Source: Zunongwangia sp. ESRF-bin46 (GTDB taxonomy: Bacteria > Bacteroidota > Bacteroidia > Flavobacteriales > Flavobacteriaceae). Taken from it: 64,000 bases of DNA. Positions 1 to 64,000 of the stretch are shown piece by piece. Under the pieces are notes generated by a model. That model saw nothing but the letters and a program-made list of their open reading frames with translations. It was not told where the DNA came from and did not search any database. The position numbers were made by a program, and so were the translations under genes. The stretch is taken from contig NTLF01000020.1 in NCBI GenBank assembly GCA_002631855.1, positions 124,001 through 188,000 on the forward strand, read 5' to 3'. Every line of letters starts with the position of its first letter. The first letter of the stretch is position 1.

Positions 1-227
1 TGTTGTACAGTACAAACCCTAAATTACCAGCTCGTTTTATAAACAAAGCTCCATTTTCTAAATTCTACTTAGAAATTGATAACGAATCCCCCGGAATGGT
101 AGGGCGTTATTTGGGCTGGCAAATTGTACGAGCATATATGGAAAACAACTCGGTGAACCTCAAAAAGATGCTTCAGGAAAAACCGGAAACGATATTTAAT
201 AATTCAAAATATAAACCAAAAAAGTAA
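1..227 (+). CDS. gldB: Gliding motility lipoprotein GldB, C-terminal part (cut by window start)
   Basis: Only the last 74 or so codons are present; the gene begins before the window. The visible tail contains the stretch SPGMVGRYLGWQIVRAYM followed by a lysine-rich end, which matches the C-terminus of GldB, an essential lipoprotein of Bacteroidota gliding and type IX secretion. The identification is supported by gldC directly after it: the TAA stop and the gldC ATG share one base (ATG at 227), so the two are translationally coupled. The signal peptide and lipobox lie outside the window and could not be checked. Confidence 0.88.
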   Translation, partial: LYSTNPKLPARFINKAPFSKFYLEIDNESPGMVGRYLGWQIVRAYMENNSVNLKKMLQEKPETIFNNSKYKPKK

Positions 228-562
228 TGGGAAAAAACACTTCAGAAATTAATATAAACATCGATCTTGACGAAAATAAAGTCCCTGAAAAATTACAATG
301 GTCTGCTCCAGATGGAGGTGTGGAAAATGAAGAGGCAAAAGCAATTTTTCTAAACGTTTGGGATCACGATAAAAGAGAGTCCCTCCGCATTGATCTTTGG
401 ACTAAAGATATGCCGTTGGATGATATGAAAATTTTCTTCCACCAAACGCTAAGTGCTATGGCCGATACTTTTGAGCGTGCTACAAACGATGAAAAAATGA
501 GTGCTACCATGCGTGATTTTTGTGATTATTTCGCTGAAAAATTAGAGCTTACCAAAGAGTGA
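227..562 (+). CDS. gldC: Gliding motility protein GldC
   Basis: A 111-residue soluble protein with no signal peptide or membrane segment. It matches GldC, which is small, cytoplasmic and encoded directly after gldB in gliding Flavobacteriia; loss of GldC is known to weaken gliding without abolishing it, but its molecular role is not settled. The N-terminal half contains an acidic stretch (DGGVENEEAKAIFLNVWD) and the C-terminal half is helical, with a run MSATMRDFCDYFAEKLELTKE that is typical of the family. The start ATG overlaps the gldB stop by one base and its own TGA overlaps the start of the next gene (TGATG). Confidence 0.9.
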   Translation: MGKNTSEININIDLDENKVPEKLQWSAPDGGVENEEAKAIFLNVWDHDKRESLRIDLWTKDMPLDDMKIFFHQTLSAMADTFERATNDEKMSATMRDFCDYFAEKLELTKE

Positions 563-927
563 TGCGGCTCATTTTTGTGTATAATGCAGATTCGGGTAAA
601 CGAAAAGCATATTTAGATAGTTTACATAAGATTATAAGTCCTTCAACGTATACTTGCAGCCTTTGCGAATTGACTTATGGTGTTTTTTCAGAAAAGAAAA
701 AGTGGACGCTATTTCGAAAACAGGAAGATATAGAAATGGATTTTTATCATAAAGATGAATTTGTGAAAAAATTCAGGTCTAAGTGGTTGCCTAAATATAC
801 ATTTCCTATTGTTCTTTCAGAAAATGGTGGTGAATTAGAAATTTTTCTTTCTTCGGAAAAATTAAATAAGATAGAAACTCTTGAGGCTCTTATTGAAACA
901 GTTAAGAAAGGTCTATCGTCGTATTAA
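562..927 (+). CDS. Small conserved protein of unknown function after gldC, with a CxxC motif
   Basis: About 121 residues, start chosen at ATG 562, which overlaps the gldC stop (TGATG); a GTG one codon earlier is also possible. The protein starts MRLIFVYNADSGKRKAYLDS, carries a CSLCELTYG motif near residue 33 and ends in an amphipathic helix. Similar proteins in Flavobacteriia are sometimes labelled GTPase, but there is no P-loop or other GTPase motif here; that label probably comes from the neighbouring engB. The CxxC could be redox-active or metal-binding, which is inference only. Coupling to gldB-gldC suggests co-expression with gliding genes. Its last 26 bases overlap the end of engB on the opposite strand. 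Confidence 0.75.
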   Translation: MRLIFVYNADSGKRKAYLDSLHKIISPSTYTCSLCELTYGVFSEKKKWTLFRKQEDIEMDFYHKDEFVKKFRSKWLPKYTFPIVLSENGGELEIFLSSEKLNKIETLEALIETVKKGLSSY

Positions 928-1507
928 TTTGACCAATATACTGTAAAACTTCGTCACGCCCAGTTGCATTGGTTGATGAAGTGACAAAATACTGTGGCAT
1001 CTCTACCCAAGTTTCAAGCATTTTTTCTTGATAGGCTTTTAGGTTTCGCTCTAATGCCTTTGGTTTTAATTTATCAGCTTTGGTAAAAATTATTGCAAAA
1101 GGTATTTGGTTTTCACCCAGCCATTCCATAAACTCAAGATCGACGGGTTGTGGTTCGTGACGACAATCTATTAAAACAAAGCCCATAATGAGCTGCTCTC
1201 TTTTGGTAAAGTACTCAGTAATAAATTTTTGAAATGTCTTTTTACTTTTTTTAGAAACCTTGGCGTAACCATAACCAGGCAGATCTACTAAATGCCAGTT
1301 TTTATTAACTAAAAAATGATTGATAAGCTGTGTTTTACCAGGGCGACCCGATGTTTTTGCAAGGCTCTTTCGTTGCATTAACATATTGATAAGGGATGAC
1401 TTACCAACATTAGACCGGCCAATAAAAGCATATTCGGGTAGTCGTGATAAAGGGCACTTGGCAACATCGCTGTTGCTCATTACAAATTCTGCCGCTTTAA
1501 TTTTCAT
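902..1507 (-). CDS. engB: Ribosome biogenesis GTPase EngB (YihA/YsxC)
   Basis: A TrmE-Era-EngA-EngB-Septin class GTPase needed for assembly of the large ribosomal subunit. All G motifs are visible: G1 GRSNVGKSSL, G2 region with GRPGKTQLINHF, G3 DLPGYG, G4 TKAD and G5 SST. The longest reading frame starts at 1537, but ATG 1507 gives the family start MKIKAAEFVMSN and leaves a 5-base gap after the upstream hydrolase gene, so 1507 is preferred. The first two codons of alternative sequence (MVTKTKPVSY) are not family-like. The pair hydrolase-engB is probably one transcript from the promoter at 2300. Confidence 0.95.
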   Translation of the reverse strand: MKIKAAEFVMSNSDVAKCPLSRLPEYAFIGRSNVGKSSLINMLMQRKSLAKTSGRPGKTQLINHFLVNKNWHLVDLPGYGYAKVSKKSKKTFQKFITEYFTKREQLIMGFVLIDCRHEPQPVDLEFMEWLGENQIPFAIIFTKADKLKPKALERNLKAYQEKMLETWVEMPQYFVTSSTNATGRDEVLQYIGQINTTIDLS

Positions 1508-1512
1508 ATAGC

Positions 1513-2277
1513 TTACAGGTTTCGTTTTTGTAACCAAGCGTAGAGAAGCTTGTTAAACTCATCTGGGTGTTCCATCATAGCGGCGTGGCCACATTTGTCA
1601 ATCCAATATAAATCTGAATCTGGTAACAATTCGTCAAATTCGGTAGCAACTTCAGGAGGGGTTACGTTGTCATTCTTTCCCCAAATAATGCAGGTTGGAG
1701 TTTCCATTTTTGGAAGATCTTTTGCCATGTTGTGCCTGATAGCACTTTTTGCAATAGCTAAAGTCCGTATTAATTTATTTCGGTCGTTGACTGATGCATA
1801 TACTTCATCCACAATCTCTTTGGTAGCAACAGCTGGGTCGTAGAAAACATTTTCAGCTTTTTTCTGAATATACTCATAATCGCCCCGTTTTGGGTAACTT
1901 TCGCCCATAGCACTTTCGTAAAGACCAGAACTTCCAGTAATTACAAGTGCTTTTACTTTTTCAGGGTATAATTTTGTGCAAAGCAGCCCTATGTGACCAC
2001 CCAACGAGTTCCCCAAGAGGATAACCTCTTCAAAGCCTTTGTGGTCAATAAATTCTGAAACGTATTTTGCGAAATTTTTCACGTTCGTTTTCAGTAAGGA
2101 CATGCTGTAGATTGGCAATTCGGGAATGAGGATTTTGTAGCCTTTTTCGGGGAAAAAGTCAGTCACTCCGTCAAAGTTGCTCAATCCACCCATGAGTCCG
2201 TGTAAAACAACAACTGGCGTTCCTTCGCCCAGTTCTATATACTTAAATTTTCCTTCTTCGTGTATTTGGTTCGCCAT
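1513..2277 (-). CDS. Alpha/beta hydrolase
   Basis: 254 residues of the alpha/beta hydrolase fold with no signal peptide. The oxyanion segment is VVLHGLMGG near residue 25, the nucleophile elbow is GNSLGGHIG (Ser near residue 91), the acid is in WGKNDNVTPPE and the catalytic histidine is in DKCGHAAMMEHP near the C-terminus, so the triad is complete. The substrate cannot be told from sequence; the fold covers esterases, lipases and C-C hydrolases such as MenH or MhpC. It sits directly upstream of engB on the same strand, with a TAnnTTTG element 23 bases ahead of its start. Confidence 0.85.
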   Translation of the reverse strand: MANQIHEEGKFKYIELGEGTPVVVLHGLMGGLSNFDGVTDFFPEKGYKILIPELPIYSMSLLKTNVKNFAKYVSEFIDHKGFEEVILLGNSLGGHIGLLCTKLYPEKVKALVITGSSGLYESAMGESYPKRGDYEYIQKKAENVFYDPAVATKEIVDEVYASVNDRNKLIRTLAIAKSAIRHNMAKDLPKMETPTCIIWGKNDNVTPPEVATEFDELLPDSDLYWIDKCGHAAMMEHPDEFNKLLYAWLQKRNL

Positions 2278-2299
2278 TCAATACTGAAATTATAAGAAG

Positions 2300-2307
2300 C
2301 AAAAGTA
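2300..2307 (-). promoter_or_regulatory. Candidate -7 promoter element of the hydrolase-engB transcript
   Basis: On the minus strand this reads TACTTTTG, a perfect match to the Bacteroidota -7 consensus TAnnTTTG. It lies 23 bases before the hydrolase ATG, giving a predicted leader of about 18 bases. No clear -33 TTG at normal spacing was found. Confidence 0.55.
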
Positions 2308-2497
2308 ATCAAAATTATAGAACAATACCTTTCTTCCTAAAAGACAGTGCAATATTAATTGCTCTGTTGAAATCTTGTTCATTACTGGAAATTTTAAAAT
2401 GAGCATAGTTCTTTTCTCTAGTATGGAAATTGCTAAGATCCTAAATTTAAAAAGGTTATTAACAATAAATATGCCCTTGATGTTGGGAAATCAGTAA

Positions 2498-2548
2498 GTG
2501 GTAAAACTTATCAACAAAGTGGTAAAAAGTGGTAAAAAGTGGTAAAAC
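2498..2548 (+). promoter_or_regulatory. MraZ operator array upstream of the dcw cluster
   Basis: Four copies of GTGGTAAAA start at 2498, 2519, 2529 and 2539. The last three are exactly 10 bases apart, one helical turn, and the first is two turns further out. MraZ is known to bind tandem short G-rich boxes in front of its own gene, and the array ends just 6 bases before the -7 element of the mraZ promoter, covering the -33 region, so bound MraZ would block RNA polymerase. The boxes are seen directly; the binding is inferred from family knowledge. Confidence 0.8.
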
Positions 2549-2553
2549 TTCTT

Positions 2554-2561
2554 TATATTTG
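2554..2561 (+). promoter_or_regulatory. Candidate -7 element of the mraZ/dcw promoter
   Basis: TATATTTG fits the Bacteroidota -7 consensus TAnnTTTG. It lies 31 bases before the GTG start of mraZ and immediately after the MraZ operator repeats. The rest of the 315-base gap between the hydrolase and mraZ (2278-2592) shows only the divergent promoter at 2300 and AT-rich sequence. Confidence 0.65.
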
Positions 2562-2592
2562 AAACTATTAATAGTCAAAAAGCAACCCCTTA

Positions 2593-3066
2593 GTGCTCAA
2601 TTTAATAGGTACATATGAATGCAAAGCAGATTCGAAAGGTCGGGTCATGATGCCGTCTGCGCTAAAAAAACAAGTCGCCCCGGTAGCGCCTAATGGTTTT
2701 GTGGTGAAGCGAGCAGTTTTTCAACCATGCCTTGAGTTGTACCCAATGGATGAGTGGAATGAGCTAATGGCGAAAATGGGTAAGCTAAATCGTTTTAACC
2801 GTAAAAACAATGATTTTATTCGTCGTTTTACCGCGGGAGTTAAAACGGTGGAGTTAGATGCTACGGGTAGGTTGTTAATACCAAAAGACTTGATGTCTTT
2901 TGCTGGCTTGAGTAAAGAAATAGTGCTCTCTTCTGCAATTAACATTGTGGAAATTTGGGATAAAGAAAAATATGAACAAGCCATTAACGATGCTGCCAGT
3001 GATTTTGCAGATCTGGCTGAGGAAGTAATGGGCGATGTCAACGATGATGACCATGGAATATCATAA
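2593..3066 (+). CDS. mraZ: Transcriptional regulator and division protein MraZ
   Basis: 157 residues with the two MraZ/AbrB-like repeats: LNLIGTYECKADSKGRVMMP at the N-terminus and VELDATGRLLIPKDL near residue 90. MraZ forms a ring-shaped multimer that binds repeated boxes in front of the dcw cluster and represses it. The start is GTG 2593, because the family begins at this motif and no ATG precedes it. The C-terminus is acidic (DLAEEVMGDVNDDDHG). The end of the gene overlaps rsmH by 14 bases. The operator array at 2498-2548 is its likely own target. Confidence 0.95.
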   Translation: MLNLIGTYECKADSKGRVMMPSALKKQVAPVAPNGFVVKRAVFQPCLELYPMDEWNELMAKMGKLNRFNRKNNDFIRRFTAGVKTVELDATGRLLIPKDLMSFAGLSKEIVLSSAINIVEIWDKEKYEQAINDAASDFADLAEEVMGDVNDDDHGIS

Positions 3067-3949
3067 TCCGGTATTGTTAACCGAAACGGTTGATGGGTTA
3101 AACGTAGATCCTAATGGGGTGTATGTGGATGTAACCTTTGGCGGTGGTGGGCATTCGCGAGAAATATTAAAGCGTCTTGGTGAACATGGAAAATTGATAG
3201 CCTTTGACCAAGACAAAGATGCGCTTGAGAATGCTATCGACGACCCGAGGTTTTTGTTGGTTAATGAAAATTTCAGATTTCTCAAGCGCTTCTTACGCTT
3301 TTACGGTCACAAAGAAGTTGACGGTATTTTAGGCGATTTTGGAGTTTCATCGCATCAGTTTGATGTTGCGGAACGTGGTTTTTCAACTCGTTTTGAGGCA
3401 GATTTAGATATGAGGATGAACCAAAAGAGTGAATTTTCAGCTTTTAATGTGGTTAATAATTATGACGAAAAACAGCTACGAAGTGTACTGTCTCAGTACG
3501 GTGAGTTAAGAGCAGCAGCCGGAATGGCACGTGTGATTGTTGGAGCAAGGCACAATGGTGAAATAAAAACCAGCGAACAGCTAAAAAAAGCATTAGGACG
3601 GTTTTTGCCAAAACACAGGGAAAACAAAATACTGGCTCAAATTTATCAAGCTATTCGTATAGAGGTAAATCAAGAGCTTGAGGTTTTAAAAGAATTTTTA
3701 TTGCAAACGCAAGAGGTCATAAAGCCTGGAGGCAGGTTGAGTTTAATAAGCTACCATTCGTTGGAAGACCGTTTGGTAAAGCGCTATATGCGGGACGGAC
3801 AGTTTCAGGGTCAACCTGAAAAAGATGTATTTGGAAGGGTAGAAGTGCCTTTTAAACCAGTGGGGAAATTTGTAATCCCTTCGGAAGGGGAGATAAAAGA
3901 GAATAATCGTGCTCGTAGTGCAAAATTGCGGGTAGCAGAAAAACTATAA
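3053..3949 (+). CDS. rsmH: 16S rRNA (cytosine(1402)-N4)-methyltransferase RsmH
   Basis: Rossmann-fold SAM-dependent methyltransferase (formerly MraW) that modifies C1402 in the ribosomal P site. The SAM motif is YVDVTFGGGGHSREIL near residue 25, followed by the acidic FDQDKDA strand end and GILGDFGVSSHQFD; the family C-terminal hallmark SYHSLEDRLVKRYM is near residue 240. The longest frame begins at 3035, but ATG 3053 gives the family start MEYHNPVLL. It overlaps mraZ by 14 bases and its TAA shares a base with the ATG of the next gene. Confidence 0.96.
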   Translation: MEYHNPVLLTETVDGLNVDPNGVYVDVTFGGGGHSREILKRLGEHGKLIAFDQDKDALENAIDDPRFLLVNENFRFLKRFLRFYGHKEVDGILGDFGVSSHQFDVAERGFSTRFEADLDMRMNQKSEFSAFNVVNNYDEKQLRSVLSQYGELRAAAGMARVIVGARHNGEIKTSEQLKKALGRFLPKHRENKILAQIYQAIRIEVNQELEVLKEFLLQTQEVIKPGGRLSLISYHSLEDRLVKRYMRDGQFQGQPEKDVFGRVEVPFKPVGKFVIPSEGEIKENNRARSAKLRVAEKL

Positions 3950-4266
3950 TGAAGAAAAACTTTTACAACATAATAAAAGGAAAGTTTTTGGTGAACGACG
4001 ATGCGCTTAAAAACTGGCGTTTCATCTTTTTCCTTTCACTATTGGCTTTGATTATGATTGCGAGTTCGCATAGTGCCGATAAAAAAGTGTATAAAATAGC
4101 AAAGCTTAATAATGAAGTAAAAGAATTAAAAAGTGAATATCTGGATATTCGGAAGCGATTAATGCAAACCCGAATGGAAAGCAAAATTGAAGTGGCGATG
4201 GCGAAAAGGGGATTGAAACCTTCGGTTACGCCCCCTCAAAAAATAAAAATTATAAACAAAGAATAG
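3949..4266 (+). CDS. ftsL: FtsL-like cell division membrane protein
   Basis: A 105-residue bitopic protein: a short basic cytoplasmic N-terminus, one membrane segment at about residues 27-42 (FIFFLSLLALIMIASS), then a coiled-coil-like periplasmic stretch (KLNNEVKELKSEYLDIRKRLMQTRMESKIEVAMAKRG is the segment, given here by position 50-87). Size, topology and place between rsmH and ftsI are those of FtsL, the FtsB/FtsQ partner that activates septal synthesis. FtsL is poorly conserved, so the call rests on topology and position rather than motifs. Confidence 0.82.
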   Translation: MKKNFYNIIKGKFLVNDDALKNWRFIFFLSLLALIMIASSHSADKKVYKIAKLNNEVKELKSEYLDIRKRLMQTRMESKIEVAMAKRGLKPSVTPPQKIKIINKE

Positions 4267-4270
4267 TTCG

Positions 4271-6271
4271 GTGGCTGTAGAAGAAAAGAACATATTAAAC
4301 CGCCTTTATATTATCGCTGGATGTATGTTCATCTTCGCGATTGCTGTTGCTGTTAAATTGGTGAACATTCAATTTGTCGAAGGTGATGAATACCGTGAGT
4401 TAGCCCATAGAAACACCACTCGAAATTTTACGATTCCTGCTAATAGAGGCAACGTGTATGCTGAGGACGGTAGCTTGCTAGCGACTTCAGTTCCCAAATA
4501 CGATATCCGATTTGATGCCGTAACCGTTTCTTCTGAAAACTTTAAAAACAACATTGTTCCGCTTTCTAAAGAAATGGGCAAAATGTTTAACCGTCCGGCT
4601 TCGTATTACCAAAATGTATTCAGAAAAGCGCGTGCAAACAAAAATAGATACTTACTAATTGCCCGAAACTTAGGCTATTCAGATTATATAAAACTGAAAA
4701 GTTTCCCCCTTTTTAAATTAGGCCCATACAAAGGTGGAATTATAGTAGAACAGCGTACCGTTCGTGAACATCCATTGGGGAAAGTTGCTGAGCGTTTGGT
4801 AGGCGACCAAAAAAATAATAGTCCTGGAGTGTATGAGGTAGGTTTGGAAGGTGCTTTTGATGAATATTTACGCGGAAAGGAAGGAAAACGCCTCAAACAA
4901 AAAATTGCACGAGGACAATGGAAACCAGTTTTTGATGAGAATGAAGTAGAGCCTCAAGATGGGTACGATGTTATTTCAACGATAAATGCAAACATTCAAG
5001 ATATTGCCCACCACGCATTGTTGAAGCAAATGGAGCATTACGAAGCCGAGCACGGTTCTGTAATTGTGATGGAAGTAAAAACGGGTGAAATAAAAGCAGT
5101 TGCCAATCTCGGCAGAACTTCCAACGGAAATTATTACGAAAAATTGAATTATGCGGTAGGAGAAAGCCACGAACCGGGTTCTACGTTTAAGGTAATGGCA
5201 ATGATGGCTGCTTTAGAAGATGAAAAAATAGACACTACAACTATAGTGGATACCAAAGAGGGTAGAAAACGTTTTTATGGACGTAACATTCACGATTCAA
5301 AACATGGTGGGTATGGTAAAATATCTGCGGCTAAAGCATTAGAAGTTTCTTCTAATATAGGTCTGGCGACTATAATTGATGAAGCCTATTCTGAAAATCC
5401 AGAACAGTTTATAAATCATTTAAAAGAATGGAATTTAGATAAGCGCATAGGCATAAAAATCAAAGGTGAAGGTAAGCCTGTAATTCCAGGGCCAGGGCAT
5501 GAATTATGGAGTAAAAACGCCCTTCCTTCTATAGCTTATGGTTATAACTTAAGATTGACTCCTCTTCAAACCTTGGCTTTCTATAATGCAATCGCCAACG
5601 ATGGTATTATGGTTAAACCAAGGTTTATTAAAGAAATAAGAGCCTGGAACCAAGAAGTGGAAATATTTGAAACTGAAGTCGTAAACGATCAAATTTGTTC
5701 TGCAGAAACCTTACATGAAATTCGAGACATTCTTAAAAACATTGTAAGGCGAGGAACAGGAAAACCTTTGTATTCTAAATATTTCTCCATGGCTGGAAAA
5801 ACTGGAACAGCTCGTACGGAATACTGGATGGATGATTGGGAAAAAGACCGTCGGTATATTTCATCTTTTTCAGGATATTTTCCAGCAGAAAACCCAAAAT
5901 ATTCTTGCATTGTAGTGATTCACAAACCTAGTACTAAAAAAGGGTATTATGGAGCAGATGTTACAGGGCCAGTATTTAAGCGTATCGCTCAAAAAATATT
6001 TACTGAATCGCCATTAATTGCTGAAATAGCCAATGTAGATGAAGAAGACCCAATTTTAGAAAAAGATTACGAAACCTATTATCCAAAAGCACAAGCACAC
6101 TATACTAAAGTTCCTAATGTGAAGGGAATGGCAGGAATGGATGCGGTTTCATTATTAGAAAATTTAGGCTTAAAAGTACAAACAGTAGGAAACGGCACTG
6201 TAGCCGATCAATCTATAGCCTCTGGTGAAGCTTTAAAACGCGGCCAACAAATAACCTTAAAATTATCGTGA
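4271..6271 (+). CDS. ftsI: Septal peptidoglycan transpeptidase FtsI (PBP3-type, class B) with PASTA domain
   Basis: 666 residues. Single N-terminal membrane segment near residues 11-31, a dimerisation/pedestal domain, then the penicillin-binding transpeptidase domain with all three motifs: S304-TF-K307 (active-site serine), S360-S-N362 and K510-T-G512. A PASTA domain follows at the C-terminus from about residue 615 (VPNVKGMAGMDAVSLLENLG). E. coli FtsI lacks PASTA; its presence is common in Bacteroidota and Gram-positive relatives. The start is GTG 4271, four bases after the ftsL stop. The TGA overlaps the GTG start of murE. Confidence 0.95.
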   Translation: MAVEEKNILNRLYIIAGCMFIFAIAVAVKLVNIQFVEGDEYRELAHRNTTRNFTIPANRGNVYAEDGSLLATSVPKYDIRFDAVTVSSENFKNNIVPLSKEMGKMFNRPASYYQNVFRKARANKNRYLLIARNLGYSDYIKLKSFPLFKLGPYKGGIIVEQRTVREHPLGKVAERLVGDQKNNSPGVYEVGLEGAFDEYLRGKEGKRLKQKIARGQWKPVFDENEVEPQDGYDVISTINANIQDIAHHALLKQMEHYEAEHGSVIVMEVKTGEIKAVANLGRTSNGNYYEKLNYAVGESHEPGSTFKVMAMMAALEDEKIDTTTIVDTKEGRKRFYGRNIHDSKHGGYGKISAAKALEVSSNIGLATIIDEAYSENPEQFINHLKEWNLDKRIGIKIKGEGKPVIPGPGHELWSKNALPSIAYGYNLRLTPLQTLAFYNAIANDGIMVKPRFIKEIRAWNQEVEIFETEVVNDQICSAETLHEIRDILKNIVRRGTGKPLYSKYFSMAGKTGTARTEYWMDDWEKDRRYISSFSGYFPAENPKYSCIVVIHKPSTKKGYYGADVTGPVFKRIAQKIFTESPLIAEIANVDEEDPILEKDYETYYPKAQAHYTKVPNVKGMAGMDAVSLLENLGLKVQTVGNGTVADQSIASGEALKRGQQITLKLS

Positions 6272-7731
6272 TAGTATTAAAAGACATACTCTATAAAATT
6301 CCAATCGAAAAAACGATAGGAAGCACAGCTGTGGCTGTTCGGAATATAGAATTCGATTCACGAAATGTAGGCCTTAACGATGTTTTTGTTGCCATAAAAG
6401 GAACGGTATCAGATGGTCATGACTATATTCTGAAAGCTTCGGAACAAGGAGCGCTGGTTATTATTTGCGAAACCCTTCCTGAAACGATTATCAATGGTAT
6501 AACCTACGTTCAGGTAGCCGATTCACATAAAGCATTGGCAATTTTGGCTGCCAATTATTTTGAAAATCCTTCTGAAAACATAAAACTGGTCGGCATTACA
6601 GGAACGAACGGTAAAACCACCATTTCAACCTTATTGTACGATTTGTTTACAGCTGCAGGCTATAAAACAGGGCTTATTTCTACAGTTAAGGTAATGGTGA
6701 ATGACACCCGTTACGAAGCAAAACGAACCACACCAGATTCGCTTACCATAAACCGTTATTTACAAGAAATGGTTGAAGCCGGTGTTGAATATTGCTTTAT
6801 GGAAGTGAGCTCGCATGGTATTCATCAAAAACGTACCGAAGGCCTTCACTTTGCAGGTGGGATTTTTACCAACCTCACGCACGAGCATTTAGATTACCAC
6901 AAAGATTTTAAAGAATACCGAGATGTTAAAAAGAAATTCTTTGATCAGTTGCCAAAATCAGCTTTTGCCTTGACGAATGCAGATGATAAAAATGGAGCTG
7001 TTATGCTTCAGAACACAAATGCAAAAAAATATACCTACGCCTTAAAAAGCTACGCAGATTATAAAGCGCAAATATTGGAAAATAATTTTACCGGTTTGTT
7101 GCTGAAAATTAATAACAATGAGATTTGGGTAAAACTAATTGGGGCATTTAATGCCTACAATATGTTGGCCATTTTCGGAGCTGCAGATATTTTAGGAATG
7201 GAAACACTAGAATTGCTTCAACTTATGAGCACGTTGGAAAGTGTGGATGGACGGTTTCAGTATCTAATTTCAAAAAAAAAGATAACTGCTATTGTTGATT
7301 ATGCACATTCGCCAGATGCTTTAAAAAATGTGTTGGAGACCATTAACAGCATTCGTACTGGAAATGAAGAATTGATTACCGTAGTAGGTTGCGGCGGTGA
7401 TCGTGATGCAACAAAGCGCCCTATAATGGGCAAAATTGCTGCGACTTTGAGCACAAAAGTTGTATTTACCAGTGATAATCCGCGCACGGAAGACCCTGAC
7501 AAAATTGTAGAAGAAGTAGAAGCGGGTGTTCCTGCTGAGCATTTCAAAAAAACGGTTTCGATAACAAATAGAAAACAAGCGATTAAAAACGCTTGTCAAA
7601 TGGCGAATGAAAACGACATTATATTAATTGCTGGAAAAGGACATGAAACCTATCAAGAAATAAATGGAGAACGAATAGATTTTGACGACTTTAAAATAGT
7701 AAACGAATTTTTAACCGCCCTAAATAAATAA
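6268..7731 (+). CDS. murE: UDP-MurNAc-L-Ala-D-Glu : meso-diaminopimelate ligase MurE
   Basis: 487 residues with the three Mur ligase domains. The P-loop is [12 protein letters not shown] near residue 110; the central domain has [12 protein letters not shown]; the C-terminal domain carries SDNPRTEDP near residue 410. The DNPR motif is the established signature of ligases that add meso-diaminopimelate rather than lysine, so the cell wall is predicted to be of the DAP type. The start is GTG 6268, overlapping the ftsI stop by four bases (GTGA), which implies translational coupling. Confidence 0.96.
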
Positions 7732-7733
7732 CC

Positions 7734-8969
7734 ATGCTGTATTACTTGTTCGAATATTTAGAAAAAGAATACCAGTTCCCAGGGGCTAGCCTTTTTGAGT
7801 TTATCACATTCCGGGCAGCTTTGGCGGTTATTTTATCACTTTTCATTGCAACGGTTTACGGAAAAAAAATAATCAAGTATTTGCAACGCAAGCAAATGGG
7901 AGAGCAAATCCGTGATTTAGGGTTGGAAGGACAAAACGAAAAAGCTGGTACCCCAACCATGGGTGGTGTTATTATCATTTTGGCAACTTTGGTTCCTGTT
8001 TTATTATTCGCCAAGTTGGAGAATATCTACGTGATTATGTTGATTGTCACCACACTTTGGATGGGGATCATTGGTTTTATTGACGACTACCTTAAAAAGT
8101 TTAAGAATGATAAAGCTGGGTTACCGGGGAAATTCAAAATTATAGGTCAAATTGGTTTAGGAATTTTCGTAGGGGTGACAATGTATATGCATCCAGATGT
8201 TACGGTAAAACGAAAAATAATTAAGCCTACAAACAATACAGAAGTAGTAGCTCAAAATACACCGCAGGAAGAGTTTAACCCAGAAGAAAAAACCTTATTA
8301 ACAACGATTCCTTTTATTAAACAAAATGAGTTTAATTATGAAAAACTGATTAGCTGGGCAGGAGAAGGATACACAAAATATGTATGGATCATCTTTATCC
8401 CGATCGTCATATTTATAATCACAGCCGTTTCAAACGGAGCTAATCTTACGGATGGAATTGATGGCTTAGCGGCAGGTTCTTCTGCTATTATTGGGATTAC
8501 CCTCGCCATTTTTGCGTGGGTATCTGGTAACGTGATTTTTTCAGATTATCTGAATATTATGTACATCCCCAATACGGGCGAATTAACCATATTTATTACA
8601 GCCTTTGTAGGGTCACTCATTGGGTTTTTGTGGTACAATGCGTATCCAGCTCAAGTATTTATGGGCGACACAGGAAGTTTGACCATTGGAGGAATTATAG
8701 CCGTTATGGCAATTGCTATTCGCAAAGAATGGTTGATACCCATTCTCTGCGGAATTTTCTTAATGGAAAATCTTTCGGTGGTATTACAAGTCGGTTGGTT
8801 TAAATACACAAAGAAAAAATTTGGTGAAGGGAGGCGTATTTTCAGAATGTCACCGCTACACCATCATTATCAGGTAAAAGGATTTCACGAAAGTAAAATA
8901 GTTACCCGGTTTTGGATTATAGGAATTTTTCTAGCAATTCTGACGATTGTTACGCTTAAAATTAGATAG
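7734..8969 (+). CDS. mraY: Phospho-MurNAc-pentapeptide translocase MraY
   Basis: Polytopic membrane enzyme that makes lipid I. Family signatures are present: [11 protein letters not shown] near residue 73, the acidic [18 protein letters not shown] near residue 117, [12 protein letters not shown] near residue 236 and [12 protein letters not shown] near residue 305, with the C-terminal histidine cluster [11 protein letters not shown]. At 411 residues it is longer than the E. coli protein (360); the extra length is a soluble, polar insert at about residues 162-210 ([17 protein letters not shown] and onward) between membrane segments, which is seen in Bacteroidota MraY. Two bases separate it from murE and from murD. 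Confidence 0.96.
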
Positions 8970-8971
8970 CA

Positions 8972-10309
8972 ATGGCAGGACGGTTAGTGATTTTAGGGGC
9001 CGGTGAAAGTGGAGTAGGAACGGCTTTGTTAGGAAAGAAAAAAGGATTTGAAGTCTTTGTTTCAGACTTCGGAAAAATAAAGGAAACGTATAAACAAGTT
9101 CTTATACATAATGAGATTGAGTGGGAAGAAGAAGGCCATACAGAAGAAAAAGTGCTTTCGGCAGATATTGTAATGAAAAGCCCAGGAATTCCCGATACGG
9201 CTAAAATTGTTAAAAAACTCAAAGAAAAGGGGGTTAAAGTGATTTCTGAAATTGAATTTGCTTCAACATATACCGAAGCAACCATCGTAGGGATTACCGG
9301 AAGCAATGGAAAAACCACAACCGCAACGCTAACTTATGAAGTACTTAAAAACGGCGGCTTGAATGTCGCTTTGGGTGGAAACATAGGAAAAAGTTTTGCA
9401 GAGCAGGTTTCTGAAGAAAAGTTTACAAGCTATGTGTTGGAGTTAAGTAGCTTTCAATTGGACGGAATTGAAACATTTAAACCACATATAGCTGTTTTAA
9501 CCAATATTACGCCGGATCATTTAGATAGGTATGATCACGATTTCAGTAAATACATTGCTGCAAAATTTAGAATAGCAATGAATCAAACAGCTGACGATTA
9601 TTTTATTTATGACGCAGATGATAAAGTGATTACAAAATGGCTTTCAGAGCACCCAATACAATCTCAGTTACTGCCTTTTTCAGCAAAAAAAGAGCTGAAA
9701 CAAGGTGCATATATAAAAAACAACGAAATAATAATAACAATAGATAATAACCAATTTACTATGCCAATCTCAACGTTAGGTTTACAAGGAGAACACAATA
9801 CAAAAAATGCTATGGCAGCTTCGACTGTCGCTAAACTTTTAAAGATTAGAAAAGCGACCATCCGCGAATCGATGGAAAGCTTTCAAGGTGTTGAACACCG
9901 TCTTGAAAAAGTATTAAAGATTAATAACGTGATGTACATCAACGACTCTAAAGCTACGAATGTGAATGCTACATTTTATGCTTTAGATAGTATGGAAAGC
10001 CCAACCGTTTGGATTGTTGGAGGTGTAGATAAAGGAAACGATTACTCGGATTTACTTCCGCTGGTAAATGAAAAAGTAAAAGCCATTGTTTGTTTAGGAA
10101 TTGACAATGAAAAATTAACCAAGCAGTTTGGGAACATTGTCGATATGATGGTAGAAACACAATCCATGCAAGAAGCAGTACAAATAGCATACCGATTGGC
10201 AGAGCGAGGCGATAATGTGCTGTTGTCACCAGCGTGTGCAAGTTTCGATTTGTTTACAAACTATGAAGATAGAGGAAGACAGTTTAAAGAGTCAGTAAGG
10301 CTTTTATAA
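8972..10309 (+). CDS. murD: UDP-MurNAc-L-alanine : D-glutamate ligase MurD
   Basis: 445 residues. The N-terminal Rossmann-like domain begins GRLVILGAGESGVGTALLGK, the central domain has the P-loop GITGSNGKTTTAT near residue 108 and the ligase signature TNITPDHLDRY near residue 177, and the C-terminal domain has NDSKATNVNATFYALDS near residue 320 and SPACASFDLF near residue 425. It adds D-glutamate to UDP-MurNAc-L-Ala in the cytoplasm. The order mraY-murD-ftsW is the normal dcw order. Confidence 0.96.
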   Translation: MAGRLVILGAGESGVGTALLGKKKGFEVFVSDFGKIKETYKQVLIHNEIEWEEEGHTEEKVLSADIVMKSPGIPDTAKIVKKLKEKGVKVISEIEFASTYTEATIVGITGSNGKTTTATLTYEVLKNGGLNVALGGNIGKSFAEQVSEEKFTSYVLELSSFQLDGIETFKPHIAVLTNITPDHLDRYDHDFSKYIAAKFRIAMNQTADDYFIYDADDKVITKWLSEHPIQSQLLPFSAKKELKQGAYIKNNEIIITIDNNQFTMPISTLGLQGEHNTKNAMAASTVAKLLKIRKATIRESMESFQGVEHRLEKVLKINNVMYINDSKATNVNATFYALDSMESPTVWIVGGVDKGNDYSDLLPLVNEKVKAIVCLGIDNEKLTKQFGNIVDMMVETQSMQEAVQIAYRLAERGDNVLLSPACASFDLFTNYEDRGRQFKESVRLL

Positions 10310-10327
10310 AAAATAAGAAGAATACCA

Positions 10328-11521
10328 ATGCGGGAAATATTTCAACATATTAAAGGGGATCGAGTGATTTGGGCCACTGTGGCACTATTGGCTGTGTTTT
10401 CCTTTTTGCCTGTATATAGCGCCAGTAGTAATTTGGCCTATTTATATGGAGATGGAAGCACCTTGCCGTATTTACTCAAACATTTTGCACATTTGTTGTT
10501 AGGGTTTGCCATTTTATATGGCGTGCATAAAATCCCGTTTCATTATTTTAGAGGTCTGTCCATTATTGCGTTGCCATTGGTTGTGGTATTGTTATTATTA
10601 ACGTTAGGACAAGGAACTACTATTGATGGAGCAAATGCTAGTCGCTGGATTCGTGTGCCTTTTGTAGGTGTTACCTTTCAGACTTCCACATTGGCGGCGG
10701 TTGTTTTATTAACCTATGTAGCCCGGTATTTATCTAAAATTAAAGGGGAAACTGTAACTTTTAAAGAAACGTTGCTTCCATTATGGTTGCCAGTATTTGT
10801 AGTATTAGCATTAATACTTCCAGCTAACTTTTCAACCACGGCCATCATATTTGCAATGGTAGTTGTATTAGTGTTTGTAGGAGGATATCCAATTAAATAT
10901 TTAGGAATCATTCTAGGTGCAGGTTTATTATGTTTAACCTTGTTTGTCTTGACTGCAAAAGCCTTTCCAGGGGTGTTTCCAAATAGGGTAGATACGTGGA
11001 TAAGTCGAGTAGAAAACTTTACCGACGGAGAAGATACCGAGGCAGATTATCAGATTGAAAAAGCAAAAATAGCTATCGCTTCTGGAGGAATTACGGGATT
11101 AGGTCCTGGTAAAAGTGTTCAGAAAAACTTTTTACCGCAATCCTCTTCCGATTTTATTTACGCAATTATAGTTGAAGAATTTGGCTTAGTTGGAGCCTTG
11201 TTTTTAATGTCATTATACCTGTTTTTGTTATTCAGATTGGTAATAGTGGCGCACAAATCAAACTCTATTTTCGGAAAATTATTAGTGATAGGCGTAGGAT
11301 TACCTATTGTGTTTCAGGCATTGATTAATATGGCTGTAGCAGTCGAATTATTTCCGGTAACGGGGCAGACATTACCTTTGGTAAGTAGTGGTGGAAGTTC
11401 TATTTGGATGACGTGCTTAGCAATAGGAATGGTATTAAGCGTAAGTGCCAACCGGCAAATAAAGAAAGAGAAAGAAGAACGGGAAGAAAACCCATTAGAT
11501 ATTTTAAGTGAAACCATATAA
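10328..11521 (+). CDS. ftsW: Septal peptidoglycan polymerase FtsW (SEDS family)
   Basis: 397 residues, about ten membrane segments, no signal peptide. SEDS signatures are visible: [11 protein letters not shown] near residue 100, the catalytic-loop region with [26 protein letters not shown] around residues 234-258, and the C-terminal [14 protein letters not shown] near residue 345. Within a dcw cluster and before murG the paralogue is FtsW rather than RodA. It would polymerise lipid II together with FtsI. The C-terminal cytoplasmic tail ([15 protein letters not shown]) is charged. Its end overlaps murG by 14 bases. Confidence 0.93.
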
Positions 11522-12614
11522 ATTCATCATATCAGGCGGCGGAACCGGAGGGCATATCTATCCGGCGATTGCAATTGCAGACGAACTTCAGCAACGGTAT
11601 CCTGAAGCGGAATTCTTGTTTGTTGGGGCGGAGGATAGAATGGAAATGGAGAAAGTACCCCAGGCTGGTTACAAGATTGAAGGATTATGGATTTCAGGAT
11701 TGCAGCGAAAACTCAGTTTAAAAAACTTGATGTTTCCTTTTAAATTGATTTCAAGTTTATTGAAGTCTAGAAAAATATTAAAAAAGTTTAAACCTACTGT
11801 TGCTATTGGAACAGGAGGGTATGCAAGTGCACCGTTATTACGAAGTGCTTCACAGAAGGGAATTCCTTGTTTAATTCAAGAGCAGAATAGCCATGCGGGA
11901 ATTACAAACAAATGGTTGAGTAGCAAAGCGAGTGCTATTTGTGTAGCCTATAACAAGATGGAGAAGTTTTTCCCTTCTGAAAAAATAGTGTTTACAGGAA
12001 ATCCGGTACGACAAGATTTAATTGATATTTCAGAAAAAAGAAGTGAAGCACAACAGTTTTTCAATCTAGATGGGAGTAAAAAAACATTGTTGGTGTTAGG
12101 CGGAAGTTTAGGTGCCAAAAAGATCAATGAGCTTATCAATACTTCGCTTTCATTTTTTGAAGAAAAAAACGTTCAGGTTGTTTGGCAGTGCGGGAAGTTT
12201 TACGAAGAAACTTATAAAAACAAATCTACTGAAACGATTCAAGTTCATGCCTATTTAAATAGGATGGATTTGGCGTATGCAGCGGCAGATATTATTATTT
12301 CAAGAGCAGGCGCTTTATCGGTTTCCGAATTATGTTTGGTAGGGAAACCGGTGATTTTTATTCCATCGCCTAATGTGGCAGAAGATCACCAAACTAAAAA
12401 TGCGCAAGCTGTTTCAGAAAATAATGCGGCTATTTTGTTAAAAGAAAATCAATTGGACGAACATTTTGAAAGGAATTTTTCAGCTTTGCTTTCTTCCGAA
12501 GAAAAGCAAAAAGAACTTTCAGAAAATATAAAGAAAATGGCAAAACCAAATGCCACGAAAGATATTGTTAGAGAAATTGAAAAGCTAATTTCTAAACAAA
12601 AAACGAGTTATTAA
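11508..12614 (+). CDS. murG: UDP-GlcNAc : undecaprenyl-PP-MurNAc-pentapeptide GlcNAc transferase MurG
   Basis: 368-residue GT28 (GT-B fold) enzyme that converts lipid I into lipid II at the inner leaflet. The N-terminal glycine loop [17 protein letters not shown] is at residue 8, a second one [11 protein letters not shown] is near residue 101, [15 protein letters not shown] near residue 123 and the UDP-GlcNAc site [17 protein letters not shown] near residue 265 with the EDHQTKNA helix. It overlaps ftsW by 14 bases and is followed immediately by murC with no gap. Confidence 0.96.
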
Positions 12615-13967
12615 ATGAAGAATTTATATAACATAGAAACACTTTATTTTATCGGTATTGGCGGTATCGGGATGAGTGCGTTAGCTCGTTATTGCAAATT
12701 AAAAGGCTATCATGTTTTAGGGTACGATAGACTAGAGAGTGCTATTACTGAAACATTAGAGGAGGAAGATATTTCGGTGTCATTTATCGATTCTGTAGAA
12801 GCGATTTCAAAGGAAAGCTTTGACAAAGAAAAAACTCTAGTGGTGTATACCCCGGCTGTAAAGCAAAACAACATTCTTTCTTGGTTTAAGGGGCAAGATT
12901 ATAAAATAATAAAACGAGCAGCTTTGTTAGGTGAGGTTACCAAAGATACCTTTTGCTTGGCTGTTGCTGGAACCCACGGGAAGACTACAACTTCAGCGAT
13001 TTTAGGTCATTTATTAGCTGAAACAGGGATGGCAGTTACGGCATTTCTAGGTGGTATTTCTGAAAACTACAACTCAAACTTTATCTCAAACGGTACGTTA
13101 ATAACGGTAGTTGAAGCCGACGAGTTTGATCGTTCTTTTATGCAATTACGGCCTGATATTGCTTGTATTACTTCTATGGATCCCGACCATTTAGATGTTT
13201 ACGGCGATGTTTCAGAATTTGAAAAAACATTTAAGGATTTTGCTGCTTTGGTTTCTGAAAAAGAGCATTTATTACTTAAAAAGGGGTTGCCTTTAAAAGG
13301 AAATACTGTTGGGATTGAAGAAGAGGCAGATTATGATGCACAAAATGTTCGAATTGAAAATGGCGGCTATGTTTTCAATTTAAAAACACCAACAAGAGTA
13401 TTAAAAGATTTAAAATTTTTCCTTCCCGGAAAACATAACCTACATAATGCTGTAACAGCTCTGGGTATGGCGATTTTAGCAGGTTCCCCAACCCGTCGTC
13501 TACCCGAAGCGTTACAAAGTTTTAAAGGAGTGCAGCGTCGATTTTCTTATAAAATTAAAACCGATGATTTGGTGTTGATTGATGATTATGCGCATCACCC
13601 TACCGAATTAAGCGCATTATACCAAGCTGTAACCGAAATGTACCCTGAAGAGGAGAAATTGATTGTTTTTCAGCCACATCTTTTTAGCCGAACAAGAGAT
13701 TTTGCTGATGGATTTGCTGAAAGCTTGTCAAAATTTGATGAGATAATCCTGTTAGATATCTATCCAGCACGAGAAGAACCTATGGAAGGAATTACCTCAA
13801 AATGGTTGTTAGAAAAGATTGATTCAGATAAAAAAAGATTGGTGTCAAAAGTGGATTTAGCACAGAGGATAAAAGACTCAAACTGTAAGATAAAAGTAAT
13901 GGCAGGTGCGGGTGATATTGGTGTTGAAGTGGATAAGGTGAAAAAATATTTAGAAAATGAAGCGTAG
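12615..13967 (+). CDS. murC: UDP-MurNAc : L-alanine ligase MurC
   Basis: 450 residues. The N-terminal domain begins YFIGIGGIGMSALARYCK, the P-loop is VAGTHGKTTTSAIL near residue 117, VEADEFDRSF and SMDPDHLDVYGD mark the central domain and DDYAHHPTE near residue 322 the C-terminal one; all are MurC hallmarks. It makes UDP-MurNAc-L-Ala, the first cytoplasmic amino-acid addition. The start codon follows the murG stop directly, and the 3' end overlaps ftsQ by 11 bases. In many bacteria murB and ddl follow here; both are missing from this cluster. Confidence 0.96.
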   Translation: MKNLYNIETLYFIGIGGIGMSALARYCKLKGYHVLGYDRLESAITETLEEEDISVSFIDSVEAISKESFDKEKTLVVYTPAVKQNNILSWFKGQDYKIIKRAALLGEVTKDTFCLAVAGTHGKTTTSAILGHLLAETGMAVTAFLGGISENYNSNFISNGTLITVVEADEFDRSFMQLRPDIACITSMDPDHLDVYGDVSEFEKTFKDFAALVSEKEHLLLKKGLPLKGNTVGIEEEADYDAQNVRIENGGYVFNLKTPTRVLKDLKFFLPGKHNLHNAVTALGMAILAGSPTRRLPEALQSFKGVQRRFSYKIKTDDLVLIDDYAHHPTELSALYQAVTEMYPEEEKLIVFQPHLFSRTRDFADGFAESLSKFDEIILLDIYPAREEPMEGITSKWLLEKIDSDKKRLVSKVDLAQRIKDSNCKIKVMAGAGDIGVEVDKVKKYLENEA

Positions 13968-14673
13968 TTGGGAGTACATAAAATTTGTATTGCTATTTGG
14001 CTTAGTTGTGTTTTTATTCAGCTTTACCAAACAACGAAATAGTAGCAGAAATCTAACAAAAACCAACATAGAATTTTTAGATGAAGGCATCCCTTTTATT
14101 ACTCGTAATACAGTTAATAAATTGTTGATACAAAATTACGACAGTGTTACGAGCATCCGAAAAGAAAAGGTAGTTTTGAAAGAGGTGGAGTCTCGTTTGC
14201 TTGAGAATGAAATGATACGCAATGCAGACGTGTTTATAAGCTTAAATGGAACACTTGGAGCTAAAATAACACAAAGAAAACCGTTAGGTAGAGTGGCTGC
14301 TTCACCAGATTATTACATTGATGATGAGGGAAAAAAAATGCCTTTGTCTTCGGTTTATACAGCAAGAGTGCCATTGATAACTGGAGTTGCAAAATCCAAT
14401 TTCAATGAATTAACCCCGTTACTAATTGCAATAAACCAAGACCCGTTTATGAAAAGTAGTATAGTAGGGCTAGAGCTTCAACAAAATGGGGAAATTGTAT
14501 TACGGTTGCGAAAACATGATTTTAAAGTGCTCTTTGGAAAACCAAAAGCCATAGCCAATAAGTTTCAGAACTTTAAGGCATTTTACAAGAAAACAAAACA
14601 AGATAATAAGCTTTCAAGCTATAAGTTGGTCAATTTACAATTTGGGGACCAAGTAGTAGCAACAAAAATTTAA
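13957..14673 (+). CDS. ftsQ: Cell division protein FtsQ/DivIB
   Basis: 238-residue bitopic protein: short cytoplasmic N-terminus, membrane segment at about residues 9-25 (FVLLFGLVVFLFSFTK), then a periplasmic domain with a POTRA-like first part (ITRNTVNKLLIQNYDSV, NADVFISLNGTLGAKITQ) and a beta domain. The motif ITQRKPLGRV is close to the FtsQ family consensus. Sequence conservation is low, so the call also rests on its place between murC and ftsA. Three bases separate it from ftsA. Confidence 0.9.
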   Translation: MKRSWEYIKFVLLFGLVVFLFSFTKQRNSSRNLTKTNIEFLDEGIPFITRNTVNKLLIQNYDSVTSIRKEKVVLKEVESRLLENEMIRNADVFISLNGTLGAKITQRKPLGRVAASPDYYIDDEGKKMPLSSVYTARVPLITGVAKSNFNELTPLLIAINQDPFMKSSIVGLELQQNGEIVLRLRKHDFKVLFGKPKAIANKFQNFKAFYKKTKQDNKLSSYKLVNLQFGDQVVATKI

Positions 14674-14676
14674 GCG

Positions 14677-16011
14677 ATGGAAAACGAGAACATAGCTGTA
14701 GGATTAGACATTGGAACCACAAAAATTGTTGCCATGATAGGCCGTAAAAATGAATACGGTAAAATGGAGATTTTAGGAGTAGGAAGGTCTAAAAGTTTAG
14801 GTGTACATAGAGGTGTAGTAAACAATATTACCCAAACTATACAGTCCATACAACAAGCTGTGCAAGATGCTGAAACGTCCTCAGGAATGAAGATTGACAA
14901 TGTAATGGTAGGTATTGCTGGTCAACATATACGAAGTTTACAACATAGTGATTATATAACCCGTAGTGATAGTGACGAAGTAATTGACGAAGCAGATATT
15001 GAACGTCTTTGTAACCAAGTGCATAAGCTAGTTATGTTGCCTGGTGAAGAAATAATTCACGTACTTCCACAAGATTTTAAAGTAGACGGACAAGCTGAAA
15101 TAAAGGAGCCAATCGGCATGTATGGGGGGCGTTTAGAGGCTAACTTCCACGTAGTGGTAGGTCAGGTTTCCTCAATTAGAAATGTAGGAAGGTGTATTAA
15201 AAGTGCTGGTTTAAATCTTTCGGCGATTACTTTAGAGCCGTTGGCTTCGGCAAATGCAGTTTTGAGCAGGGAAGAAAAAGAAGCTGGTGTAGCGCTAATA
15301 GATATAGGTGGCGGTACAACAGATTTAGCCATTTTTAAAGATGGGATTATTCGTCACACAGCAGTTATCCCTTTTGGTGGTGGTGTAATAACAGAAGATA
15401 TAAAAGAAGGCTGTTCCATTATCGAAAAACAAGCCGAATTACTGAAAATCAAATTTGGATCTGCCTGGCCAGGTGAGAATAAAGAAAACGAAATAGTTTC
15501 TATACCAGGTTTGCGAGGAAGAGAGCCTAAAGAAATTACACTTAAAAACCTTTCAAAAATAATTCATGCACGAGTTGTTGAAATTATTGAACAAGTGTAC
15601 TTAGAGATAAAAAATTACGGTCACGAAGAACAAAAGAAAAAATTAATCGCAGGGATTGTATTAACTGGTGGCGGTGCACAATTACAGCATTTAAAGCAAC
15701 TCGTAGAATATATAACTGGAATGGATACGCGTATTGGATATCCAAATGAGCATTTAGCAGGTGGTAGCGATGATGAAACCACAAGCCCAACTTATGCTAC
15801 GGCTGTAGGATTAGTGCTTAGCAGTATTAATGATCAAGAAAAAAAGCAGCAAAAGCAGCAAGAAAAACAAGTTGAAGCTTCTGAAACAGTCGAAACAGAT
15901 GATGTTGATCCATCAACTACTAAAGAAGAAAAAGAACAACCAAAAGAGCGCAAACGTTTTCTAGATAAATGGGCTGAAAAGTTCAAAGAATTTTTAGATA
16001 ACGCAGAATAA
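14677..16011 (+). CDS. ftsA: Cell division protein FtsA
   Basis: 444-residue actin-like ATPase that tethers FtsZ to the membrane. It begins NIAVGLDIGTTKIVAMIGR, the SHS2/1C domain follows, and the phosphate-2 motif VALIDIGGGTTDLAIF is near residue 205, with ADENOSINE-type motif IVLTGGGAQLQHL near residue 326. A low-complexity, Gln/Glu-rich linker (about residues 388-425) leads to a basic amphipathic C-terminal helix KRFLDKWAEKFKEFLDNAE, the expected membrane-targeting element. The gap to ftsZ is 44 bases. Confidence 0.96.
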   Translation: MENENIAVGLDIGTTKIVAMIGRKNEYGKMEILGVGRSKSLGVHRGVVNNITQTIQSIQQAVQDAETSSGMKIDNVMVGIAGQHIRSLQHSDYITRSDSDEVIDEADIERLCNQVHKLVMLPGEEIIHVLPQDFKVDGQAEIKEPIGMYGGRLEANFHVVVGQVSSIRNVGRCIKSAGLNLSAITLEPLASANAVLSREEKEAGVALIDIGGGTTDLAIFKDGIIRHTAVIPFGGGVITEDIKEGCSIIEKQAELLKIKFGSAWPGENKENEIVSIPGLRGREPKEITLKNLSKIIHARVVEIIEQVYLEIKNYGHEEQKKKLIAGIVLTGGGAQLQHLKQLVEYITGMDTRIGYPNEHLAGGSDDETTSPTYATAVGLVLSSINDQEKKQQKQQEKQVEASETVETDDVDPSTTKEEKEQPKERKRFLDKWAEKFKEFLDNAE

Positions 16012-16055
16012 AAAATTAAAAAGAAAGAAAAAGGAACCTCACAAAAATAAATAAT

Positions 16056-18107
16056 ATGAGCAGCAACACAGATTTTGATAACATTTCGTTCGATCTGCCC
16101 AAAAACCAATCAAATGTCATTAAGGTAATTGGCGTTGGTGGTGGTGGTAGCAATGCAATCAATCACATGTTTAACCAAGGAATTAAAGGGGTTGATTTTG
16201 TGATTTGCAATACTGATGCACAAGCACTTGAAAACAGTTCTGTGCCTATTAAAATACAATTAGGTGTTTCCTTGACCGAAGGGTTGGGGGCAGGAGCAAA
16301 TCCGCAAATAGGGGAGCAGTCCGCTATGGAAAGTATGGAGGAGATTAAAGGTATGCTCACTACAAATACCAAAATGATTTTCATCACGGCCGGAATGGGT
16401 GGTGGTACAGGTACAGGGGCAGCGCCAATTATAGCTAAAATGGCGAAAGAGTTGGATATTCTAACCGTTGGAATTGTTACTATCCCGTTTCAGTTTGAAG
16501 GAAAAACACGTAACGAACAAGCTCAAATTGGTGTGGAGAAATTACGTCAAAACTGTGATTCTCTAATTGTAATAAACAACAATAAACTGCGAGAGGTATA
16601 CGGAAATCTTGGTTTTAAGGCCGGTTTTTCAAAAGCAGACGAAGTACTTGCCACAGCTGCACGTGGTATTGCTGAAGTTATAACACACCATTATACACAA
16701 AACATTGACTTGCGTGATGCCAAAACAGTACTTGCCAATAGCGGTACTGCTATAATGGGTAGTGCAAGTGCAACTGGGGCAAAACGAGCAAGTGAGGCTA
16801 TAGGTAAAGCTTTAGATTCCCCATTATTAAATGACAATAAAATAAAAGGTGCCAAAAACGTATTGTTGCTTATCGTTTCAGGTAGCGAAGAAATAACCAT
16901 TGATGAAATAGGTGAAATAAGTGACCATATTCAAGACGAAGCGGGTCATAGCGCCAATATTATTATGGGTGTAGGGGAAGATACAGAGCTCGAAGGAGCT
17001 ATTGGTATTACCGTTATTGCTACCGGATTTAATGCGGAACAACAAGACGATATTGTAAATACTGAAAGTAAAAAAATTATCCATACACTTGAAGAAGAGC
17101 AAAAAGCAGAACAAGATTTATCTGTAAAGCAAGGTGCAACCCGTGTTGAATTGCCTAAAAAAGATAAACCTGTAAAAGAGGAAAAACCAATCATTAAGCA
17201 TACTTTATTTGAAGAAGAGGAGGTTGAGGATAAAATGCCTCCGGTTTCTGAAGTAAAAAAACCAAAAACTGAAGCATCACTTCCTTTTGAAGGATATATA
17301 GAGACATCAGAATTGTTGAAAAACATAGATGTTTCTTACGAAGAGATTGATATTCATCATATTGCAGAGTTTGAGCAATTGGTGATTAATGAAATGGATG
17401 TAAATGACTTTGTAATTGTAGAACCTAATAAGAATATTCAGAAAAAAGAAGAAACACCTATTTCTGAAAACACTGAACAAAAACAAAAATCAGTTTCAGA
17501 TAATGAGGATCAGATGCTTATGTTCGATCTTCCGGTAAACCCTGTTTCAGATTCAAGCAAAAGGTATAGAAAAGAAGATGAGGATCAAGAAACGTTGACA
17601 TCAGATGTTGAAGATATAAAAGTGAACGATCATGTAGAGGTAATACCAGTTACTGAATTTTCAAACGAAGGCGTAAAGCGATACAGCTTAGACGACTATC
17701 AAGAGAAAGAAGAAGAACTTTTAAATGCGAAACCTAATGCCAAAACAGATAAAGCGGCAGAAGAAGAGTTAGTTTTTGAAAAGAAAACAGTTGCACCTGT
17801 TGAAGAAGAGAAAGAAGATGAGCCTAATGATACAGTAGACCCATTGAACGCCCCGATTTCAAAGTTGCTAAAAGATCGTACAGAAGAGCGTAAAAAGAAA
17901 ATGAAAGACTTTAATTATAAATTCAGAAACAGCGGGTCACGCATAGAGGATATTGAAAACCAACCCGCCTATAAAAGAATGGGAATCGATTTAGATGACA
18001 AAATGGATGCTGATGGATCTCTTTCTCGAACTTCAGTAAACAGCGATGACGATGATGATATAGAATTAAGGAGTAACAACTCTTTTTTGCACGATAATGT
18101 AGATTAA
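16056..18107 (+). CDS. ftsZ: Cell division GTPase FtsZ with long acidic C-terminal linker
   Basis: 683 residues, against about 380-400 in E. coli. Residues 1-320 form the GTPase core: VIGVGGGGSNAINHMF, the tubulin signature GMGGGTGTGAAPIIAK near residue 112, NNNKLREVYG and the synergy-loop region FSKADEVLATAARGIAEVI. From about 320 to 655 there is a charged, low-complexity linker rich in Glu, Lys and Asp. The last residues NNSFLHDNVD likely serve as the C-terminal peptide that binds FtsA; this differs from the proteobacterial form. A terminator follows 22 bases after the stop, so the dcw transcript ends here. Confidence 0.96.
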   Translation: MSSNTDFDNISFDLPKNQSNVIKVIGVGGGGSNAINHMFNQGIKGVDFVICNTDAQALENSSVPIKIQLGVSLTEGLGAGANPQIGEQSAMESMEEIKGMLTTNTKMIFITAGMGGGTGTGAAPIIAKMAKELDILTVGIVTIPFQFEGKTRNEQAQIGVEKLRQNCDSLIVINNNKLREVYGNLGFKAGFSKADEVLATAARGIAEVITHHYTQNIDLRDAKTVLANSGTAIMGSASATGAKRASEAIGKALDSPLLNDNKIKGAKNVLLLIVSGSEEITIDEIGEISDHIQDEAGHSANIIMGVGEDTELEGAIGITVIATGFNAEQQDDIVNTESKKIIHTLEEEQKAEQDLSVKQGATRVELPKKDKPVKEEKPIIKHTLFEEEEVEDKMPPVSEVKKPKTEASLPFEGYIETSELLKNIDVSYEEIDIHHIAEFEQLVINEMDVNDFVIVEPNKNIQKKEETPISENTEQKQKSVSDNEDQMLMFDLPVNPVSDSSKRYRKEDEDQETLTSDVEDIKVNDHVEVIPVTEFSNEGVKRYSLDDYQEKEEELLNAKPNAKTDKAAEEELVFEKKTVAPVEEEKEDEPNDTVDPLNAPISKLLKDRTEERKKKMKDFNYKFRNSGSRIEDIENQPAYKRMGIDLDDKMDADGSLSRTSVNSDDDDDIELRSNNSFLHDNVD

Positions 18108-18129
18108 AACAAACTATTTTATTTCTAAA

Positions 18130-18158
18130 CCCACAAGGCTCGCCTTGTGGGTTTTTTT
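18130..18158 (+). terminator. Rho-independent terminator of the dcw cluster
   Basis: A 10-bp stem CCCACAAGGC / GCCTTGTGGG (18130-18139 with 18142-18151) closed by a very short loop is followed by seven T residues on the plus strand. It lies 22 bases after the ftsZ stop codon. Confidence 0.9.
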
Positions 18159-18182
18159 CTTTAGTAATAAAAACATAATAGC

Positions 18183-18190
18183 TATCTTCG
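18183..18190 (+). promoter_or_regulatory. Candidate -7 element of the yqeY gene
   Basis: TATCTTCG matches TAnnTTTG at all but one base and lies 25 bases before the ATG of the yqeY-like gene, after the ftsZ terminator. Confidence 0.4.
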
Positions 18191-18214
18191 CATACTGTTA
18201 TAAAAACATACAAA

Positions 18215-18664
18215 ATGAGCTTACAGAAGCAGATAATGAACGCTATGAAAGTAGCAATGAAAGAGAAAGACGCTAATGCCCTAGAAGCATTACGGTCAGT
18301 AAAATCAGCATTATTATTAGCACAAACTGAAAGCGGTGCTAAGAAAGAGCTTACGGAAGAAGAGGAAGTAAAATTACTTCAAAAACAAGTAAAACAACGT
18401 AAGGATAGCGCTGCAATTTATAAAGAGCAGGGTAGGGAAGACCTAGCTGAACCTGAATTAAAGCAAGCCGCCATCATTGAAAACTTTTTACCAGATCAAC
18501 TAAGTGAAGAAGAGGTGGCTACAGTTGTAGATGAAATTATTGCCCAAACCGGAGCAGAGTCTATGAAAGATATGGGCAAAGTAATGGGAATGGCAAATAA
18601 GAAATTAGCTGGACAAGCTGATGGGAAAACCATTTCAGGAATAGTTAAAGCAAGACTTAGTTAA
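18215..18664 (+). CDS. GatB/YqeY domain protein
   Basis: 149-residue all-helical protein of the YqeY family: MSLQKQIMNAMKVAMKEKDA at the start, then ALEALRSVKSALLLAQTE and the C-terminal domain DMGKVMGMANKKLAGQADG with GKTISGIVKARLS. The C-terminal part is related to the tRNA-binding tail of GatB and GatE, but free-standing YqeY proteins have no GatB catalytic domain and their role is unproven. In many Bacteroidota yqeY directly follows ftsZ, as here; it has its own likely promoter after the ftsZ terminator. Confidence 0.92.
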   Translation: MSLQKQIMNAMKVAMKEKDANALEALRSVKSALLLAQTESGAKKELTEEEEVKLLQKQVKQRKDSAAIYKEQGREDLAEPELKQAAIIENFLPDQLSEEEVATVVDEIIAQTGAESMKDMGKVMGMANKKLAGQADGKTISGIVKARLS

Positions 18665-18693
18665 TATTAGAAAATTTCCTTCAAGGGAATTGA

Positions 18694-18767
18694 GGCCGCG
18701 TAGTTCAACTGGATAGAATATCAGATTTCGGCTCTGAGGGTTGAGGGTTCGAATCCTTCCGCGGTCA
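18694..18767 (+). tRNA. tRNA-Arg (anticodon TCG)
   Basis: A full 74-base cloverleaf without encoded CCA. Acceptor stem GGCCGCG pairs with CGCGGTC (one G-T), D stem GTTC/GAAT, anticodon stem TCAGA/TCTGA around the loop TTTCGGC, so the anticodon at 18728-18730 is TCG (reads CGA and other CGN codons), T arm GAGGG-TTCGAAT-CCTTC, discriminator A at 18767. It stands alone, followed six bases later by a terminator palindrome. Confidence 0.95.
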
Positions 18768-18773
18768 CTAAAT

Positions 18774-18817
18774 AAAAAAGCTCCATACATATCAATTGAT
18801 ATGTATGGAGCTTTTTT
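18774..18817. terminator. Perfect 44-base palindromic terminator after tRNA-Arg
   Basis: Both arms of 22 bases are exact complements (AAAAAAGCTCCATACATA... to the centre AATT at 18794-18797). With A6 on one side and T6 on the other it can act as a terminator on either strand; on + it closes the tRNA gene. Confidence 0.85.
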
Positions 18818-18920
18818 ATGATTGTAGGTGTAATTTTTGGTCTGATATTTCAAGTGCACATCTAGCTAGATTTGTATTGCTGAAAAAGCATTTATAAATT
18901 AATCGAATTTATTAGAAACA

Positions 18921-18947
18921 AAGAAGCCGCTTAAAAAGCGGCTTCTT
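18921..18947 (-). terminator. Terminator of the susC-susD transcript
   Basis: Stem AAGAAGCCGC / GCGGCTTCTT with loop TTAAAAA, about 50 bases after the susD stop on the minus strand. No long T tract follows on the minus strand (TTGTTTCTAA), so it may be a moderate terminator or an mRNA-stabilising hairpin. The remainder of the gap 18818-18995 shows nothing recognisable. Confidence 0.6.
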
Positions 18948-18995
18948 ATAATAATTGGTGTTTACCAAAATTAAATAATAATAATACTTATTTAA

Positions 18996-20567
18996 TTAGT
19001 TAACATCCCAGAATAATTTACTTAAAATGGTGTCACCATTGTTCAAACCAGCAACTGCTGCTTGGCGATTAGCTCCATTAAGGTTTTGAATCACTACAGG
19101 ATATGTAACCCTAAATGGAAGATCTGTTGCATTAACTGCAGGTTGAAAAGTATAAGATGCTACACCAGCATCATCTGCTTGTTCTGCGGGTAATGTATAA
19201 GAGTCTCCTGGTAAAAACATTGTGTTAGGAAAACCTGTTCTTCTGTATTCTGCATACGCTTCATGACTTTGCATGTAAAGTGCAACGTATTTTTGGTTTA
19301 AAACGTTTTCTTGATTAGCAGGAGGTAAACTAGAAACAAATGCATCTATATCAGAACTTGATACACCCCATTTTTCCATAGAGGCACGTACACCGTTTTC
19401 ATATTCGGCTTGACTCCAGTTGTTGTTTTCTGATAAAAGAAAAGCAACTTCTGCATACTCCATAAGTACTTCGCTGTAATCAGGTCTTAAAACAATACTG
19501 CTAGGAAAAGAATACGAAGAGTTACCAAGTTGATTCAGTAATTCAAAAGCATAAGGAATACCTTCATAGTCGGCAAAATCTGTGCTTTCTTCGTAATCAT
19601 CAGCTTTAATATCATTTATACTAACACTTTTTGGTGCAGCCATTTTAAATAACCTTGGGTCTGGTGAAAAATTACCTACATCACCTTTCAATAGGTTTAC
19701 AAATGGATGCGCTACAGCAAAGTCGGTACGAGTAATAAAAGCACCCCACCAAGGTGAAGCTTCAGCATCTATTTCACCATAAGCTTGTGCAGCATTGTCA
19801 GCATTTGAGGTCATTACTCCATCATTGATAGCAGCACTAATGGCACTGTTGGCCGCACTTGCATTAACACCTTTTAAACGGGTTGCAACTCGTAAAATTA
19901 ATGAATTGGCAAACTTTTTCCATTTTGAAGCATCTCCATTGAAGATGTTGTCACCACTTGTAAATACAGGCTCTGATAAAATTATCATATCTGCTGATTC
20001 TCTTAATTCTTTTAAGATATCAGCATATATTTTTTCCTGGGTGGCGAATACCGGTGTTTGAGTTTCCGCTACATTAAGCGCCTGAAATTCTGGGTCATCA
20101 CTACCATATGAGTAGTAAGGTATATCTCCAAAAGTATCTGTCATCTTATGGAATAGATAGGCTAACATAATTCTACTCGCTGCAATCTGGTTTTCATTTG
20201 CCCCTACAGCAGCTACATCGGCAGCACTGTCTGGGTCTGTGTTCAGGTCTATAATGGTCTTAAACTCATTAGCGGTTAAGTATGCATTATACAAAGACTC
20301 TGCTGATGTTTCCCTAAATAAATATCTGTCTTCATCTGCATAAGCATTTTGTCCCCAGTACTCTACCCAGTTTAAGGTTAACCTACCACTGTTGAATGCG
20401 CTTCGCATTCTATCAACATACTGCTTAGTAGCAGCATTGAATACCGTATTAGTTGGTACAACTTCCGGTGCGTTTGGGTTACTGTTTATGTCTTCAATAT
20501 CTTCACTGCACGAAATAAATGCGGAGGATACTGCAAACAACATTGTTACAATTAATATCTTTTTCAT
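18996..20567 (-). CDS. SusD/RagB-type outer-membrane nutrient-binding lipoprotein (SusD-like 2 group)
   Basis: 523 residues. Lipoprotein signal peptide MKKILIVTMLFAVSSAFISC with the lipid-accepting Cys at about 20, followed by SEDIEDINSNPNAPEVV, the typical post-lipobox start of the SusD-like 2 (PF12771-type) group, then TPR-rich helices (LRESADMI, KWKKFANSLILRVATRLKG) and the C-terminal NQKYVALYMQSHEAYAEYRR segment. It would sit on the cell surface over the SusC channel encoded 4 bases upstream. No glycoside hydrolase, sulfatase or sensor gene accompanies the pair, so the ligand is unknown; this group is often tied to peptide or other non-glycan uptake. Confidence 0.92.
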   Translation of the reverse strand: MKKILIVTMLFAVSSAFISCSEDIEDINSNPNAPEVVPTNTVFNAATKQYVDRMRSAFNSGRLTLNWVEYWGQNAYADEDRYLFRETSAESLYNAYLTANEFKTIIDLNTDPDSAADVAAVGANENQIAASRIMLAYLFHKMTDTFGDIPYYSYGSDDPEFQALNVAETQTPVFATQEKIYADILKELRESADMIILSEPVFTSGDNIFNGDASKWKKFANSLILRVATRLKGVNASAANSAISAAINDGVMTSNADNAAQAYGEIDAEASPWWGAFITRTDFAVAHPFVNLLKGDVGNFSPDPRLFKMAAPKSVSINDIKADDYEESTDFADYEGIPYAFELLNQLGNSSYSFPSSIVLRPDYSEVLMEYAEVAFLLSENNNWSQAEYENGVRASMEKWGVSSSDIDAFVSSLPPANQENVLNQKYVALYMQSHEAYAEYRRTGFPNTMFLPGDSYTLPAEQADDAGVASYTFQPAVNATDLPFRVTYPVVIQNLNGANRQAAVAGLNNGDTILSKLFWDVN

Positions 20568-20571
20568 ATTT

Positions 20572-23500
20572 TTAAAATTTTAATTCTACATTAAATCCTA
20601 TCGATTTCGTTGATGGCAACGAACCACCTTCCGCTCCTTGAATGTTTCCACTACCAGTACTGGCAACTTCAGGGTCAAAGTTATCATTGTCTAAGCCCCA
20701 TACTGCAAGGTTTCTACCAAATGCACTTACTCTAATAGAGTCTACATATTCAAACCATTTTGAAGGTAGTGTGTAGCCTATTGAAATTTCACGTAATTTC
20801 ACGTAATCTGCATCAAATACGTTTTGTGCATCATTTCCTGTAAAGAAACCTTGGCCCCATTGCTGAGCCGAGATACGTGTGGTGTTTGGCGCTGTTTCGG
20901 TTACTGTGTAATTTCCTTCGTCGTCATATGTAACTGTACCTGTTACACCATCCAATACAAGACCTTCTTCACGAATGTTATTATCAACAGTAGATTGCAA
21001 AATACCAGAGTAATGACCCCAAATATTTGTAAGCGATCTGTACTTACCGCCTTTTTGAACATCAATAAGGAAACCAAAGTTTATACCTTTATAGGTAAAG
21101 CTGTTTCTAATACCCATGTTATAATCTGGTAAGATACTTCCTAAGTTCTCCACATTTTGGGTTTCTGCGTAGCTACCGTTTGCGTTGATCACTCGGTTAC
21201 CTTCATCATCAAAAACATAGTTGGTACCTCTAATTACACCATAAGGTTCACCTACAACGGCATTTAAGGTCACACCATTAAATGTATAGTTAGCAAGTGT
21301 TAAAGACTCAGCATCTCCAGCAAGACTTAAAAGTTCGTTTTCGTTTTTTGAAAAGTTCCAAGTAATGTCCCAAGTAAAATCTTCAGTCTTAATTGGTGTA
21401 AGATTAACCAAGGCCTCAATACCTTTGTTTTCCAACTGTCCTGCATTAACAAAAGTACCGGTAAAACCTGTTGATGGGGGAGTTTCTACTTCCGTAATCA
21501 AGTCATTGGTTAACTCGTTGTAATACGTTACGTCAAAGCTAAATCGATTATCAAAGAACGCCATCTCCAATCCTACTTCCCAGGTTTCTTTAAGTTCTGG
21601 CTTCAAAAAGGCATTTAAGTTAGTGTTTGGCGTGAAAAATTGCGTAAGGCCATTGAATGAAGTAGTACCCGCATCAAATGTGTTACGAAGCCTGTATGCA
21701 TCGGTATCACTACCAACCTCAGCATAACCACCTCTTACTTTACCAAATGATAACCAAGAAGCATCAATTAATTGAGAGAACACCACACTACCATTTATAG
21801 ATGGGTAAAAGTATGAGTTATCACTTGCTGGTAAGGTAGATGACCAGTCATTTCTACCAGTAACAGAAATGTATGCAAAGTTATCATAACCAAATGAGGC
21901 AGAACCAAACACACTGTTTACTCTACTTCTTGAATCAAATTCAGTAACAATAGGATCGGCAACTGAGTTGCTCAAGTTATAAATGCCTGGTACAACAAGA
22001 CCACCATTTGTAAAACCACTTATTCTGTGGAACTCGTTATCTCTTCGGTTTGTACCAACAAAAGCATTAAGACTTAATTTATCATCAAAATACTTGTCAT
22101 CATAGTGCAAACGTGCTTCATAGTTGATTTCTTGGAAATTTCTATCCGCCTCATCATGTTTAGCCACTTGTGTGGAAATGTCACTTACTGCAATATTTTC
22201 ATTGATTCTAAGGTTATAAGCATCGGCATAAATTTTACCAACTGCATATACTTTGTCGCTAAAGTCATACTGTAATCCAAGGTTACCAAAAACACGGCTT
22301 CTTTTATCTGTTGCAATGTTTTTATTCAATATCCAATATGGGTTGTCAGTAAATCTAGCTTGTGGATTATCAAAAGCTATACGGTTCCAAGTTCTTTGAG
22401 TCCCGTCAGGCAATTGGAATTTCTTCAAACGCTCAAAATCCAATGAAGTTTGACCAAATTGGTATAACTGTAATATAACACTATTGTCCCCATAACCAGA
22501 TTCCGGCCTGTTAAAACCATCTGTAACGGTTAGGTTAACACCAGCATCTACCTTGAGTCGCTCAGTTATTTGAGAGTCAGCATTAAAGTTAACTGTGTTT
22601 TTATCCAATTCAGTATTAGGAACGATACCTTGTGTTCTTGTGTTGTTTACAGAAAGGCGAAATTTTGTTTTCTCATTACCTTGTGTAAAAGAAATACTAT
22701 TGTTGAACGATACACCAGTATTAAAGAAATCATCTCTATCGTTTTCAGGATATTTCCATTCTCTTGGATTTAAGAAATCTTCTGGAAATTCTGGGTCAAA
22801 CGCGTCCCAATGTAATACTTGTTGCCCATTATAACGAGGCCCCCAAGATTCATCAGTTGCATAATCTACAACGTTATATGTAGTACCATTAATTACAGCG
22901 GTATCGAACGTACTTTGCTCAATTGTGTTTGGATCACCAGCACCACCACCATACAGTTTTTGAACTTCTGGTAGAATGTTTACACTTTCGAAAGTAACAC
23001 CTGAATTAACAGTAACCTGTCCTTTTCCTTCTTTACCAGACTTTGTGGTAATTAAAATCACACCGTTGTTGGCACGAGAACCATATAAGGCCGCAGCTGC
23101 ACCCCCTTTAAGTACGTTGATGCTCTCAACGTCATCTGGGTTAATGTCAAAACCAGCATCTCCATAATCACGACCACCACTACCAACTTGAGTAGTTGTG
23201 TCGTTATAGTTAGAGTTGTCTAAAGGAACACCATCTACTACTAGTAATGGTTTGTTTTCTCCAGTTACAGAGCCAATACCCCTTAGGACAATTCTAGAAG
23301 AACCTCCTAGGTTACCAGATGGGTTGTTGATTTGAACACCCGCTACCTTACCTGATAATGAATTAATAGCATTACTAGGTCTGGTTACGTTCAACTCTTC
23401 ACTGTCAACCTGCTGCGTGGAATATCCAAGAGATTTCTTTTCTCTAGAAATACCAAGAGCGGTTACTACTACTGTTTCAAGAGCTTCTCCTTGCTCAAGA

Positions 23501-23781
23501 ACAACATCGATTGTACTGCTTTCGCCTACAACCACTTCATTAGGTGTATACCCTACGTAACTAAATACTAAGGTTTCACCAGCCGATGCTTCAATAGTGT
23601 AATTTCCATCAAAATCGGTTTGTGTTCCGGTCGATGTCCCTTTTACTAAAATGTTTACTCCCAGTAAAGGAACTCCGGACGCATCTTGTACTGATCCCGT
23701 AATTTCTTTTTCTTGGGCAAACATTGTTTGCACCATTACGAAAGACAGTAACGTTAACAGAATTTTAAATTTTTGTCTCAT
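20572..23781 (-). CDS. SusC/RagA-type TonB-linked outer-membrane channel
   Basis: About 1069 residues from ATG 23781, chosen because it starts the signal peptide MRQKFKILLTLLSFVMVQTMFAQ; the 13 codons before it in the longer frame are not signal-like and lie closer to the promoter. After the signal comes a carboxypeptidase-regulatory-like domain (GSVQDASGVPLLGVNILVKG), the plug with LSGKVAGVQINNPSG and the SusC signature DINPDDVESINVLKGGAAAALYGSRA, then a 22-strand barrel. It imports an unknown ligand with TonB energy and the SusD partner encoded 4 bases downstream. Confidence 0.95.
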   Translation of the reverse strand: MRQKFKILLTLLSFVMVQTMFAQEKEITGSVQDASGVPLLGVNILVKGTSTGTQTDFDGNYTIEASAGETLVFSYVGYTPNEVVVGESSTIDVVLEQGEALETVVVTALGISREKKSLGYSTQQVDSEELNVTRPSNAINSLSGKVAGVQINNPSGNLGGSSRIVLRGIGSVTGENKPLLVVDGVPLDNSNYNDTTTQVGSGGRDYGDAGFDINPDDVESINVLKGGAAAALYGSRANNGVILITTKSGKEGKGQVTVNSGVTFESVNILPEVQKLYGGGAGDPNTIEQSTFDTAVINGTTYNVVDYATDESWGPRYNGQQVLHWDAFDPEFPEDFLNPREWKYPENDRDDFFNTGVSFNNSISFTQGNEKTKFRLSVNNTRTQGIVPNTELDKNTVNFNADSQITERLKVDAGVNLTVTDGFNRPESGYGDNSVILQLYQFGQTSLDFERLKKFQLPDGTQRTWNRIAFDNPQARFTDNPYWILNKNIATDKRSRVFGNLGLQYDFSDKVYAVGKIYADAYNLRINENIAVSDISTQVAKHDEADRNFQEINYEARLHYDDKYFDDKLSLNAFVGTNRRDNEFHRISGFTNGGLVVPGIYNLSNSVADPIVTEFDSRSRVNSVFGSASFGYDNFAYISVTGRNDWSSTLPASDNSYFYPSINGSVVFSQLIDASWLSFGKVRGGYAEVGSDTDAYRLRNTFDAGTTSFNGLTQFFTPNTNLNAFLKPELKETWEVGLEMAFFDNRFSFDVTYYNELTNDLITEVETPPSTGFTGTFVNAGQLENKGIEALVNLTPIKTEDFTWDITWNFSKNENELLSLAGDAESLTLANYTFNGVTLNAVVGEPYGVIRGTNYVFDDEGNRVINANGSYAETQNVENLGSILPDYNMGIRNSFTYKGINFGFLIDVQKGGKYRSLTNIWGHYSGILQSTVDNNIREEGLVLDGVTGTVTYDDEGNYTVTETAPNTTRISAQQWGQGFFTGNDAQNVFDADYVKLREISIGYTLPSKWFEYVDSIRVSAFGRNLAVWGLDNDNFDPEVASTGSGNIQGAEGGSLPSTKSIGFNVELKF

Positions 23782-23807
23782 ATATGTATTTTTTGTTAAG
23801 CTTGTTA

Positions 23808-23815
23808 CAAAACTA
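23808..23815 (-). promoter_or_regulatory. Candidate -7 element of the susC-susD promoter
   Basis: The minus strand reads TAGTTTTG, a full match to TAnnTTTG, 27 bases before the preferred susC ATG. It lies inside the longer reading frame that starts at 23820, which argues that the longer start is not used. Confidence 0.55.
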
Positions 23816-23980
23816 TTCAAATTCCTTTCTTTTTGCAGTTATTAAACGTTAAATTTTTTACCAAGATTTTAACATTTTTTTATACTGTTAATAATCAAAT
23901 GTTTGAATGTTAATATATTTAAGTTGTAAAGCGTTAGTAAATTAAGTTATTTTAACTGCTTATTATTAATGTAATAGTGT

Positions 23981-24805
23981 ATGTTTCAACCAGAAAACAT
24001 CGATTGGGTGGCACCTTACGCTTATCTCATAGTACTAGTGGGATTTGCATTTTTTCTATTTCGAATTTTTGAAAACTGGTATGCCGGTGTGATGAATAAA
24101 CCGTTATATAGATACGTTTTAATTTATAAAAAACTAAATAAGCAGGAAATAGAAGTGCTCAAAAAGGATTTTTCCTTCTATAATGTGCTCTCAAAAAAGG
24201 AACAACGGCAATTTCAACACCGAATCGTCACGTTTATTTCCAGAAAAAAATTTGTTGGCCGACAAGGATTAGAAGTAAATAGTACAATGAAGTTGTTAAT
24301 AGCTGCCACTGCTTGTATGTTGAGTTTTGGAAGGAAAAATTATAAATATGACTTAATTGATTATATTTTAGTGTATCCAGATGAATTTTATAGCACTGCA
24401 AACCAAGCAAGACATAAAGGAGAGTTTAACCCAAGAGAAAGGGCACTTGTTTTGTCTTGGAAGCATTTTGAAAAAGGGTATAAAATTACCGATGATAATT
24501 TAAACTTAGGTATCCACGAGTTTATGCATGCTATGCAGTTAGAAGCCTTGCAGAGTCGAGATATTGATTCAGTTCGCTTTCAAAAACAATTTCAAAATAT
24601 ATTAAAAAGCCTGACGAAGCAAGATGTGAGGGATAAACTGAATAAAACACGTTATTTCAGAAATTATGCTTTTACCAATCAATATGAGTTTATGGCAGTT
24701 TTAGCTGAGTATTTCATTGAATCACCAAACGATTTTAAAGAACATTTCCCAGAACTGTATAAACACACTAAACAATTGCTCAATTTCACTTTTGCTGGGT
24801 ATTGA
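23981..24805 (+). CDS. MtfA-like zinc metallopeptidase (M90 family) with N-terminal membrane anchor
   Basis: 274 residues. One membrane segment at about 13-30 (YAYLIVLVGFAFFLFRIF) precedes a soluble domain with H179-EFM-H183, a zincin HExxH motif, and a candidate third ligand Glu in NQYEFMAVLAEYFIE (residues 233-247). The stretch VVYPDEFY-like (LVYPDEFYSTA) and the downstream helix match MtfA/DUF980-type peptidases. E. coli MtfA is soluble and acts on the glucose regulator Mlc; a membrane-anchored form, as here, is usual in Bacteroidota. Its substrate is unknown. The 3' end overlaps ypdA on the other strand by 20 bases. Confidence 0.8.
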   Translation: MFQPENIDWVAPYAYLIVLVGFAFFLFRIFENWYAGVMNKPLYRYVLIYKKLNKQEIEVLKKDFSFYNVLSKKEQRQFQHRIVTFISRKKFVGRQGLEVNSTMKLLIAATACMLSFGRKNYKYDLIDYILVYPDEFYSTANQARHKGEFNPRERALVLSWKHFEKGYKITDDNLNLGIHEFMHAMQLEALQSRDIDSVRFQKQFQNILKSLTKQDVRDKLNKTRYFRNYAFTNQYEFMAVLAEYFIESPNDFKEHFPELYKHTKQLLNFTFAGY

Positions 24806-25772
24806 TTTTTTTTGAAATAGTTGCGGCTATTACTTTGGCGTGAATCCGTGAATTTTCAATAAACCACTTATGGGTTTCCATGCCGCCACAAATAACGCCA
24901 GCTAAATATAAGTTAGCAACATTGGTCTCCATTGTTTCGGGATTGTACTTGGGAAAATATTTTCCTTCTTTAGACAACTCGATGCCTAATGTTTCCAGAA
25001 AAGCAAAATCTGGGCGATACCCAGTCAATGCAATAACAAAATCGTTGGGAACAGTTATTACTCCCTCAGGTGTATCAATTATTACTTCGGTTTCCTTAAT
25101 CTCTTTAATTTCTGAATTAAAAAAAGCTTTAATGCTTCCTTCTTCAATTCTATTTTCAATATCGGGCTTTACCCAGTATTTTACACGTTCACCAATTGTG
25201 GCACCTCGAACCACCATAGTGACATCACCACCTTTACGCCAAATTTCCAATGCAGCATCTACAGATGAATTGCTCGCTCCAACAACAATGCTTTTTTGCA
25301 TCACGTACGGATGTGCTTCCTTGTAATAATGCGAAACCTTTGGTAAGTCTTCTCCAGGGATATTCAATAGTTTGGGAATATCATAAAAACCAGTGCTTAC
25401 GACTACGCTTTTTACACGGTAATTATTTTTTTCTGAAGTAACACTAAAACTTCCGTCTGTTTCCTTACCAACACCAGTTATGGTTTCATATAGATTAATA
25501 TTGAGCTTGTTTGAAGTAGCTACTCTTCTGTAGTATTCCAGCGCTTCGTTGCGTGTGGGTTTCGGGTTGTTGCTAATGAAAGGAATACCATCGATTTCCA
25601 GTTTTTCTGAAGTGGAAAAAAAGGTCATATTTAACGGGTAATTATAGAGAGAGTTTGTTAGTGTCCCTTTCTCAATCACTATATAATCTAAATTGTGTTT
25701 TTTGCATTCAAGGGCGCAAGCAATTCCAATAGGACCGGCACCTATAATGAGGACATCTTTTTCGGTAGTCAA
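24786..25772 (-). CDS. ypdA: YpdA-type FAD-dependent bacillithiol disulfide reductase (putative)
   Basis: About 328 residues: FAD-binding GAGPIGIACALECKKH at the N-terminus, a second nucleotide motif VVGASNSSVDAALEIWRKGG near residue 165 for NADPH, and the family C-terminus NLYLAGVICGGMETHKWFIENSR. YpdA reduces oxidised bacillithiol, a thiol known to be made by many Bacteroidota. The longest frame begins at 25835, but its first codons lie inside the terminator of the upstream gene and overlap a TATCTTTG promoter element, so the TTG at 25772 (TTEKDVLIIGAG) is preferred. The long form is very unlikely. Confidence 0.85.
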   Translation of the reverse strand: MTTEKDVLIIGAGPIGIACALECKKHNLDYIVIEKGTLTNSLYNYPLNMTFFSTSEKLEIDGIPFISNNPKPTRNEALEYYRRVATSNKLNINLYETITGVGKETDGSFSVTSEKNNYRVKSVVVSTGFYDIPKLLNIPGEDLPKVSHYYKEAHPYVMQKSIVVGASNSSVDAALEIWRKGGDVTMVVRGATIGERVKYWVKPDIENRIEEGSIKAFFNSEIKEIKETEVIIDTPEGVITVPNDFVIALTGYRPDFAFLETLGIELSKEGKYFPKYNPETMETNVANLYLAGVICGGMETHKWFIENSRIHAKVIAATISKKINTQQK

Positions 25773-25787
25773 TGTGTTCTTTTGTTG

Positions 25788-25795
25788 CAAAGATA
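25788..25795 (-). promoter_or_regulatory. Candidate -7 element of ypdA
   Basis: TATCTTTG on the minus strand, a full TAnnTTTG match, lies 15 bases before the TTG start at 25772 and after the upstream terminator; it implies a leader of about 11 bases. Confidence 0.6.
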
Positions 25796-25801
25796 AGAAA
25801 A

Positions 25802-25832
25802 GCCTGCTTGGTTTTCCACAGCAGGCTTTTTT
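25802..25832 (-). terminator. Terminator of the propeller protein gene
   Basis: Minus strand GCCTGCT / AGCAGGC stem (25820-25826 with 25802-25808) with T-rich sequence after it, starting about 11 bases after the stop of the upstream gene. A T6 run also follows on +, so it may work both ways and would also close the mtfA direction. Confidence 0.75.
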
Positions 25833-25842
25833 CAATAAAATG

Positions 25843-28128
25843 CTATTGCTTAATTAATTTTATTGTTTTCCTTTTTTTGTTTGAGATAACCTTGCAAAAG
25901 TAAATTCCGCTAGGCTGACGGGTTAGATCTAAAGTATAGCTGTTTTTCCCTGTTACAATATTTTCTAAAGAATGGGTTTCTATTTTTCTACCCAATACAT
26001 CAAAAATTAAAATTGAGACCGGTTTTGCATTATCAGAATTAAATGCGATGGTCGTTGTTTCAGAGAAAGGGTTGGGGTAGTTAATTCCTTTTTCTAAAGC
26101 ATCAAAACTTACTTCAGGTGTTCCAAGTGTTCGGTCCAAGGATCTGTTGATACATTCAAATCCAGATATACCATTGGGGTTGTAAATACTGAAACCTTCA
26201 CTTTGTGTCAAAGCCCAAATATTACCAAATTCATCTACTGCAATATCTTCAACTTGCTTATGTGCTAGTGGTGAATCAGCGTCTAAAAAAGTTGTAAAGG
26301 TACTTCCGGTTCCATCAAAATAAGAAATACCACCGTAATAAGGTGCTATTTGTGTATTGTGAGCGCTAATGTAAATGTTGTTGTTGGTGTCAATATCAAT
26401 TGCTCTTACATTATCAGCGGCGATGTTACTATTGGTCGTATTCCAGTTTGTCCAATCTGCGCCATCATATTTCCAAAGTCCTCCTGTAGTTGCAAGCCAC
26501 ATTGTATCGTTATTGTCAAACTGAATGTCATTAACATGTTCAATTCCTGTAGATGATAAATCCATTCTGCTCCAAGTGCCATTATCGTATATGTCGATAC
26601 CTTGATAATGCCCCAAATACATTTTTCCTCCAGTACGCCCTGTAAGACAATCTGGATTGCTAGTTAACCCATTTGAGAGATCCCATTGAGTCCAAGAATC
26701 AGCGGCTTTGTCATACATAAATGTATTTCCATAATAGGTTCTTAGAAAGACTAAACCATTATCTGTAGATTCTACTTCTTGGACAAGCTGAAGATTAGGA
26801 TGAGCAGTAATATTATCCCAAATAATCCAGGATGCATAATCGCTATAGTTTCCGTCGGGTATTTGAATGGCATATCCAGATGTTCCATCGTAAGTAAACC
26901 AAATATCCCCGTCACTATCCTCAGTGATTGAAGTGCCTATGGTTGTTTGATATTGTGGTTGGGGGTTTGGAAAGAGGCCTTCATTGTTGGGTCCATATAC
27001 TTCCCAATTGGGGCAATCAAATACTTGTATACCGCCTTGTCCATTGGCAAACCATCTACGGCCTTGGCTGTCAATAAAAATATCATCGTTAAAGTTATCG
27101 GGCAATCCGGTATTGTTACGGGTGTATCTTGTCCATTCGGTACCATCAAACTTTCCTACTACTCCTGAGCCGGATACCCAGTAATTTCCATTGGAATCTA
27201 TATGACAATCGAATATGGAATAATTTGTGGTTTCCACTGTCCAATCGGTTCCGTCAAAAATCAAAGCTCTACGATTGCTACCTTCAGTTAAAATAATTTT
27301 ATCATCCTGAATGGCTATTGAAGAAGCATTCAAGTTTGTAACGGGCAAATCGTCACTGGTTATGTGTGTCCAGTTAGTTCCATCAAAAATATCTACGGCA
27401 CTTCCCACTAAGGCCATGATTCTATTTTGGTCGTCTATTACAACTTCATGAATGTTATTTGCAGACAATCCGCTATTGGCAGTGGTAAATTGTGTCCACT
27501 CTATACCATCATACTTAATCAGTCCATTTTCTGAAGCAATCCATTTAATATCGTTTGCATCAATTGCGATATCATTAAATTTGCTTCCTGCAGGCAGGTC
27601 AGAATTAGAACTTGTGTAGTATTCCCAGGTGGTTCCGTTGTAAAAACCCACTCCGTTTATAGAATTGTCAGCATTAGTGGTTACGGCCCAAAGGTCGTCA
27701 TTTAAGCCAATGGCCATTCCTTCTGTTTGGTCTGCTAAAAGAGGTGAATTTGTAATGTCGTAATGTTGCCAGTCCAGCCCATTACTCGAAGTGGCTATGC
27801 CTTTTTCAGTACCAACCCAAATAATACCTGTATGGTCAAACTCAATATCGAATATGAGTCCATTTGGCAAATAATTTTCTGCATAAGTTCCCCAGTTGGT
27901 ATAAACGGTATCGCTAGTGGCAATGCGAACCAAGCTGCCTTCTTCAGAAGAAGATGTATAGCCTCCCGTCCATATGTTATTAAAACCATCTCCTTTAATG
28001 GTGTAGTGTAATTGACCGCCAATCCCTGTGTTATCTGAACGGATGTATGTCCAGTTTGGATCTGTCTGAGCTTGAAGTTGAAAAGTTAAACCTATTAAAA
28101 ATAAGCTGATTAGTAGTTTTGTTTTCAT
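25843..28128 (-). CDS. Secreted two-component-regulator-type propeller protein with T9SS sorting domain
   Basis: 761 residues. Sec signal peptide MKTKLLISLFLIGLTFQLQAQ, then many repeats of the form W..Y...NS.L......I..D...N.WI....G, each holding an IDDQN- or DSNGN-like Asp-rich turn followed by WxxT or WxAS, i.e. beta-propeller blades like those in the sensor part of hybrid two-component systems. There is no membrane segment or kinase. The C-terminal ~75 residues (NYPNPFSETTTIAF, VLGRKIET, PSGIYFCKVI, KTIKLIKQ) are a type A T9SS sorting domain, so the protein should be exported by the type IX system and anchored at or released from the surface. Its ligand is unknown. Confidence 0.88.
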   Translation of the reverse strand: MKTKLLISLFLIGLTFQLQAQTDPNWTYIRSDNTGIGGQLHYTIKGDGFNNIWTGGYTSSSEEGSLVRIATSDTVYTNWGTYAENYLPNGLIFDIEFDHTGIIWVGTEKGIATSSNGLDWQHYDITNSPLLADQTEGMAIGLNDDLWAVTTNADNSINGVGFYNGTTWEYYTSSNSDLPAGSKFNDIAIDANDIKWIASENGLIKYDGIEWTQFTTANSGLSANNIHEVVIDDQNRIMALVGSAVDIFDGTNWTHITSDDLPVTNLNASSIAIQDDKIILTEGSNRRALIFDGTDWTVETTNYSIFDCHIDSNGNYWVSGSGVVGKFDGTEWTRYTRNNTGLPDNFNDDIFIDSQGRRWFANGQGGIQVFDCPNWEVYGPNNEGLFPNPQPQYQTTIGTSITEDSDGDIWFTYDGTSGYAIQIPDGNYSDYASWIIWDNITAHPNLQLVQEVESTDNGLVFLRTYYGNTFMYDKAADSWTQWDLSNGLTSNPDCLTGRTGGKMYLGHYQGIDIYDNGTWSRMDLSSTGIEHVNDIQFDNNDTMWLATTGGLWKYDGADWTNWNTTNSNIAADNVRAIDIDTNNNIYISAHNTQIAPYYGGISYFDGTGSTFTTFLDADSPLAHKQVEDIAVDEFGNIWALTQSEGFSIYNPNGISGFECINRSLDRTLGTPEVSFDALEKGINYPNPFSETTTIAFNSDNAKPVSILIFDVLGRKIETHSLENIVTGKNSYTLDLTRQPSGIYFCKVISNKKRKTIKLIKQ

Positions 28129-28288
28129 GATTTATCCCTTTATAATAAAACAGGCGTATCTAAAAATACCCTACCTAATAAATCATTTTATTAAGCGAGA
28201 GATGTTTTTATAGTTCTGTTAATCATAAAGTTATAAAAAAATAATGAAAACAAATAACTTGGTGTTTTGTTTAGAATATACTATTTAA

Positions 28289-28948
28289 TTACTGTGTTGT
28301 CTTAACTAAATCTTTGATAGTTTCAGTTGGATTTTCTGAACCGAAAACATAACTGCCCGCTACCAATACATCTGCACCGGCTTCAACCAATTGCTTTGCA
28401 TTTTTATTGGTCACCCCGCCATCGATTTCAATTTTTGTAGAAGCGCCTTTTTCTGAAATAAGCTTTTTCAACTCTCTCACTTTCTCATAGGTATTTTCAA
28501 TAAAAGATTGCCCGCCAAAACCAGGGTTTACGCTCATCAAGCATACCAAATCAATATCTTCGATTGTATCTTTTAAAACTGAAATATTAGTATGTGGATT
28601 TAGAGCTACACCAGCCTGCATCCCTTCAGCTTTGATGGCTTGCAAAGTTCTGTGTAAATGCGTAGAAGCTTCATAATGAACAGTCAAGATGTTGGTGCCT
28701 AACAGAGCGAAATCTTTTACATATCGTTCTGGCTGAACAATCATTAAGTGAACATCCAATGGTTTTTTTGCGTGTCTTGAAATGGCTTCTATAACTGGCA
28801 TGCCAAAAGAAATATTCGGAACAAAAACGCCGTCCATAACATCTAAGTGAAACCAGTCTGCTTCACTGTTATTTACCATATCGATGTCTTTTTTGAGGTT
28901 GGCAAAATCTGCTGCTAGGATGGAAGGTGCTAAAATGGTTTGGCTCAT
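28289..28948 (-). CDS. rpe: Ribulose-phosphate 3-epimerase
   Basis: 219-residue TIM barrel that interconverts ribulose 5-phosphate and xylulose 5-phosphate in the pentose phosphate pathway. Family motifs: APSILAADFANLKKDI at the N-terminus, FHLDVMDGVFVPNISFG near residue 33, DVHLMIVQPERYV, MSVNPGFGGQSFI near residue 138 and EIDGGVTNKNAKQLVEAGADVLVAGS, which hold the metal ligands (His, Asp, His, Asp). The BLUF gene ends 3 bases before its ATG, so the two should share a transcript. Confidence 0.96.
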   Translation of the reverse strand: MSQTILAPSILAADFANLKKDIDMVNNSEADWFHLDVMDGVFVPNISFGMPVIEAISRHAKKPLDVHLMIVQPERYVKDFALLGTNILTVHYEASTHLHRTLQAIKAEGMQAGVALNPHTNISVLKDTIEDIDLVCLMSVNPGFGGQSFIENTYEKVRELKKLISEKGASTKIEIDGGVTNKNAKQLVEAGADVLVAGSYVFGSENPTETIKDLVKTTQ

Positions 28949-28951
28949 GGT

Positions 28952-29350
28952 TTAAATTAAAAAAGGTTCTAAAAGACCTAAAACACTTTTTGAAAAAGGG
29001 GTTGTGTCTTTCGTCTTATTTAAATATTCTTTTAAGTTTTTTAAATCTGACTTTGTTTTAATAATACTAAAGCCTGATTTATATCCTTCAAAGATACGAT
29101 GTTCGTTTTGTTTGTTAAAGATGGTGATAATGTTTTTGTGTCGCTTGTCTTTTTTTATGTCTTCAAAAAGGTTGAGAAGCGTTTCTTTTTCACCTTCTAA
29201 AACTTGTAAAAAATTTCCGTAGTAATATAATAACATACCTGTAATGTCTTCACTACCATTATTGATTTTAGTTGTAGAAAAGACTTCCTCTAATTGGGGC
29301 TCTTTTAGGTCACTAGATTCACTGCTTACATAACAGATAGTATATACCAT
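28952..29350 (-). CDS. BLUF-domain blue-light sensor (FAD-binding)
   Basis: 132 residues, a single short BLUF domain with a helical C-terminal tail and no fused output domain. Compared by position with AppA, the flavin-contacting Tyr (Y7), Asn (N31) and Gln (Q49, in NFLQVLEGE) are all kept, as is the KDKRHKNI segment. The semi-conserved Trp/Met pair of the last strand is changed: Tyr90 and Ser92 stand where AppA has W104 and M106. Output must be through a partner protein. It lies between rpoD and rpe, has its own promoter, and is probably co-transcribed with rpe. Confidence 0.88.
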   Translation of the reverse strand: MVYTICYVSSESSDLKEPQLEEVFSTTKINNGSEDITGMLLYYYGNFLQVLEGEKETLLNLFEDIKKDKRHKNIITIFNKQNEHRIFEGYKSGFSIIKTKSDLKNLKEYLNKTKDTTPFSKSVLGLLEPFLI

Positions 29351-29372
29351 TTTCAGAAAATTTTGAATATAT

Positions 29373-29380
29373 CAAAAATA
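29373..29380 (-). promoter_or_regulatory. Candidate -7 element of the BLUF-rpe transcript
   Basis: TATTTTTG on the minus strand fits TAnnTTTG; it lies 23 bases before the BLUF ATG and just after the rpoD terminator. Confidence 0.55.
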
Positions 29381-29384
29381 CGAT

Positions 29385-29413
29385 AAAAAAACCTCCGGTA
29401 ATCAGCCGGAGGT
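29385..29413 (-). terminator. Terminator of rpoD
   Basis: Minus-strand stem ACCTCCGGC / CCGGAGGT-type hairpin (29391-29398 with 29406-29413) followed by a run of T on the minus strand (A run at 29385-29390 on +). It separates rpoD from the BLUF-rpe unit. Confidence 0.85.
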
Positions 29414-29490
29414 CATTCATCAATCAAAAAACGAACAGTCTTTAATTTCCGTCTAAACGAAAACCTCATACTGTCGTACTCTTCTTAGGG

Positions 29491-30354
29491 TTACCCTAAA
29501 TAGGTTTTCAATATTTTACTTCTTGAAGTATGCTTTAACCTTCTAATTGCTTTCTCTTTAATTTGTCTTACACGTTCTCGGGTAAGGTCAAATGTTTCAC
29601 CTATTTCTTCGAGCGTCATTGGTTGTTGGTCACATAAACCAAAATACAACCTAATTACATCGGCTTCCCTAGGGGTTAATGTTTCTAAAGAACGCTCAAT
29701 TTCGGTCTTCAAGGATTCGTGCAATAATGAACGATCTGGATTTGGTGATTCACCACTTCGCAATACATCATATAGATTAGAGTCTTCTCCATCAATAAGT
29801 GGAGCATCCATCGATACATGGCGACCGCTATTTTTTAGCGACTCCTTTACATCGGTAATGGTCATATCCAATTCTTTTGCTATTTCTTCAGCAGAAGGTG
29901 GACGTTCATTTGCTTGCTCTAAAAAAGCAAAGGTCTTATTAATTTTATTAATACTACCAATTTTATTCAAAGGTAGCCTAACTATTCGAGATTGTTCAGC
30001 TAATGCTTGAAGAATTGACTGTCGAATCCACCAAACCGCATAGGAGATAAATTTAAAACCACGGGTTTCATCAAAACGTTTTGCAGCTTTAATAAGGCCC
30101 AGGTTTCCTTCATTTATAAGGTCCGGTAGGGTCAAGCCTTGATTTTGGTATTGTTTTGCTACCGAAACAACAAAACGTAAATTAGCTTTAGTAAGTTTCT
30201 CTAATGCTAGATGGTCACCCGCTTTTATGCGCTGTGCAAGTTCAACTTCTTGTTCCGCAGTAATCAGGTCAACCTTTCCAATTTCCTGAAGGTATTTGTC
30301 CAAAGAGGCGGTTTCTCTATTGGTTACCTGTTTTGTTATTTTTAACTGTCTCAT
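29491..30354 (-). CDS. rpoD: Primary sigma factor RpoD/SigA of the Bacteroidota type
   Basis: 287 residues, much shorter than E. coli sigma-70 (613) because region 1.1 and the non-conserved region are absent. Region 1.2 is [16 protein letters not shown], region 2 includes [38 protein letters not shown] region motifs (residues 65-103) and [20 protein letters not shown] with region 3 [15 protein letters not shown], and region 4.2 is [23 protein letters not shown]. This is the sigma factor known to use the -33 TTG / -7 TAnnTTTG promoters that recur throughout this window. Confidence 0.96.
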
Positions 30355-30442
30355 GTAGTGTTAAATAGGTTTGTGGGTGCTTATTTTACCCTTCTATTTA
30401 ATTATACGTAAAGAGGTGTGTAAATGTTACAAAAAAGTTAAA

Positions 30443-31063
30443 TTATTTTACTGAATCATGTATTTTTTCGGTTTTTTCAAGTCTGGTCAAACTGTCAATT
30501 AAAGTCTTATTGGTTGTTTCTATCATTGTGCTGTCATGGCTGTTATAATAGCGATAGACTGTTTTTTTTCTGAAAGAATCAAAACTCTTTTCAATATGTT
30601 TTGCTTTTAATTTTCTAGCCTTTTTTTCTTCAATAGTAGAGATGTTTTCTTCAGAATTTTCTGAAATATTATCAATAGCTGTTTCAGGTAATTTTTTGTG
30701 TGTTGAATCTATCTCTATTGATGTAGCTTTTTTATCGGTTTTAGAATCATTTTCACTTGAGTCTAATTTTGAAACAGTAGAATTTTTGTAATTATTCAAA
30801 TTGTTTTCAACCTCTATAGTTAGTGGGTTTGATTGCTGTGTTGGCTTATTATTGTTTTCAGAAAAAACAATTGTTAAAACTATTCCAGTGGTTACTATAA
30901 TCCCTGTAGCTATCCCCCATGACCAATAAGCTTTCCTACGTTTTTTTGCTCTTTGTGTTAATGAAGCATCTACCTTTTCCCAAAGGCCGCTTTTAGTCTT
31001 TGTTTCATTATTTTGGAGCTTTTCTTTAAATAAAGTTCCTATGTCTTTTTTATGCTCCATCAT
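30443..31063 (-). CDS. Putative membrane-bound anti-sigma factor
   Basis: 206 residues with one membrane segment at about residues 48-66 (WGIATGIIVTTGIVLTIVF). The cytoplasmic N-terminus (about 45 residues) holds LFKEKLQNNETKTKSGLWEKVDASL, a feature typical of small Bacteroidota anti-sigma proteins; the outer part is Asn/Ser/Lys-rich, followed by a charged C-terminus. No ASD zinc motif (HxxxCxxC) is seen. Its start (ATG 31063 or 31060) overlaps the ECF sigma gene by 14 bases, which is the normal sigma/anti-sigma arrangement and the main reason for the call. Signal sensed is unknown. Confidence 0.75.
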   Translation of the reverse strand: MMEHKKDIGTLFKEKLQNNETKTKSGLWEKVDASLTQRAKKRRKAYWSWGIATGIIVTTGIVLTIVFSENNNKPTQQSNPLTIEVENNLNNYKNSTVSKLDSSENDSKTDKKATSIEIDSTHKKLPETAIDNISENSEENISTIEEKKARKLKAKHIEKSFDSFRKKTVYRYYNSHDSTMIETTNKTLIDSLTRLEKTEKIHDSVK

Positions 31064-31601
31064 ACAATTTTTTTGAGTTGTTTTTCTGTTTTAAAATAGC
31101 GTCTTTTAAAATTTGCTTCGCTCGATGGTAATTAGATTTTGAAGTGCTTTCAGATATAGATAGTAGTTTTGCTACTTCTTTATGGGAAAACCCATCCAGT
31201 TGATACAAATTGAAAACCAACCTATATTGATCGGGCAGTTTTTGAACCATATGCAGCAATGTTTCAAGCGGTAAATTCATGGTATCTTTTTCTATAGTTG
31301 TGTCTTCTAAAAGATCGTTTTTATAATCAACGGCTATAGGTTTTCTCGTTTTGTATTTAGCAATTGCTTTATAGATGGTAATTCGTTTCATCCATCCTTC
31401 AAAAGAACCTTTCCTTTTAAAACTTTTTATCTTTTCAAAAATGGTGATAAAGGCGTCGTGGGTATTGTCTTCGGCATCTGCTTCATTTCTACAATATTTC
31501 AATGATAAAAAATAAAGGGTGTTTTTGTACTTTTCGAACAGTTCATTTTGAGCTGCTCGATCCTTTTTTTTACATCGTTTTATTAAATCTTCTATATTCA
31601 A
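31050..31601 (-). CDS. ECF-type RNA polymerase sigma factor
   Basis: 183 residues with the two ECF domains: region 2 at about 20-85 (YKNTLYFLSLKYCRNEADAEDNTHDAFITIFEKI and RKGSFEGWMKRI, cited by position) and region 4 near 115-165 (LPDQYRLVFNLYQLDGFSHKEVAKLLSISESTSKSNYHRAK, cited by position). No fused domain. The downstream overlapping gene encodes the likely anti-sigma. A lipoprotein gene precedes it on the same strand and may be part of the regulon. Confidence 0.92.
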   Translation of the reverse strand: MNIEDLIKRCKKKDRAAQNELFEKYKNTLYFLSLKYCRNEADAEDNTHDAFITIFEKIKSFKRKGSFEGWMKRITIYKAIAKYKTRKPIAVDYKNDLLEDTTIEKDTMNLPLETLLHMVQKLPDQYRLVFNLYQLDGFSHKEVAKLLSISESTSKSNYHRAKQILKDAILKQKNNSKKLYDGA

Positions 31602-31657
31602 ATACTCATTTTTTACTTTGGCTTAAAGTAGTAAAAAGAAAATGATTTTTTAATTTA

Positions 31658-32692
31658 TTATGGACATGAAATAGCTTCTATTGTAAACTGAAATATGTTG
31701 ATTAAGCTTCCAGATTTTTCATCTTCAGCACGAATAAATATTTGCTGTGGATTTGTTGTGTTTGTATAATTTCCTCCTGAAATTTCATTTGTCCCATTTT
31801 CAGCATCTTCTTCTGTTTCATAAAATGAAAATTGTAGCGTTTTTACGTCATTGCTAAATGGGGAAATTTCCAAGCATGCTAAATAGTCCTTTAAATTAAA
31901 CTCGGCAAAACCAGGATTGTCTTCAAATTCACAGCTTGTATAAGTAGTTTCTTTACATGGTAAATTGCAGTTTATAGCAATGTTAAACAAATTTGTGTCA
32001 TTACTGATAATCATTGAAGTGTCGCTTGTATAATCTAATTCCCAATCAAAATTCCAGTCAGCTCCAATTGCTCCAGTGTCATTTAAAAAGATATTAAGAT
32101 GAAGTTGGTCTTCAATAAAATAAGTGGTCCAATTACCAAAGTAAGCTTTACTGTTATGATGAAAAGTGGCGTTACCACCTTGTGCTATTTGGAAATAAGA
32201 GTCAGAGTATATACCATTTGGATTACCGGGCTCTGTAACATCCCAAATACAATTTTCTGTAGTTAAAGCACCATTGCACTCGTTTAATATTTCGTCTTTT
32301 TGGCAAGAGTCTATGCTTTCTTTAAGCTCTTCGTTATTGGTTATTTCAATGATTTCGCCAGTACTTAATTTGCCAGTTATGGGGTAGCTTAGGCTTATGG
32401 AATAATCATCGTTTAAGCTCCCTAATACTTCACTAAATTGCTCATTATTTATAATAGGTATTGTATTGATTAAATTCATGTTCTCGTCAAAAACAAATAA
32501 ATTGAACCAATAATTGAATTCGATACAATTAATTGAGGTTTCTTCATCTTCGGTTGGAATCCTTTTTATTAAATCGTACAGTTCTGTATCAACAACATCT
32601 GTATTAACTGGAACTTTTTCAATAGAGTCGCTATCACAAGAAAAAGTAAATAAGGTTAAAGCCAAGAATAGTAGTTGAAATGTGGTTTTCAT
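31658..32692 (-). CDS. Lipoprotein of unknown function
   Basis: 344 residues. Lipoprotein signal MKTTFQLLFLALTLFTFSC with the lipid-accepting Cys at about 19. Several pairs of Cys are spread along the mature part (SINCIEF, DSCQKDEILNEC, TENCIWD, CNLPCKETTYTSC, LACLEI, AISCP), suggesting disulfides. The part from about 165 to 245 (GIYSDSYFQIAQGG through YTSDTSMIISNDT) has lipocalin-like strand spacing, but no family is recognised. It lies 56 bases ahead of the ECF sigma gene on the same strand, so it may be an extracytoplasmic input or target of that system (inference). Confidence 0.75.
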   Translation of the reverse strand: MKTTFQLLFLALTLFTFSCDSDSIEKVPVNTDVVDTELYDLIKRIPTEDEETSINCIEFNYWFNLFVFDENMNLINTIPIINNEQFSEVLGSLNDDYSISLSYPITGKLSTGEIIEITNNEELKESIDSCQKDEILNECNGALTTENCIWDVTEPGNPNGIYSDSYFQIAQGGNATFHHNSKAYFGNWTTYFIEDQLHLNIFLNDTGAIGADWNFDWELDYTSDTSMIISNDTNLFNIAINCNLPCKETTYTSCEFEDNPGFAEFNLKDYLACLEISPFSNDVKTLQFSFYETEEDAENGTNEISGGNYTNTTNPQQIFIRAEDEKSGSLINIFQFTIEAISCP

Positions 32693-32777
32693 ATTTAATT
32701 GTTTAATGGTTCTTTCTTAATAGTGTAGCTTTTATGAAAAAGTTGCGTGAAACTTTAAAAAAATATTGAACATAAAA

Positions 32778-32804
32778 AAACAGCCCCTTTTAAAGAGGCT
32801 GTTT
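32778..32804 (-). terminator. Terminator of the proCBA transcript
   Basis: Stem AAACAGCC / GGCTGTTT (32778-32785 with 32797-32804) followed by T residues on the minus strand, about 20 bases after the proA stop. Confidence 0.8.
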
Positions 32805-32825
32805 GACTTTCGGTGTATTGGCTTT

Positions 32826-34025
32826 TTACACTCTTACGTGACCATCACCAAATACGTAATATTTGTTTGTCACCAATTGCTTTAGACCTAAAGGCCCGCG
32901 ATGGTGTAATTTGTCTGTGCTAATTGCTAACTCTGCACCTACGCCCATTTGTCCACCATCGGTAAATCGGGTAGAGGCGTTGTGGTATACTGCTGCACTG
33001 TCTATGTGTTCCATAAACTTTTTAGCAGCTTCTTTGTCTTCGGTTAGAATAGCGCTTGAGTGACCACCACTGTAATGGTTAATCTTTTCAATCGCATCAT
33101 CTAAACTGTCAACGGCACCAATAGCAATTTTAAGTGCTAAAAACTCTTCAAACCAAACTTTTTTATCTAGAATGACTTCAGAGTCTGTCAGTACTTTTTT
33201 CACTTCGTCATCTACAATTACTTCTACATCTGAAGCCGTAAGTACTTTTTTCAATTCTTGAAGCTTCTCTTCGTAATTTGGTAAGTTTTTATCAACTAAC
33301 ACCTTATCAAGTGCATTACATCCTGAAATTTTATCAGTTTTCGCATTGATAATAACTTCAATTGTTTTTTTCCAGTCAGCATCTTTGTGTACATATAGGA
33401 AATTGTTTCCTCTACCGCTAATTAAAACCGCGCATTTGGCGTGTTCTTTCACAAACTGAATTAATCGCTCACCACCCCGTGGTACAATTAAATCTAATTG
33501 CTCATCAGGATTTCGCAAGAATTCTTGCGTTTGTTCACGGTTCATTTGCAGCATCTTGATCCAATCTTTTGTAAGATTGTTTTCTTTTAAGGCTTGATGC
33601 CAGCAATCGACCAATATCACATTACTGTGATAGGCTTCTTTACCACCTTTCAGCAATATTTTATTATTGGCTTTAAATGCAAGTACAGCAGCTTCAATAG
33701 TTACATCTGGTCTTGATTCATAAATAATCATAATCGTCCCAAATGGTGCTGTTCTGTTATTAATCTCAAGTCCACTGTCTAATGTAAGACTTGAAATTTC
33801 TTTATTTACTGGGTCTTCCTGATTTTTAACTTCTGAAATGGCTTTTATCATGCCATCTACCTTCGCATCGTTTACTACCAAGCGATCATACAGAGCTTGA
33901 TCGTCCCTTGAAAAAGCTTCTAGATCTTTTCTATTGGCCTCTAAGATGTCTGCTCTTCTCTTATCGAGAATAGAGATCATACTTTCCAGTACGTTGTTTT
34001 TTGTTTTTGTGTCTATCAATTGCAT
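32826..34025 (-). CDS. proA: Gamma-glutamyl phosphate reductase
   Basis: 399 residues of the aldehyde dehydrogenase superfamily. It reduces gamma-glutamyl phosphate to glutamate semialdehyde, the second step of proline synthesis. Visible motifs: RTAPFGTIMIIYESRPDVT near residue 95, LKGGKEAYHSN, VPRGGERLIQFVKEHA near residue 183, and the active-site Cys region ISGCNALDKVLVD near residue 238. HHRGPLGLKQLVTNKY near the C-terminus is also family-typical. It is the last gene of proC-proB-proA. Confidence 0.95.
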   Translation of the reverse strand: MQLIDTKTKNNVLESMISILDKRRADILEANRKDLEAFSRDDQALYDRLVVNDAKVDGMIKAISEVKNQEDPVNKEISSLTLDSGLEINNRTAPFGTIMIIYESRPDVTIEAAVLAFKANNKILLKGGKEAYHSNVILVDCWHQALKENNLTKDWIKMLQMNREQTQEFLRNPDEQLDLIVPRGGERLIQFVKEHAKCAVLISGRGNNFLYVHKDADWKKTIEVIINAKTDKISGCNALDKVLVDKNLPNYEEKLQELKKVLTASDVEVIVDDEVKKVLTDSEVILDKKVWFEEFLALKIAIGAVDSLDDAIEKINHYSGGHSSAILTEDKEAAKKFMEHIDSAAVYHNASTRFTDGGQMGVGAELAISTDKLHHRGPLGLKQLVTNKYYVFGDGHVRV

Positions 34026-34059
34026 ATTTCTTTCTTTCTAAATTTATAATTAGTTTGTG

Positions 34060-34830
34060 TTACGCGTAAAAACGGGTTCCTACGTCTTTACCTTCTAATA
34101 GCTCAACAATTACATTTTTACGCTTTCCATTGGCTATAAAGGTTGGAATGTCTTTACGAGCTGTTTCTTTTGCTATTTTCAGTTTAGATTTCATGCCTCC
34201 ACGGCCTTCACCTTCACCTTTTTCATTTTTCTGAACATATTTCTCCACGTTTTGATTGTGGCGAACTTGTGCCAGTTTTTCTGAATCATCATCATCTGGG
34301 TGACCAGTATATAGGCCATCAGTATCTGTTAACAAGATTAATGCATCAGCCTGGGTTAATTCGGCTACTAAACTTGCCAACTCATCATTATCACTGAACA
34401 TCGACATTTTTAAGGAAACAGCGTCATCCTCATTTGCAATAGGTACAACACCTTCTTTCATTAACCCTTCATAACAATTAATCATATTTTCACGGTGTTT
34501 GCCTGGTGCAAAATCACGTTTAGTGGCCAATACTTGTGCACAGCGCATTCCGTGATCGTGGAATAGGCTGTAGTAATGGCGCATCATACGCGGTTGTCCA
34601 ACTGCAGAGAATATTTGCCTACGGGTAGAAGGATCGTCAGAAGAGCAATCTCCTAACACTTCCTTTCCGGCAATTGCAGATCCTGAAGAGACCAAAATGG
34701 GCTCAATATCATTTTCGTACAATTCGGCAATTTGTCGAACCAACTCATTTAAAATAGGTCCTACAATGCGGTTGTCCTTATTCGTCATAACGTTGGTTCC
34801 TACTTTTATAACCACTCGTTTTTTACTCAT
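34060..34830 (-). CDS. proB: Glutamate 5-kinase, short form without PUA domain
   Basis: About 256 residues from ATG 34830 (MSKKRVVIKVGTNVMTN). The longer frame from 34890 would overlap proC and adds a non-family 20 residues. Amino-acid-kinase motifs are clear: VVIKVGTNV, VSSGSAIAGKEVLG, IANEDDAVSL near residue 128, LLTDTDGLYTGHP near residue 155 and GRGGMKSKLKIAKETA near residue 205. E. coli ProB is 367 residues with a C-terminal PUA domain; that domain is missing, as in other Bacteroidota. Feedback inhibition by proline acts on the kinase domain and could still occur. Confidence 0.93.
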   Translation of the reverse strand: MSKKRVVIKVGTNVMTNKDNRIVGPILNELVRQIAELYENDIEPILVSSGSAIAGKEVLGDCSSDDPSTRRQIFSAVGQPRMMRHYYSLFHDHGMRCAQVLATKRDFAPGKHRENMINCYEGLMKEGVVPIANEDDAVSLKMSMFSDNDELASLVAELTQADALILLTDTDGLYTGHPDDDDSEKLAQVRHNQNVEKYVQKNEKGEGEGRGGMKSKLKIAKETARKDIPTFIANGKRKNVIVELLEGKDVGTRFYA

Positions 34831-34852
34831 GTTGTTTGTTTTAATGTTTGGT

Positions 34853-35653
34853 TTATTGTCCAAGCTCTGTAGCTCGGTTAAATGCTGCATAAGCAGCTTC
34901 TTTAATTAACTCTTTAATATTATTGTCTTCCATAGAATCTAAAGCGGCACGTGTTGTTCCTCCTTTTGAAGCAACTCTATCCATCCAACTATTTGGCGAT
35001 AGATCTGAATCGTTGAAGAGTGCAACAGCGCCTTCAAAAGTTTGGGAAACCAGTACTTTTGAATCGTTTTCTGAAAAGCCCATTTTTAAGGCTGCTTCTA
35101 GCATTGATTGCATAAAATAGAAAACATATGCAGGGCCACTTCCTGAAATACCAGTAGAGGCATTTATAAAGTTCTCATTTTCTACGTGAATGGCTTCGCC
35201 GGTAGTATCTAATAAGTTGCGAACCATAATTAGTTCTATGCGGCTTACTTCTTTAGATTCAGTAAACGAAGTAACCCCTTTACCTACCTTTGCTGGTAAA
35301 TTGGGCATTGTACGGATTACCTTTTTAATACCTAGTCCTTTTTGAATACTCTCTATTGTAATTCCAGCCATTAAAGAAACAAAAACCTGATCTTGATTGA
35401 CTTGATCTTTCATGGTTTCAAAAAGGTCTTCACTATGGTATGGTTTTACCGCAACAAAAACTACATCTGCTTTTGGCAGACAGTCTTCTAAGTTTTCATA
35501 CGCATCAAAATGCGGAATGGCACTCAATGCTTCCGTTTTTTCTGGTGAAACATCAAATATCATTAAATTTCTTCTGTTCAAGTAAGGCGATTTTGCCATA
35601 CCTTCGGCGTAGGTTAATCCCATATTTCCTGCACCAATAACTAATACTTTCAT
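34853..35653 (-). CDS. proC: Pyrroline-5-carboxylate reductase
   Basis: 266 residues. NADPH-binding start VLVIGAGNMGLTYAEGM, VFVAVKPYHSEDLF near residue 70, VIRTMPNLPAKVGKGV near residue 115 and the C-terminal P5CR signature SGSGPAYVFYFMQSMLEAALKMG with SKGGTTRAALDSMED. It carries out the last step of proline synthesis. It is the first gene of the proC-proB-proA run; the gap to proB from its stop is 22 bases. Upstream lies a set of inverted repeats (35829-35874). Confidence 0.95.
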   Translation of the reverse strand: MKVLVIGAGNMGLTYAEGMAKSPYLNRRNLMIFDVSPEKTEALSAIPHFDAYENLEDCLPKADVVFVAVKPYHSEDLFETMKDQVNQDQVFVSLMAGITIESIQKGLGIKKVIRTMPNLPAKVGKGVTSFTESKEVSRIELIMVRNLLDTTGEAIHVENENFINASTGISGSGPAYVFYFMQSMLEAALKMGFSENDSKVLVSQTFEGAVALFNDSDLSPNSWMDRVASKGGTTRAALDSMEDNNIKELIKEAAYAAFNRATELGQ

Positions 35654-35828
35654 AATTTTATTTAATTGTTTGGTCTATAGGGTGCAAGGACCATACGAGA
35701 AACCTGAGTATTTGAAATATTCGGAATTATTTGATTATTTATTCCAATAAACTCAACAAATACAGTAGTTAAGCTGCTTTCATTAATTAATTGTTAATTT
35801 TTTAACTAAAAACAGGTTAGTGCAGAAA

Positions 35829-35874
35829 TGGCAGTATTTGTCTGCCATAATGGGTATTCTGCTATATTGGCAGA
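35829..35874. repeat. Overlapping inverted repeats between pnp and proC
   Basis: TGGCAG (35829-35834) pairs with CTGCCA (35842-35847), and TCTGCCA (35841-35847) also pairs with TGGCAGA (35868-35874), so one central arm can form either of two hairpins; partial palindromes centre on ATAATGG and ATATTGG. It lies after the pnp terminator and about 180 bases before proC. It may be an operator pair or an alternative-folding RNA; no regulator is identified. The gap 35654-35828 is otherwise AT-rich with no recognised element. Confidence 0.45.
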
Positions 35875-35878
35875 TAAA

Positions 35879-35906
35879 AAAACGCCTTCTTTTAAGAAGG
35901 CGTTTT
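35879..35906 (-). terminator. Terminator of pnp
   Basis: Nearly perfect palindrome AAAACGCCTTCTT / AAGAAGGCGTTTT around TT, about 22 bases after the pnp stop; T-rich on the minus strand side. Confidence 0.85.
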
Positions 35907-35927
35907 AAAGTTTATGATGAAGAAAAT

Positions 35928-38156
35928 TTAGTCTTTTCTCTTATTATCGCGGTTTCGGTTATCGCGACCTCTATTGTTGTCACGGCTTCCACCACTGCTT
36001 TTACGCTCTTGATAGCCTTCTGGTTTTGGCTCAAGTGCTTTTTTAGAAACTTTCTCTTTTCTAGTTCTCTTATCAATACCAAAATATTTCACGTCGATCA
36101 CATCGCCCATGTTTACAACATCGGTTACGTTATCGGTTCGATCCCAAGCTAGCTCAGAAATGTGCAACAATACTTCATTGCCAGGTGCTTCAACATATTC
36201 TACTACAGCTCCAAAATCAAGTATCTTGATTACTTTAACTTCGTAAACGCTTCCTACTTCAGGTTTAAAAGTAATCGAGTCAATTTTAGCTAATACAGCA
36301 TCGATTCCTTCTTGTCCAGTTCCAAGAATTTCAACAATTCCTTCTTCTGTTTCAGGATCTTCATTAATAACAATAGTTGTATCGGTTTCTTTTTGAAGCT
36401 CTTGAATTACTTTTCCGCCTGGGCCAATTAAAGCTCCAATATATTCATTTGGAATTTTAACTGTAACCATTTTTGGTGCGTGTGATTTTACATCTGCATT
36501 TGGTGCAGAAATAGTGTCAGTTAACTTCTCAAGAATATGTAACCTTCCATCTGCAGCTTGTTTTAAAGCTTTTACAAGAATTTCGTATGAAAGACCTTTT
36601 ACTTTAATGTCCATCTGGCAAGCGGTAATTCCGTCTGCTGTTCCAGTTACTTTAAAGTCCATATCACCTAAGTGATCTTCATCTCCTAAAATATCAGAAA
36701 GTACTGCGTATTTTCCAGAATCTGCATCAGAAATTAATCCCATTGCAATACCAGAAACAGGTTTCTTTAATTGAACACCAGCATCCATCAACGCCATAGT
36801 ACCACTACATACAGTAGCCATAGAAGAAGAACCGTTAGATTCTAATACTTCTGAAACTACACGAACAGTATAAGGGCAATCTTCAGGGATCATACCTTTT
36901 AATGCACGTTGTGCTAAGTTACCGTGACCGATTTCTCTACGAGATGTCCCGCGGATTGGTCTTGCTTCTCCAGTACAGAATGGTGGGAAGTTATAGTGAA
37001 GGTAGAATGTTTCTTCGCCTTCATACGACGGCATGTCAATCTGGTTAGCTTCTCTCGAAGTACCCAAAGTAACCGTTGCCAACGCTTGTGTTTCTCCACG
37101 TGTAAAAATAGAAGAACCGTGTGTTGATGGTAAGTAGTCTACTTCACACCAGATTGGTCTAATTTCGTCTGTTTTTCTACCATCTAAACGCATTCCTTCG
37201 TTTAAGGTTAGGTCGCGAATGGCAGCTTTTTCAGTTTTGCGGTAATAATCTGAAACTAAATCACCAAATTCTTCTAATTCTTCTTCAGAAAAAGTGGCTT
37301 TGATTTCTTCTTTTATTTCAGAAAATGCTGCGCCTCTTTCGTGCTTTGAAGAGCCTGCTTTAGCTACGGCGTACACTTTGTCGTATGCCATATCATGAAC
37401 TTTCTTTTCTAGATCAGCATCTTCATTTCCTTCTGTTTCGTATTCACGTACTTCTTTTCTACCAAAGGCATCAGCTAAACGCATTTGTGCGTCTATCTGA
37501 TTTTTAATGTGTTCGTGAGCGAATTTAATGGCTTCTACCATTTCTTCTTCGCTAATTTCTTTCATTTCACCTTCAACCATCATTACAGATTCTGCTGAAG
37601 CTCCAATCATCATATCGATATCAGACTCCGCTAACTGTGCACGACTTGGGTTAATGATGAACTCACCATTTACACGTCCTACACGTGCTTCAGAAATAGC
37701 ACATTCAAAAGGGAAGTCAGAAAGTTGAATCGCTGCAGATGCAGCTAATCCAGCCATGGCATCTGGCATAACGTCATCATCGTGTGACATTAACTGAATC
37801 ATCACTTGTGTTTCAGCGTGATAATCTTTTGGAAATAATGGACGCAAAACACGGTCTACTAAACGCATGGTTAAAACTTCACCATCACTAGGTCTTGCCT
37901 CTCTTTTAAAGAAACCACCTGGGTAACGTCCAGATGCAGCAAATTTTTCACGGTAATCTACCGTTAAAGGAAGAAAAGGAAGGTCTTTTTGTTCGTAGTT
38001 AGAAACTACAGTACAAAGCAACATACATTTTCCAGATTGTACAACAACAGAGCCGTGGGCCTGTTTTGCCAGTTTTCCGGTTTCGATAGAGATTTCTCTA
38101 CCATCACCAAGGTCTATAACCTCTTTAAATACTTTAGGTATCATATTGTTTTTCAT
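35928..38156 (-). CDS. pnp: Polyribonucleotide nucleotidyltransferase (PNPase)
   Basis: 742 residues. Two RNase PH domains (first with [21 protein letters not shown] near residue 65; second with [15 protein letters not shown] near residue 345 and the catalytic region [20 protein letters not shown] near residue 497), then a KH domain ([20 protein letters not shown] near residue 580) and an S1 domain ([20 protein letters not shown] near residue 645). The tail after S1 is rich in Arg, Asn, Gly and Asp (residues 712-742), an RG-like RNA-binding extension. It degrades mRNA 3'-5' by phosphorolysis. Start at 38156 or at ATG 38144. The leader region before it is strongly structured. Confidence 0.96.
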
Positions 38157-38160
38157 TGTT

Positions 38161-38252
38161 GTGCACTCCGAAATGTATCGGAAGAGTATGCACAGTTAAA
38201 ATTGGTCGATGTCCGGTTGTCGGACAAAAGTTGTGTTGTTGTGGTGACCAAT
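38161..38252 (-). promoter_or_regulatory. Structured leader of pnp (candidate autoregulatory RNA)
   Basis: Two stacked hairpin systems directly before pnp. First: GTGCA (38161-38165) with TGCAC (38189-38193), enclosing TCCGA (38167-38171) with TCGGA (38178-38182). Second: ATTGGTC (38201-38207) with GACCAAT (38246-38252), enclosing TGTCCG (38210-38215) with CGGACA (38221-38226). In E. coli a hairpin at the same place is cut by RNase III and lets PNPase repress its own mRNA; a similar role here is inference. Confidence 0.55.
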
Positions 38253-38304
38253 GAAAAACCTAAGGGTAGCTTTTCTATGTTTTTCTATTTTAATAGAAAA
38301 AATC

Positions 38305-38329
38305 AAAAAAGGGGCTAAAAAAGCCCCTT
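38305..38329 (-). terminator. Terminator of rpsO
   Basis: AAGGGGCT (38309-38316) pairs with AGCCCCTT (38322-38329); on the minus strand a T run follows (A run 38305-38310 on +). It begins 9 bases after the rpsO stop. A close copy of this element is at 41905-41931. Confidence 0.88.
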
Positions 38330-38337
38330 AAAAATAA

Positions 38338-38607
38338 TTACTTACGTAATCCTAATTCTTTAACAATTGCACGGTATCTTAAAATATCTTTTTTCATTAG
38401 ATAATCAAGAAGCGATCTACGCTTACCTACTAACTTTACCAAAGATCTTTCTGTGTTGAAATCTTTCTGGTTAGTTTTAAGGTGTTTTGAAAGATGCTCA
38501 ATACGCTGTGTAAACAAAGCGATTTGCCCTTCGGTAGAACCGGTGTCTTTTTCAGACTTCCCGTGTTTTTTGAATAATTTTTGTTTCTCTTCTGCAGTTA
38601 AATACAT
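38338..38607 (-). CDS. rpsO: 30S ribosomal protein S15
   Basis: 89 residues, full family length, starting MYLTAEEKQKLFKKHGKSEK. The central S15 signature is GSTEGQIALFTQRIEHLSKHLK near residue 22 and the C-terminal part RSLVKLVGKRRSLLDYL near residue 54. It binds 16S rRNA at the three-way junction of helices 20-22 early in 30S assembly. It is followed by pnp, the same order as in E. coli (rpsO-pnp), but with a terminator and structured leader between. Its last 29 codons and its terminator occur again in decayed form at 41905-42028. Confidence 0.97.
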   Translation of the reverse strand: MYLTAEEKQKLFKKHGKSEKDTGSTEGQIALFTQRIEHLSKHLKTNQKDFNTERSLVKLVGKRRSLLDYLMKKDILRYRAIVKELGLRK

Positions 38608-38663
38608 GCCAATATTATTAAAATGATTTTTATGTACTGAATACCATTTTGGTAATCAAGCGG

Positions 38664-38671
38664 CAAAGATA
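38664..38671 (-). promoter_or_regulatory. Candidate -7 element of rpsO
   Basis: TATCTTTG on the minus strand, a full TAnnTTTG match, 57 bases before the rpsO ATG, giving a predicted leader of about 50 bases that could hold an S15 autoregulatory site. Confidence 0.55.
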
Positions 38672-38704
38672 AGCTAAAAAATAATAAATAAGCCTTTAAT
38701 GCTA

Positions 38705-38737
38705 TTGTTTTTTAATAGCTGAAATTTAGTAAATTTG
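38705..38737 (+). promoter_or_regulatory. Promoter of the HYC_CC_PP-receptor-HMA module
   Basis: TTG at 38705-38707 (-33) and TAAATTTG at 38730-38737 (-7), 22 bases apart, fit the Bacteroidota promoter. The -7 element ends only 4 bases before the GTG start at 38742, so the transcript may begin at or next to the start codon. Confidence 0.6.
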
Positions 38738-38741
38738 CGTC

Positions 38742-39161
38742 GTGAAACTAAAATTTCTACATAGTTTTTTTTCTTTTCTATTGGCAATATTAATTTTATT
38801 GTCAACTAGTTCTTTTACTATAAAAAAACATTTTTGTAGTGGATTCCTTATTGATTCGGCTGTTTTTACCCAAGTAGAAAAATGCTCTAATGAACCTTGT
38901 TCTGATTCTTCTAAAGAAACCATCGTTACACAACCCGATTGTTGTGATGATGTAATAGACATAGTAGAGGGACAAGAAGTTGTTATTCATAAAAAAATTG
39001 ATGATTTAGATTATCATCAGCAATTATTTTTATTAGCCTTTACAGAATCGTATTCCTACATTTTTGAAAGCTCGTCAAGACAGGTTGTTCCTCATAGACA
39101 TTACATTCCACCTATTTTGGTGCGTGACTTTCAAGTTTTCCATCAACACTTTTTAATTTGA
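38742..39161 (+). CDS. Small secreted Cys-rich protein of the HYC_CC_PP type
   Basis: 139 residues starting at GTG 38742. An N-terminal hydrophobic segment (about residues 5-22) is a signal peptide or anchor. After it come H30-F-C32 (the H-x-C motif), C48, C53, a vicinal pair C67-C68 in QPDCCDD, and HRHYIPP with P123-P124 near the C-terminus. These match the Bacteroidota family described as HYC_CC_PP, found next to TonB receptors and heavy-metal proteins. The biochemical role is unknown; a periplasmic metal-binding or metallochaperone role is inferred from Cys, His and neighbours. Confidence 0.78.
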   Translation: MKLKFLHSFFSFLLAILILLSTSSFTIKKHFCSGFLIDSAVFTQVEKCSNEPCSDSSKETIVTQPDCCDDVIDIVEGQEVVIHKKIDDLDYHQQLFLLAFTESYSYIFESSSRQVVPHRHYIPPILVRDFQVFHQHFLI

Positions 39162-39260
39162 TTTTTAAATTTTATGAAATCAAGATAGTTCTCTTTTCTT
39201 CTTTGAAGATTTGAGAAGCTATCTTCTAGAAGCCTATCCATAAAATTTATAAATTAAATA

Positions 39261-41495
39261 ATGAAAAATATAATAATAATTTTAGTTATATTTTTCCTTC
39301 CTATACTTACATTTTCTCAAAAAGTAGAAGGTGTAGTTTATGAGGGGGAAACAAACAAACCACTTTTAGGGGCTAATGTATATTGGCTCGATACAGAAGT
39401 AGGGGTGGTAACTGATTTTGACGGAGAGTTTTCAATCCCATATAAAAAATCGTACAAAAAGCTTGTTGTGAGTTATGTAGGGTTTACTTCAGATACTTTA
39501 AAGGTGACAAATCCCACAAAAAAATTGAAAGCAACTTTAAGTCCCAAGAGTAGTTTAGACGAAGTAAAACTAGTTGCCAGAAAAAAAGCAACTTCAAGGT
39601 CTTATATAGAAGCTCAAAATGTAATTAACGTAAGTAGTGACGAATTGTTAAAAGCTGCTTGTTGTAATTTATCTGAAAGTTTTGAAACCAATCCTTCTAT
39701 TGACGTAAATTTTGCCGATGCTATTTCTGGAACCAGACAGATAAAAATGTTGGGCTTAACAAGTCCATATATTCTTATCGCTATGGAAAATATTCCTACA
39801 GTGCGAGGAGCAGCTCAAGCTTATGGGTTGACATTTACACCAGGCACTTGGGTGGAAAGTATTCAAATAACCAAAGGAGCTGGAAGTGTTGTAAATGGTT
39901 ATGAAAGTATTGCAGGACAAATTAACGCAGAACTACAAAAGCCTACTAAAGACGATAAGCTCTTTGTTAATCTATATGGAGCTAGCAGTCAGCGATTCGA
40001 GTTGAATACACATTATAACACCAAAGTAAGTGATAGGTGGAGTACAGGTATTTATTTGCATGGGAACACACATCAAGAAAAACATGATGTAAATCATGAT
40101 AACTTTTTAGATATGCCACTTTACAATCAGGTTAATGTAATGAACCGCTGGCAATATACCGATACCGAAAATGGTTTTGTAGGTTTCTTAAATGTGAGAT
40201 ATCTTAATGACGAAAAGCAAACTGGAGAGTTGGATTTTGACCCAGATACCGATAAACTGACCTCCAATGCTTGGGGAAGCGAAATTGAAACCGAACGGTA
40301 CGACTTTTCGGGGAAATTTGGGTATGTAAATCCAGAACTACCATGGCGAAGTGCCGGTTTGCAATTTGCAATAAGTAACCATCAACAAAACTCTTATTTT
40401 GGTTTACGAACCTATAATATTGAACACAGCAGCATCTATTCAAATTTCACCTATAATTCAATTATTAGTGATTCTCGACATAAAATTAAAACTGGAATTA
40501 GCTTTACTTACGATAAGTATGATGAGTTGGTAGAAACCACTTCTTTTAATCGCATAGATAATTCAATAGGCGCTTTTTTTGAGTATAACTTTGATGATTT
40601 AGAAGATATTAATGTTACTGCAGGCTTGCGTGTTGATAACCATAATAGGTTAGGGGTTTTTATAACACCAAGAATACATGCAAAATACACACCTTGGGAA
40701 AAATCTGCCTTTAGAGCCTCTATAGGAAGGGGGAAACGCTCAGCAAACATATTTGCAGAAAACCAAAACCTTTTCGCTACTTCCAGAAATATTATTAATA
40801 ATCCTTCTGCTGAAGGAAATATATATGGTTTGGAGCCAGAAATTGCTTGGAACTATGGCGTGTCCTACCTTCAAGGGTTTAATCTATTTGGAAAGAAAGC
40901 AGATATAACGTTTGATTTTTATAGAACTGATTTTCAAAATCAAGTAGTGGTAGATTGGGAAAATTCTCAAGAAATTAATTTTTACAACTTAGAAGATGAA
41001 AGTTTTGCCAATAGCTTTCAAACCGAATTTAATTATAACCCATTTACAGGTTTTAATACGCGCTTAGCTTATAAATATTACGATATAAAAACGAAGTATC
41101 AAACGGGTGAAAAAATTAAACCTTTAACGGCACAACATCGTTTTTTTGCAAATGCATCGTACGAAACACCTGTTAAAAACAATAGTAAATGGAAATTTGA
41201 TGTTACTTACAATTGGTTAGGTAAACAACGGTTTCCTTCTACACAAAACAACCCGATAGAATTTCAATTGCCGAATTTTTCACCTAATGTTAATACGGTA
41301 AATGCGCAAGTAACAAAAGTATTTTCACCAAAATTTGAAATATATATAGGAGGTGAAAATATAACCAATGTAAGACAGAACAACCCTATTTTAGGGGCAG
41401 ACAACCCATTTGGCCCAAACTTTGACAGTACATTTGTATATGGTCCAATTTTTGGAAGCCTTTATTATGCAGGGTTAAGATATAGAATTAAGTAA
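39261..41495 (+). CDS. TonB-dependent outer-membrane receptor, probably for a metal
   Basis: 744 residues. Signal peptide MKNIIIILVIFFLPILTFSQ, carboxypeptidase-regulatory-like domain (GVVYEGETNKPLLGANVYWL, DGEFSIPYK, VVSYVGFTSD), a plug holding the unusual pair C134-C135 in KAACCNLSESFETNPS and then GTRQIKMLGLTSPYILIAMENIP, ITKGAGSVVNGYESIAGQI, and a 22-strand barrel ending in an aromatic/basic strand (YYAGLRYRIK). It is much shorter than SusC and lacks a SusD partner. Position between two Cys-rich metal-type proteins points to copper or a similar soft metal as substrate; this is inference. Confidence 0.9.
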   Translation: MKNIIIILVIFFLPILTFSQKVEGVVYEGETNKPLLGANVYWLDTEVGVVTDFDGEFSIPYKKSYKKLVVSYVGFTSDTLKVTNPTKKLKATLSPKSSLDEVKLVARKKATSRSYIEAQNVINVSSDELLKAACCNLSESFETNPSIDVNFADAISGTRQIKMLGLTSPYILIAMENIPTVRGAAQAYGLTFTPGTWVESIQITKGAGSVVNGYESIAGQINAELQKPTKDDKLFVNLYGASSQRFELNTHYNTKVSDRWSTGIYLHGNTHQEKHDVNHDNFLDMPLYNQVNVMNRWQYTDTENGFVGFLNVRYLNDEKQTGELDFDPDTDKLTSNAWGSEIETERYDFSGKFGYVNPELPWRSAGLQFAISNHQQNSYFGLRTYNIEHSSIYSNFTYNSIISDSRHKIKTGISFTYDKYDELVETTSFNRIDNSIGAFFEYNFDDLEDINVTAGLRVDNHNRLGVFITPRIHAKYTPWEKSAFRASIGRGKRSANIFAENQNLFATSRNIINNPSAEGNIYGLEPEIAWNYGVSYLQGFNLFGKKADITFDFYRTDFQNQVVVDWENSQEINFYNLEDESFANSFQTEFNYNPFTGFNTRLAYKYYDIKTKYQTGEKIKPLTAQHRFFANASYETPVKNNSKWKFDVTYNWLGKQRFPSTQNNPIEFQLPNFSPNVNTVNAQVTKVFSPKFEIYIGGENITNVRQNNPILGADNPFGPNFDSTFVYGPIFGSLYYAGLRYRIK

Positions 41496-41517
41496 TAAAC
41501 CTTAAAATTTATAAAAT

Positions 41518-41889
41518 ATGAAAACAGCTATAAGCATATTAATTTTATTAATCACAACAGTAACTTTTGCACAGAATAAAAACGCAAGAACTTCTTTAGA
41601 GGTTGACGGCATTTGTGGCATGTGTAAAGAAAGGATAGAGAAAGCAAGCATTAAAACCAAAGGCGTAAAAAGTGCAATTTGGGATGTTCAGACTCATGAA
41701 CTTAAATTGATTTACAACGAAAAGAAAACCAATTTAGATGCTATTAAAGAGAATATCTTAGCAGTAGGGCACGATGTAGAAGAATTAAAAGCTACGGACG
41801 AAGCTTATAATAGTGTTCACCCTTGTTGTAAATATAGAGATGAAGCTATAAAAGATGATCACACAGGAGAAAGTGAAAATGGTCAATAG
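41518..41889 (+). CDS. Secreted heavy-metal-associated (HMA) domain protein
   Basis: 123 residues. Signal peptide MKTAISILILLITTVTFAQ, then a ferredoxin-like HMA domain with the metal motif G31-I-C33-G-M-C36-KERIE, strands LEVDGIC, SAIWDVQTHELKLIYN and helix LDAIKENILAVGHDVEEL. After it comes HPCC (H101, C103-C104) and an acidic, His-containing tail. A CGMC motif matches the family that binds copper(I) or other soft metals. Unlike CopZ, this version is exported, so it would act in the periplasm, taking metal from or passing it to the receptor system upstream. It follows the receptor by 22 bases. Confidence 0.88.
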   Translation: MKTAISILILLITTVTFAQNKNARTSLEVDGICGMCKERIEKASIKTKGVKSAIWDVQTHELKLIYNEKKTNLDAIKENILAVGHDVEELKATDEAYNSVHPCCKYRDEAIKDDHTGESENGQ

Positions 41890-41904
41890 ATTGGATATAA
41901 GAAA

Positions 41905-41931
41905 TAAAAAAGGGGCTGAAAAAAGCCCCTT
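41905..41931 (-). terminator. Duplicate of the rpsO terminator
   Basis: AAGGGGCT (41910-41917) pairs with AGCCCCTT (41924-41931), with an A run before it on +, i.e. T run on the minus strand. It is the same element and orientation as 38305-38329 with a one-base longer loop (GAAAAAA). It also lies 16 bases after the HMA gene and could affect its mRNA. Confidence 0.75.
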
Positions 41932-41938
41932 TACATAT

Positions 41939-42028
41939 TTACTTACCTAAGATTAATTCTTTAACAATAGTAAGGTGTCTAAAAATATCCTTTTTCATAA
42001 GATAATCAAGAAGCGATTTACGCTTACC
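41939..42028 (-). pseudogene. Decayed second copy of the 3' end of rpsO (last 29 codons)
   Basis: Reading the minus strand, the last 29 codons plus stop translate as GKRKSLLDYLMKKDIFRHL and then TIVKELILGK, which aligns without gaps to the end of intact S15 (GKRRSLLDYLMKKDILRYR, AIVKELGLRK). By hand count about a dozen of some 87 bases differ. Homology stops abruptly at 42028; upstream sequence no longer encodes S15. There is no start codon in frame with S15 homology, so it is a remnant. Orientation and terminator match the intact gene 3.5 kb away. Confidence 0.85.
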
Positions 42029-42143
42029 TTTTTGGTGCCAAACGGCAGAAGTACGATGTATTATAAAGTTAAACATTTTAATCCAGAATATATTAAATAA
42101 AGACTTTTGACGTTATAGAACTAACAAACCTAAAAGAAATAAT

Positions 42144-42977
42144 ATGAAAACAAACGTATTTAAAATCAACCTTTTTGCGCTTCTAGTAGTTAGCCTTCTC
42201 TTTGTAGCTTGCTCTGAAGACAATAATACAATAGAGGAAACCGAAGCGAACTACTCCGTTGAGAATACAGCATTGGCAACCAAAACTGATAACATAGTAG
42301 AAGGAAGTTTAAGCGTAATGGAAAACGGCTATGTAGAAGTAAATGGCGAAAATAGAGGGAATACTGTAGAATCTTTATTTCCAGATTGTACAATTATTAC
42401 GTTAGAGCCTAGTGGTAATGGTGGTACGATAACCCTAGATTTTGGGGATGAATGCCAACTATTTAATGGGGCGATTGTTTCTGGTAAAATTATAATGGAA
42501 TACGGCCCTTTTGAAAACGGTTCGCGAACTATTACTTATACTTTTGAAAATTACTTTTATAATGGAAACGGAGTAGAAGGTGAAGGTGAAATAGTTCGTA
42601 AACTAGAAAATGAAAATGGTAATCCAGAGTCGACAGTAAACGAATCTATAACGGTTAGCTTTTCAGAAACAGATGTGTCGGCTACTCGAATTGGCACTAG
42701 GGTAGTAGAGTGGGTTGAAGGTGTAGGAAGTGGAAATTGGGACGATAATGTATACCACATTACTGGAAACTGGAACACTACATTAAGTAATGGTTTTGAA
42801 CGTTCTGGAGAAGTTACCGAACAATTGGTTAAAAAAATGTCTTGTTTGTGGTTGGTAAGCGGAGTTCTTGCCATAGAACAACAAAATATTACCGCAACTA
42901 TCGATTTTGGAGAGGGTGAGTGCGATGCACAAGCCACAATAACAATAAATGGTCAAGAGTTTCCTATTGGAGCTTAA
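42144..42977 (+). CDS. Lipoprotein of unknown function
   Basis: 277 residues. Lipoprotein signal ending in LLFVAC (Cys at about 23) followed by SEDNNTIEETEANYS, an acidic start typical of surface-exposed Bacteroidota lipoproteins. The mature part is beta-rich with strands such as GGTITLDFGDECQLFNGAIVSG and repeated GEGEI/ETDVSATRIG segments, and two further Cys pairs (DCTIIT...DECQLF; KMSCLW...EGECDA). No domain is recognised. It lies just past the rpsO remnant and stands alone, so whether it belongs to the metal module is unclear. Confidence 0.75.
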   Translation: MKTNVFKINLFALLVVSLLFVACSEDNNTIEETEANYSVENTALATKTDNIVEGSLSVMENGYVEVNGENRGNTVESLFPDCTIITLEPSGNGGTITLDFGDECQLFNGAIVSGKIIMEYGPFENGSRTITYTFENYFYNGNGVEGEGEIVRKLENENGNPESTVNESITVSFSETDVSATRIGTRVVEWVEGVGSGNWDDNVYHITGNWNTTLSNGFERSGEVTEQLVKKMSCLWLVSGVLAIEQQNITATIDFGEGECDAQATITINGQEFPIGA

Positions 42978-42996
42978 TAACACATATTATGATAAT

Positions 42997-43029
42997 AAAA
43001 AAAGCAGCCAAATTTGGCTGCTTTTTTTT
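42997..43029. terminator. Bidirectional terminator between the lipoprotein gene and accD
   Basis: GCAGCC (43004-43009) and GGCTGC (43016-43021) around AAATTT, flanked by A7 and T8, so it can terminate both convergent transcripts. It overlaps the first two bases of the accD stop codon on the minus strand side. Confidence 0.88.
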
Positions 43030-43894
43030 ATGCTGTCTTTTCTCGCATAGGCCTATTTAGAACTAAATCTAAATATTGATTTACACGAGTTTTTAAATCT
43101 TTACGGTGCGTAATAAAATCTAAAAAGCCATGTTCTTTTAAAAACTCTGCGGTTTGAAACCCGTCTGGTAGTTCTTGGCCTGTAGTATCTCTTACTACTC
43201 GTGGCCCGGCAAAACCAATTAAAGCACCTGGTTCGCTAATATTTATATCTCCCAACATAGCAAAGGAAGCGGTTGTCCCTCCTGTAGTAGGATCAGTACA
43301 TAAAGAAATGTATGGAATGCCGGCATCTGACAATTGTGCTAATTTAGCACTGGTCTTTGCCAATTGCATTAAAGAAAGGACGGCTTCCATCATACGGGCA
43401 CCACCACTTTTTGAAATAATCATTAGTGGGATTTTCTTTTTCAGCGAATAATCTGCCGCTCGGGCAATTTTTTCGCCCACTACGCTTCCCATGGAACCGC
43501 CAATAAAGCTAAAATCCATACAGGCAACCACTAAATCTTTACCCATAGATTTTCCTACAGCCGTACGTGCTGCATCCTTAAGACCGGTTTTCTTTTGGGC
43601 ATCTTTTAAACGATCTGGATATTTTTTCTTGTCCTCAAACTTTAAAGGATCTTTAGAAGTTAAGTTTTTATCCAGCTCTTTGTACTTATTGTTGTCAAAA
43701 AGCAATTCAAAATATTCATTGCTTCCTATCCTAACGTGGTAGCCATCTTCAGGGCTTACGTAAAAGTTTTTTTCAAGCTCTTCAGAATCAACAATTTTTC
43801 CTGTTGGAGACTTATACCATAATCCTTTTGGGACGTCTTTTTTCTCTTCGGTAGGGGTTTGAATTCCTTTTTTAGTTCTTTTAAACCAAGACAT
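43028..43894 (-). CDS. accD: Acetyl-CoA carboxylase carboxyltransferase subunit beta, zinc-finger cysteines lost
   Basis: 288 residues. The carboxyltransferase core is clear: [21 protein letters not shown] near residue 127, [13 protein letters not shown] near residue 160, [18 protein letters not shown] near residue 198 and [12 protein letters not shown] near residue 225. It makes malonyl-CoA together with AccA. In E. coli AccD the N-terminus has a four-Cys zinc ribbon; here the aligned segment ([10 protein letters not shown] at 26-35 and [13 protein letters not shown] at 44-56) has Ser29, Thr31, Ser47 and Asp50 in its place, so the metal site is gone although the fold around it is recognisable. 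It follows fbaA by 18 bases. Confidence 0.93.
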
Positions 43895-43912
43895 AGTTGA
43901 GGAGTTTTAAGG

Positions 43913-44980
43913 TTATAATGTGTTTACGTTGTTAAGGTCTTCAAAAGCCTTTTCCAATCGTTTTTTGAAAGTTAATTCGCCTTCGCGCAACCACTTTCTT
44001 GGGTCGTAATATTTTTTATTGGGCACTTCTTCGCCTTCAGGATTTCCTATTTGTGTTTTTAAATAGTCAATGTTCTTGGTTACGTAATCGCGAACCCCTT
44101 CGTTAAAGGCATATTGTAAATCGGTGTCTATGTTCATTTTAATAACTCCGTAGCCAATTGCTTCTCTTATTTCTTCAACTGTAGAACCGCTTCCACCGTG
44201 AAAAACAAAATCAATAGGGTTGTGGTCAGTGTTAAATTTTTTCTGAACATACTCTTGCGAGTTTTTAAGAATGATCGGAGTTAATTTCACATTTCCTGGC
44301 TTGTAAACGCCGTGAACATTCCCGAAGGCAGCAGCAATTGTGAACTGATCGCTTACTTTCATAAGCTCTTCATACGCATAGGCTACTTCTTCAGGCTGGG
44401 TGTACAGTTTTGAAGAATCTACATCTGTATTGTCAACACCATCTTCTTCACCACCTGTAATACCTAATTCAATTTCGAGCGTCATTCCCATTTTGCTCAT
44501 GCGCTCTAAATATTTTTTTGAAATCTCAATGTTTTCCTCAAGAGGTTCTTCTGAAAGATCAATCATATGCGAGCTGAAAAGTGGCTTTCCTTTTTCTTTA
44601 TAAAATTGCTCTCCAGCATCCAGTAAACCATCAATCCAAGGTAATAATTTTTTTGCAGCGTGATCAGTATGTAAAATAACCGTCGCTCCGTACGCTTCTG
44701 CTAAATCATGAATGTGTTTTGCACCGGCAACACCACCTAAAATAGCGGCTTTTTCGTTTTCGTTGCTCAGTCCTTTACCCGCATTAAAATAAGCACCTCC
44801 GTTAGAAAACTGTATAATTACGGGCGAGTTTAGTGCAGCAGCCGTTTCCATAACGGTATTGATGGTATTGGATCCAACAACATTTACTGCAGGCATAGCA
44901 AAGCCTTTTTCTTTAGCGTATTGGTGTATTTTTTGAACTTCGCGTCCGGTTGCTACTCCGGGCTGGATGGAATGATTCAT
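43913..44980 (-). CDS. fbaA: Fructose-bisphosphate aldolase, class II
   Basis: 355-residue zinc-dependent TIM-barrel aldolase of glycolysis and gluconeogenesis. Metal-site motifs: VILHTDHAAKKLLPW near residue 105 (two ligands), LEIELGITGGEEDGVDN near residue 178, AAFGNVHGVYKPGNV near residue 220 and DFVFHGGSGSTVEEI near residue 260, with NIDTDLQYAFNEG for substrate binding. The length and glycine-rich loop are those of the E. coli FbaA type (class IIA). It has its own promoter and is followed by accD. Confidence 0.96.
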   Translation of the reverse strand: MNHSIQPGVATGREVQKIHQYAKEKGFAMPAVNVVGSNTINTVMETAAALNSPVIIQFSNGGAYFNAGKGLSNENEKAAILGGVAGAKHIHDLAEAYGATVILHTDHAAKKLLPWIDGLLDAGEQFYKEKGKPLFSSHMIDLSEEPLEENIEISKKYLERMSKMGMTLEIELGITGGEEDGVDNTDVDSSKLYTQPEEVAYAYEELMKVSDQFTIAAAFGNVHGVYKPGNVKLTPIILKNSQEYVQKKFNTDHNPIDFVFHGGSGSTVEEIREAIGYGVIKMNIDTDLQYAFNEGVRDYVTKNIDYLKTQIGNPEGEEVPNKKYYDPRKWLREGELTFKKRLEKAFEDLNNVNTL

Positions 44981-44999
44981 AGTTTAAGTTATTTTACCA

Positions 45000-45007
45000 C
45001 AAAAGTA
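45000..45007 (-). promoter_or_regulatory. Candidate -7 element of fbaA-accD
   Basis: TACTTTTG on the minus strand, a full match, 20 bases before the fbaA ATG and after the tamL stop at 45023. Confidence 0.55.
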
Positions 45008-45022
45008 AGAATTTTTAGTGGT

Positions 45023-47578
45023 TTAGAAGGGATAGTTTATACCTATATTATAGACTGCATTTTGAAAATTATAATCTTTAAACCATCGTTCGCCAACTGG
45101 TCTGGCAGGATCGTGTGTTTTAAAGCCTATGTCAAACCTGAGCACAAAAAAACCAAAGTCGTACCGTAGTCCAAAACCAGATGCAACTCCCAGTTCTTTT
45201 AAGTCTTGAATACCTTCAAACTTAAATGCCTCTCTATCTTCATTGTCAAGAACGTTCCAAATATTACCGGCGTCGATAAAGAAGGCTCCTTTAAACGCTC
45301 CTAAAATGGTATAACGGTATTCTAAGTTGAAAGCTAATTTAAAGTTTGCTTCATTAAAATCTAAAATACCACCACTACTTCCAGGGCCTAAGTCATAAGC
45401 ACGCCAACCTCTATTGTCATTAGCGCCACCAGCAAAATAACTTCTTGTAAAGGGTATGCTGTTACTGTTTCCGTATGGTATCGCAATACCCCCAAAAGCC
45501 CTGGCGGCAAGAATATTGTCATCGTTTAGTGCCCAATGTTTTATGTATTCGGTTTCCCCTTTTATGTATTGTGAATAGGCAACCCCCAAGGTTTCGTAAT
45601 TACCGTTTGCATTTTTTTCTTGTCCGGTTGCTCGAGAGGCGAGTGATAAAAAATTACCAGCACTTTCCAGTTTCCATCGTAACCGTGAAAAGTTATTGTC
45701 GTAAATATTTTCGCGGGTGTCACGTGTCCAGGTAAAATTTGAGGCGAAAATAAGGTTGTCTTCCGTAAGTCTAAATTTACGTTCTGCTATACCCAAAACT
45801 TCGTCGTAAATTTCAGAAGAAACTGAGTTGGGAAGACTTCTGTCCAATATATCGTCAATAAATTGATTGGCCTCATCTGGAATACCAAGTTTTGGGTCTC
45901 CGGTAGGATCACCCATAAAGTCATAACCTATCTCTTCAGCAATTTCATTTAATCGGCTATAAGTGTTTTGGTATACGTTAAAATAGTTGTCTGTTCTAAG
46001 GTTACGAACATACTGTACGTTCGCTAAGTTAAATTGATTGGTTCTTATTTTTGAAGGTTTCCAACGGTAATTGAAAATGGCATTTATATTTTGCCTATCA
46101 AGCCCTATGTTGTTTTGTGCACTGAAACCAACACTTATTTCAGTGGTAGGTGACATATATTTTGGAATTATCTTGTCCGTATTTATAGGGAACAAAATTC
46201 TAGGAAACGATAGCTTTACATCTCCACCCACATCTGAAGTGTTAAAAAAACTTCCACCTTTATCTGCTGAAGAACCTACGCTACCACGGCCTGAAATTTC
46301 TAATATTTCAGCACCTCTAAAAACATTTCTAATCTGAAACGTAGAACTAAAACCAATCCCGAATTGTTGAATGGTTGAGGTGTAAGCATCAAAATCGACT
46401 CCTAAATTATATTTCTTCCTTGGTGTGAGTAGGATTGTGGTTATTAGTTTTTTCCCCGTGCTGTCCCTAGGATCTTCTTGATAGCTAATGTTGGGGTATT
46501 TAAAAACCTTTAGGTCGTTTATTTGGTTGTATGTAAGCGTGCGGTCTATATCTTTAAAAATTGAATTTGGTGTTATGGATATAGCATCGGTGATGGCTTT
46601 AGGGTTGAATTTTAATTTATCAAAACTGTACAGCTTATAACCTTCGTATTCAACCGAGTCTGTTGGTGTTTCATTTCTATTTTCGTAGCTAAAATCAGTA
46701 ACGATCCGTATTTCATTTACGGTATGCACTTTAAAGGGCTCTGTGTAGGTGCTGTCACCTTCAGTCACTTCCCTGTTTGGAATTTGATATTTTATATTGG
46801 CTTTATGTCCTGTATTTACAGTATCTGCTTCAAAACCTACATAGTCCTGATCAAAATGAAATAAACCAGAATTTCTAAACTGAATGGTTAGCCTGTCTCG
46901 TTCATCCACAAAATCACTTGCATCGTATTGCTTGCCAGATTTTATAAATGTATTAGCAATAGATTCTTGAAAAAGGGAATCGACCACAGGTGAAGCAATT
47001 TCTTTTGTAATTGAATCTACAAAATAGGCTTGATGCCTCTTAACATTATACGTAATAGTAGCCCGTTTTTTCTTGTTTTCAAGGGGTGTTACTGTGTAAT
47101 CTGCCTCGGTATTAAAGTATCCATAACTAGCATAATAGCGCTCTAAACGTTCTTTAGAGCTTTCACTTTTTTCTTTATCGATAATAACGGGCTCATCTCC
47201 AGATTTTTGCAGCCATTTATTCAGCCCTACATAACTATTGCCAATTTCCTTTACCTGTTTTTCTGAAATAAACTTGATTAACCGCTTTTCTCGATTTGGT
47301 TTTTTGTGTAACCATTTTTGATAAGTAGAATCTGGGTATGGATCAGCCAAATTATAAATATGAAGCCCGAGTGGAATACCTAAAACCGGGATTTTAGGGT
47401 TGGGTTTTTGCTTTAATTGGCTATAAACCCTGTTATCCTTAATTTCTAAGCTATCGACTATAATTTTATTTTCAGTTAACAGAAACTTATCGTCCGGTAC
47501 ACGTTTTACTGCGTTACAGGATAGAAACAGTGCGGTAACTCCTAAAAATAATGCTATTTTTGTGAGGGTTTGGGTCAA
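45023..47578 (-). CDS. tamL: BamA/TamA-family outer-membrane lipoprotein (TamL)
   Basis: About 851 residues if translation starts at TTG 47578, giving the lipoprotein signal TQTLTKIALFLGVTALFLSC with the lipid-accepting Cys after it and VKRVPDDKFLLTENKI. The longer frame from 47632 would begin before the predicted promoter (47600-47607) and was not used. POTRA-like repeats fill the middle (RERLIKFISEKQVKEIGNSY region and KARITYNVKRHQAY-type strands), and the C-terminal Omp85 barrel ends with GFGLRYDFGFFVLRFDIGFKTHDP and YNIGINYPF. A lipid-anchored BamA relative like this is a Bacteroidota feature, thought to work with TamB in outer-membrane assembly. Confidence 0.88.
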   Translation of the reverse strand: MTQTLTKIALFLGVTALFLSCNAVKRVPDDKFLLTENKIIVDSLEIKDNRVYSQLKQKPNPKIPVLGIPLGLHIYNLADPYPDSTYQKWLHKKPNREKRLIKFISEKQVKEIGNSYVGLNKWLQKSGDEPVIIDKEKSESSKERLERYYASYGYFNTEADYTVTPLENKKKRATITYNVKRHQAYFVDSITKEIASPVVDSLFQESIANTFIKSGKQYDASDFVDERDRLTIQFRNSGLFHFDQDYVGFEADTVNTGHKANIKYQIPNREVTEGDSTYTEPFKVHTVNEIRIVTDFSYENRNETPTDSVEYEGYKLYSFDKLKFNPKAITDAISITPNSIFKDIDRTLTYNQINDLKVFKYPNISYQEDPRDSTGKKLITTILLTPRKKYNLGVDFDAYTSTIQQFGIGFSSTFQIRNVFRGAEILEISGRGSVGSSADKGGSFFNTSDVGGDVKLSFPRILFPINTDKIIPKYMSPTTEISVGFSAQNNIGLDRQNINAIFNYRWKPSKIRTNQFNLANVQYVRNLRTDNYFNVYQNTYSRLNEIAEEIGYDFMGDPTGDPKLGIPDEANQFIDDILDRSLPNSVSSEIYDEVLGIAERKFRLTEDNLIFASNFTWTRDTRENIYDNNFSRLRWKLESAGNFLSLASRATGQEKNANGNYETLGVAYSQYIKGETEYIKHWALNDDNILAARAFGGIAIPYGNSNSIPFTRSYFAGGANDNRGWRAYDLGPGSSGGILDFNEANFKLAFNLEYRYTILGAFKGAFFIDAGNIWNVLDNEDREAFKFEGIQDLKELGVASGFGLRYDFGFFVLRFDIGFKTHDPARPVGERWFKDYNFQNAVYNIGINYPF

Positions 47579-47599
47579 GTGTTCAGGTTTACTTAATTT

Positions 47600-47632
47600 C
47601 AAAAATACTATAATTTGGTAAGTAAAGGTCAA
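47600..47632 (-). promoter_or_regulatory. Candidate promoter of tamL
   Basis: On the minus strand TTG at 47630-47632 (-33) and TATTTTTG at 47600-47607 (-7), 22 bases apart. It lies inside the longest tamL frame and overlaps the TTG start of the divergent RNA methyltransferase gene at 47615. Confidence 0.55.
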
Positions 47633-48340
47633 ATAAAGTTAATAACGAGTTTACAGCAAAAAAAGTACCGAGAAAAACACGGACTTTTTGTGGGCGAAGG
47701 TCCTAAAGTTATTTCAGAATTAAAACAAGAAAACCTAAAGATTCATTCTTTTTTCTCTGTAAATGAACATGAAATTACTTCTGAACATGATTTTCACGTT
47801 ACGCAAGCAGAGCTTCAGAAAATAAGCTTTTTAAAAACGGCAAATACATCATTAGCTATTTTTGAAATTCCTGAACCAAAACCTATCGAAACAAATGGCT
47901 TGACCATTGCACTCGATGCAATACGTGACCCAGGAAATTTGGGTACAATTATAAGGTTGTGCGATTGGTTTGGTGTAAAACAATTGATTTGCTCAACTGA
48001 TACTACAGATTGCTACAACCCAAAAGTTGTACAGGCGACGATGGGATCACTCGCTCGCGTTGCCATTAGATATATAGACATAGAAAACTATCTGAAAGAA
48101 ACTTCATTGCCCATTTACGGTGCTTTTATGGATGGAGAAAATGTGTACAAGAAGAAACTTTCACAAGATGCAATTGTCGTAATGGGAAATGAGGCGAATG
48201 GTGTTTCAGAAACTATTGAGAAGTTAATTACAAAGAAAATAACCATCCCACAGTTTGGTAATCAAACAACTGAAAGCTTAAACGTAGCAACGGCAACCGC
48301 AATTTTGTTAAGCGAAGCTCGGCGTTCTACTGAAATGTAA
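47615..48340 (+). CDS. SpoU/TrmH-family RNA 2'-O-methyltransferase
   Basis: 241 residues, starting at TTG 47615 (VSKGQIKLITSLQQKKYREK), since no ATG or GTG is closer. The N-terminal RNA-binding part (KHGLFVGEGPKVISEL) resembles the substrate-binding domain of TrmH/RlmB-type proteins. The C-terminal SPOUT knot has LDAIRDPGNLGTIIRLCDWFG, MGNEANGVSETI and IPQFGNQTTESLNVATATAI, the three SpoU motifs with the Arg, Glu and Ser/Asn residues of the SAM knot. The exact rRNA or tRNA target is unknown. Its 3' end overlaps porT by 14 bases on the other strand. Confidence 0.9.
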   Translation: MVSKGQIKLITSLQQKKYREKHGLFVGEGPKVISELKQENLKIHSFFSVNEHEITSEHDFHVTQAELQKISFLKTANTSLAIFEIPEPKPIETNGLTIALDAIRDPGNLGTIIRLCDWFGVKQLICSTDTTDCYNPKVVQATMGSLARVAIRYIDIENYLKETSLPIYGAFMDGENVYKKKLSQDAIVVMGNEANGVSETIEKLITKKITIPQFGNQTTESLNVATATAILLSEARRSTEM

Positions 48341-49034
48341 AATTGATAAAAATACCTCGTGTGGACATCTGGCTTATGTTTCCGGTCCAAGGACTGTTTG
48401 GGTCTACATCCGGCACCAACTCATCGCTGGTAGCGAACACCCCTCGAATAGATGGTGTGAACTTAAAATAGTACAGGTAAAAATCGATACCGAAACCTAT
48501 TTCGTAATAGCTGGTGCTTTTTGTCATTCTAAACTCCCCAGCGGAATTGTCCTGCGGATTGTCTTGATTACTTGATAGGTTTAAAGAAGTAGAAATACCA
48601 CCTACAATAAAAGGTTTAAAGTTGTTTAGCCTCTTAGTGGATATTTTTAAAAGCAAGGGAACATGAATATAGGTAGATTTTACTTCACGAAGAATATCTT
48701 TTTCTTCTTCAAAACCAGGAAAACGTAGATTACGTTGTGCGTAATATAGACCAGGTTCTAGCCGTAAATTCACATAATTATTTACACGCAAGTCACCAAC
48801 TAACCCTACATTAAAGCCAACATCGCCTTCTACAAGAATGTCTGTTCTGTCGTTGGGGTTTTCGTTTTCATATTCGAATTTAAAATCATAACTGTTAAAC
48901 CCTAAAAAATATCCCCAAGTAAGAAAACGCTGGTCAAATGTTTCTCGGTTTGCCAGTCGTTCTTTATTAAAAAGCTGTGCTTGAGCGCTTTCTGCGAATA
49001 GTAATATGGCAAGTACAAAAAATAATTTCTTCAT
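48327..49034 (-). CDS. porT: Type IX secretion outer-membrane beta-barrel protein PorT
   Basis: 235 residues with signal peptide MKKLFFVLAILLFAESAQAQ, then an eight-strand-type barrel (FLTWGYFLGFNSYDFKFEYE, VGLVGDLRVNNYVNLRLEPG, HVPLLLKISTKRLNNFKPFI, YEIGFGIDFYLYYFKFTPSI). The start and the adjacent menG gene (3 bases away) match the porT-ubiE order seen in Flavobacteriia. PorT is required for export through the type IX system and for gliding (SprT in Flavobacterium); its exact role is not settled. Confidence 0.9.
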   Translation of the reverse strand: MKKLFFVLAILLFAESAQAQLFNKERLANRETFDQRFLTWGYFLGFNSYDFKFEYENENPNDRTDILVEGDVGFNVGLVGDLRVNNYVNLRLEPGLYYAQRNLRFPGFEEEKDILREVKSTYIHVPLLLKISTKRLNNFKPFIVGGISTSLNLSSNQDNPQDNSAGEFRMTKSTSYYEIGFGIDFYLYYFKFTPSIRGVFATSDELVPDVDPNSPWTGNISQMSTRGIFINFTFQ

Positions 49035-49036
49035 AT

Positions 49037-49768
49037 TTATTTAGTAGCTATATATATGGTGGCTACGCCAAATGTTTGCGGTTTGTTTTTCACTTCTATA
49101 AACCCAATTTTCCGTAAAATATTGTTGAGGGCTTCTCCATGGGGGAAAACTGAAGCACTTTCACTTAAATATTTGTACGCCACTTTATCTTTTGAAAATA
49201 TACTCCCAATAACTGGTAAAATTCCTTTGGCGTATATGGAATATCCTTGTTTAAAAGGGAACTTAGTAGGTACTGAAGTTTCCAAAATAACGAAAATGCC
49301 ACCGTTTTTCAAAACCCGTAAAATTTCAGACAGTCCTTTTTCTAAATTTTCAAAATTTCGAATTCCGAAAGAAACAGTAATTGCATCGAACGAGTTATCT
49401 TCAAAAGGCAACGCTTCAGAATCACCTTTTACAAATTCAACTGTATTTTCAATTTCTTTTGCCTTTTCACGTGCAACAGAAAGCATCCCTTCTGAAAGGT
49501 CTAGCCCAATAATTTTAGAAGCTTGTGTGTTTTGGGCAAATTGTAAAGCAAGGTCTCCTGTACCGGTTGCGATATCCAGAATAGAATCCGGTTTGGTTTC
49601 GGCAACCATTTTAATAACCTTCTTTCTCCATTTAATATCAGTTCCTAATGAGATAACGCGGTTTAAGCCGTCATATTCACCTGAAATGGTATCAAACATT
49701 TTTTCTACCTGCTGCTTTTTGTTTTCAGCAGAATCTTTATAAGGCGTTACTTTTTTTTCTGAAGTCAT
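49037..49768 (-). CDS. ubiE: Demethylmenaquinone methyltransferase MenG/UbiE
   Basis: About 243 residues from ATG 49768 (MTSEKKVTPYKDSAENKKQQ); the longer frame from 49834 is rejected because it starts before the TAGTTTTG promoter element at 49777-49784. SAM-binding and family motifs: VEKMFDTISGEYDGLNRVISLG, ILDIATGTGDLALQFA near residue 60, GLDLSEGMLSVAREKA and DAITVSFGIRNFENLEKG near residue 120. It makes menaquinone (and ubiquinone in other groups) by C-methylation. Menaquinone is the expected quinone in Bacteroidota. Confidence 0.93.
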   Translation of the reverse strand: MTSEKKVTPYKDSAENKKQQVEKMFDTISGEYDGLNRVISLGTDIKWRKKVIKMVAETKPDSILDIATGTGDLALQFAQNTQASKIIGLDLSEGMLSVAREKAKEIENTVEFVKGDSEALPFEDNSFDAITVSFGIRNFENLEKGLSEILRVLKNGGIFVILETSVPTKFPFKQGYSIYAKGILPVIGSIFSKDKVAYKYLSESASVFPHGEALNNILRKIGFIEVKNKPQTFGVATIYIATK

Positions 49769-49776
49769 AGCGGGAG

Positions 49777-49805
49777 CAAAACTACGTTTTTTTTGGTATT
49801 TGCAA
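49777..49805 (-). promoter_or_regulatory. Candidate promoter of ubiE-porT
   Basis: On the minus strand TTG at 49803-49805 (-33) and TAGTTTTG at 49777-49784 (-7), 18 bases apart. It predicts a leader of only a few bases before ATG 49768. Confidence 0.6.
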
Positions 49806-49864
49806 GTAACTCTTTCAGTAAAAGAGATTAACAAATAGGTGTCTATAACTAATTTTAAATTATA

Positions 49865-49872
49865 TAACTTTG
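49865..49872 (+). promoter_or_regulatory. Candidate -7 element of trkA-trkH
   Basis: TAACTTTG, a full TAnnTTTG match, 25 bases before the trkA ATG. Back to back with the ubiE promoter. Confidence 0.6.
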
Positions 49873-49896
49873 CAGCACTTATTTTAGAAGATATTT

Positions 49897-51246
49897 ATGA
49901 AGATTATTATTGCCGGTGCCGGTGAAGTGGGATTTCATTTAGCAAAACTTCTATCCTTCGAATCTCAGGATATAACGCTTATAGATACCAATAAAGAATC
50001 ATTAACTTACGCAGACACCCATTTGGATATTCGTGTTGTTAAGGGGGATGCTACGTCTATTTCAGTTTTAAAGGATTCAAAAATTGACTCTACAGATTTA
50101 GTTATAGCTGTTACTTCTAGCGAAACAACAAATATTACAGTATGTGTATTGGCTAAACAGCTTGGGGCAAAACGGACAGTAGCCCGAATTTCCAATACGG
50201 AATTTATAGAAAAAAAGGAAGAAGTCGGTTTCACGCGGTTTGGTATTGACGAACTTATTTCGCCAGAATCACTTGCTGCTAGTGAAATTGCATTACTGTT
50301 AAACCAAAGTGCATTTAACGACACCTATGAGTTTGAAGATGGCGCGCTAACCATGATTGGATTAAATCTTTCTCGTACAGCAGCATTTGTAGGGAAAACA
50401 GTTAAAGAAGTGGGAGAGAAGTTCCCTGATTTGGAATACGTACCATTGGCTATACAACGCTTTGGAACCCAATATACACTTATACCACGTGGTGACACAC
50501 AATTTAAAGAAGGAGATCAAGTATATTTTACAACTACCGAAAAAGGGGTTGATGAAATTTTTCAACTTACTGGAAAAGTAAGAGAAGATATTAAAAATGT
50601 AATGATCCTTGGCGGAAGTAAAATTGGTTACAAAACCGCACGTGATCTTTGTAAAAGTAGCTTTAGGGTAAAGTTAATTGAAAGTAGTAAGGACAAAGCT
50701 TTTGAAATTGCCGATGATATCCCAAATTGCCTTGTTATTAATGGAGATGGACGTAATGTAGATTTACTTCAAGAAGAATCTATCAACGAAATGGACGCTT
50801 TTATATCTGTTACCGGAAATAGCGAAACCAATATCATGTCTTGTTTAGTGGCAAAATCTAAAGGGGTTAAAAAGACCATTGCTTTGGTCGAGAATATGGA
50901 CTACTTTCAGTTGTCGCAGTCTATTGGTATTGATACTTTGATTAATAAAAAGTTACTGGCGGCGAACAATATTTTTAGGTATGTGCGTAAAGGTGAAGTC
51001 GTGGCCATGACCAAGTTAAATAATATGAACGCAGAGTTGCTTGAGTTTAAAGTTACTTCATCTTCAAAAGTATGCGACAAAAAAATTAAAGATATAGACT
51101 TGCCCAGATCTGCCGTAATAGGCGGAGTAATTAGAGACGACGAAGGTTTAATTGCATTGGGTGACTTCAAAATTAAAAATGGTGACCATATTGTAATATG
51201 TTGTTTACCACAATCCATTACTAAGGTTGAAAAACTCTTTGTATAA
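49897..51246 (+). CDS. trkA: Trk K+ uptake system NAD-binding subunit TrkA
   Basis: 449 residues with two RCK units, each an N (Rossmann) and a C domain: IIIAGAGEVGFHLAKLLSFE at residue 2, VKGDATSISVLKDSKIDSTDL, then the second VMILGGSKIGYKTARDLCKS near residue 236 with VINGDGRNVDLLQEESI. TrkA_C domains follow each (LIPRGDTQFKEGDQVYF, IALGDFKIKNGDHIVICC). It controls the TrkH channel by nucleotide binding. Its stop overlaps trkH by one base (ATGA-type coupling at 51246). Confidence 0.95.
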   Translation: MKIIIAGAGEVGFHLAKLLSFESQDITLIDTNKESLTYADTHLDIRVVKGDATSISVLKDSKIDSTDLVIAVTSSETTNITVCVLAKQLGAKRTVARISNTEFIEKKEEVGFTRFGIDELISPESLAASEIALLLNQSAFNDTYEFEDGALTMIGLNLSRTAAFVGKTVKEVGEKFPDLEYVPLAIQRFGTQYTLIPRGDTQFKEGDQVYFTTTEKGVDEIFQLTGKVREDIKNVMILGGSKIGYKTARDLCKSSFRVKLIESSKDKAFEIADDIPNCLVINGDGRNVDLLQEESINEMDAFISVTGNSETNIMSCLVAKSKGVKKTIALVENMDYFQLSQSIGIDTLINKKLLAANNIFRYVRKGEVVAMTKLNNMNAELLEFKVTSSSKVCDKKIKDIDLPRSAVIGGVIRDDEGLIALGDFKIKNGDHIVICCLPQSITKVEKLFV

Positions 51247-52751
51247 TGAGATCCTTATCCAGGCTTAATTTAAAAATAATATTCCACCTTCTAGGTTTGT
51301 TGTTGGTGGTAAATGCAGGTTTTATGTTTTTATCTGCATTAGTTAGTTATTTTTATAAAGATGGAGTAGTCATAGATATGTTTTATGCAGGCTTCATTAC
51401 CCTGGTAATTGGAGGAACTGCATTTTTAGTGACGAGAAACCATCGAAAAGAAATTCAAAAAAGGGAGGGCTATCTTATTGTTACCTTAGGATGGATCTCT
51501 ATGTCATTAATAGGAACCTTACCTTATTTTATTACAGGTGCTATACCTGGCTTTACCAATGCTTTTTTTGAAACCATGAGTGGTTACACCACTACAGGAG
51601 CCTCTATTTTAAGCGATATTGAAAGTTTACCTGAGGGGGTCCTTTTTTGGCGTAGCATCACACATTGGATTGGAGGTATGGGTATTATCGTTTTAGCAAT
51701 TGCTATTCTTCCATTATTAGGAATAGGAGGGATGCAGTTATTTTCTGCCGAAGCACCTGGGCCTGGAGGTGATAAATTACATCCTAGAATAGCCGATACA
51801 GCAAAACGTTTATGGGTTATTTATGTGGCATATACGCTTGTTGAAACATTGCTTTTAAAGTTGGCAGGAATGAGTTTTTTCGATGCAATAAACCATTCGT
51901 TAAGTACATTAAGTACCGGTGGATTTTCAACAAAAAATGCGAGTATTGCTTATTGGAATGACCAGCCTATTATTCAATATATTATTGCCTTTTTCATGTT
52001 TTTGGCAGGCACAAATTTTGTACTAAGCTACTTTGCTTTTAAAACAAATTTTTCAAAAGTATTACAAGACGATGAGTTTAAATGGTATTGCTACTGTATA
52101 CTTTCATTTAGTGTAATTGCCGCATTGCTAGTATACTTTAAGGCAGACTTTTCATTGTCTACAGTAGATCATCCAATGGTTTGGGGTAGGTTAGAAAGTG
52201 CTTTTCGGCATGGTGTATTTCAAGTATTAGCAATTGTAACAACTACTGGTTTTGTAACTGCCGATTATACTGCTTGGACTACCTTTTTGACAGTTTTCTT
52301 TTTTGGTTTAATGTTTTTAGGCGGATCTGCTGGTTCTACGGCAGGTGGTATTAAAATTGTTCGCCATTTAATAATGATAAAAAACGGTATTTTAGAATTT
52401 AAACGAACCTTGCATCCTAATGCAATTTTACCAGTCCGTTATAAAAATAAAGCTGTAAGTCAACCTATTGTTTATAATATTTTAGGTTTTTTTATCCTCT
52501 ATATGCTTTCGTTTATAATGGGAGTTTTGGTCTTTTCTTGGTTGGGGCTAGACTTTAAAACTGCCTTAGGCGGAGCTGCTTCTACATTAGGGAATGTTGG
52601 TCCAGCATTAGGAGATTTAGGGCCTGTAAATAATTATGGAGCTTTGCCTGCAGCCGCTAAATGGTGGGCGTCGTTTTTAATGTTAATAGGGCGTTTAGAG
52701 CTTTTTACAGTGTTGATATTATTAACGCCTTTCTTCTGGAGGAACCGATAA
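51246..52751 (+). CDS. trkH: K+ uptake channel TrkH
   Basis: 501 residues, multi-pass membrane protein of the TrkH/KtrB superfamily. The selectivity-filter turns are visible: SGYTTTGASIL near residue 116, STLSTGGFSTK near residue 219, TTTGFVTAD near residue 333 and STLGNVGPALG near residue 450, giving one glycine per repeat. The segment GGSAGSTAGGIKIVRH near residue 365 is also typical. With TrkA it imports K+. The gene ends 1 base before the purT stop on the opposite strand, so the two genes converge end to end. Confidence 0.95.
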   Translation: MRSLSRLNLKIIFHLLGLLLVVNAGFMFLSALVSYFYKDGVVIDMFYAGFITLVIGGTAFLVTRNHRKEIQKREGYLIVTLGWISMSLIGTLPYFITGAIPGFTNAFFETMSGYTTTGASILSDIESLPEGVLFWRSITHWIGGMGIIVLAIAILPLLGIGGMQLFSAEAPGPGGDKLHPRIADTAKRLWVIYVAYTLVETLLLKLAGMSFFDAINHSLSTLSTGGFSTKNASIAYWNDQPIIQYIIAFFMFLAGTNFVLSYFAFKTNFSKVLQDDEFKWYCYCILSFSVIAALLVYFKADFSLSTVDHPMVWGRLESAFRHGVFQVLAIVTTTGFVTADYTAWTTFLTVFFFGLMFLGGSAGSTAGGIKIVRHLIMIKNGILEFKRTLHPNAILPVRYKNKAVSQPIVYNILGFFILYMLSFIMGVLVFSWLGLDFKTALGGAASTLGNVGPALGDLGPVNNYGALPAAAKWWASFLMLIGRLELFTVLILLTPFFWRNR

Positions 52752-52752
52752 G

Positions 52753-53916
52753 TTAAAGTTTTACTTCAATTTTATCTGCTAATTTTCTTGCTTTCTTTGT
52801 TACTTCGGAAACAGAACTATCTATAGAATCATAAGTTACAACAACCCCCATCCGTCTATAAGGTCTAGCGGTGGGTTTTCCGAATAATCTAAAATCACAT
52901 TTTGACGTTGCCGCAACAATTTCCAAACCTTCAAAAGTAGGGTGTTTTGAATCACCTGGTGCTAAAATCACTGCGCTTGCGCCAATTTTTTCTTGTGTAA
53001 CTTCAGGAATAGGAAGTCCTAATATAGCTCGTAAGTGGAGCTCGAATTCATTAAAATTTTGGGTGTTGGCCAATGTGACCATCCCTGTATCGTGAGGTCT
53101 AGGTGAAAGTTCTGAAAAGTATACGCCGTCATCCGCTACAAAAAATTCAACCCCCCAAATACCTGAGCCAGTAAGTGCTTTTGTTACTTTGGCTGCTATT
53201 TCTTGGGCGGTTTTTAAATGAGTGTCTTCCATAGACGCAGGTTGCCAACTTTCCATATAGTCACCGCGTTCTTGTTTATGGCCAATAGGCGGGCAAAAAA
53301 GAGTTTCACCGTTTCTTTGCGTCACAGTGAGTAAGGTGATTTCGTAGTTAAAATTAACGAAAGCCTCTACAATTACTTCAGCCACATCACCACGAGAACC
53401 GTCTTGTGAGTATTGCCACGCTTTTTTAATATCTGCTTCGGTTTTTATAGTGCTTTGTCCTTTTCCGCTTGAAGACATTAGCGGCTTTACAACACACGGC
53501 ATGCCAATTTCAGAAACGGCTTTTTGTAAGCTTTCTGCAGAAGTTGCATAACGGTAATCGGCGGTTTTAATGCCTAATTCTTTCGCGGCCAGATCACGAA
53601 TAGCCTTCCGGTTCATGGTATAATTGGCAGCTTTTGCTGAAGGAACCACTGTGTAACCTTGTTTTTCATATTTGTAGAAGCGTTCTGTGCGGATAGCTTC
53701 AATCTCTGGGACAATATAATCTGGTTTGTGTTTTTCAACAATAGCGTCTAAAGCATCACCATCCAGCATATTGATGACTTCAAAACTATCTGCTACTTGC
53801 ATAGCTGGGGCTTTCTCATAGCTATCTACAGCAATGATGGTTTGGCCTATACGTTGCGCGGCTATAGTAAATTCTTTTCCCAGTTCGCCACTGCCAAGTA
53901 AAAGTATGGTTGCCAT
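52753..53916 (-). CDS. purT: Formate-dependent phosphoribosylglycinamide formyltransferase PurT
   Basis: About 387 residues from ATG 53916 (the frame can be read one TTG codon earlier). ATP-grasp enzyme that formylates GAR using formate and ATP in purine synthesis, an alternative to folate-dependent PurN. Motifs: [57 protein letters not shown] near residue 150, [16 protein letters not shown] and [22 protein letters not shown] region near residue 265, then [17 protein letters not shown]. It is the last of a minus-strand run desaturase-aminotransferase-purT with small gaps. Confidence 0.93.
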
Positions 53917-53936
53917 CAATTATATTTTTTGAATAT

Positions 53937-55127
53937 TTATTCTGAAAGTACTTTTTTAATCCGTTTCATAGCTTCTACAATATCTGCTTCGGAAGCTGCA
54001 TAAGAAAGACGGATGCAATTTGGATCGCCAAAAGCTTCGCCCGTTACGGTTGCCACTAAGGCGTCTTCCAACAAGAACAATGAGAAGTCAGTAGCGTTAT
54101 TTATTTTGGTGCCGTTTATAGTTTTTCCGAAGAAACTTGAAACATCTGGGAACACATAAAAAGCGCCTTCTGGTTCGTTGGTTTTTATCCCGGGAATTTC
54201 AGAAAGTAAGTCTAAAATAAGTTTTCTACGCCCTTTGAACGCTTCCACCATGTATTTGATTTTAGAAGGGGATGCTTCTAAGGCGGTTATAGTGGCACGT
54301 TGTGCAATACAATTAGCACCGCTGGTTACTTGGCCTTGCATTTTTGTACAGGCTTTTGCAATCCATTCGGGACCACCAATAAAACCTATTCTCCAGCCTG
54401 TCATGGCGAATGCTTTTGAAACTCCATTTACGGTAACGGTACGGTTGTACATATCGTCAAATCGAGCCATTGAAGCATGTTCGCCAGTAAAATTAATATG
54501 CTCGTATATTTCATCACTGACTACGATAATGTCTGGATGCTTTACTAAAACATCTGCTAAGGCACGAAGCTCATCCCGGCTATAAACTGAACCACTAGGG
54601 TTGCAGGGCGAACTATACATAATCATTTTTGTCTTGGGGGTAATAGCTGCTTCCAGTGCTTCTGGGGTAACTTTAAAGTCGGTTTCAATACTAGTTTTTA
54701 TTTCTACCGGAACACCCTCGGCCACTTTGGCTATATCACTATAACTTACCCAATATGGTGCTGGCAACAAAACTTCATCTCCTTCGTTGAGTAAAACCTG
54801 TGCTAAGTTGGCCAATGATTGTTTGGCACCTGTAGAAACAACAATTTGTGAAGGTTTGTATTCAAGATTGTTGTCTCGTTTAAATTTTTTAATAATGGCT
54901 TGTTTTAACTCTCCGTAACCATCAACAGGGGTGTATGCGTGATAATCTTCAGTAATGGCACTTATAGCGGCTTCCTTTACAAACTCTGGAACCGTAAAAT
55001 CTGGTTCGCCTAAACTAAGCCCGATGATGTCTCTTCCTTCTTCTCGAAGTTCCCTTGCTTTGGCTGCCATGGCAAGCGTAGCAGATGTGGCCATTTTGTT
55101 AACGCGGTCAGAAAGTTGTTGCTTCAT
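53937..55127 (-). CDS. Aspartate-type aminotransferase (PLP-dependent, class I)
   Basis: 396 residues. Class I/II fold type I aminotransferase with VSTGAKQSLANLAQVLL, PAPYWVSYSDIAK near residue 122, SSPCNPSGSVYSRDEL near residue 172, SDEIYEHINFTGEH and the PLP lysine K238 in NGVSKAFAMTGWRIGFIGG. It matches the subgroup Igamma of aspartate aminotransferases (often annotated AspB/AatA), which transaminate aspartate/glutamate. A broader substrate range (for example prephenate or aromatic substrates) cannot be ruled out. It lies between purT and the desaturase gene with gaps of about 10-20 bases. Confidence 0.9.
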   Translation of the reverse strand: MKQQLSDRVNKMATSATLAMAAKARELREEGRDIIGLSLGEPDFTVPEFVKEAAISAITEDYHAYTPVDGYGELKQAIIKKFKRDNNLEYKPSQIVVSTGAKQSLANLAQVLLNEGDEVLLPAPYWVSYSDIAKVAEGVPVEIKTSIETDFKVTPEALEAAITPKTKMIMYSSPCNPSGSVYSRDELRALADVLVKHPDIIVVSDEIYEHINFTGEHASMARFDDMYNRTVTVNGVSKAFAMTGWRIGFIGGPEWIAKACTKMQGQVTSGANCIAQRATITALEASPSKIKYMVEAFKGRRKLILDLLSEIPGIKTNEPEGAFYVFPDVSSFFGKTINGTKINNATDFSLFLLEDALVATVTGEAFGDPNCIRLSYAASEADIVEAMKRIKKVLSE

Positions 55128-55136
55128 ATAGGTAAA

Positions 55137-56237
55137 TTATGCAGGTATTGAGGGCTTTAGCCCCATTTGTTTTAAATATTTAAAGTGTGCTATAATGGCA
55201 CTTCTTGTTGTCTTGTACTCGTTGTATGGAAGGTTAAACTCTAATGCAGTTTCGCGTACAATTTCTGAAATTTTAGAGTAATGTACGTGACTGATATTTG
55301 GAAAAATATGGTGTTCCACTTGATGATTCAACCCGCCAGTGAACCAGTTTACTATTTTATTTTTTGTAGAAAAATTAACGGTAGTGAACAGTTGATGGAT
55401 TGCCCAGGTGTTTTTCATATTCCCAGTTTTATCTGGTAACGGCATATCGGTATCTTCTACGATGTGTGCCAGCTGAAACACAATACTTAAAATGAGGCCA
55501 GCAACATAGTGCATAATGAAAAAGCCTATTAATATTTTCCACCAAGCGATGTTAAAAAATAAAATAGGGATTACGATCCAAACTCCCATATAGATTAGCT
55601 TAGTAATTATTAACAAACTCCATTGCGTAATGGGCTTAGGTAGTTTTCCGTAAGATAATTTTTTTGATAAATAGCGTTTGGTCTGTTTAAAATCAGTTGT
55701 TAGTGCCCAATTAAAGGTTAACAACCCGTATAAGAAAACACTGTAATATTGTTGAAATTTATGAAAACGTCGCCATTTAGCATGCTTTGAAAACCGAATA
55801 ATCCTTCCGGCTTCCATATCTTCATCGTGACCGTGTATATTTGTATAGGTATGGTGTAACACATTATGTTGTACTTGCCAATTATAGACATTTCCGGCAA
55901 GAATGTACATACTGCTACCCATTACTTTATTAATCCATTTTTTTGAAGAATATGAGCCGTGATTTGCATCATGCATTACATTCATCCCCACTCCTGCCAT
56001 TCCTACACCCATAACGATTGTAAAAAGTATTTGTGCCCAAGTAGGAAAATCTAGAGTTAACAATAAAAAATAAGGGGTGAGGTAGAGCGAAAACATAACA
56101 ACTGTCTTTACGTGTAATTTCCAATTACCAGTACGTTGTATCTTGTTTTCCTTGAAATAAGAGTTTACGCGTTTGTTTAATGTTCTAAAAAATTTAGCTG
56201 AATCTACGCGCGAAAATTTAATATGAGGAGTGTTCAC
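55137..56237 (-). CDS. Membrane acyl-lipid or acyl-CoA fatty acid desaturase
   Basis: 366 residues, four predicted membrane segments and the three histidine boxes of membrane di-iron desaturases: HDANH near residue 90, HNVLHH near residue 125 and QVEHH near residue 306. The third box with Gln in place of the first His is a front-end desaturase trait, yet there is no fused cytochrome b5 domain. Related Bacteroidota proteins are annotated as acyl-CoA or linoleoyl-CoA-like desaturases. The double-bond position is unknown. It would adjust membrane fluidity, possibly with temperature. Confidence 0.88.
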   Translation of the reverse strand: MNTPHIKFSRVDSAKFFRTLNKRVNSYFKENKIQRTGNWKLHVKTVVMFSLYLTPYFLLLTLDFPTWAQILFTIVMGVGMAGVGMNVMHDANHGSYSSKKWINKVMGSSMYILAGNVYNWQVQHNVLHHTYTNIHGHDEDMEAGRIIRFSKHAKWRRFHKFQQYYSVFLYGLLTFNWALTTDFKQTKRYLSKKLSYGKLPKPITQWSLLIITKLIYMGVWIVIPILFFNIAWWKILIGFFIMHYVAGLILSIVFQLAHIVEDTDMPLPDKTGNMKNTWAIHQLFTTVNFSTKNKIVNWFTGGLNHQVEHHIFPNISHVHYSKISEIVRETALEFNLPYNEYKTTRSAIIAHFKYLKQMGLKPSIPA

Positions 56238-56343
56238 TTAGTTTGTATTTGTACAGAAATCCTTCTGAAAAAATTAATGGATAAAAATACATATCTTTAA
56301 GCAAATACCTTGCCGCAACCATAGAAAATTTATCTATAAAGCA

Positions 56344-56351
56344 TACTTTTG
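56344..56351 (+). promoter_or_regulatory. Candidate -7 element of rsmG
   Basis: TACTTTTG, a full TAnnTTTG match, 18 bases before the rsmG ATG. Confidence 0.55.
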
Positions 56352-56368
56352 TGATATAGATTTCTTTT

Positions 56369-56998
56369 ATGGATTTAATTTTAAAGTATTTCCCACATCT
56401 TTCTGAAAATCAGCAAAAACAATTTGCTAAACTAGAAGCCCTTTACCACGACTGGAACCTGAAAATAAATGTTGTTTCCCGTAAAGATATTGACGAATTG
56501 TATTTACGTCACGTTCTTCATTCAGTAGGGATTGCTAAAGTTCAGTCATTTAAAAAGGGTACCAAGGTTTTAGATATTGGAACAGGAGGTGGTTTTCCAG
56601 GTATACCGTTAGCAATTTTATTTCCTGAAGTACACTTTCATTTAGTGGATAGCATTGGAAAAAAAATTAAAGTAGTTGAAGAAGTTTCAGAAGGGTTAGG
56701 CTTAAAAAATGTAACTATTACCAATGATCGAGCTGAAAATATATCTGGACAATATGATTTTATAGTAAGCCGTGCTGTGGCACAGATGGAGACTTTTGTA
56801 CGCTGGATAAAGGGAAGGGTTGCCAAAAAAAGCACACACGAACTTAAAAATGGAGTTCTTTATTTAAAAGGAGGTGATCTTACCGAAGAACTTGCTAACT
56901 TCCCGAAAGCGACCGTTTATAATTTGACCAATTATTTTGAAGAAGATTTTTTTGAAACAAAATGTGTGGTACACCTGCCCTTAAAGTATAAAGGATGA
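56369..56998 (+). CDS. rsmG: 16S rRNA (guanine(527)-N7)-methyltransferase RsmG
   Basis: 209 residues. Family N-terminus with LEALYHDWNLKINVVSRKDIDELYLRHVLHS region (about residues 22-52), SAM motif VLDIGTGGGFPGIPLAILFP near residue 65, HLVDSIGKKIKVVEEV near residue 92 and IVSRAVAQMETFVRW near residue 131. It methylates G527 of 16S rRNA in the decoding region; loss gives low-level streptomycin resistance in other bacteria. It has its own promoter and is divergent from the desaturase gene. Confidence 0.96.
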   Translation: MDLILKYFPHLSENQQKQFAKLEALYHDWNLKINVVSRKDIDELYLRHVLHSVGIAKVQSFKKGTKVLDIGTGGGFPGIPLAILFPEVHFHLVDSIGKKIKVVEEVSEGLGLKNVTITNDRAENISGQYDFIVSRAVAQMETFVRWIKGRVAKKSTHELKNGVLYLKGGDLTEELANFPKATVYNLTNYFEEDFFETKCVVHLPLKYKG

Positions 56999-57021
56999 TT
57001 TTCTTCATTCTATAATAAAAA

Positions 57022-57600
57022 TCAGCGTTTAACATCGTTTATTTTCTGAAACAAAAACCATTGTAACCCAATAATGGTCTTAGCGTCTATTATTTTTTCT
57101 AAAAGATATATGCCCAATTCCTCAACCGGAACTTTTATTAATTGAATATCTTCATCCTCACTTTTAACACCGCCTCCTTTTTCGGTTCTATCTTCTGAAG
57201 ATACTTCAGCGTAAAAAAGAGAAAGCTTCTCGGTTGAACCTCCAGGAGATGTATAGAATTGGGAGACAAGTTGAGGGGTGTTGATTTTATAGCCTAATTC
57301 TTCCATAACTTCGCGTTCCATACAGCTTGACGGGTTTTCGTCTTTTTCAAGAGAACCTGCGGGTATTTCTAATATCCAGCCTTCGTTATGTTGTGTGGTG
57401 GGGTATCTAAATTGTTTTGTTAATAAAATGCTGTCCGTATCTTTTTCGTAAAGTACAACAGCAACAGAATCTCCTCTATGAAAAGCTAATCTTTTAGTTT
57501 TAATGGTGTCTCCATTAAAAGTATCATATGTTGCCTGAGCCTTTAAAATTTTATAATGGTCGTTAAAAACTACTTGTTCGTTTTTGATGGTATATTTCAT
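57022..57600 (-). CDS. Nudix hydrolase, ADP-sugar pyrophosphatase type
   Basis: About 192 residues from ATG 57600 (MKYTIKNEQVVFND); the frame from 57618 adds six non-family residues. The Nudix box is GSLEKDENPSSCMEREVMEELG (by position about 99-120), matching Gx5Ex7REUxEExGU, and the segment TKQFRYPTTQHNEGWILEIPAG before it is typical of the ADP-ribose pyrophosphatase (NudF/NudE) branch. It likely hydrolyses ADP-ribose or similar; exact substrate is not shown by sequence. Confidence 0.88.
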   Translation of the reverse strand: MKYTIKNEQVVFNDHYKILKAQATYDTFNGDTIKTKRLAFHRGDSVAVVLYEKDTDSILLTKQFRYPTTQHNEGWILEIPAGSLEKDENPSSCMEREVMEELGYKINTPQLVSQFYTSPGGSTEKLSLFYAEVSSEDRTEKGGGVKSEDEDIQLIKVPVEELGIYLLEKIIDAKTIIGLQWFLFQKINDVKR

Positions 57601-57647
57601 AGTAAAAAGATACAACAAAAGAGAGAATTTAAAGCACCATTAAACAT

Positions 57648-57675
57648 AAAAAAAGCCCCAATTAAGGGGCTTTTT
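57648..57675. terminator. Terminator-like hairpin between the Nudix and pruA genes
   Basis: GCCCC (57655-57659) and GGGGC (57666-57670) around AATTAA, with A run before and T run after. It lies about 20 bases after the pruA stop on the minus strand and so ends the pruA transcript. Confidence 0.85.
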
Positions 57676-57694
57676 AAATACATAATTTAGATGA

Positions 57695-59326
57695 TTAATC
57701 TTCACCTAAAAACGGATATCTGTAATCAGTTGGTGAAACAAACGTTTCTTTAACCATACGTGGCGAAATCCAGCGGTATAGGTTTAATTTGCTTCCCGCT
57801 TTATCATTTGTTCCGCTTGCTCGTGCACCACCAAATGGTTGTTGTCCTACAACAGCACCAGTTGGTTTATCGTTTAAGTAGAAGTTCCCGGCTGCATTTT
57901 CAAGAATGTCCACACCTTGTTGCAGTGCGTATCTATCTTCACTAAATACGGCACCTGTTAAAGCATACTCGCTTGTTCCATCAACTAAATGAAGTGTTTC
58001 TTCCCATTTGTCATCCTCATACACATAAATGGTTACTACTGGACCGAAAAGTTCAGTACACATAGTAGTGTATTTAGGGTCTTCAGTTTTAATAACCGTA
58101 GGTTGAATGAAATATCCTTCACTTTTATCATATTCACCACCTGCAACAATTTCAGCATTGTCATCTTTTTTGGCTTGGTCAATATAACTGGCCAATTTAT
58201 CAAAAGAGCCTTCATGGATTACTGCATTGATGAAATTGTCCATATTTTCAGGCGTTCCCATTTTAAAGGACTTTAAATCTTCCTGAACATATTTTTTCAC
58301 ATCACCCCAAATACTTTTTGGGATATAGCAACGACTGGCCGCACTACATTTTTGACCTTGAAATTCAAAAGCACCCCTTGAAATAGCAGTTGCTACTTGC
58401 TTGGGGTTTGAAGTTTTATGTGCAATAATGAAGTCTTTTCCACCTGTTTCACCAACAATACGAGGGTATGTTTTGTAGTTATGGATGTTATTTCCTATCT
58501 GTTTCCAGATGTTTTTAAACACCGTTGTAGAACCTGTAAAGTGCAATCCGCTAAAGTCTGGACTTGCCAAAATGGTATCTGTGATCATTTCTGGGTCACC
58601 CATTACCATATTAATTACACCATCTGGTACACCAGCTTCTTTAAATACATCCAACACTACTTTTGCTGAATATACTTGGCTATCACTAGGTTTCCAGATA
58701 GCAACGTTCCCCATTAACGCAGCACTTGAAGGAAGGTTTCCAGCAATTGCGGTAAAGTTAAAAGGAGTGATTGCATATACGAAACCTTCTAATGGGCGGT
58801 ATTCCAATCTATTCCAAGCAGCCGATGTAGATTCTGGTTGCTCCTTGTAGATTTCAATCATTGACTGAACGTTGAAGCGTAAAAAGTCAATTAACTCACA
58901 AGCCGAATCTATTTCAGCTTGAAAAATATTTTTAGATTGCCCCAACATGGTAGCTGCATTAATCTTGGCTCGGTAGGGTCCAGCAATCAATTCAGCAGCG
59001 CGAAGAAAAATAGCAGCTCGGTTTTCCCAAGGCATTTTAGCCCATTTTTTTCTAGCTTCTAAAGCACCTTCTATGGCGTCTTCAATATGTTTTTTTTCAG
59101 CTTTATGATAAACGCCCAATGCATGTTTATGATCGTGCGGAGGTGCCATAGTAGCGGTATCTCCAGTCTCAATATCTTTTCCGTTAATGTAAAGCGGCAC
59201 ATCTATGGTGCTGTTGTACATCTCTTTGTAGGCTTTTAAAACTTCTTCTCGTTCAGGAGTTCCGGGAGCGTAGCTCAAGATTGGCTCGTTTTCGGCTACC
59301 GGTACTTCAAAAAATCCTTTTCCCAT
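57695..59326 (-). CDS. pruA: L-glutamate gamma-semialdehyde (P5C) dehydrogenase
   Basis: 543 residues, stand-alone aldehyde dehydrogenase of the P5CDH1 branch, without a fused proline dehydrogenase. Motifs: AITPFNFTAIAGNLPSSAALM near residue 186, FTGSTTVFKNIW near residue 272, the Glu in VGETGGKDFIIAH near residue 297 and the catalytic Cys in FEFQGQKCSAASRCYIP near residue 330; PFGGARASGTNDKAGS is near the C-terminus. It turns glutamate semialdehyde into glutamate, the second step of proline breakdown. It stands with its own promoter. Confidence 0.95.
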   Translation of the reverse strand: MGKGFFEVPVAENEPILSYAPGTPEREEVLKAYKEMYNSTIDVPLYINGKDIETGDTATMAPPHDHKHALGVYHKAEKKHIEDAIEGALEARKKWAKMPWENRAAIFLRAAELIAGPYRAKINAATMLGQSKNIFQAEIDSACELIDFLRFNVQSMIEIYKEQPESTSAAWNRLEYRPLEGFVYAITPFNFTAIAGNLPSSAALMGNVAIWKPSDSQVYSAKVVLDVFKEAGVPDGVINMVMGDPEMITDTILASPDFSGLHFTGSTTVFKNIWKQIGNNIHNYKTYPRIVGETGGKDFIIAHKTSNPKQVATAISRGAFEFQGQKCSAASRCYIPKSIWGDVKKYVQEDLKSFKMGTPENMDNFINAVIHEGSFDKLASYIDQAKKDDNAEIVAGGEYDKSEGYFIQPTVIKTEDPKYTTMCTELFGPVVTIYVYEDDKWEETLHLVDGTSEYALTGAVFSEDRYALQQGVDILENAAGNFYLNDKPTGAVVGQQPFGGARASGTNDKAGSKLNLYRWISPRMVKETFVSPTDYRYPFLGED

Positions 59327-59367
59327 AGGTTTATTTAATTTTTAATATGTTCATACTTATAAGGGTG

Positions 59368-59375
59368 CAAAGGTA
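59368..59375 (-). promoter_or_regulatory. Candidate -7 element of pruA
   Basis: TACCTTTG on the minus strand, a full match, 42 bases before the pruA ATG. The rest of the gap 59376-59521 has no recognised element. Confidence 0.5.
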
Positions 59376-59521
59376 CAAATTTAGGTTGGAGAATTTATGT
59401 TATTGGGTTGTTAAGTTATTCGTTTATAGAAGCTGAGAAGACTTATGTTTTATAATGAAACTTTTCTCGTAGATAGCTGTGTTTTTTGTAATTTTCAGAA
59501 AGAATTATAGACTGAATTGCT

Positions 59522-60223
59522 ATGTGTACGCTAACTTTTATTCCGACATCTAATAATGGGTTTGTTTTAACCTCTAATCGTGATGAAGCGCCAGGAAGAA
59601 ATACCTTGGTTCCTAATACATACGTTGAAAATAGTACTAGGTTGTTATACCCGAAAGATGAATTGGCTGGTGGCACATGGATAGGGCTAAGTGAAAAAAA
59701 GCGTCTTATTTGTTTGCTTAATGGTGGTTTTACGGCCCACGAGCGTAAAGATGCTTATCGAATGAGTCGTGGTATTATTGTTACAGACCTTTTAACAAAA
59801 GATGATGCTGTTTCAGAAATTGAAAAGTATAATTTTGATGGCATTGAGCCTTTTACACTTATAATGGTAGATTGGGCAAACCATTTGCGAATTTATGAAT
59901 TGGTTTGGGATGAAACCCAAGTTCATTTTACTGAAAAACCCTTGGCTCCACAAATTTGGTCTTCTTCTTTATTGTACACCAAAGAGATGAAAGAGAAGCG
60001 CGAGAAATGGTTTTCAACCTTCTTGTTTGATAACTTAAAGCCTAATGCTGTAGATTTACTTCAGTTTCATAAAACAGCCGGAGAAGGAGATCTTGATGTA
60101 GATGTGATTATGGACCGTGGCTTTGTAAAAACAAAGAGTATTACTCAAATTGTGAAAAATGAAAAGATAGAAATGCGGTACGAAGATCTTCAGGAAGAAA
60201 AAGTTGTATCAGAAATTTTCTAA
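59522..60223 (+). CDS. NRDE (TANGO2-like) protein
   Basis: 233 residues starting MCTLTFIPTSNNGFVLTSNR. The name-giving motif NRDE is at residues 19-22, followed by the family segments LAGGTWIGLSEKKRLICLLN near residue 48 and ILMVDWANHLRIYEL-type strand (FTLIMVDWANHLRIYEL, near residue 112). An N-terminal Cys at position 2 resembles an Ntn-hydrolase nucleophile after Met removal, seen across the family. The role of bacterial NRDE proteins is not settled; animal TANGO2 has been linked to heme or lipid handling. The 3' end lies 3 bases from apaG on the other strand. Confidence 0.87.
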   Translation: MCTLTFIPTSNNGFVLTSNRDEAPGRNTLVPNTYVENSTRLLYPKDELAGGTWIGLSEKKRLICLLNGGFTAHERKDAYRMSRGIIVTDLLTKDDAVSEIEKYNFDGIEPFTLIMVDWANHLRIYELVWDETQVHFTEKPLAPQIWSSSLLYTKEMKEKREKWFSTFLFDNLKPNAVDLLQFHKTAGEGDLDVDVIMDRGFVKTKSITQIVKNEKIEMRYEDLQEEKVVSEIF

Positions 60224-60226
60224 AAA

Positions 60227-60613
60227 CTAATTTAAAGCAAAAGCTGCGTGTAACTTAAAAGAGGGGATACGTACTCTAAACCTCGTTTTAGCATCAAGAT
60301 TTATAAATGTGTAATACCCTTCCATAGAACCTATAGGAGATGTAAGCAGGCAGCCACTGCTATATGTATGTTTTTCTCCTGGTGAAAGAACGGGTTTAAC
60401 CCCAATCACACCTTCTCCCTTAACTATTTCGGTATGCTTTAAAGCGTCTTTTATTTTCCAATAACGAGTTAAAAGCTGAACGGTGTTTTTGCTTTGGTTT
60501 TCAATAGTAATGGTGTACGAAAAGGTATAGCACTCTTTTTGCTTATTGATCAAAGTTCCTTCAAATCTGGAAATGACCGAAATCTTAATCCCTTTTGTTA
60601 TTTGTTGTACCAT
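60227..60613 (-). CDS. apaG: ApaG-family protein
   Basis: 128 residues from ATG 60613 (MVQQITKGIKISVISRFEGT), exactly the family length; the longer frame from 60685 lies inside the upstream gene. A fibronectin-type-III-like fold with HTYSSGCLLTSPIGSMEGYY near residue 86, which is the ApaG signature, and the Gly-rich VKGEGVIGVKPVLSPG before it. In enterobacteria the gene is linked to Co2+ resistance and Mg2+ efflux, but its function elsewhere is unclear. It follows the DUF3667 gene by 4 bases. Confidence 0.9.
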   Translation of the reverse strand: MVQQITKGIKISVISRFEGTLINKQKECYTFSYTITIENQSKNTVQLLTRYWKIKDALKHTEIVKGEGVIGVKPVLSPGEKHTYSSGCLLTSPIGSMEGYYTFINLDAKTRFRVRIPSFKLHAAFALN

Positions 60614-60617
60614 TGTT

Positions 60618-61781
60618 TTAGTAAAATGCTGCGGTGGCCAAGAAAAAGAAAAATGCTGCCAATCCAGCCCCAAGCAGAAAAACATTGCTTAAAAATACAA
60701 ATTTAACGATAGTTATAAAACGGTTTTGTCTATAAAAGTTACGAAGCGCTTTATAAAAGTAAAAAGGGCCAACTAATATAAATAAGAGGCTGGAAAATAG
60801 CTGGAAACCTAATAATAAATCTGGAAGTAAGCTTATGATCATCCCTAAAAAAACAAAACTGAAAATATGGAAAATAAATACCGTGTGTTCCATGTACGAG
60901 TATTTCTTACTTGAATACAGAAACCAAAAAAAGAAAGCGTAAATGGGTGTAAAGAAAAACAGAAAAAAGGGTGTTTTTTGGGCAAGGTATAAGACAAAGG
61001 CAGTTGGGTTTTCCTTTATACGTTCCAAGGAGTTATTTTTTTCGTAAGCCCATCGGTTAAATCCTGTATTTGAATGTTTTAGGCTGTCTAAAGCTACTGT
61101 GGGGCTTTTTATTTTTGTGATTTCGTAAAAGTCATTATAGAGAGAAAACCGTTTCAATAATCGTTCGCCCCTCGAAAGAGTGTCTAAGCTTTTTTCTGAA
61201 ATATATTCATAGGTTTCCAGCGTGTCTTTTTTTACGCCAGAAATTTTTTCTTTTAAAATAGAATCAACTTGCCTTTGGTTGGGCATTTCATTCTTCTGTA
61301 AAACAGAATCTACCTTAAGGCTATCTGCTTTATTTGAATATAGTTTAAAATTGTTCCCAGTTTTTCCTGATGAAACTTCTTTCTCATTGGGTTTTTCATT
61401 GAAGTTTAAAAATGCACTTTCTCCCGTAAATGTAGTAATGAGGCTCTGTAATATGAAATAAATAATCGATACGCTTAAAAAAAATCGGAATGGGTTGGCG
61501 TATTTTAATCGTTCGCCTTTTGCATATCTTTTAGTAATGGTTCCTGGACTGAAAAGCAAATCTTTTAAGGTGTAGCGCAATCTGGAGTCATAGGTGACTA
61601 TACTACCAGCAAACTCAGCAAAGAAATCTTTAAAAGAAAGTTGTTTGGTGCTGTTTAGTTGTGAGCAATACGGACAATAAATATCACTTAAATCTAGGGG
61701 CTGTCCACAGTTTAGGCACTCAGTCCCCCGATATTTACGAGCTTTACGGCTATTGGATGGTACCGGTTTGTGTTTGCTCAT
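60618..61781 (-). CDS. DUF3667 membrane protein with N-terminal zinc ribbon
   Basis: 387 residues. A zinc ribbon C22-x2-C25 ... C36-x2-C39 (ECLNCGQPLDLSDIYCPYC) is followed by FFAEFAGSIVTYDSRLRYTLKDLLFSPG near residue 52, the hallmark of DUF3667. Four or five membrane segments follow (residues 97-115 and about 260-385). Between them a long charged, Lys/Ser-rich soluble stretch is seen (about 120-240). Function unknown; such proteins are frequent and often paralogous in Bacteroidota. Confidence 0.85.
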   Translation of the reverse strand: MSKHKPVPSNSRKARKYRGTECLNCGQPLDLSDIYCPYCSQLNSTKQLSFKDFFAEFAGSIVTYDSRLRYTLKDLLFSPGTITKRYAKGERLKYANPFRFFLSVSIIYFILQSLITTFTGESAFLNFNEKPNEKEVSSGKTGNNFKLYSNKADSLKVDSVLQKNEMPNQRQVDSILKEKISGVKKDTLETYEYISEKSLDTLSRGERLLKRFSLYNDFYEITKIKSPTVALDSLKHSNTGFNRWAYEKNNSLERIKENPTAFVLYLAQKTPFFLFFFTPIYAFFFWFLYSSKKYSYMEHTVFIFHIFSFVFLGMIISLLPDLLLGFQLFSSLLFILVGPFYFYKALRNFYRQNRFITIVKFVFLSNVFLLGAGLAAFFFFLATAAFY

Positions 61782-61798
61782 ACCGAAAAGATAAAAAG

Positions 61799-63052
61799 TT
61801 AATTATTGGTGATATTAGTAGAATTCCCTCTTCCCATGCCTATAATACGGTCATAGCGGGCTCCTAAATCTCTAAAGTAAACCAACACAGTGTAATCGTT
61901 TTCCGTTTGCCAAAAATTTCCACTTATGGCTCCGGGCTCTATAGTGCCATCGCGATCTACCAATACATATTTATAGTTGTAAAACCCTTGTTTAAATAGG
62001 CGAGAATTTCGATATGTGTCGCTCTGTGGATCATATTTCATATAAGTAGACCCGTCAATAGTCCAATTATTGAAGTTTCCGTAGAGATGTATTTCCTTAT
62101 CACCAATGTCTTCAAAATACTGAAGGTTGAAGTGCAACCTAACGTATTCTGCTTCTATGTTTTGGTTATTGGCGCCTATGTTCCTTACAACAAAATTTCC
62201 ATTAATATCTGGGTTGTAGGTGTAAGGACGATTGTACCTTCCAATATCTGTAAACAAGAAGTTTTCATATACATCACTAAGGCTTATGCGGCTAATGCTG
62301 TTGCCGGCAGCACGAACATCTTTATTGTCAAACGCCAAGAACTCGTTTCCACCCCAAAAAGAAGATTCTTTGTCATATTTATATATCAATTCGTTTCCAA
62401 TTGTGTATTGTGGTTTCAAATCTGTAATGGCTGTTTTTAGGTTGCTGTTTTGCATGACCAAGGTGTTCACCGTTTGTTTCGGGTTAATAAGTAAAAGAGA
62501 TGGTGAGTTAATAGTAAATTGTACAGTCTGTTTTTCGTCTATATATTTAAGGTCACGCGATCGTCTAATATCTAAGGTAACGCCAGCTATTTCTTCGATA
62601 ACCATAAACTTTCTTGAAAAGATGGGGTTATTGTCGCTGTCAAAAATAGTGATAAGGTAATTTCCACTTTTGGTAATTCTTCGGGTTTCCCGGTTAGGTA
62701 TTGATAAAGTATAGTGTGAAAAAATCTGTAGCGTGTTTAACGAATTTTCATACGTTTCAATCCGTACATCGTCAAAACCATCTAAGTATTCACTTTTTGC
62801 CAAATCACTTTCGGTCCAATCAAAATTATGGTGGGTTATGGTGTAATAGAAGTCTTCTTCTTCACCATTTAAAGCATCAAAAGAGAGCTGTAATCTTTCT
62901 CCCAGTCGTATCATAGGTAGTTCGCTTTGTGCAGTTGCACCTTTAAACTGGATGGTTTTAATGTAATCTGGAGCAGTAATTTCAGTTAATTGCGAAAAAA
63001 GAAGGGATGGTGTACCTATTAATAAAAGCCCTAATAATATCTTTTGAAACAT
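61799..63052 (-). CDS. Type IX secretion system Plug-type protein (DUF5103)
   Basis: About 417 residues from ATG 63052 (MFQKILLGLLLIGTPSLLFS, a signal peptide); the frame from 63082 adds ten non-signal residues. Repeated beta-rich segments include EDFYYTITHHNFDWTESDL near residue 66, ISRISLSDVYENFLFTDIG region near residue 260 and FSDTYRNSRLFKQGFYNYKY-type strand near residue 353. This matches DUF5103, whose Flavobacterium member is the plug that closes the SprA export channel from the periplasmic side. With PorT and GldB/GldC here it adds to the T9SS set. The three genes DUF5103-DUF3667-apaG run in one direction with small gaps. Confidence 0.85.
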   Translation of the reverse strand: MFQKILLGLLLIGTPSLLFSQLTEITAPDYIKTIQFKGATAQSELPMIRLGERLQLSFDALNGEEEDFYYTITHHNFDWTESDLAKSEYLDGFDDVRIETYENSLNTLQIFSHYTLSIPNRETRRITKSGNYLITIFDSDNNPIFSRKFMVIEEIAGVTLDIRRSRDLKYIDEKQTVQFTINSPSLLLINPKQTVNTLVMQNSNLKTAITDLKPQYTIGNELIYKYDKESSFWGGNEFLAFDNKDVRAAGNSISRISLSDVYENFLFTDIGRYNRPYTYNPDINGNFVVRNIGANNQNIEAEYVRLHFNLQYFEDIGDKEIHLYGNFNNWTIDGSTYMKYDPQSDTYRNSRLFKQGFYNYKYVLVDRDGTIEPGAISGNFWQTENDYTVLVYFRDLGARYDRIIGMGRGNSTNITNN

Positions 63053-63145
63053 ATAAAATTTATTTTGGTTAAAGATAATCAAATTTTGTACCTAACTAAT
63101 GCTGTATGAAAGCGTGGATTTATTTCTAAATAAAATTATAATTAT

Positions 63146-63180
63146 TTGTTGTGCAAAGCGGTTATAAATTTATAAATTTG
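63146..63180 (+). promoter_or_regulatory. Candidate promoter of the nqr operon
   Basis: TTG at 63149-63151 (or 63146-63148) and -7 element TAAATTTG at 63173-63180, 21 bases apart in the closer case. It lies about 66 bases before nqrA. Confidence 0.55.
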
Positions 63181-63184
63181 CACA

Positions 63185-63215
63185 CCCGAATTTTTAGCCT
63201 TATATGTGGCTCGGG
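63185..63215 (+). promoter_or_regulatory. Hairpin in the nqrA leader
   Basis: CCCG (63185-63188) and AGCC (63196-63199) pair with GGCT (63208-63211) and CGGG (63212-63215) with a one-sided 7-base bulge, starting about 5 bases after the promoter. An A run follows it. It may act in mRNA stability or control; no known riboswitch class is recognised. Confidence 0.35.
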
Positions 63216-63245
63216 AAAAAAGATAAATGTAACACACACTATCCT

Positions 63246-64000
63246 ATGTCCAAAGACATTAAGATTAAAAAAGGTCTTGATATTCGTTTAAAAGGAGAAG
63301 CGGACAAAACACTCTCTAATGCGCCGCGTTCACGGACCTTTGCTATTAGACCTTCAGATTTTCACCTTATTACACCAAAAGTGGTATTAAAAGAAGGTGA
63401 AAAATTACAAGCTGGAGACCCTGTTTTTTACTCAAGGGAAAATAAAGACCTAAAATTTGTTTCGCCTGTAAGCGGTACATTAACAGCTATTGAAAGAGGG
63501 GCAAAACGCGTTATTGAGCGTATTGTGATCGAAGCTGACCAGCAAGACGCCTTTAAGGAGTTTGGAAAAATCGATTTGAGTACAGCTGATGCTGAGGCCA
63601 TTAAAAGCAGGTTTCTTGAAGCAGGTTGTTGGCCTTTTATAAAACAACGTCCTTACGATGTTATAGCTGATGCTGAAACTAAGCCAAAAGCAATTTTTGT
63701 TTCAGGTTATGCCAGTGCGCCTTTGGCAGCAGATTATGACTTTACTTTAAAAGGGAAAGAGGCTGAACTACAAGCCGCCGTTACTGCACTTAGTAAATTA
63801 ACTGATGGTGACGTTCATGTTAGTATAGGTAGCAGTGGAACTTCTTCTTTTGATAACCTTAAAGATATAACACTTCATAAAGTGTCTGGCCCACACCCTT
63901 CTGGAAATGTGGGTACCCAGATAGGCAAAATTAACCCTGTTAATAAGGGCGAGACTGTTTGGACTGTTTCTGCACAAGACCTTGTTATAATAGGTGAATT
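63246..64000 (+). CDS. nqrA: Na+-translocating NADH:quinone reductase subunit A, N-terminal part (cut by window end)
   Basis: ATG 63246 opens a frame without stop to the window end (about 251 residues; full NqrA is about 450). It reads MSKDIKIKKGLDIRLKGEAD, then LITPKVVLKEGEKLQAGDPVF, SPVSGTLTAIERGAKRVIERI and PSGNVGTQIGKINPVNKGE near residue 220, matching NqrA, the cytoplasmic subunit of the six-protein sodium pump (NqrA-F) that oxidises NADH. Its presence indicates respiratory Na+ pumping, common in marine Bacteroidota. The remaining nqr genes should follow outside the window. Confidence 0.93.
   Translation, partial: MSKDIKIKKGLDIRLKGEADKTLSNAPRSRTFAIRPSDFHLITPKVVLKEGEKLQAGDPVFYSRENKDLKFVSPVSGTLTAIERGAKRVIERIVIEADQQDAFKEFGKIDLSTADAEAIKSRFLEAGCWPFIKQRPYDVIADAETKPKAIFVSGYASAPLAADYDFTLKGKEAELQAAVTALSKLTDGDVHVSIGSSGTSSFDNLKDITLHKVSGPHPSGNVGTQIGKINPVNKGETVWTVSAQDLVIIGE

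Follow-up and report, generated by a model that had tools for sequence, protein, structure and literature searches.

A second rpsO 3' end in a flavobacterial chromosome as the likely scar of recombination between two alleles of one locus

The window, a 64,000-nucleotide stretch of DNA, comes from a genome (G000; 3.33 Mb in 22 contigs) of the same genus as Marixanthomonas spongiae. Protein domain scans and gene order identify pnp (35928..38156, minus strand) and accD, a carboxyl transferase gene (43028..43894, minus strand), as the conserved left and right flanks of a slot between rpsO and accD. The intact rpsO (38338..38607, minus strand) encodes an 89-aa S15 protein (Pfam PF00312, E 2.4e-31; NCBIfam TIGR00952) and has an S15-Flavobacteria ribosomal leader (38605..38671, minus strand; Rfam RF03161, 70.1 bits, gathering threshold 46.5) and a terminator hairpin of eight pairs detected by the terminator scan (38309..38329, minus strand). 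Three plus-strand genes, referred to here as the module, encode a HYC_CC_PP family protein (38742..39161, GTG start as listed; NCBIfam NF047658, E 2.5e-27), for which our literature search found no paper; a TonB-dependent receptor (TBDR) with a carboxypeptidase-regulatory-like N-terminal domain (39261..41495; Pfam PF13715 and PF07715); and a secreted-looking heavy-metal-associated (HMA) domain protein (41518..41889; Pfam PF00403) with a CGMC motif read from the ORF. Beyond the module, sequence comparison recognizes an rpsO remnant (41939..42028, minus strand) that comprises 29 C-terminal codons (42028 back to 41942) and the stop codon (41939-41941); its terminator hairpin of nine pairs (41909..41932, minus strand) was found by the terminator scan and by comparison. 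The DNA at 42030..42143, which alignment and promoter comparison indicate to be the rest of the leader/promoter of the second copy plus spacer, leads to a lipoprotein-like gene (42144..42977, plus strand, 277 aa) that adjoins rpsO in some relatives and whose product had no Pfam or NCBIfam match at E 0.001. A palindrome between this gene and accD (43003..43022), by eye a bidirectional terminator but absent from the terminator scan output, is shared with the HMA-accD gap of two genomes of the genus, G001 and G002.

A repeat search paired 38298-38428 with 41899-42029, two segments of 131 nt in the same orientation with a start-to-start distance of 3601. The copies align without gaps and are identical at 108 of 131 positions (82.4%); the next-best ungapped site for the reference copy in window positions 30001-50000 matched at 56 of 131 positions, and the best on the opposite strand at 58. 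In the final 28 codons and the stop codon, 12 of 87 bases differ between the remnant and the intact gene and there are no indels. These counts confirm the earlier note, which had described the rpsO 3' end and terminator as present twice in the same orientation, with about a dozen of some 87 coding bases changed and no indel. A query with the rpsO 3' end returned exactly two sites in the whole of G000, namely, the two copies of the repeat. The second copy has neither a start codon nor the beginning of the gene, and it also lacks the S15 leader, no Rfam S15-leader being reported there in a scan of 35600-45100 at E 1. DNA related to rpsO nevertheless extends past 42029, where an internal deletion is followed by 42031-42134, a stretch that aligns, in register, with the spacer between rpsO and the lipoprotein gene in some relatives. 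The coding part of the remnant is of the genus type. In the sister genome G003 a remnant occupies the same position but bears another, larger deletion, and the second copy is therefore not an assembly error of a single genome.

Seven genomes of the genus (G000 to G006) were compared. G001, G002, G004, and G006 have the order rpsO-HYC-TBDR-HMA-accD, with neither the lipoprotein gene nor a second rpsO end, and G005 has rpsO-accD with neither cargo in between. The remnant and the lipoprotein gene are found in two of the seven, G000 and G003, with the order rpsO-HYC-TBDR-HMA-remnant-lipoprotein-accD, and only in these two do both cargoes occur together. The earlier note held that its insertion or duplication history would fail if all close relatives had the module at this place and none had the remnant; four of the six do have the module without the remnant, one has both, and one has neither.

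Across the loci compared, the flanks pnp-rpsO and accD-fba enclose the lipoprotein gene, the module, both, other genes, or nothing. The order pnp-rpsO-lipoprotein-accD is designated lipo-type, and pnp-rpsO-HYC/TonB-receptor/HMA-accD is designated module-type; an intact lipo-type slot was found in none of the genus genomes. Among 14 outgroup loci picked for their match to the remnant DNA, the slot held the lipoprotein gene in seven, no gene-sized gap (121-152 bp) in three, and other DNA in four. The lipoprotein gene was in the slot at all 20 loci picked as strong lipoprotein matches, doubled in three and with an extra OmpA-like frame in two. For the module, 34 loci that encode a close homologue of the TonB receptor were considered, and rpsO stood beside the module in nine (three of the genus, four Mesonia, and two Christiangramia). 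Three of the four Mesonia loci have extra frames in the slot, and at one Christiangramia locus the contig stops before accD. Some lipo-type genomes carry the receptor away from the slot, about 16 kb from rpsO in G033 and about 143 kb in G079. The rpsO-accD interval is thus a variable slot with alternative cargo in Flavobacteriaceae.

The DNA beyond the remnant points to the allele from which the second copy may have come. Positions 42030-42143 gave in-register alignments to the spacers between rpsO and the lipoprotein gene in G033 (score 44) and G318 (score 41), for each of which the maximum among shuffles was 29, and in G274 (35, shuffle maximum 33). The test used 200 mononucleotide shuffles per pair and left out two loci, L134 and L135. 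These three were the lipo-type spacers, of 25, that exceeded their own shuffles, and two of the three are from one genus; none of six module-type rows from five genomes did so, and the G005 spacer scored 23, below its shuffle maximum of 26. The promoter gives a similar indication. The flavobacterial -7 element is TAnnTTTG (PMC9723704), and its decayed form in the remnant, TACTTCTG (minus strand, 42046-42053), is one change from TACTTTTG, which is present in 15 of 27 lipo-type genomes and in G005. It is three changes from TATCTTTG/TATATTTG, which all 11 module-type genomes carry, although these forms also occur in 5 of the 27 lipo-type leaders.

A lipo-type-like spacer beyond the deletion, followed by the lipoprotein gene, suggests that the remnant most likely derives from the rpsO gene of another, lipo-type allele rather than a tandem copy or an attachment-site fragment. 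A tandem duplication around rpsO with subsequent loss of most of one copy, which the earlier note had listed among the possible histories, would account for the shared orientation. It would also fit the position of the remnant nearest to the own rpsO of the trio of closest genomes, G000, G002, and G003 (12 of 87 bases), although the differences are small (13 for G002 and G005; 15-20 for G006, G004, and G001). However, the spacer of the intact gene does not recur behind the remnant, which is followed instead by a lipo-type spacer and by a lipoprotein gene that adjoins rpsO in other genera, and we regard a tandem duplication as very unlikely.

The end of a gene together with its terminator is a usual position for an attachment site, and the repeat includes such a 3' end and terminator. 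That the module inserted by site-specific integration at the end of rpsO, another history that had been suggested, is nevertheless hardly credible. None of the eight window proteins scanned from pnp to fba was an integrase or transposase at E 0.001, the fragment lies on the 5' (upstream) side of rpsO rather than downstream of a restored gene, and the module occupies the rpsO-accD slot without any repeat in G001, G002, G004, and G006. Within the genus the module has a long history, and it is hence no recent insertion with repeats at its borders. To describe it as bounded by rpsO and a copy, as had been done, is misleading, because it is the module that represents the state common to the genus, and the remnant with the lipoprotein gene is the likelier addition.

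Beside the observed repeat, gene orders, spacer similarity, and decay, we consider it very likely that recombination between two alleles of one locus left the second rpsO fragment behind as its scar. Allele A would have been module-type (pnp-rpsO-HYC-TBDR-HMA-accD) and allele B lipo-type (pnp-rpsO-lipoprotein-accD). One crossover would have taken place at equivalent positions in a conserved flank, and the other, unequal, would have fused the short HMA trailer of allele A with the terminator of rpsO from allele B, giving a product with both cargoes and two rpsO genes. Deletions would then have stripped the redundant second rpsO of its start, its leader, and the bulk of its body, separately in G000 and G003, and the sequence would have drifted, with the terminator hairpin retained. 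Of the histories in the earlier note, recombination with DNA that bore its own rpsO is therefore the one that gains support, with the two copies coming from two alleles of the locus.

The unequal crossover may have occurred at a microhomology, AAAAAAG (41906..41912), a 7-base A-tract common to the HMA trailer and the rpsO terminator. The 16 bases of HMA trailer that precede it (41890-41905) aligned with the G001 trailer with a score of 32, with that of G002 with a score of 21, and with the sequence that follows the window's intact rpsO with a score of 16. At AAAAAAG the window enters an rpsO-type terminator, whereas G001 and G002 continue into the palindrome beside accD. No sampled genome is the parent of the event, and no breakpoint is visible in accD/fba or pnp in the divergence profiles.

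The direction of the exchange was approached through trees. The rpoB tree, from which G003 is absent because its gene is partial, has the order (G004,(G006,((G000,G002),(G001,G005)))) with SH-aLRT values of 80-100, so that module-type genomes are basal. On this order, module-type would be the simplest ancestral state of the genus, and the remnant and lipoprotein gene would be a gain. The pnp tree departs from the rpoB tree in that G001 and G005 group with Mesonia profundi, so the left flank, beside the slot, has passed between genera. In the lipoprotein tree, G000 and G003 together occupy a separate long branch (0.54) that lacks a supported partner (85/16), and the donor is accordingly not any sampled genus. 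The flank trees and divergence profiles revealed no tract of foreign descent in the flanking genes that would fix the direction.

We lean toward entry of lipo-type DNA into a module-type chromosome rather than the reverse. The reverse, in which a lipo-type ancestor of the trio received pnp-rpsO-HYC-TBDR-HMA from a module-type relative and the decayed copy is the native rpsO, is a serious possibility but the less probable one. It would agree with the lipo-type -7 element of G005, a member of the genus, which implies that the genus once had lipo-type alleles. The TBDR and HMA genes of the trio differ from those of G001 by 10% and 8%, versus 17% for the flanking pnp, which indicates that module DNA moved recently, and the lipoprotein branch is of genus depth and is not nested within any sampled genus. 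However, given the module in G004, G006, G001, and G002, the reverse requires a change from module to lipo to module-plus-lipo on the stem of the trio, one extra step.

The locus is a new example of a type of event that is already known, an ordinary though clear evolutionary scar rather than a mobile element. Among 397 genomes of the family, 382 of them with any S15 match, two (G000 and G078) had more than one such match, but the search missed the known G003 remnant and is thus too insensitive to prove rarity. G078 was rejected as a second scar because its match, at 30%, lies inside a 480-aa frame on another contig. None of the papers listed by the literature search treats an rpsO duplicate in Flavobacteriaceae.

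Among the closest parallels are the dimorphic loci and small variable segments of Escherichia coli, Staphylococcus aureus, and Streptococcus pyogenes, which were explained by homology-facilitated illegitimate recombination (PMC2884548). As in those loci, alternative short segments lie here between the same backbone genes, no mobile element is seen, and one homologous and one illegitimate join are proposed. Those loci vary within a species, whereas the present slot varies between species and genera, and unlike them the unequal join here would have kept a flanking ribosomal gene in duplicate. Homology-facilitated illegitimate recombination, homologous at one end and illegitimate at the other as proposed here, was shown in competent bacteria and E. 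coli in laboratory events with selected markers (PMC3240628), in contrast to the natural event considered here. Natural transformation of Streptococcus pneumoniae produces merodiploids, with redundant genes after unequal exchange (PMC3784515), and in both cases unequal pairing would leave a duplicate gene free to decay. However, the S. pneumoniae duplications described there are tandem, bordered by repeats, and about 100-900 kb long, whereas here about 3.5 kb and the cargo of two alleles are involved. The rpsO scar leaves the general picture unchanged; it offers a readable natural case in which two alternative gene sets of one locus were probably combined in one chromosome, with a spare ribosomal gene as the scar, beside a pnp exchanged between genera.

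The decay of the second copy gives some indication of its age. Changes between the remnant and the intact gene at codon positions 1, 2, and 3 number 4, 3, and 5. For pairs of intact genes that include G000, the corresponding counts are 2, 1, 7 with G001; 1, 0, 7 with G004; 3, 0, 12 with G083; and 5, 0, 11 with G033, but the pair with G006 (2, 2, 4) is near the remnant. Over 60 comparable bases the remnants of G000 and G003 share seven changes, two of which also occur in outgroup rpsO, and differ at five. Fourfold sites differ at 72 of 793 (9.1%) between G000 and G003 and at 7.7% between G000 and G002, and the two remnants therefore diverge about as neutral DNA does. The excess of shared over private changes suggests, from few sites, that the event may predate the split of G000, G002, and G003, with later loss of the piece from G002.

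It is unlikely that the remnant has been retained for use. In that case its hairpin would now end or insulate the HMA transcript, and plus-strand read-through would yield an RNA complementary to the 3' end of rpsO. The scan gave no plus-strand terminator-like match at the remnant hairpin, so read-through would be possible. Not one base of the hairpin differs between G000 and G003, whereas the coding part of the remnant differs at 5 of 60 bases.

The gene for the HMA protein (window 41518 to 41889), which is the last gene in the module, differed by 8 to 11% among the source genome and two others of its genus (G002 and G003), versus approximately 2 to 5% in the flanks. The HMA gene of the source genome was equally close to that of another genus member, G001 (28/360), and to that of G003 (28/369). 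These sequence comparisons suggest that the 3' end of the module is a site of repeated exchange.

The TonB receptor gene (window 39261 to 41495) was in two separate frames in G003, and the pnp of G003 yielded two matches with a gap between them (positions 9050 to 11265 and 12392 to 14760 of its fetched locus, L041, for these two observations). The split receptor and the pnp gap may represent a real lesion or an assembly fault.

The genus was split in the tree for pnp (window 35928 to 38156), in which Mesonia profundi, G001, and G005 grouped together (SH-aLRT 99), but it was intact in the rpoB, accD, and fba trees.

A 268-amino-acid frame, OmpA-C-terminal-like as judged by eye, was located between rpsO and the lipoprotein-like gene in both members of genus g73 (genomes with loci L134 and L135), on the strand of rpsO in the orientation used. 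Searches of the lipoprotein-like family (window 42144 to 42977) against Pfam and NCBIfam profiles (E value, 0.001) gave no match. The family had matches in 187 of the 397 Flavobacteriaceae genomes searched.
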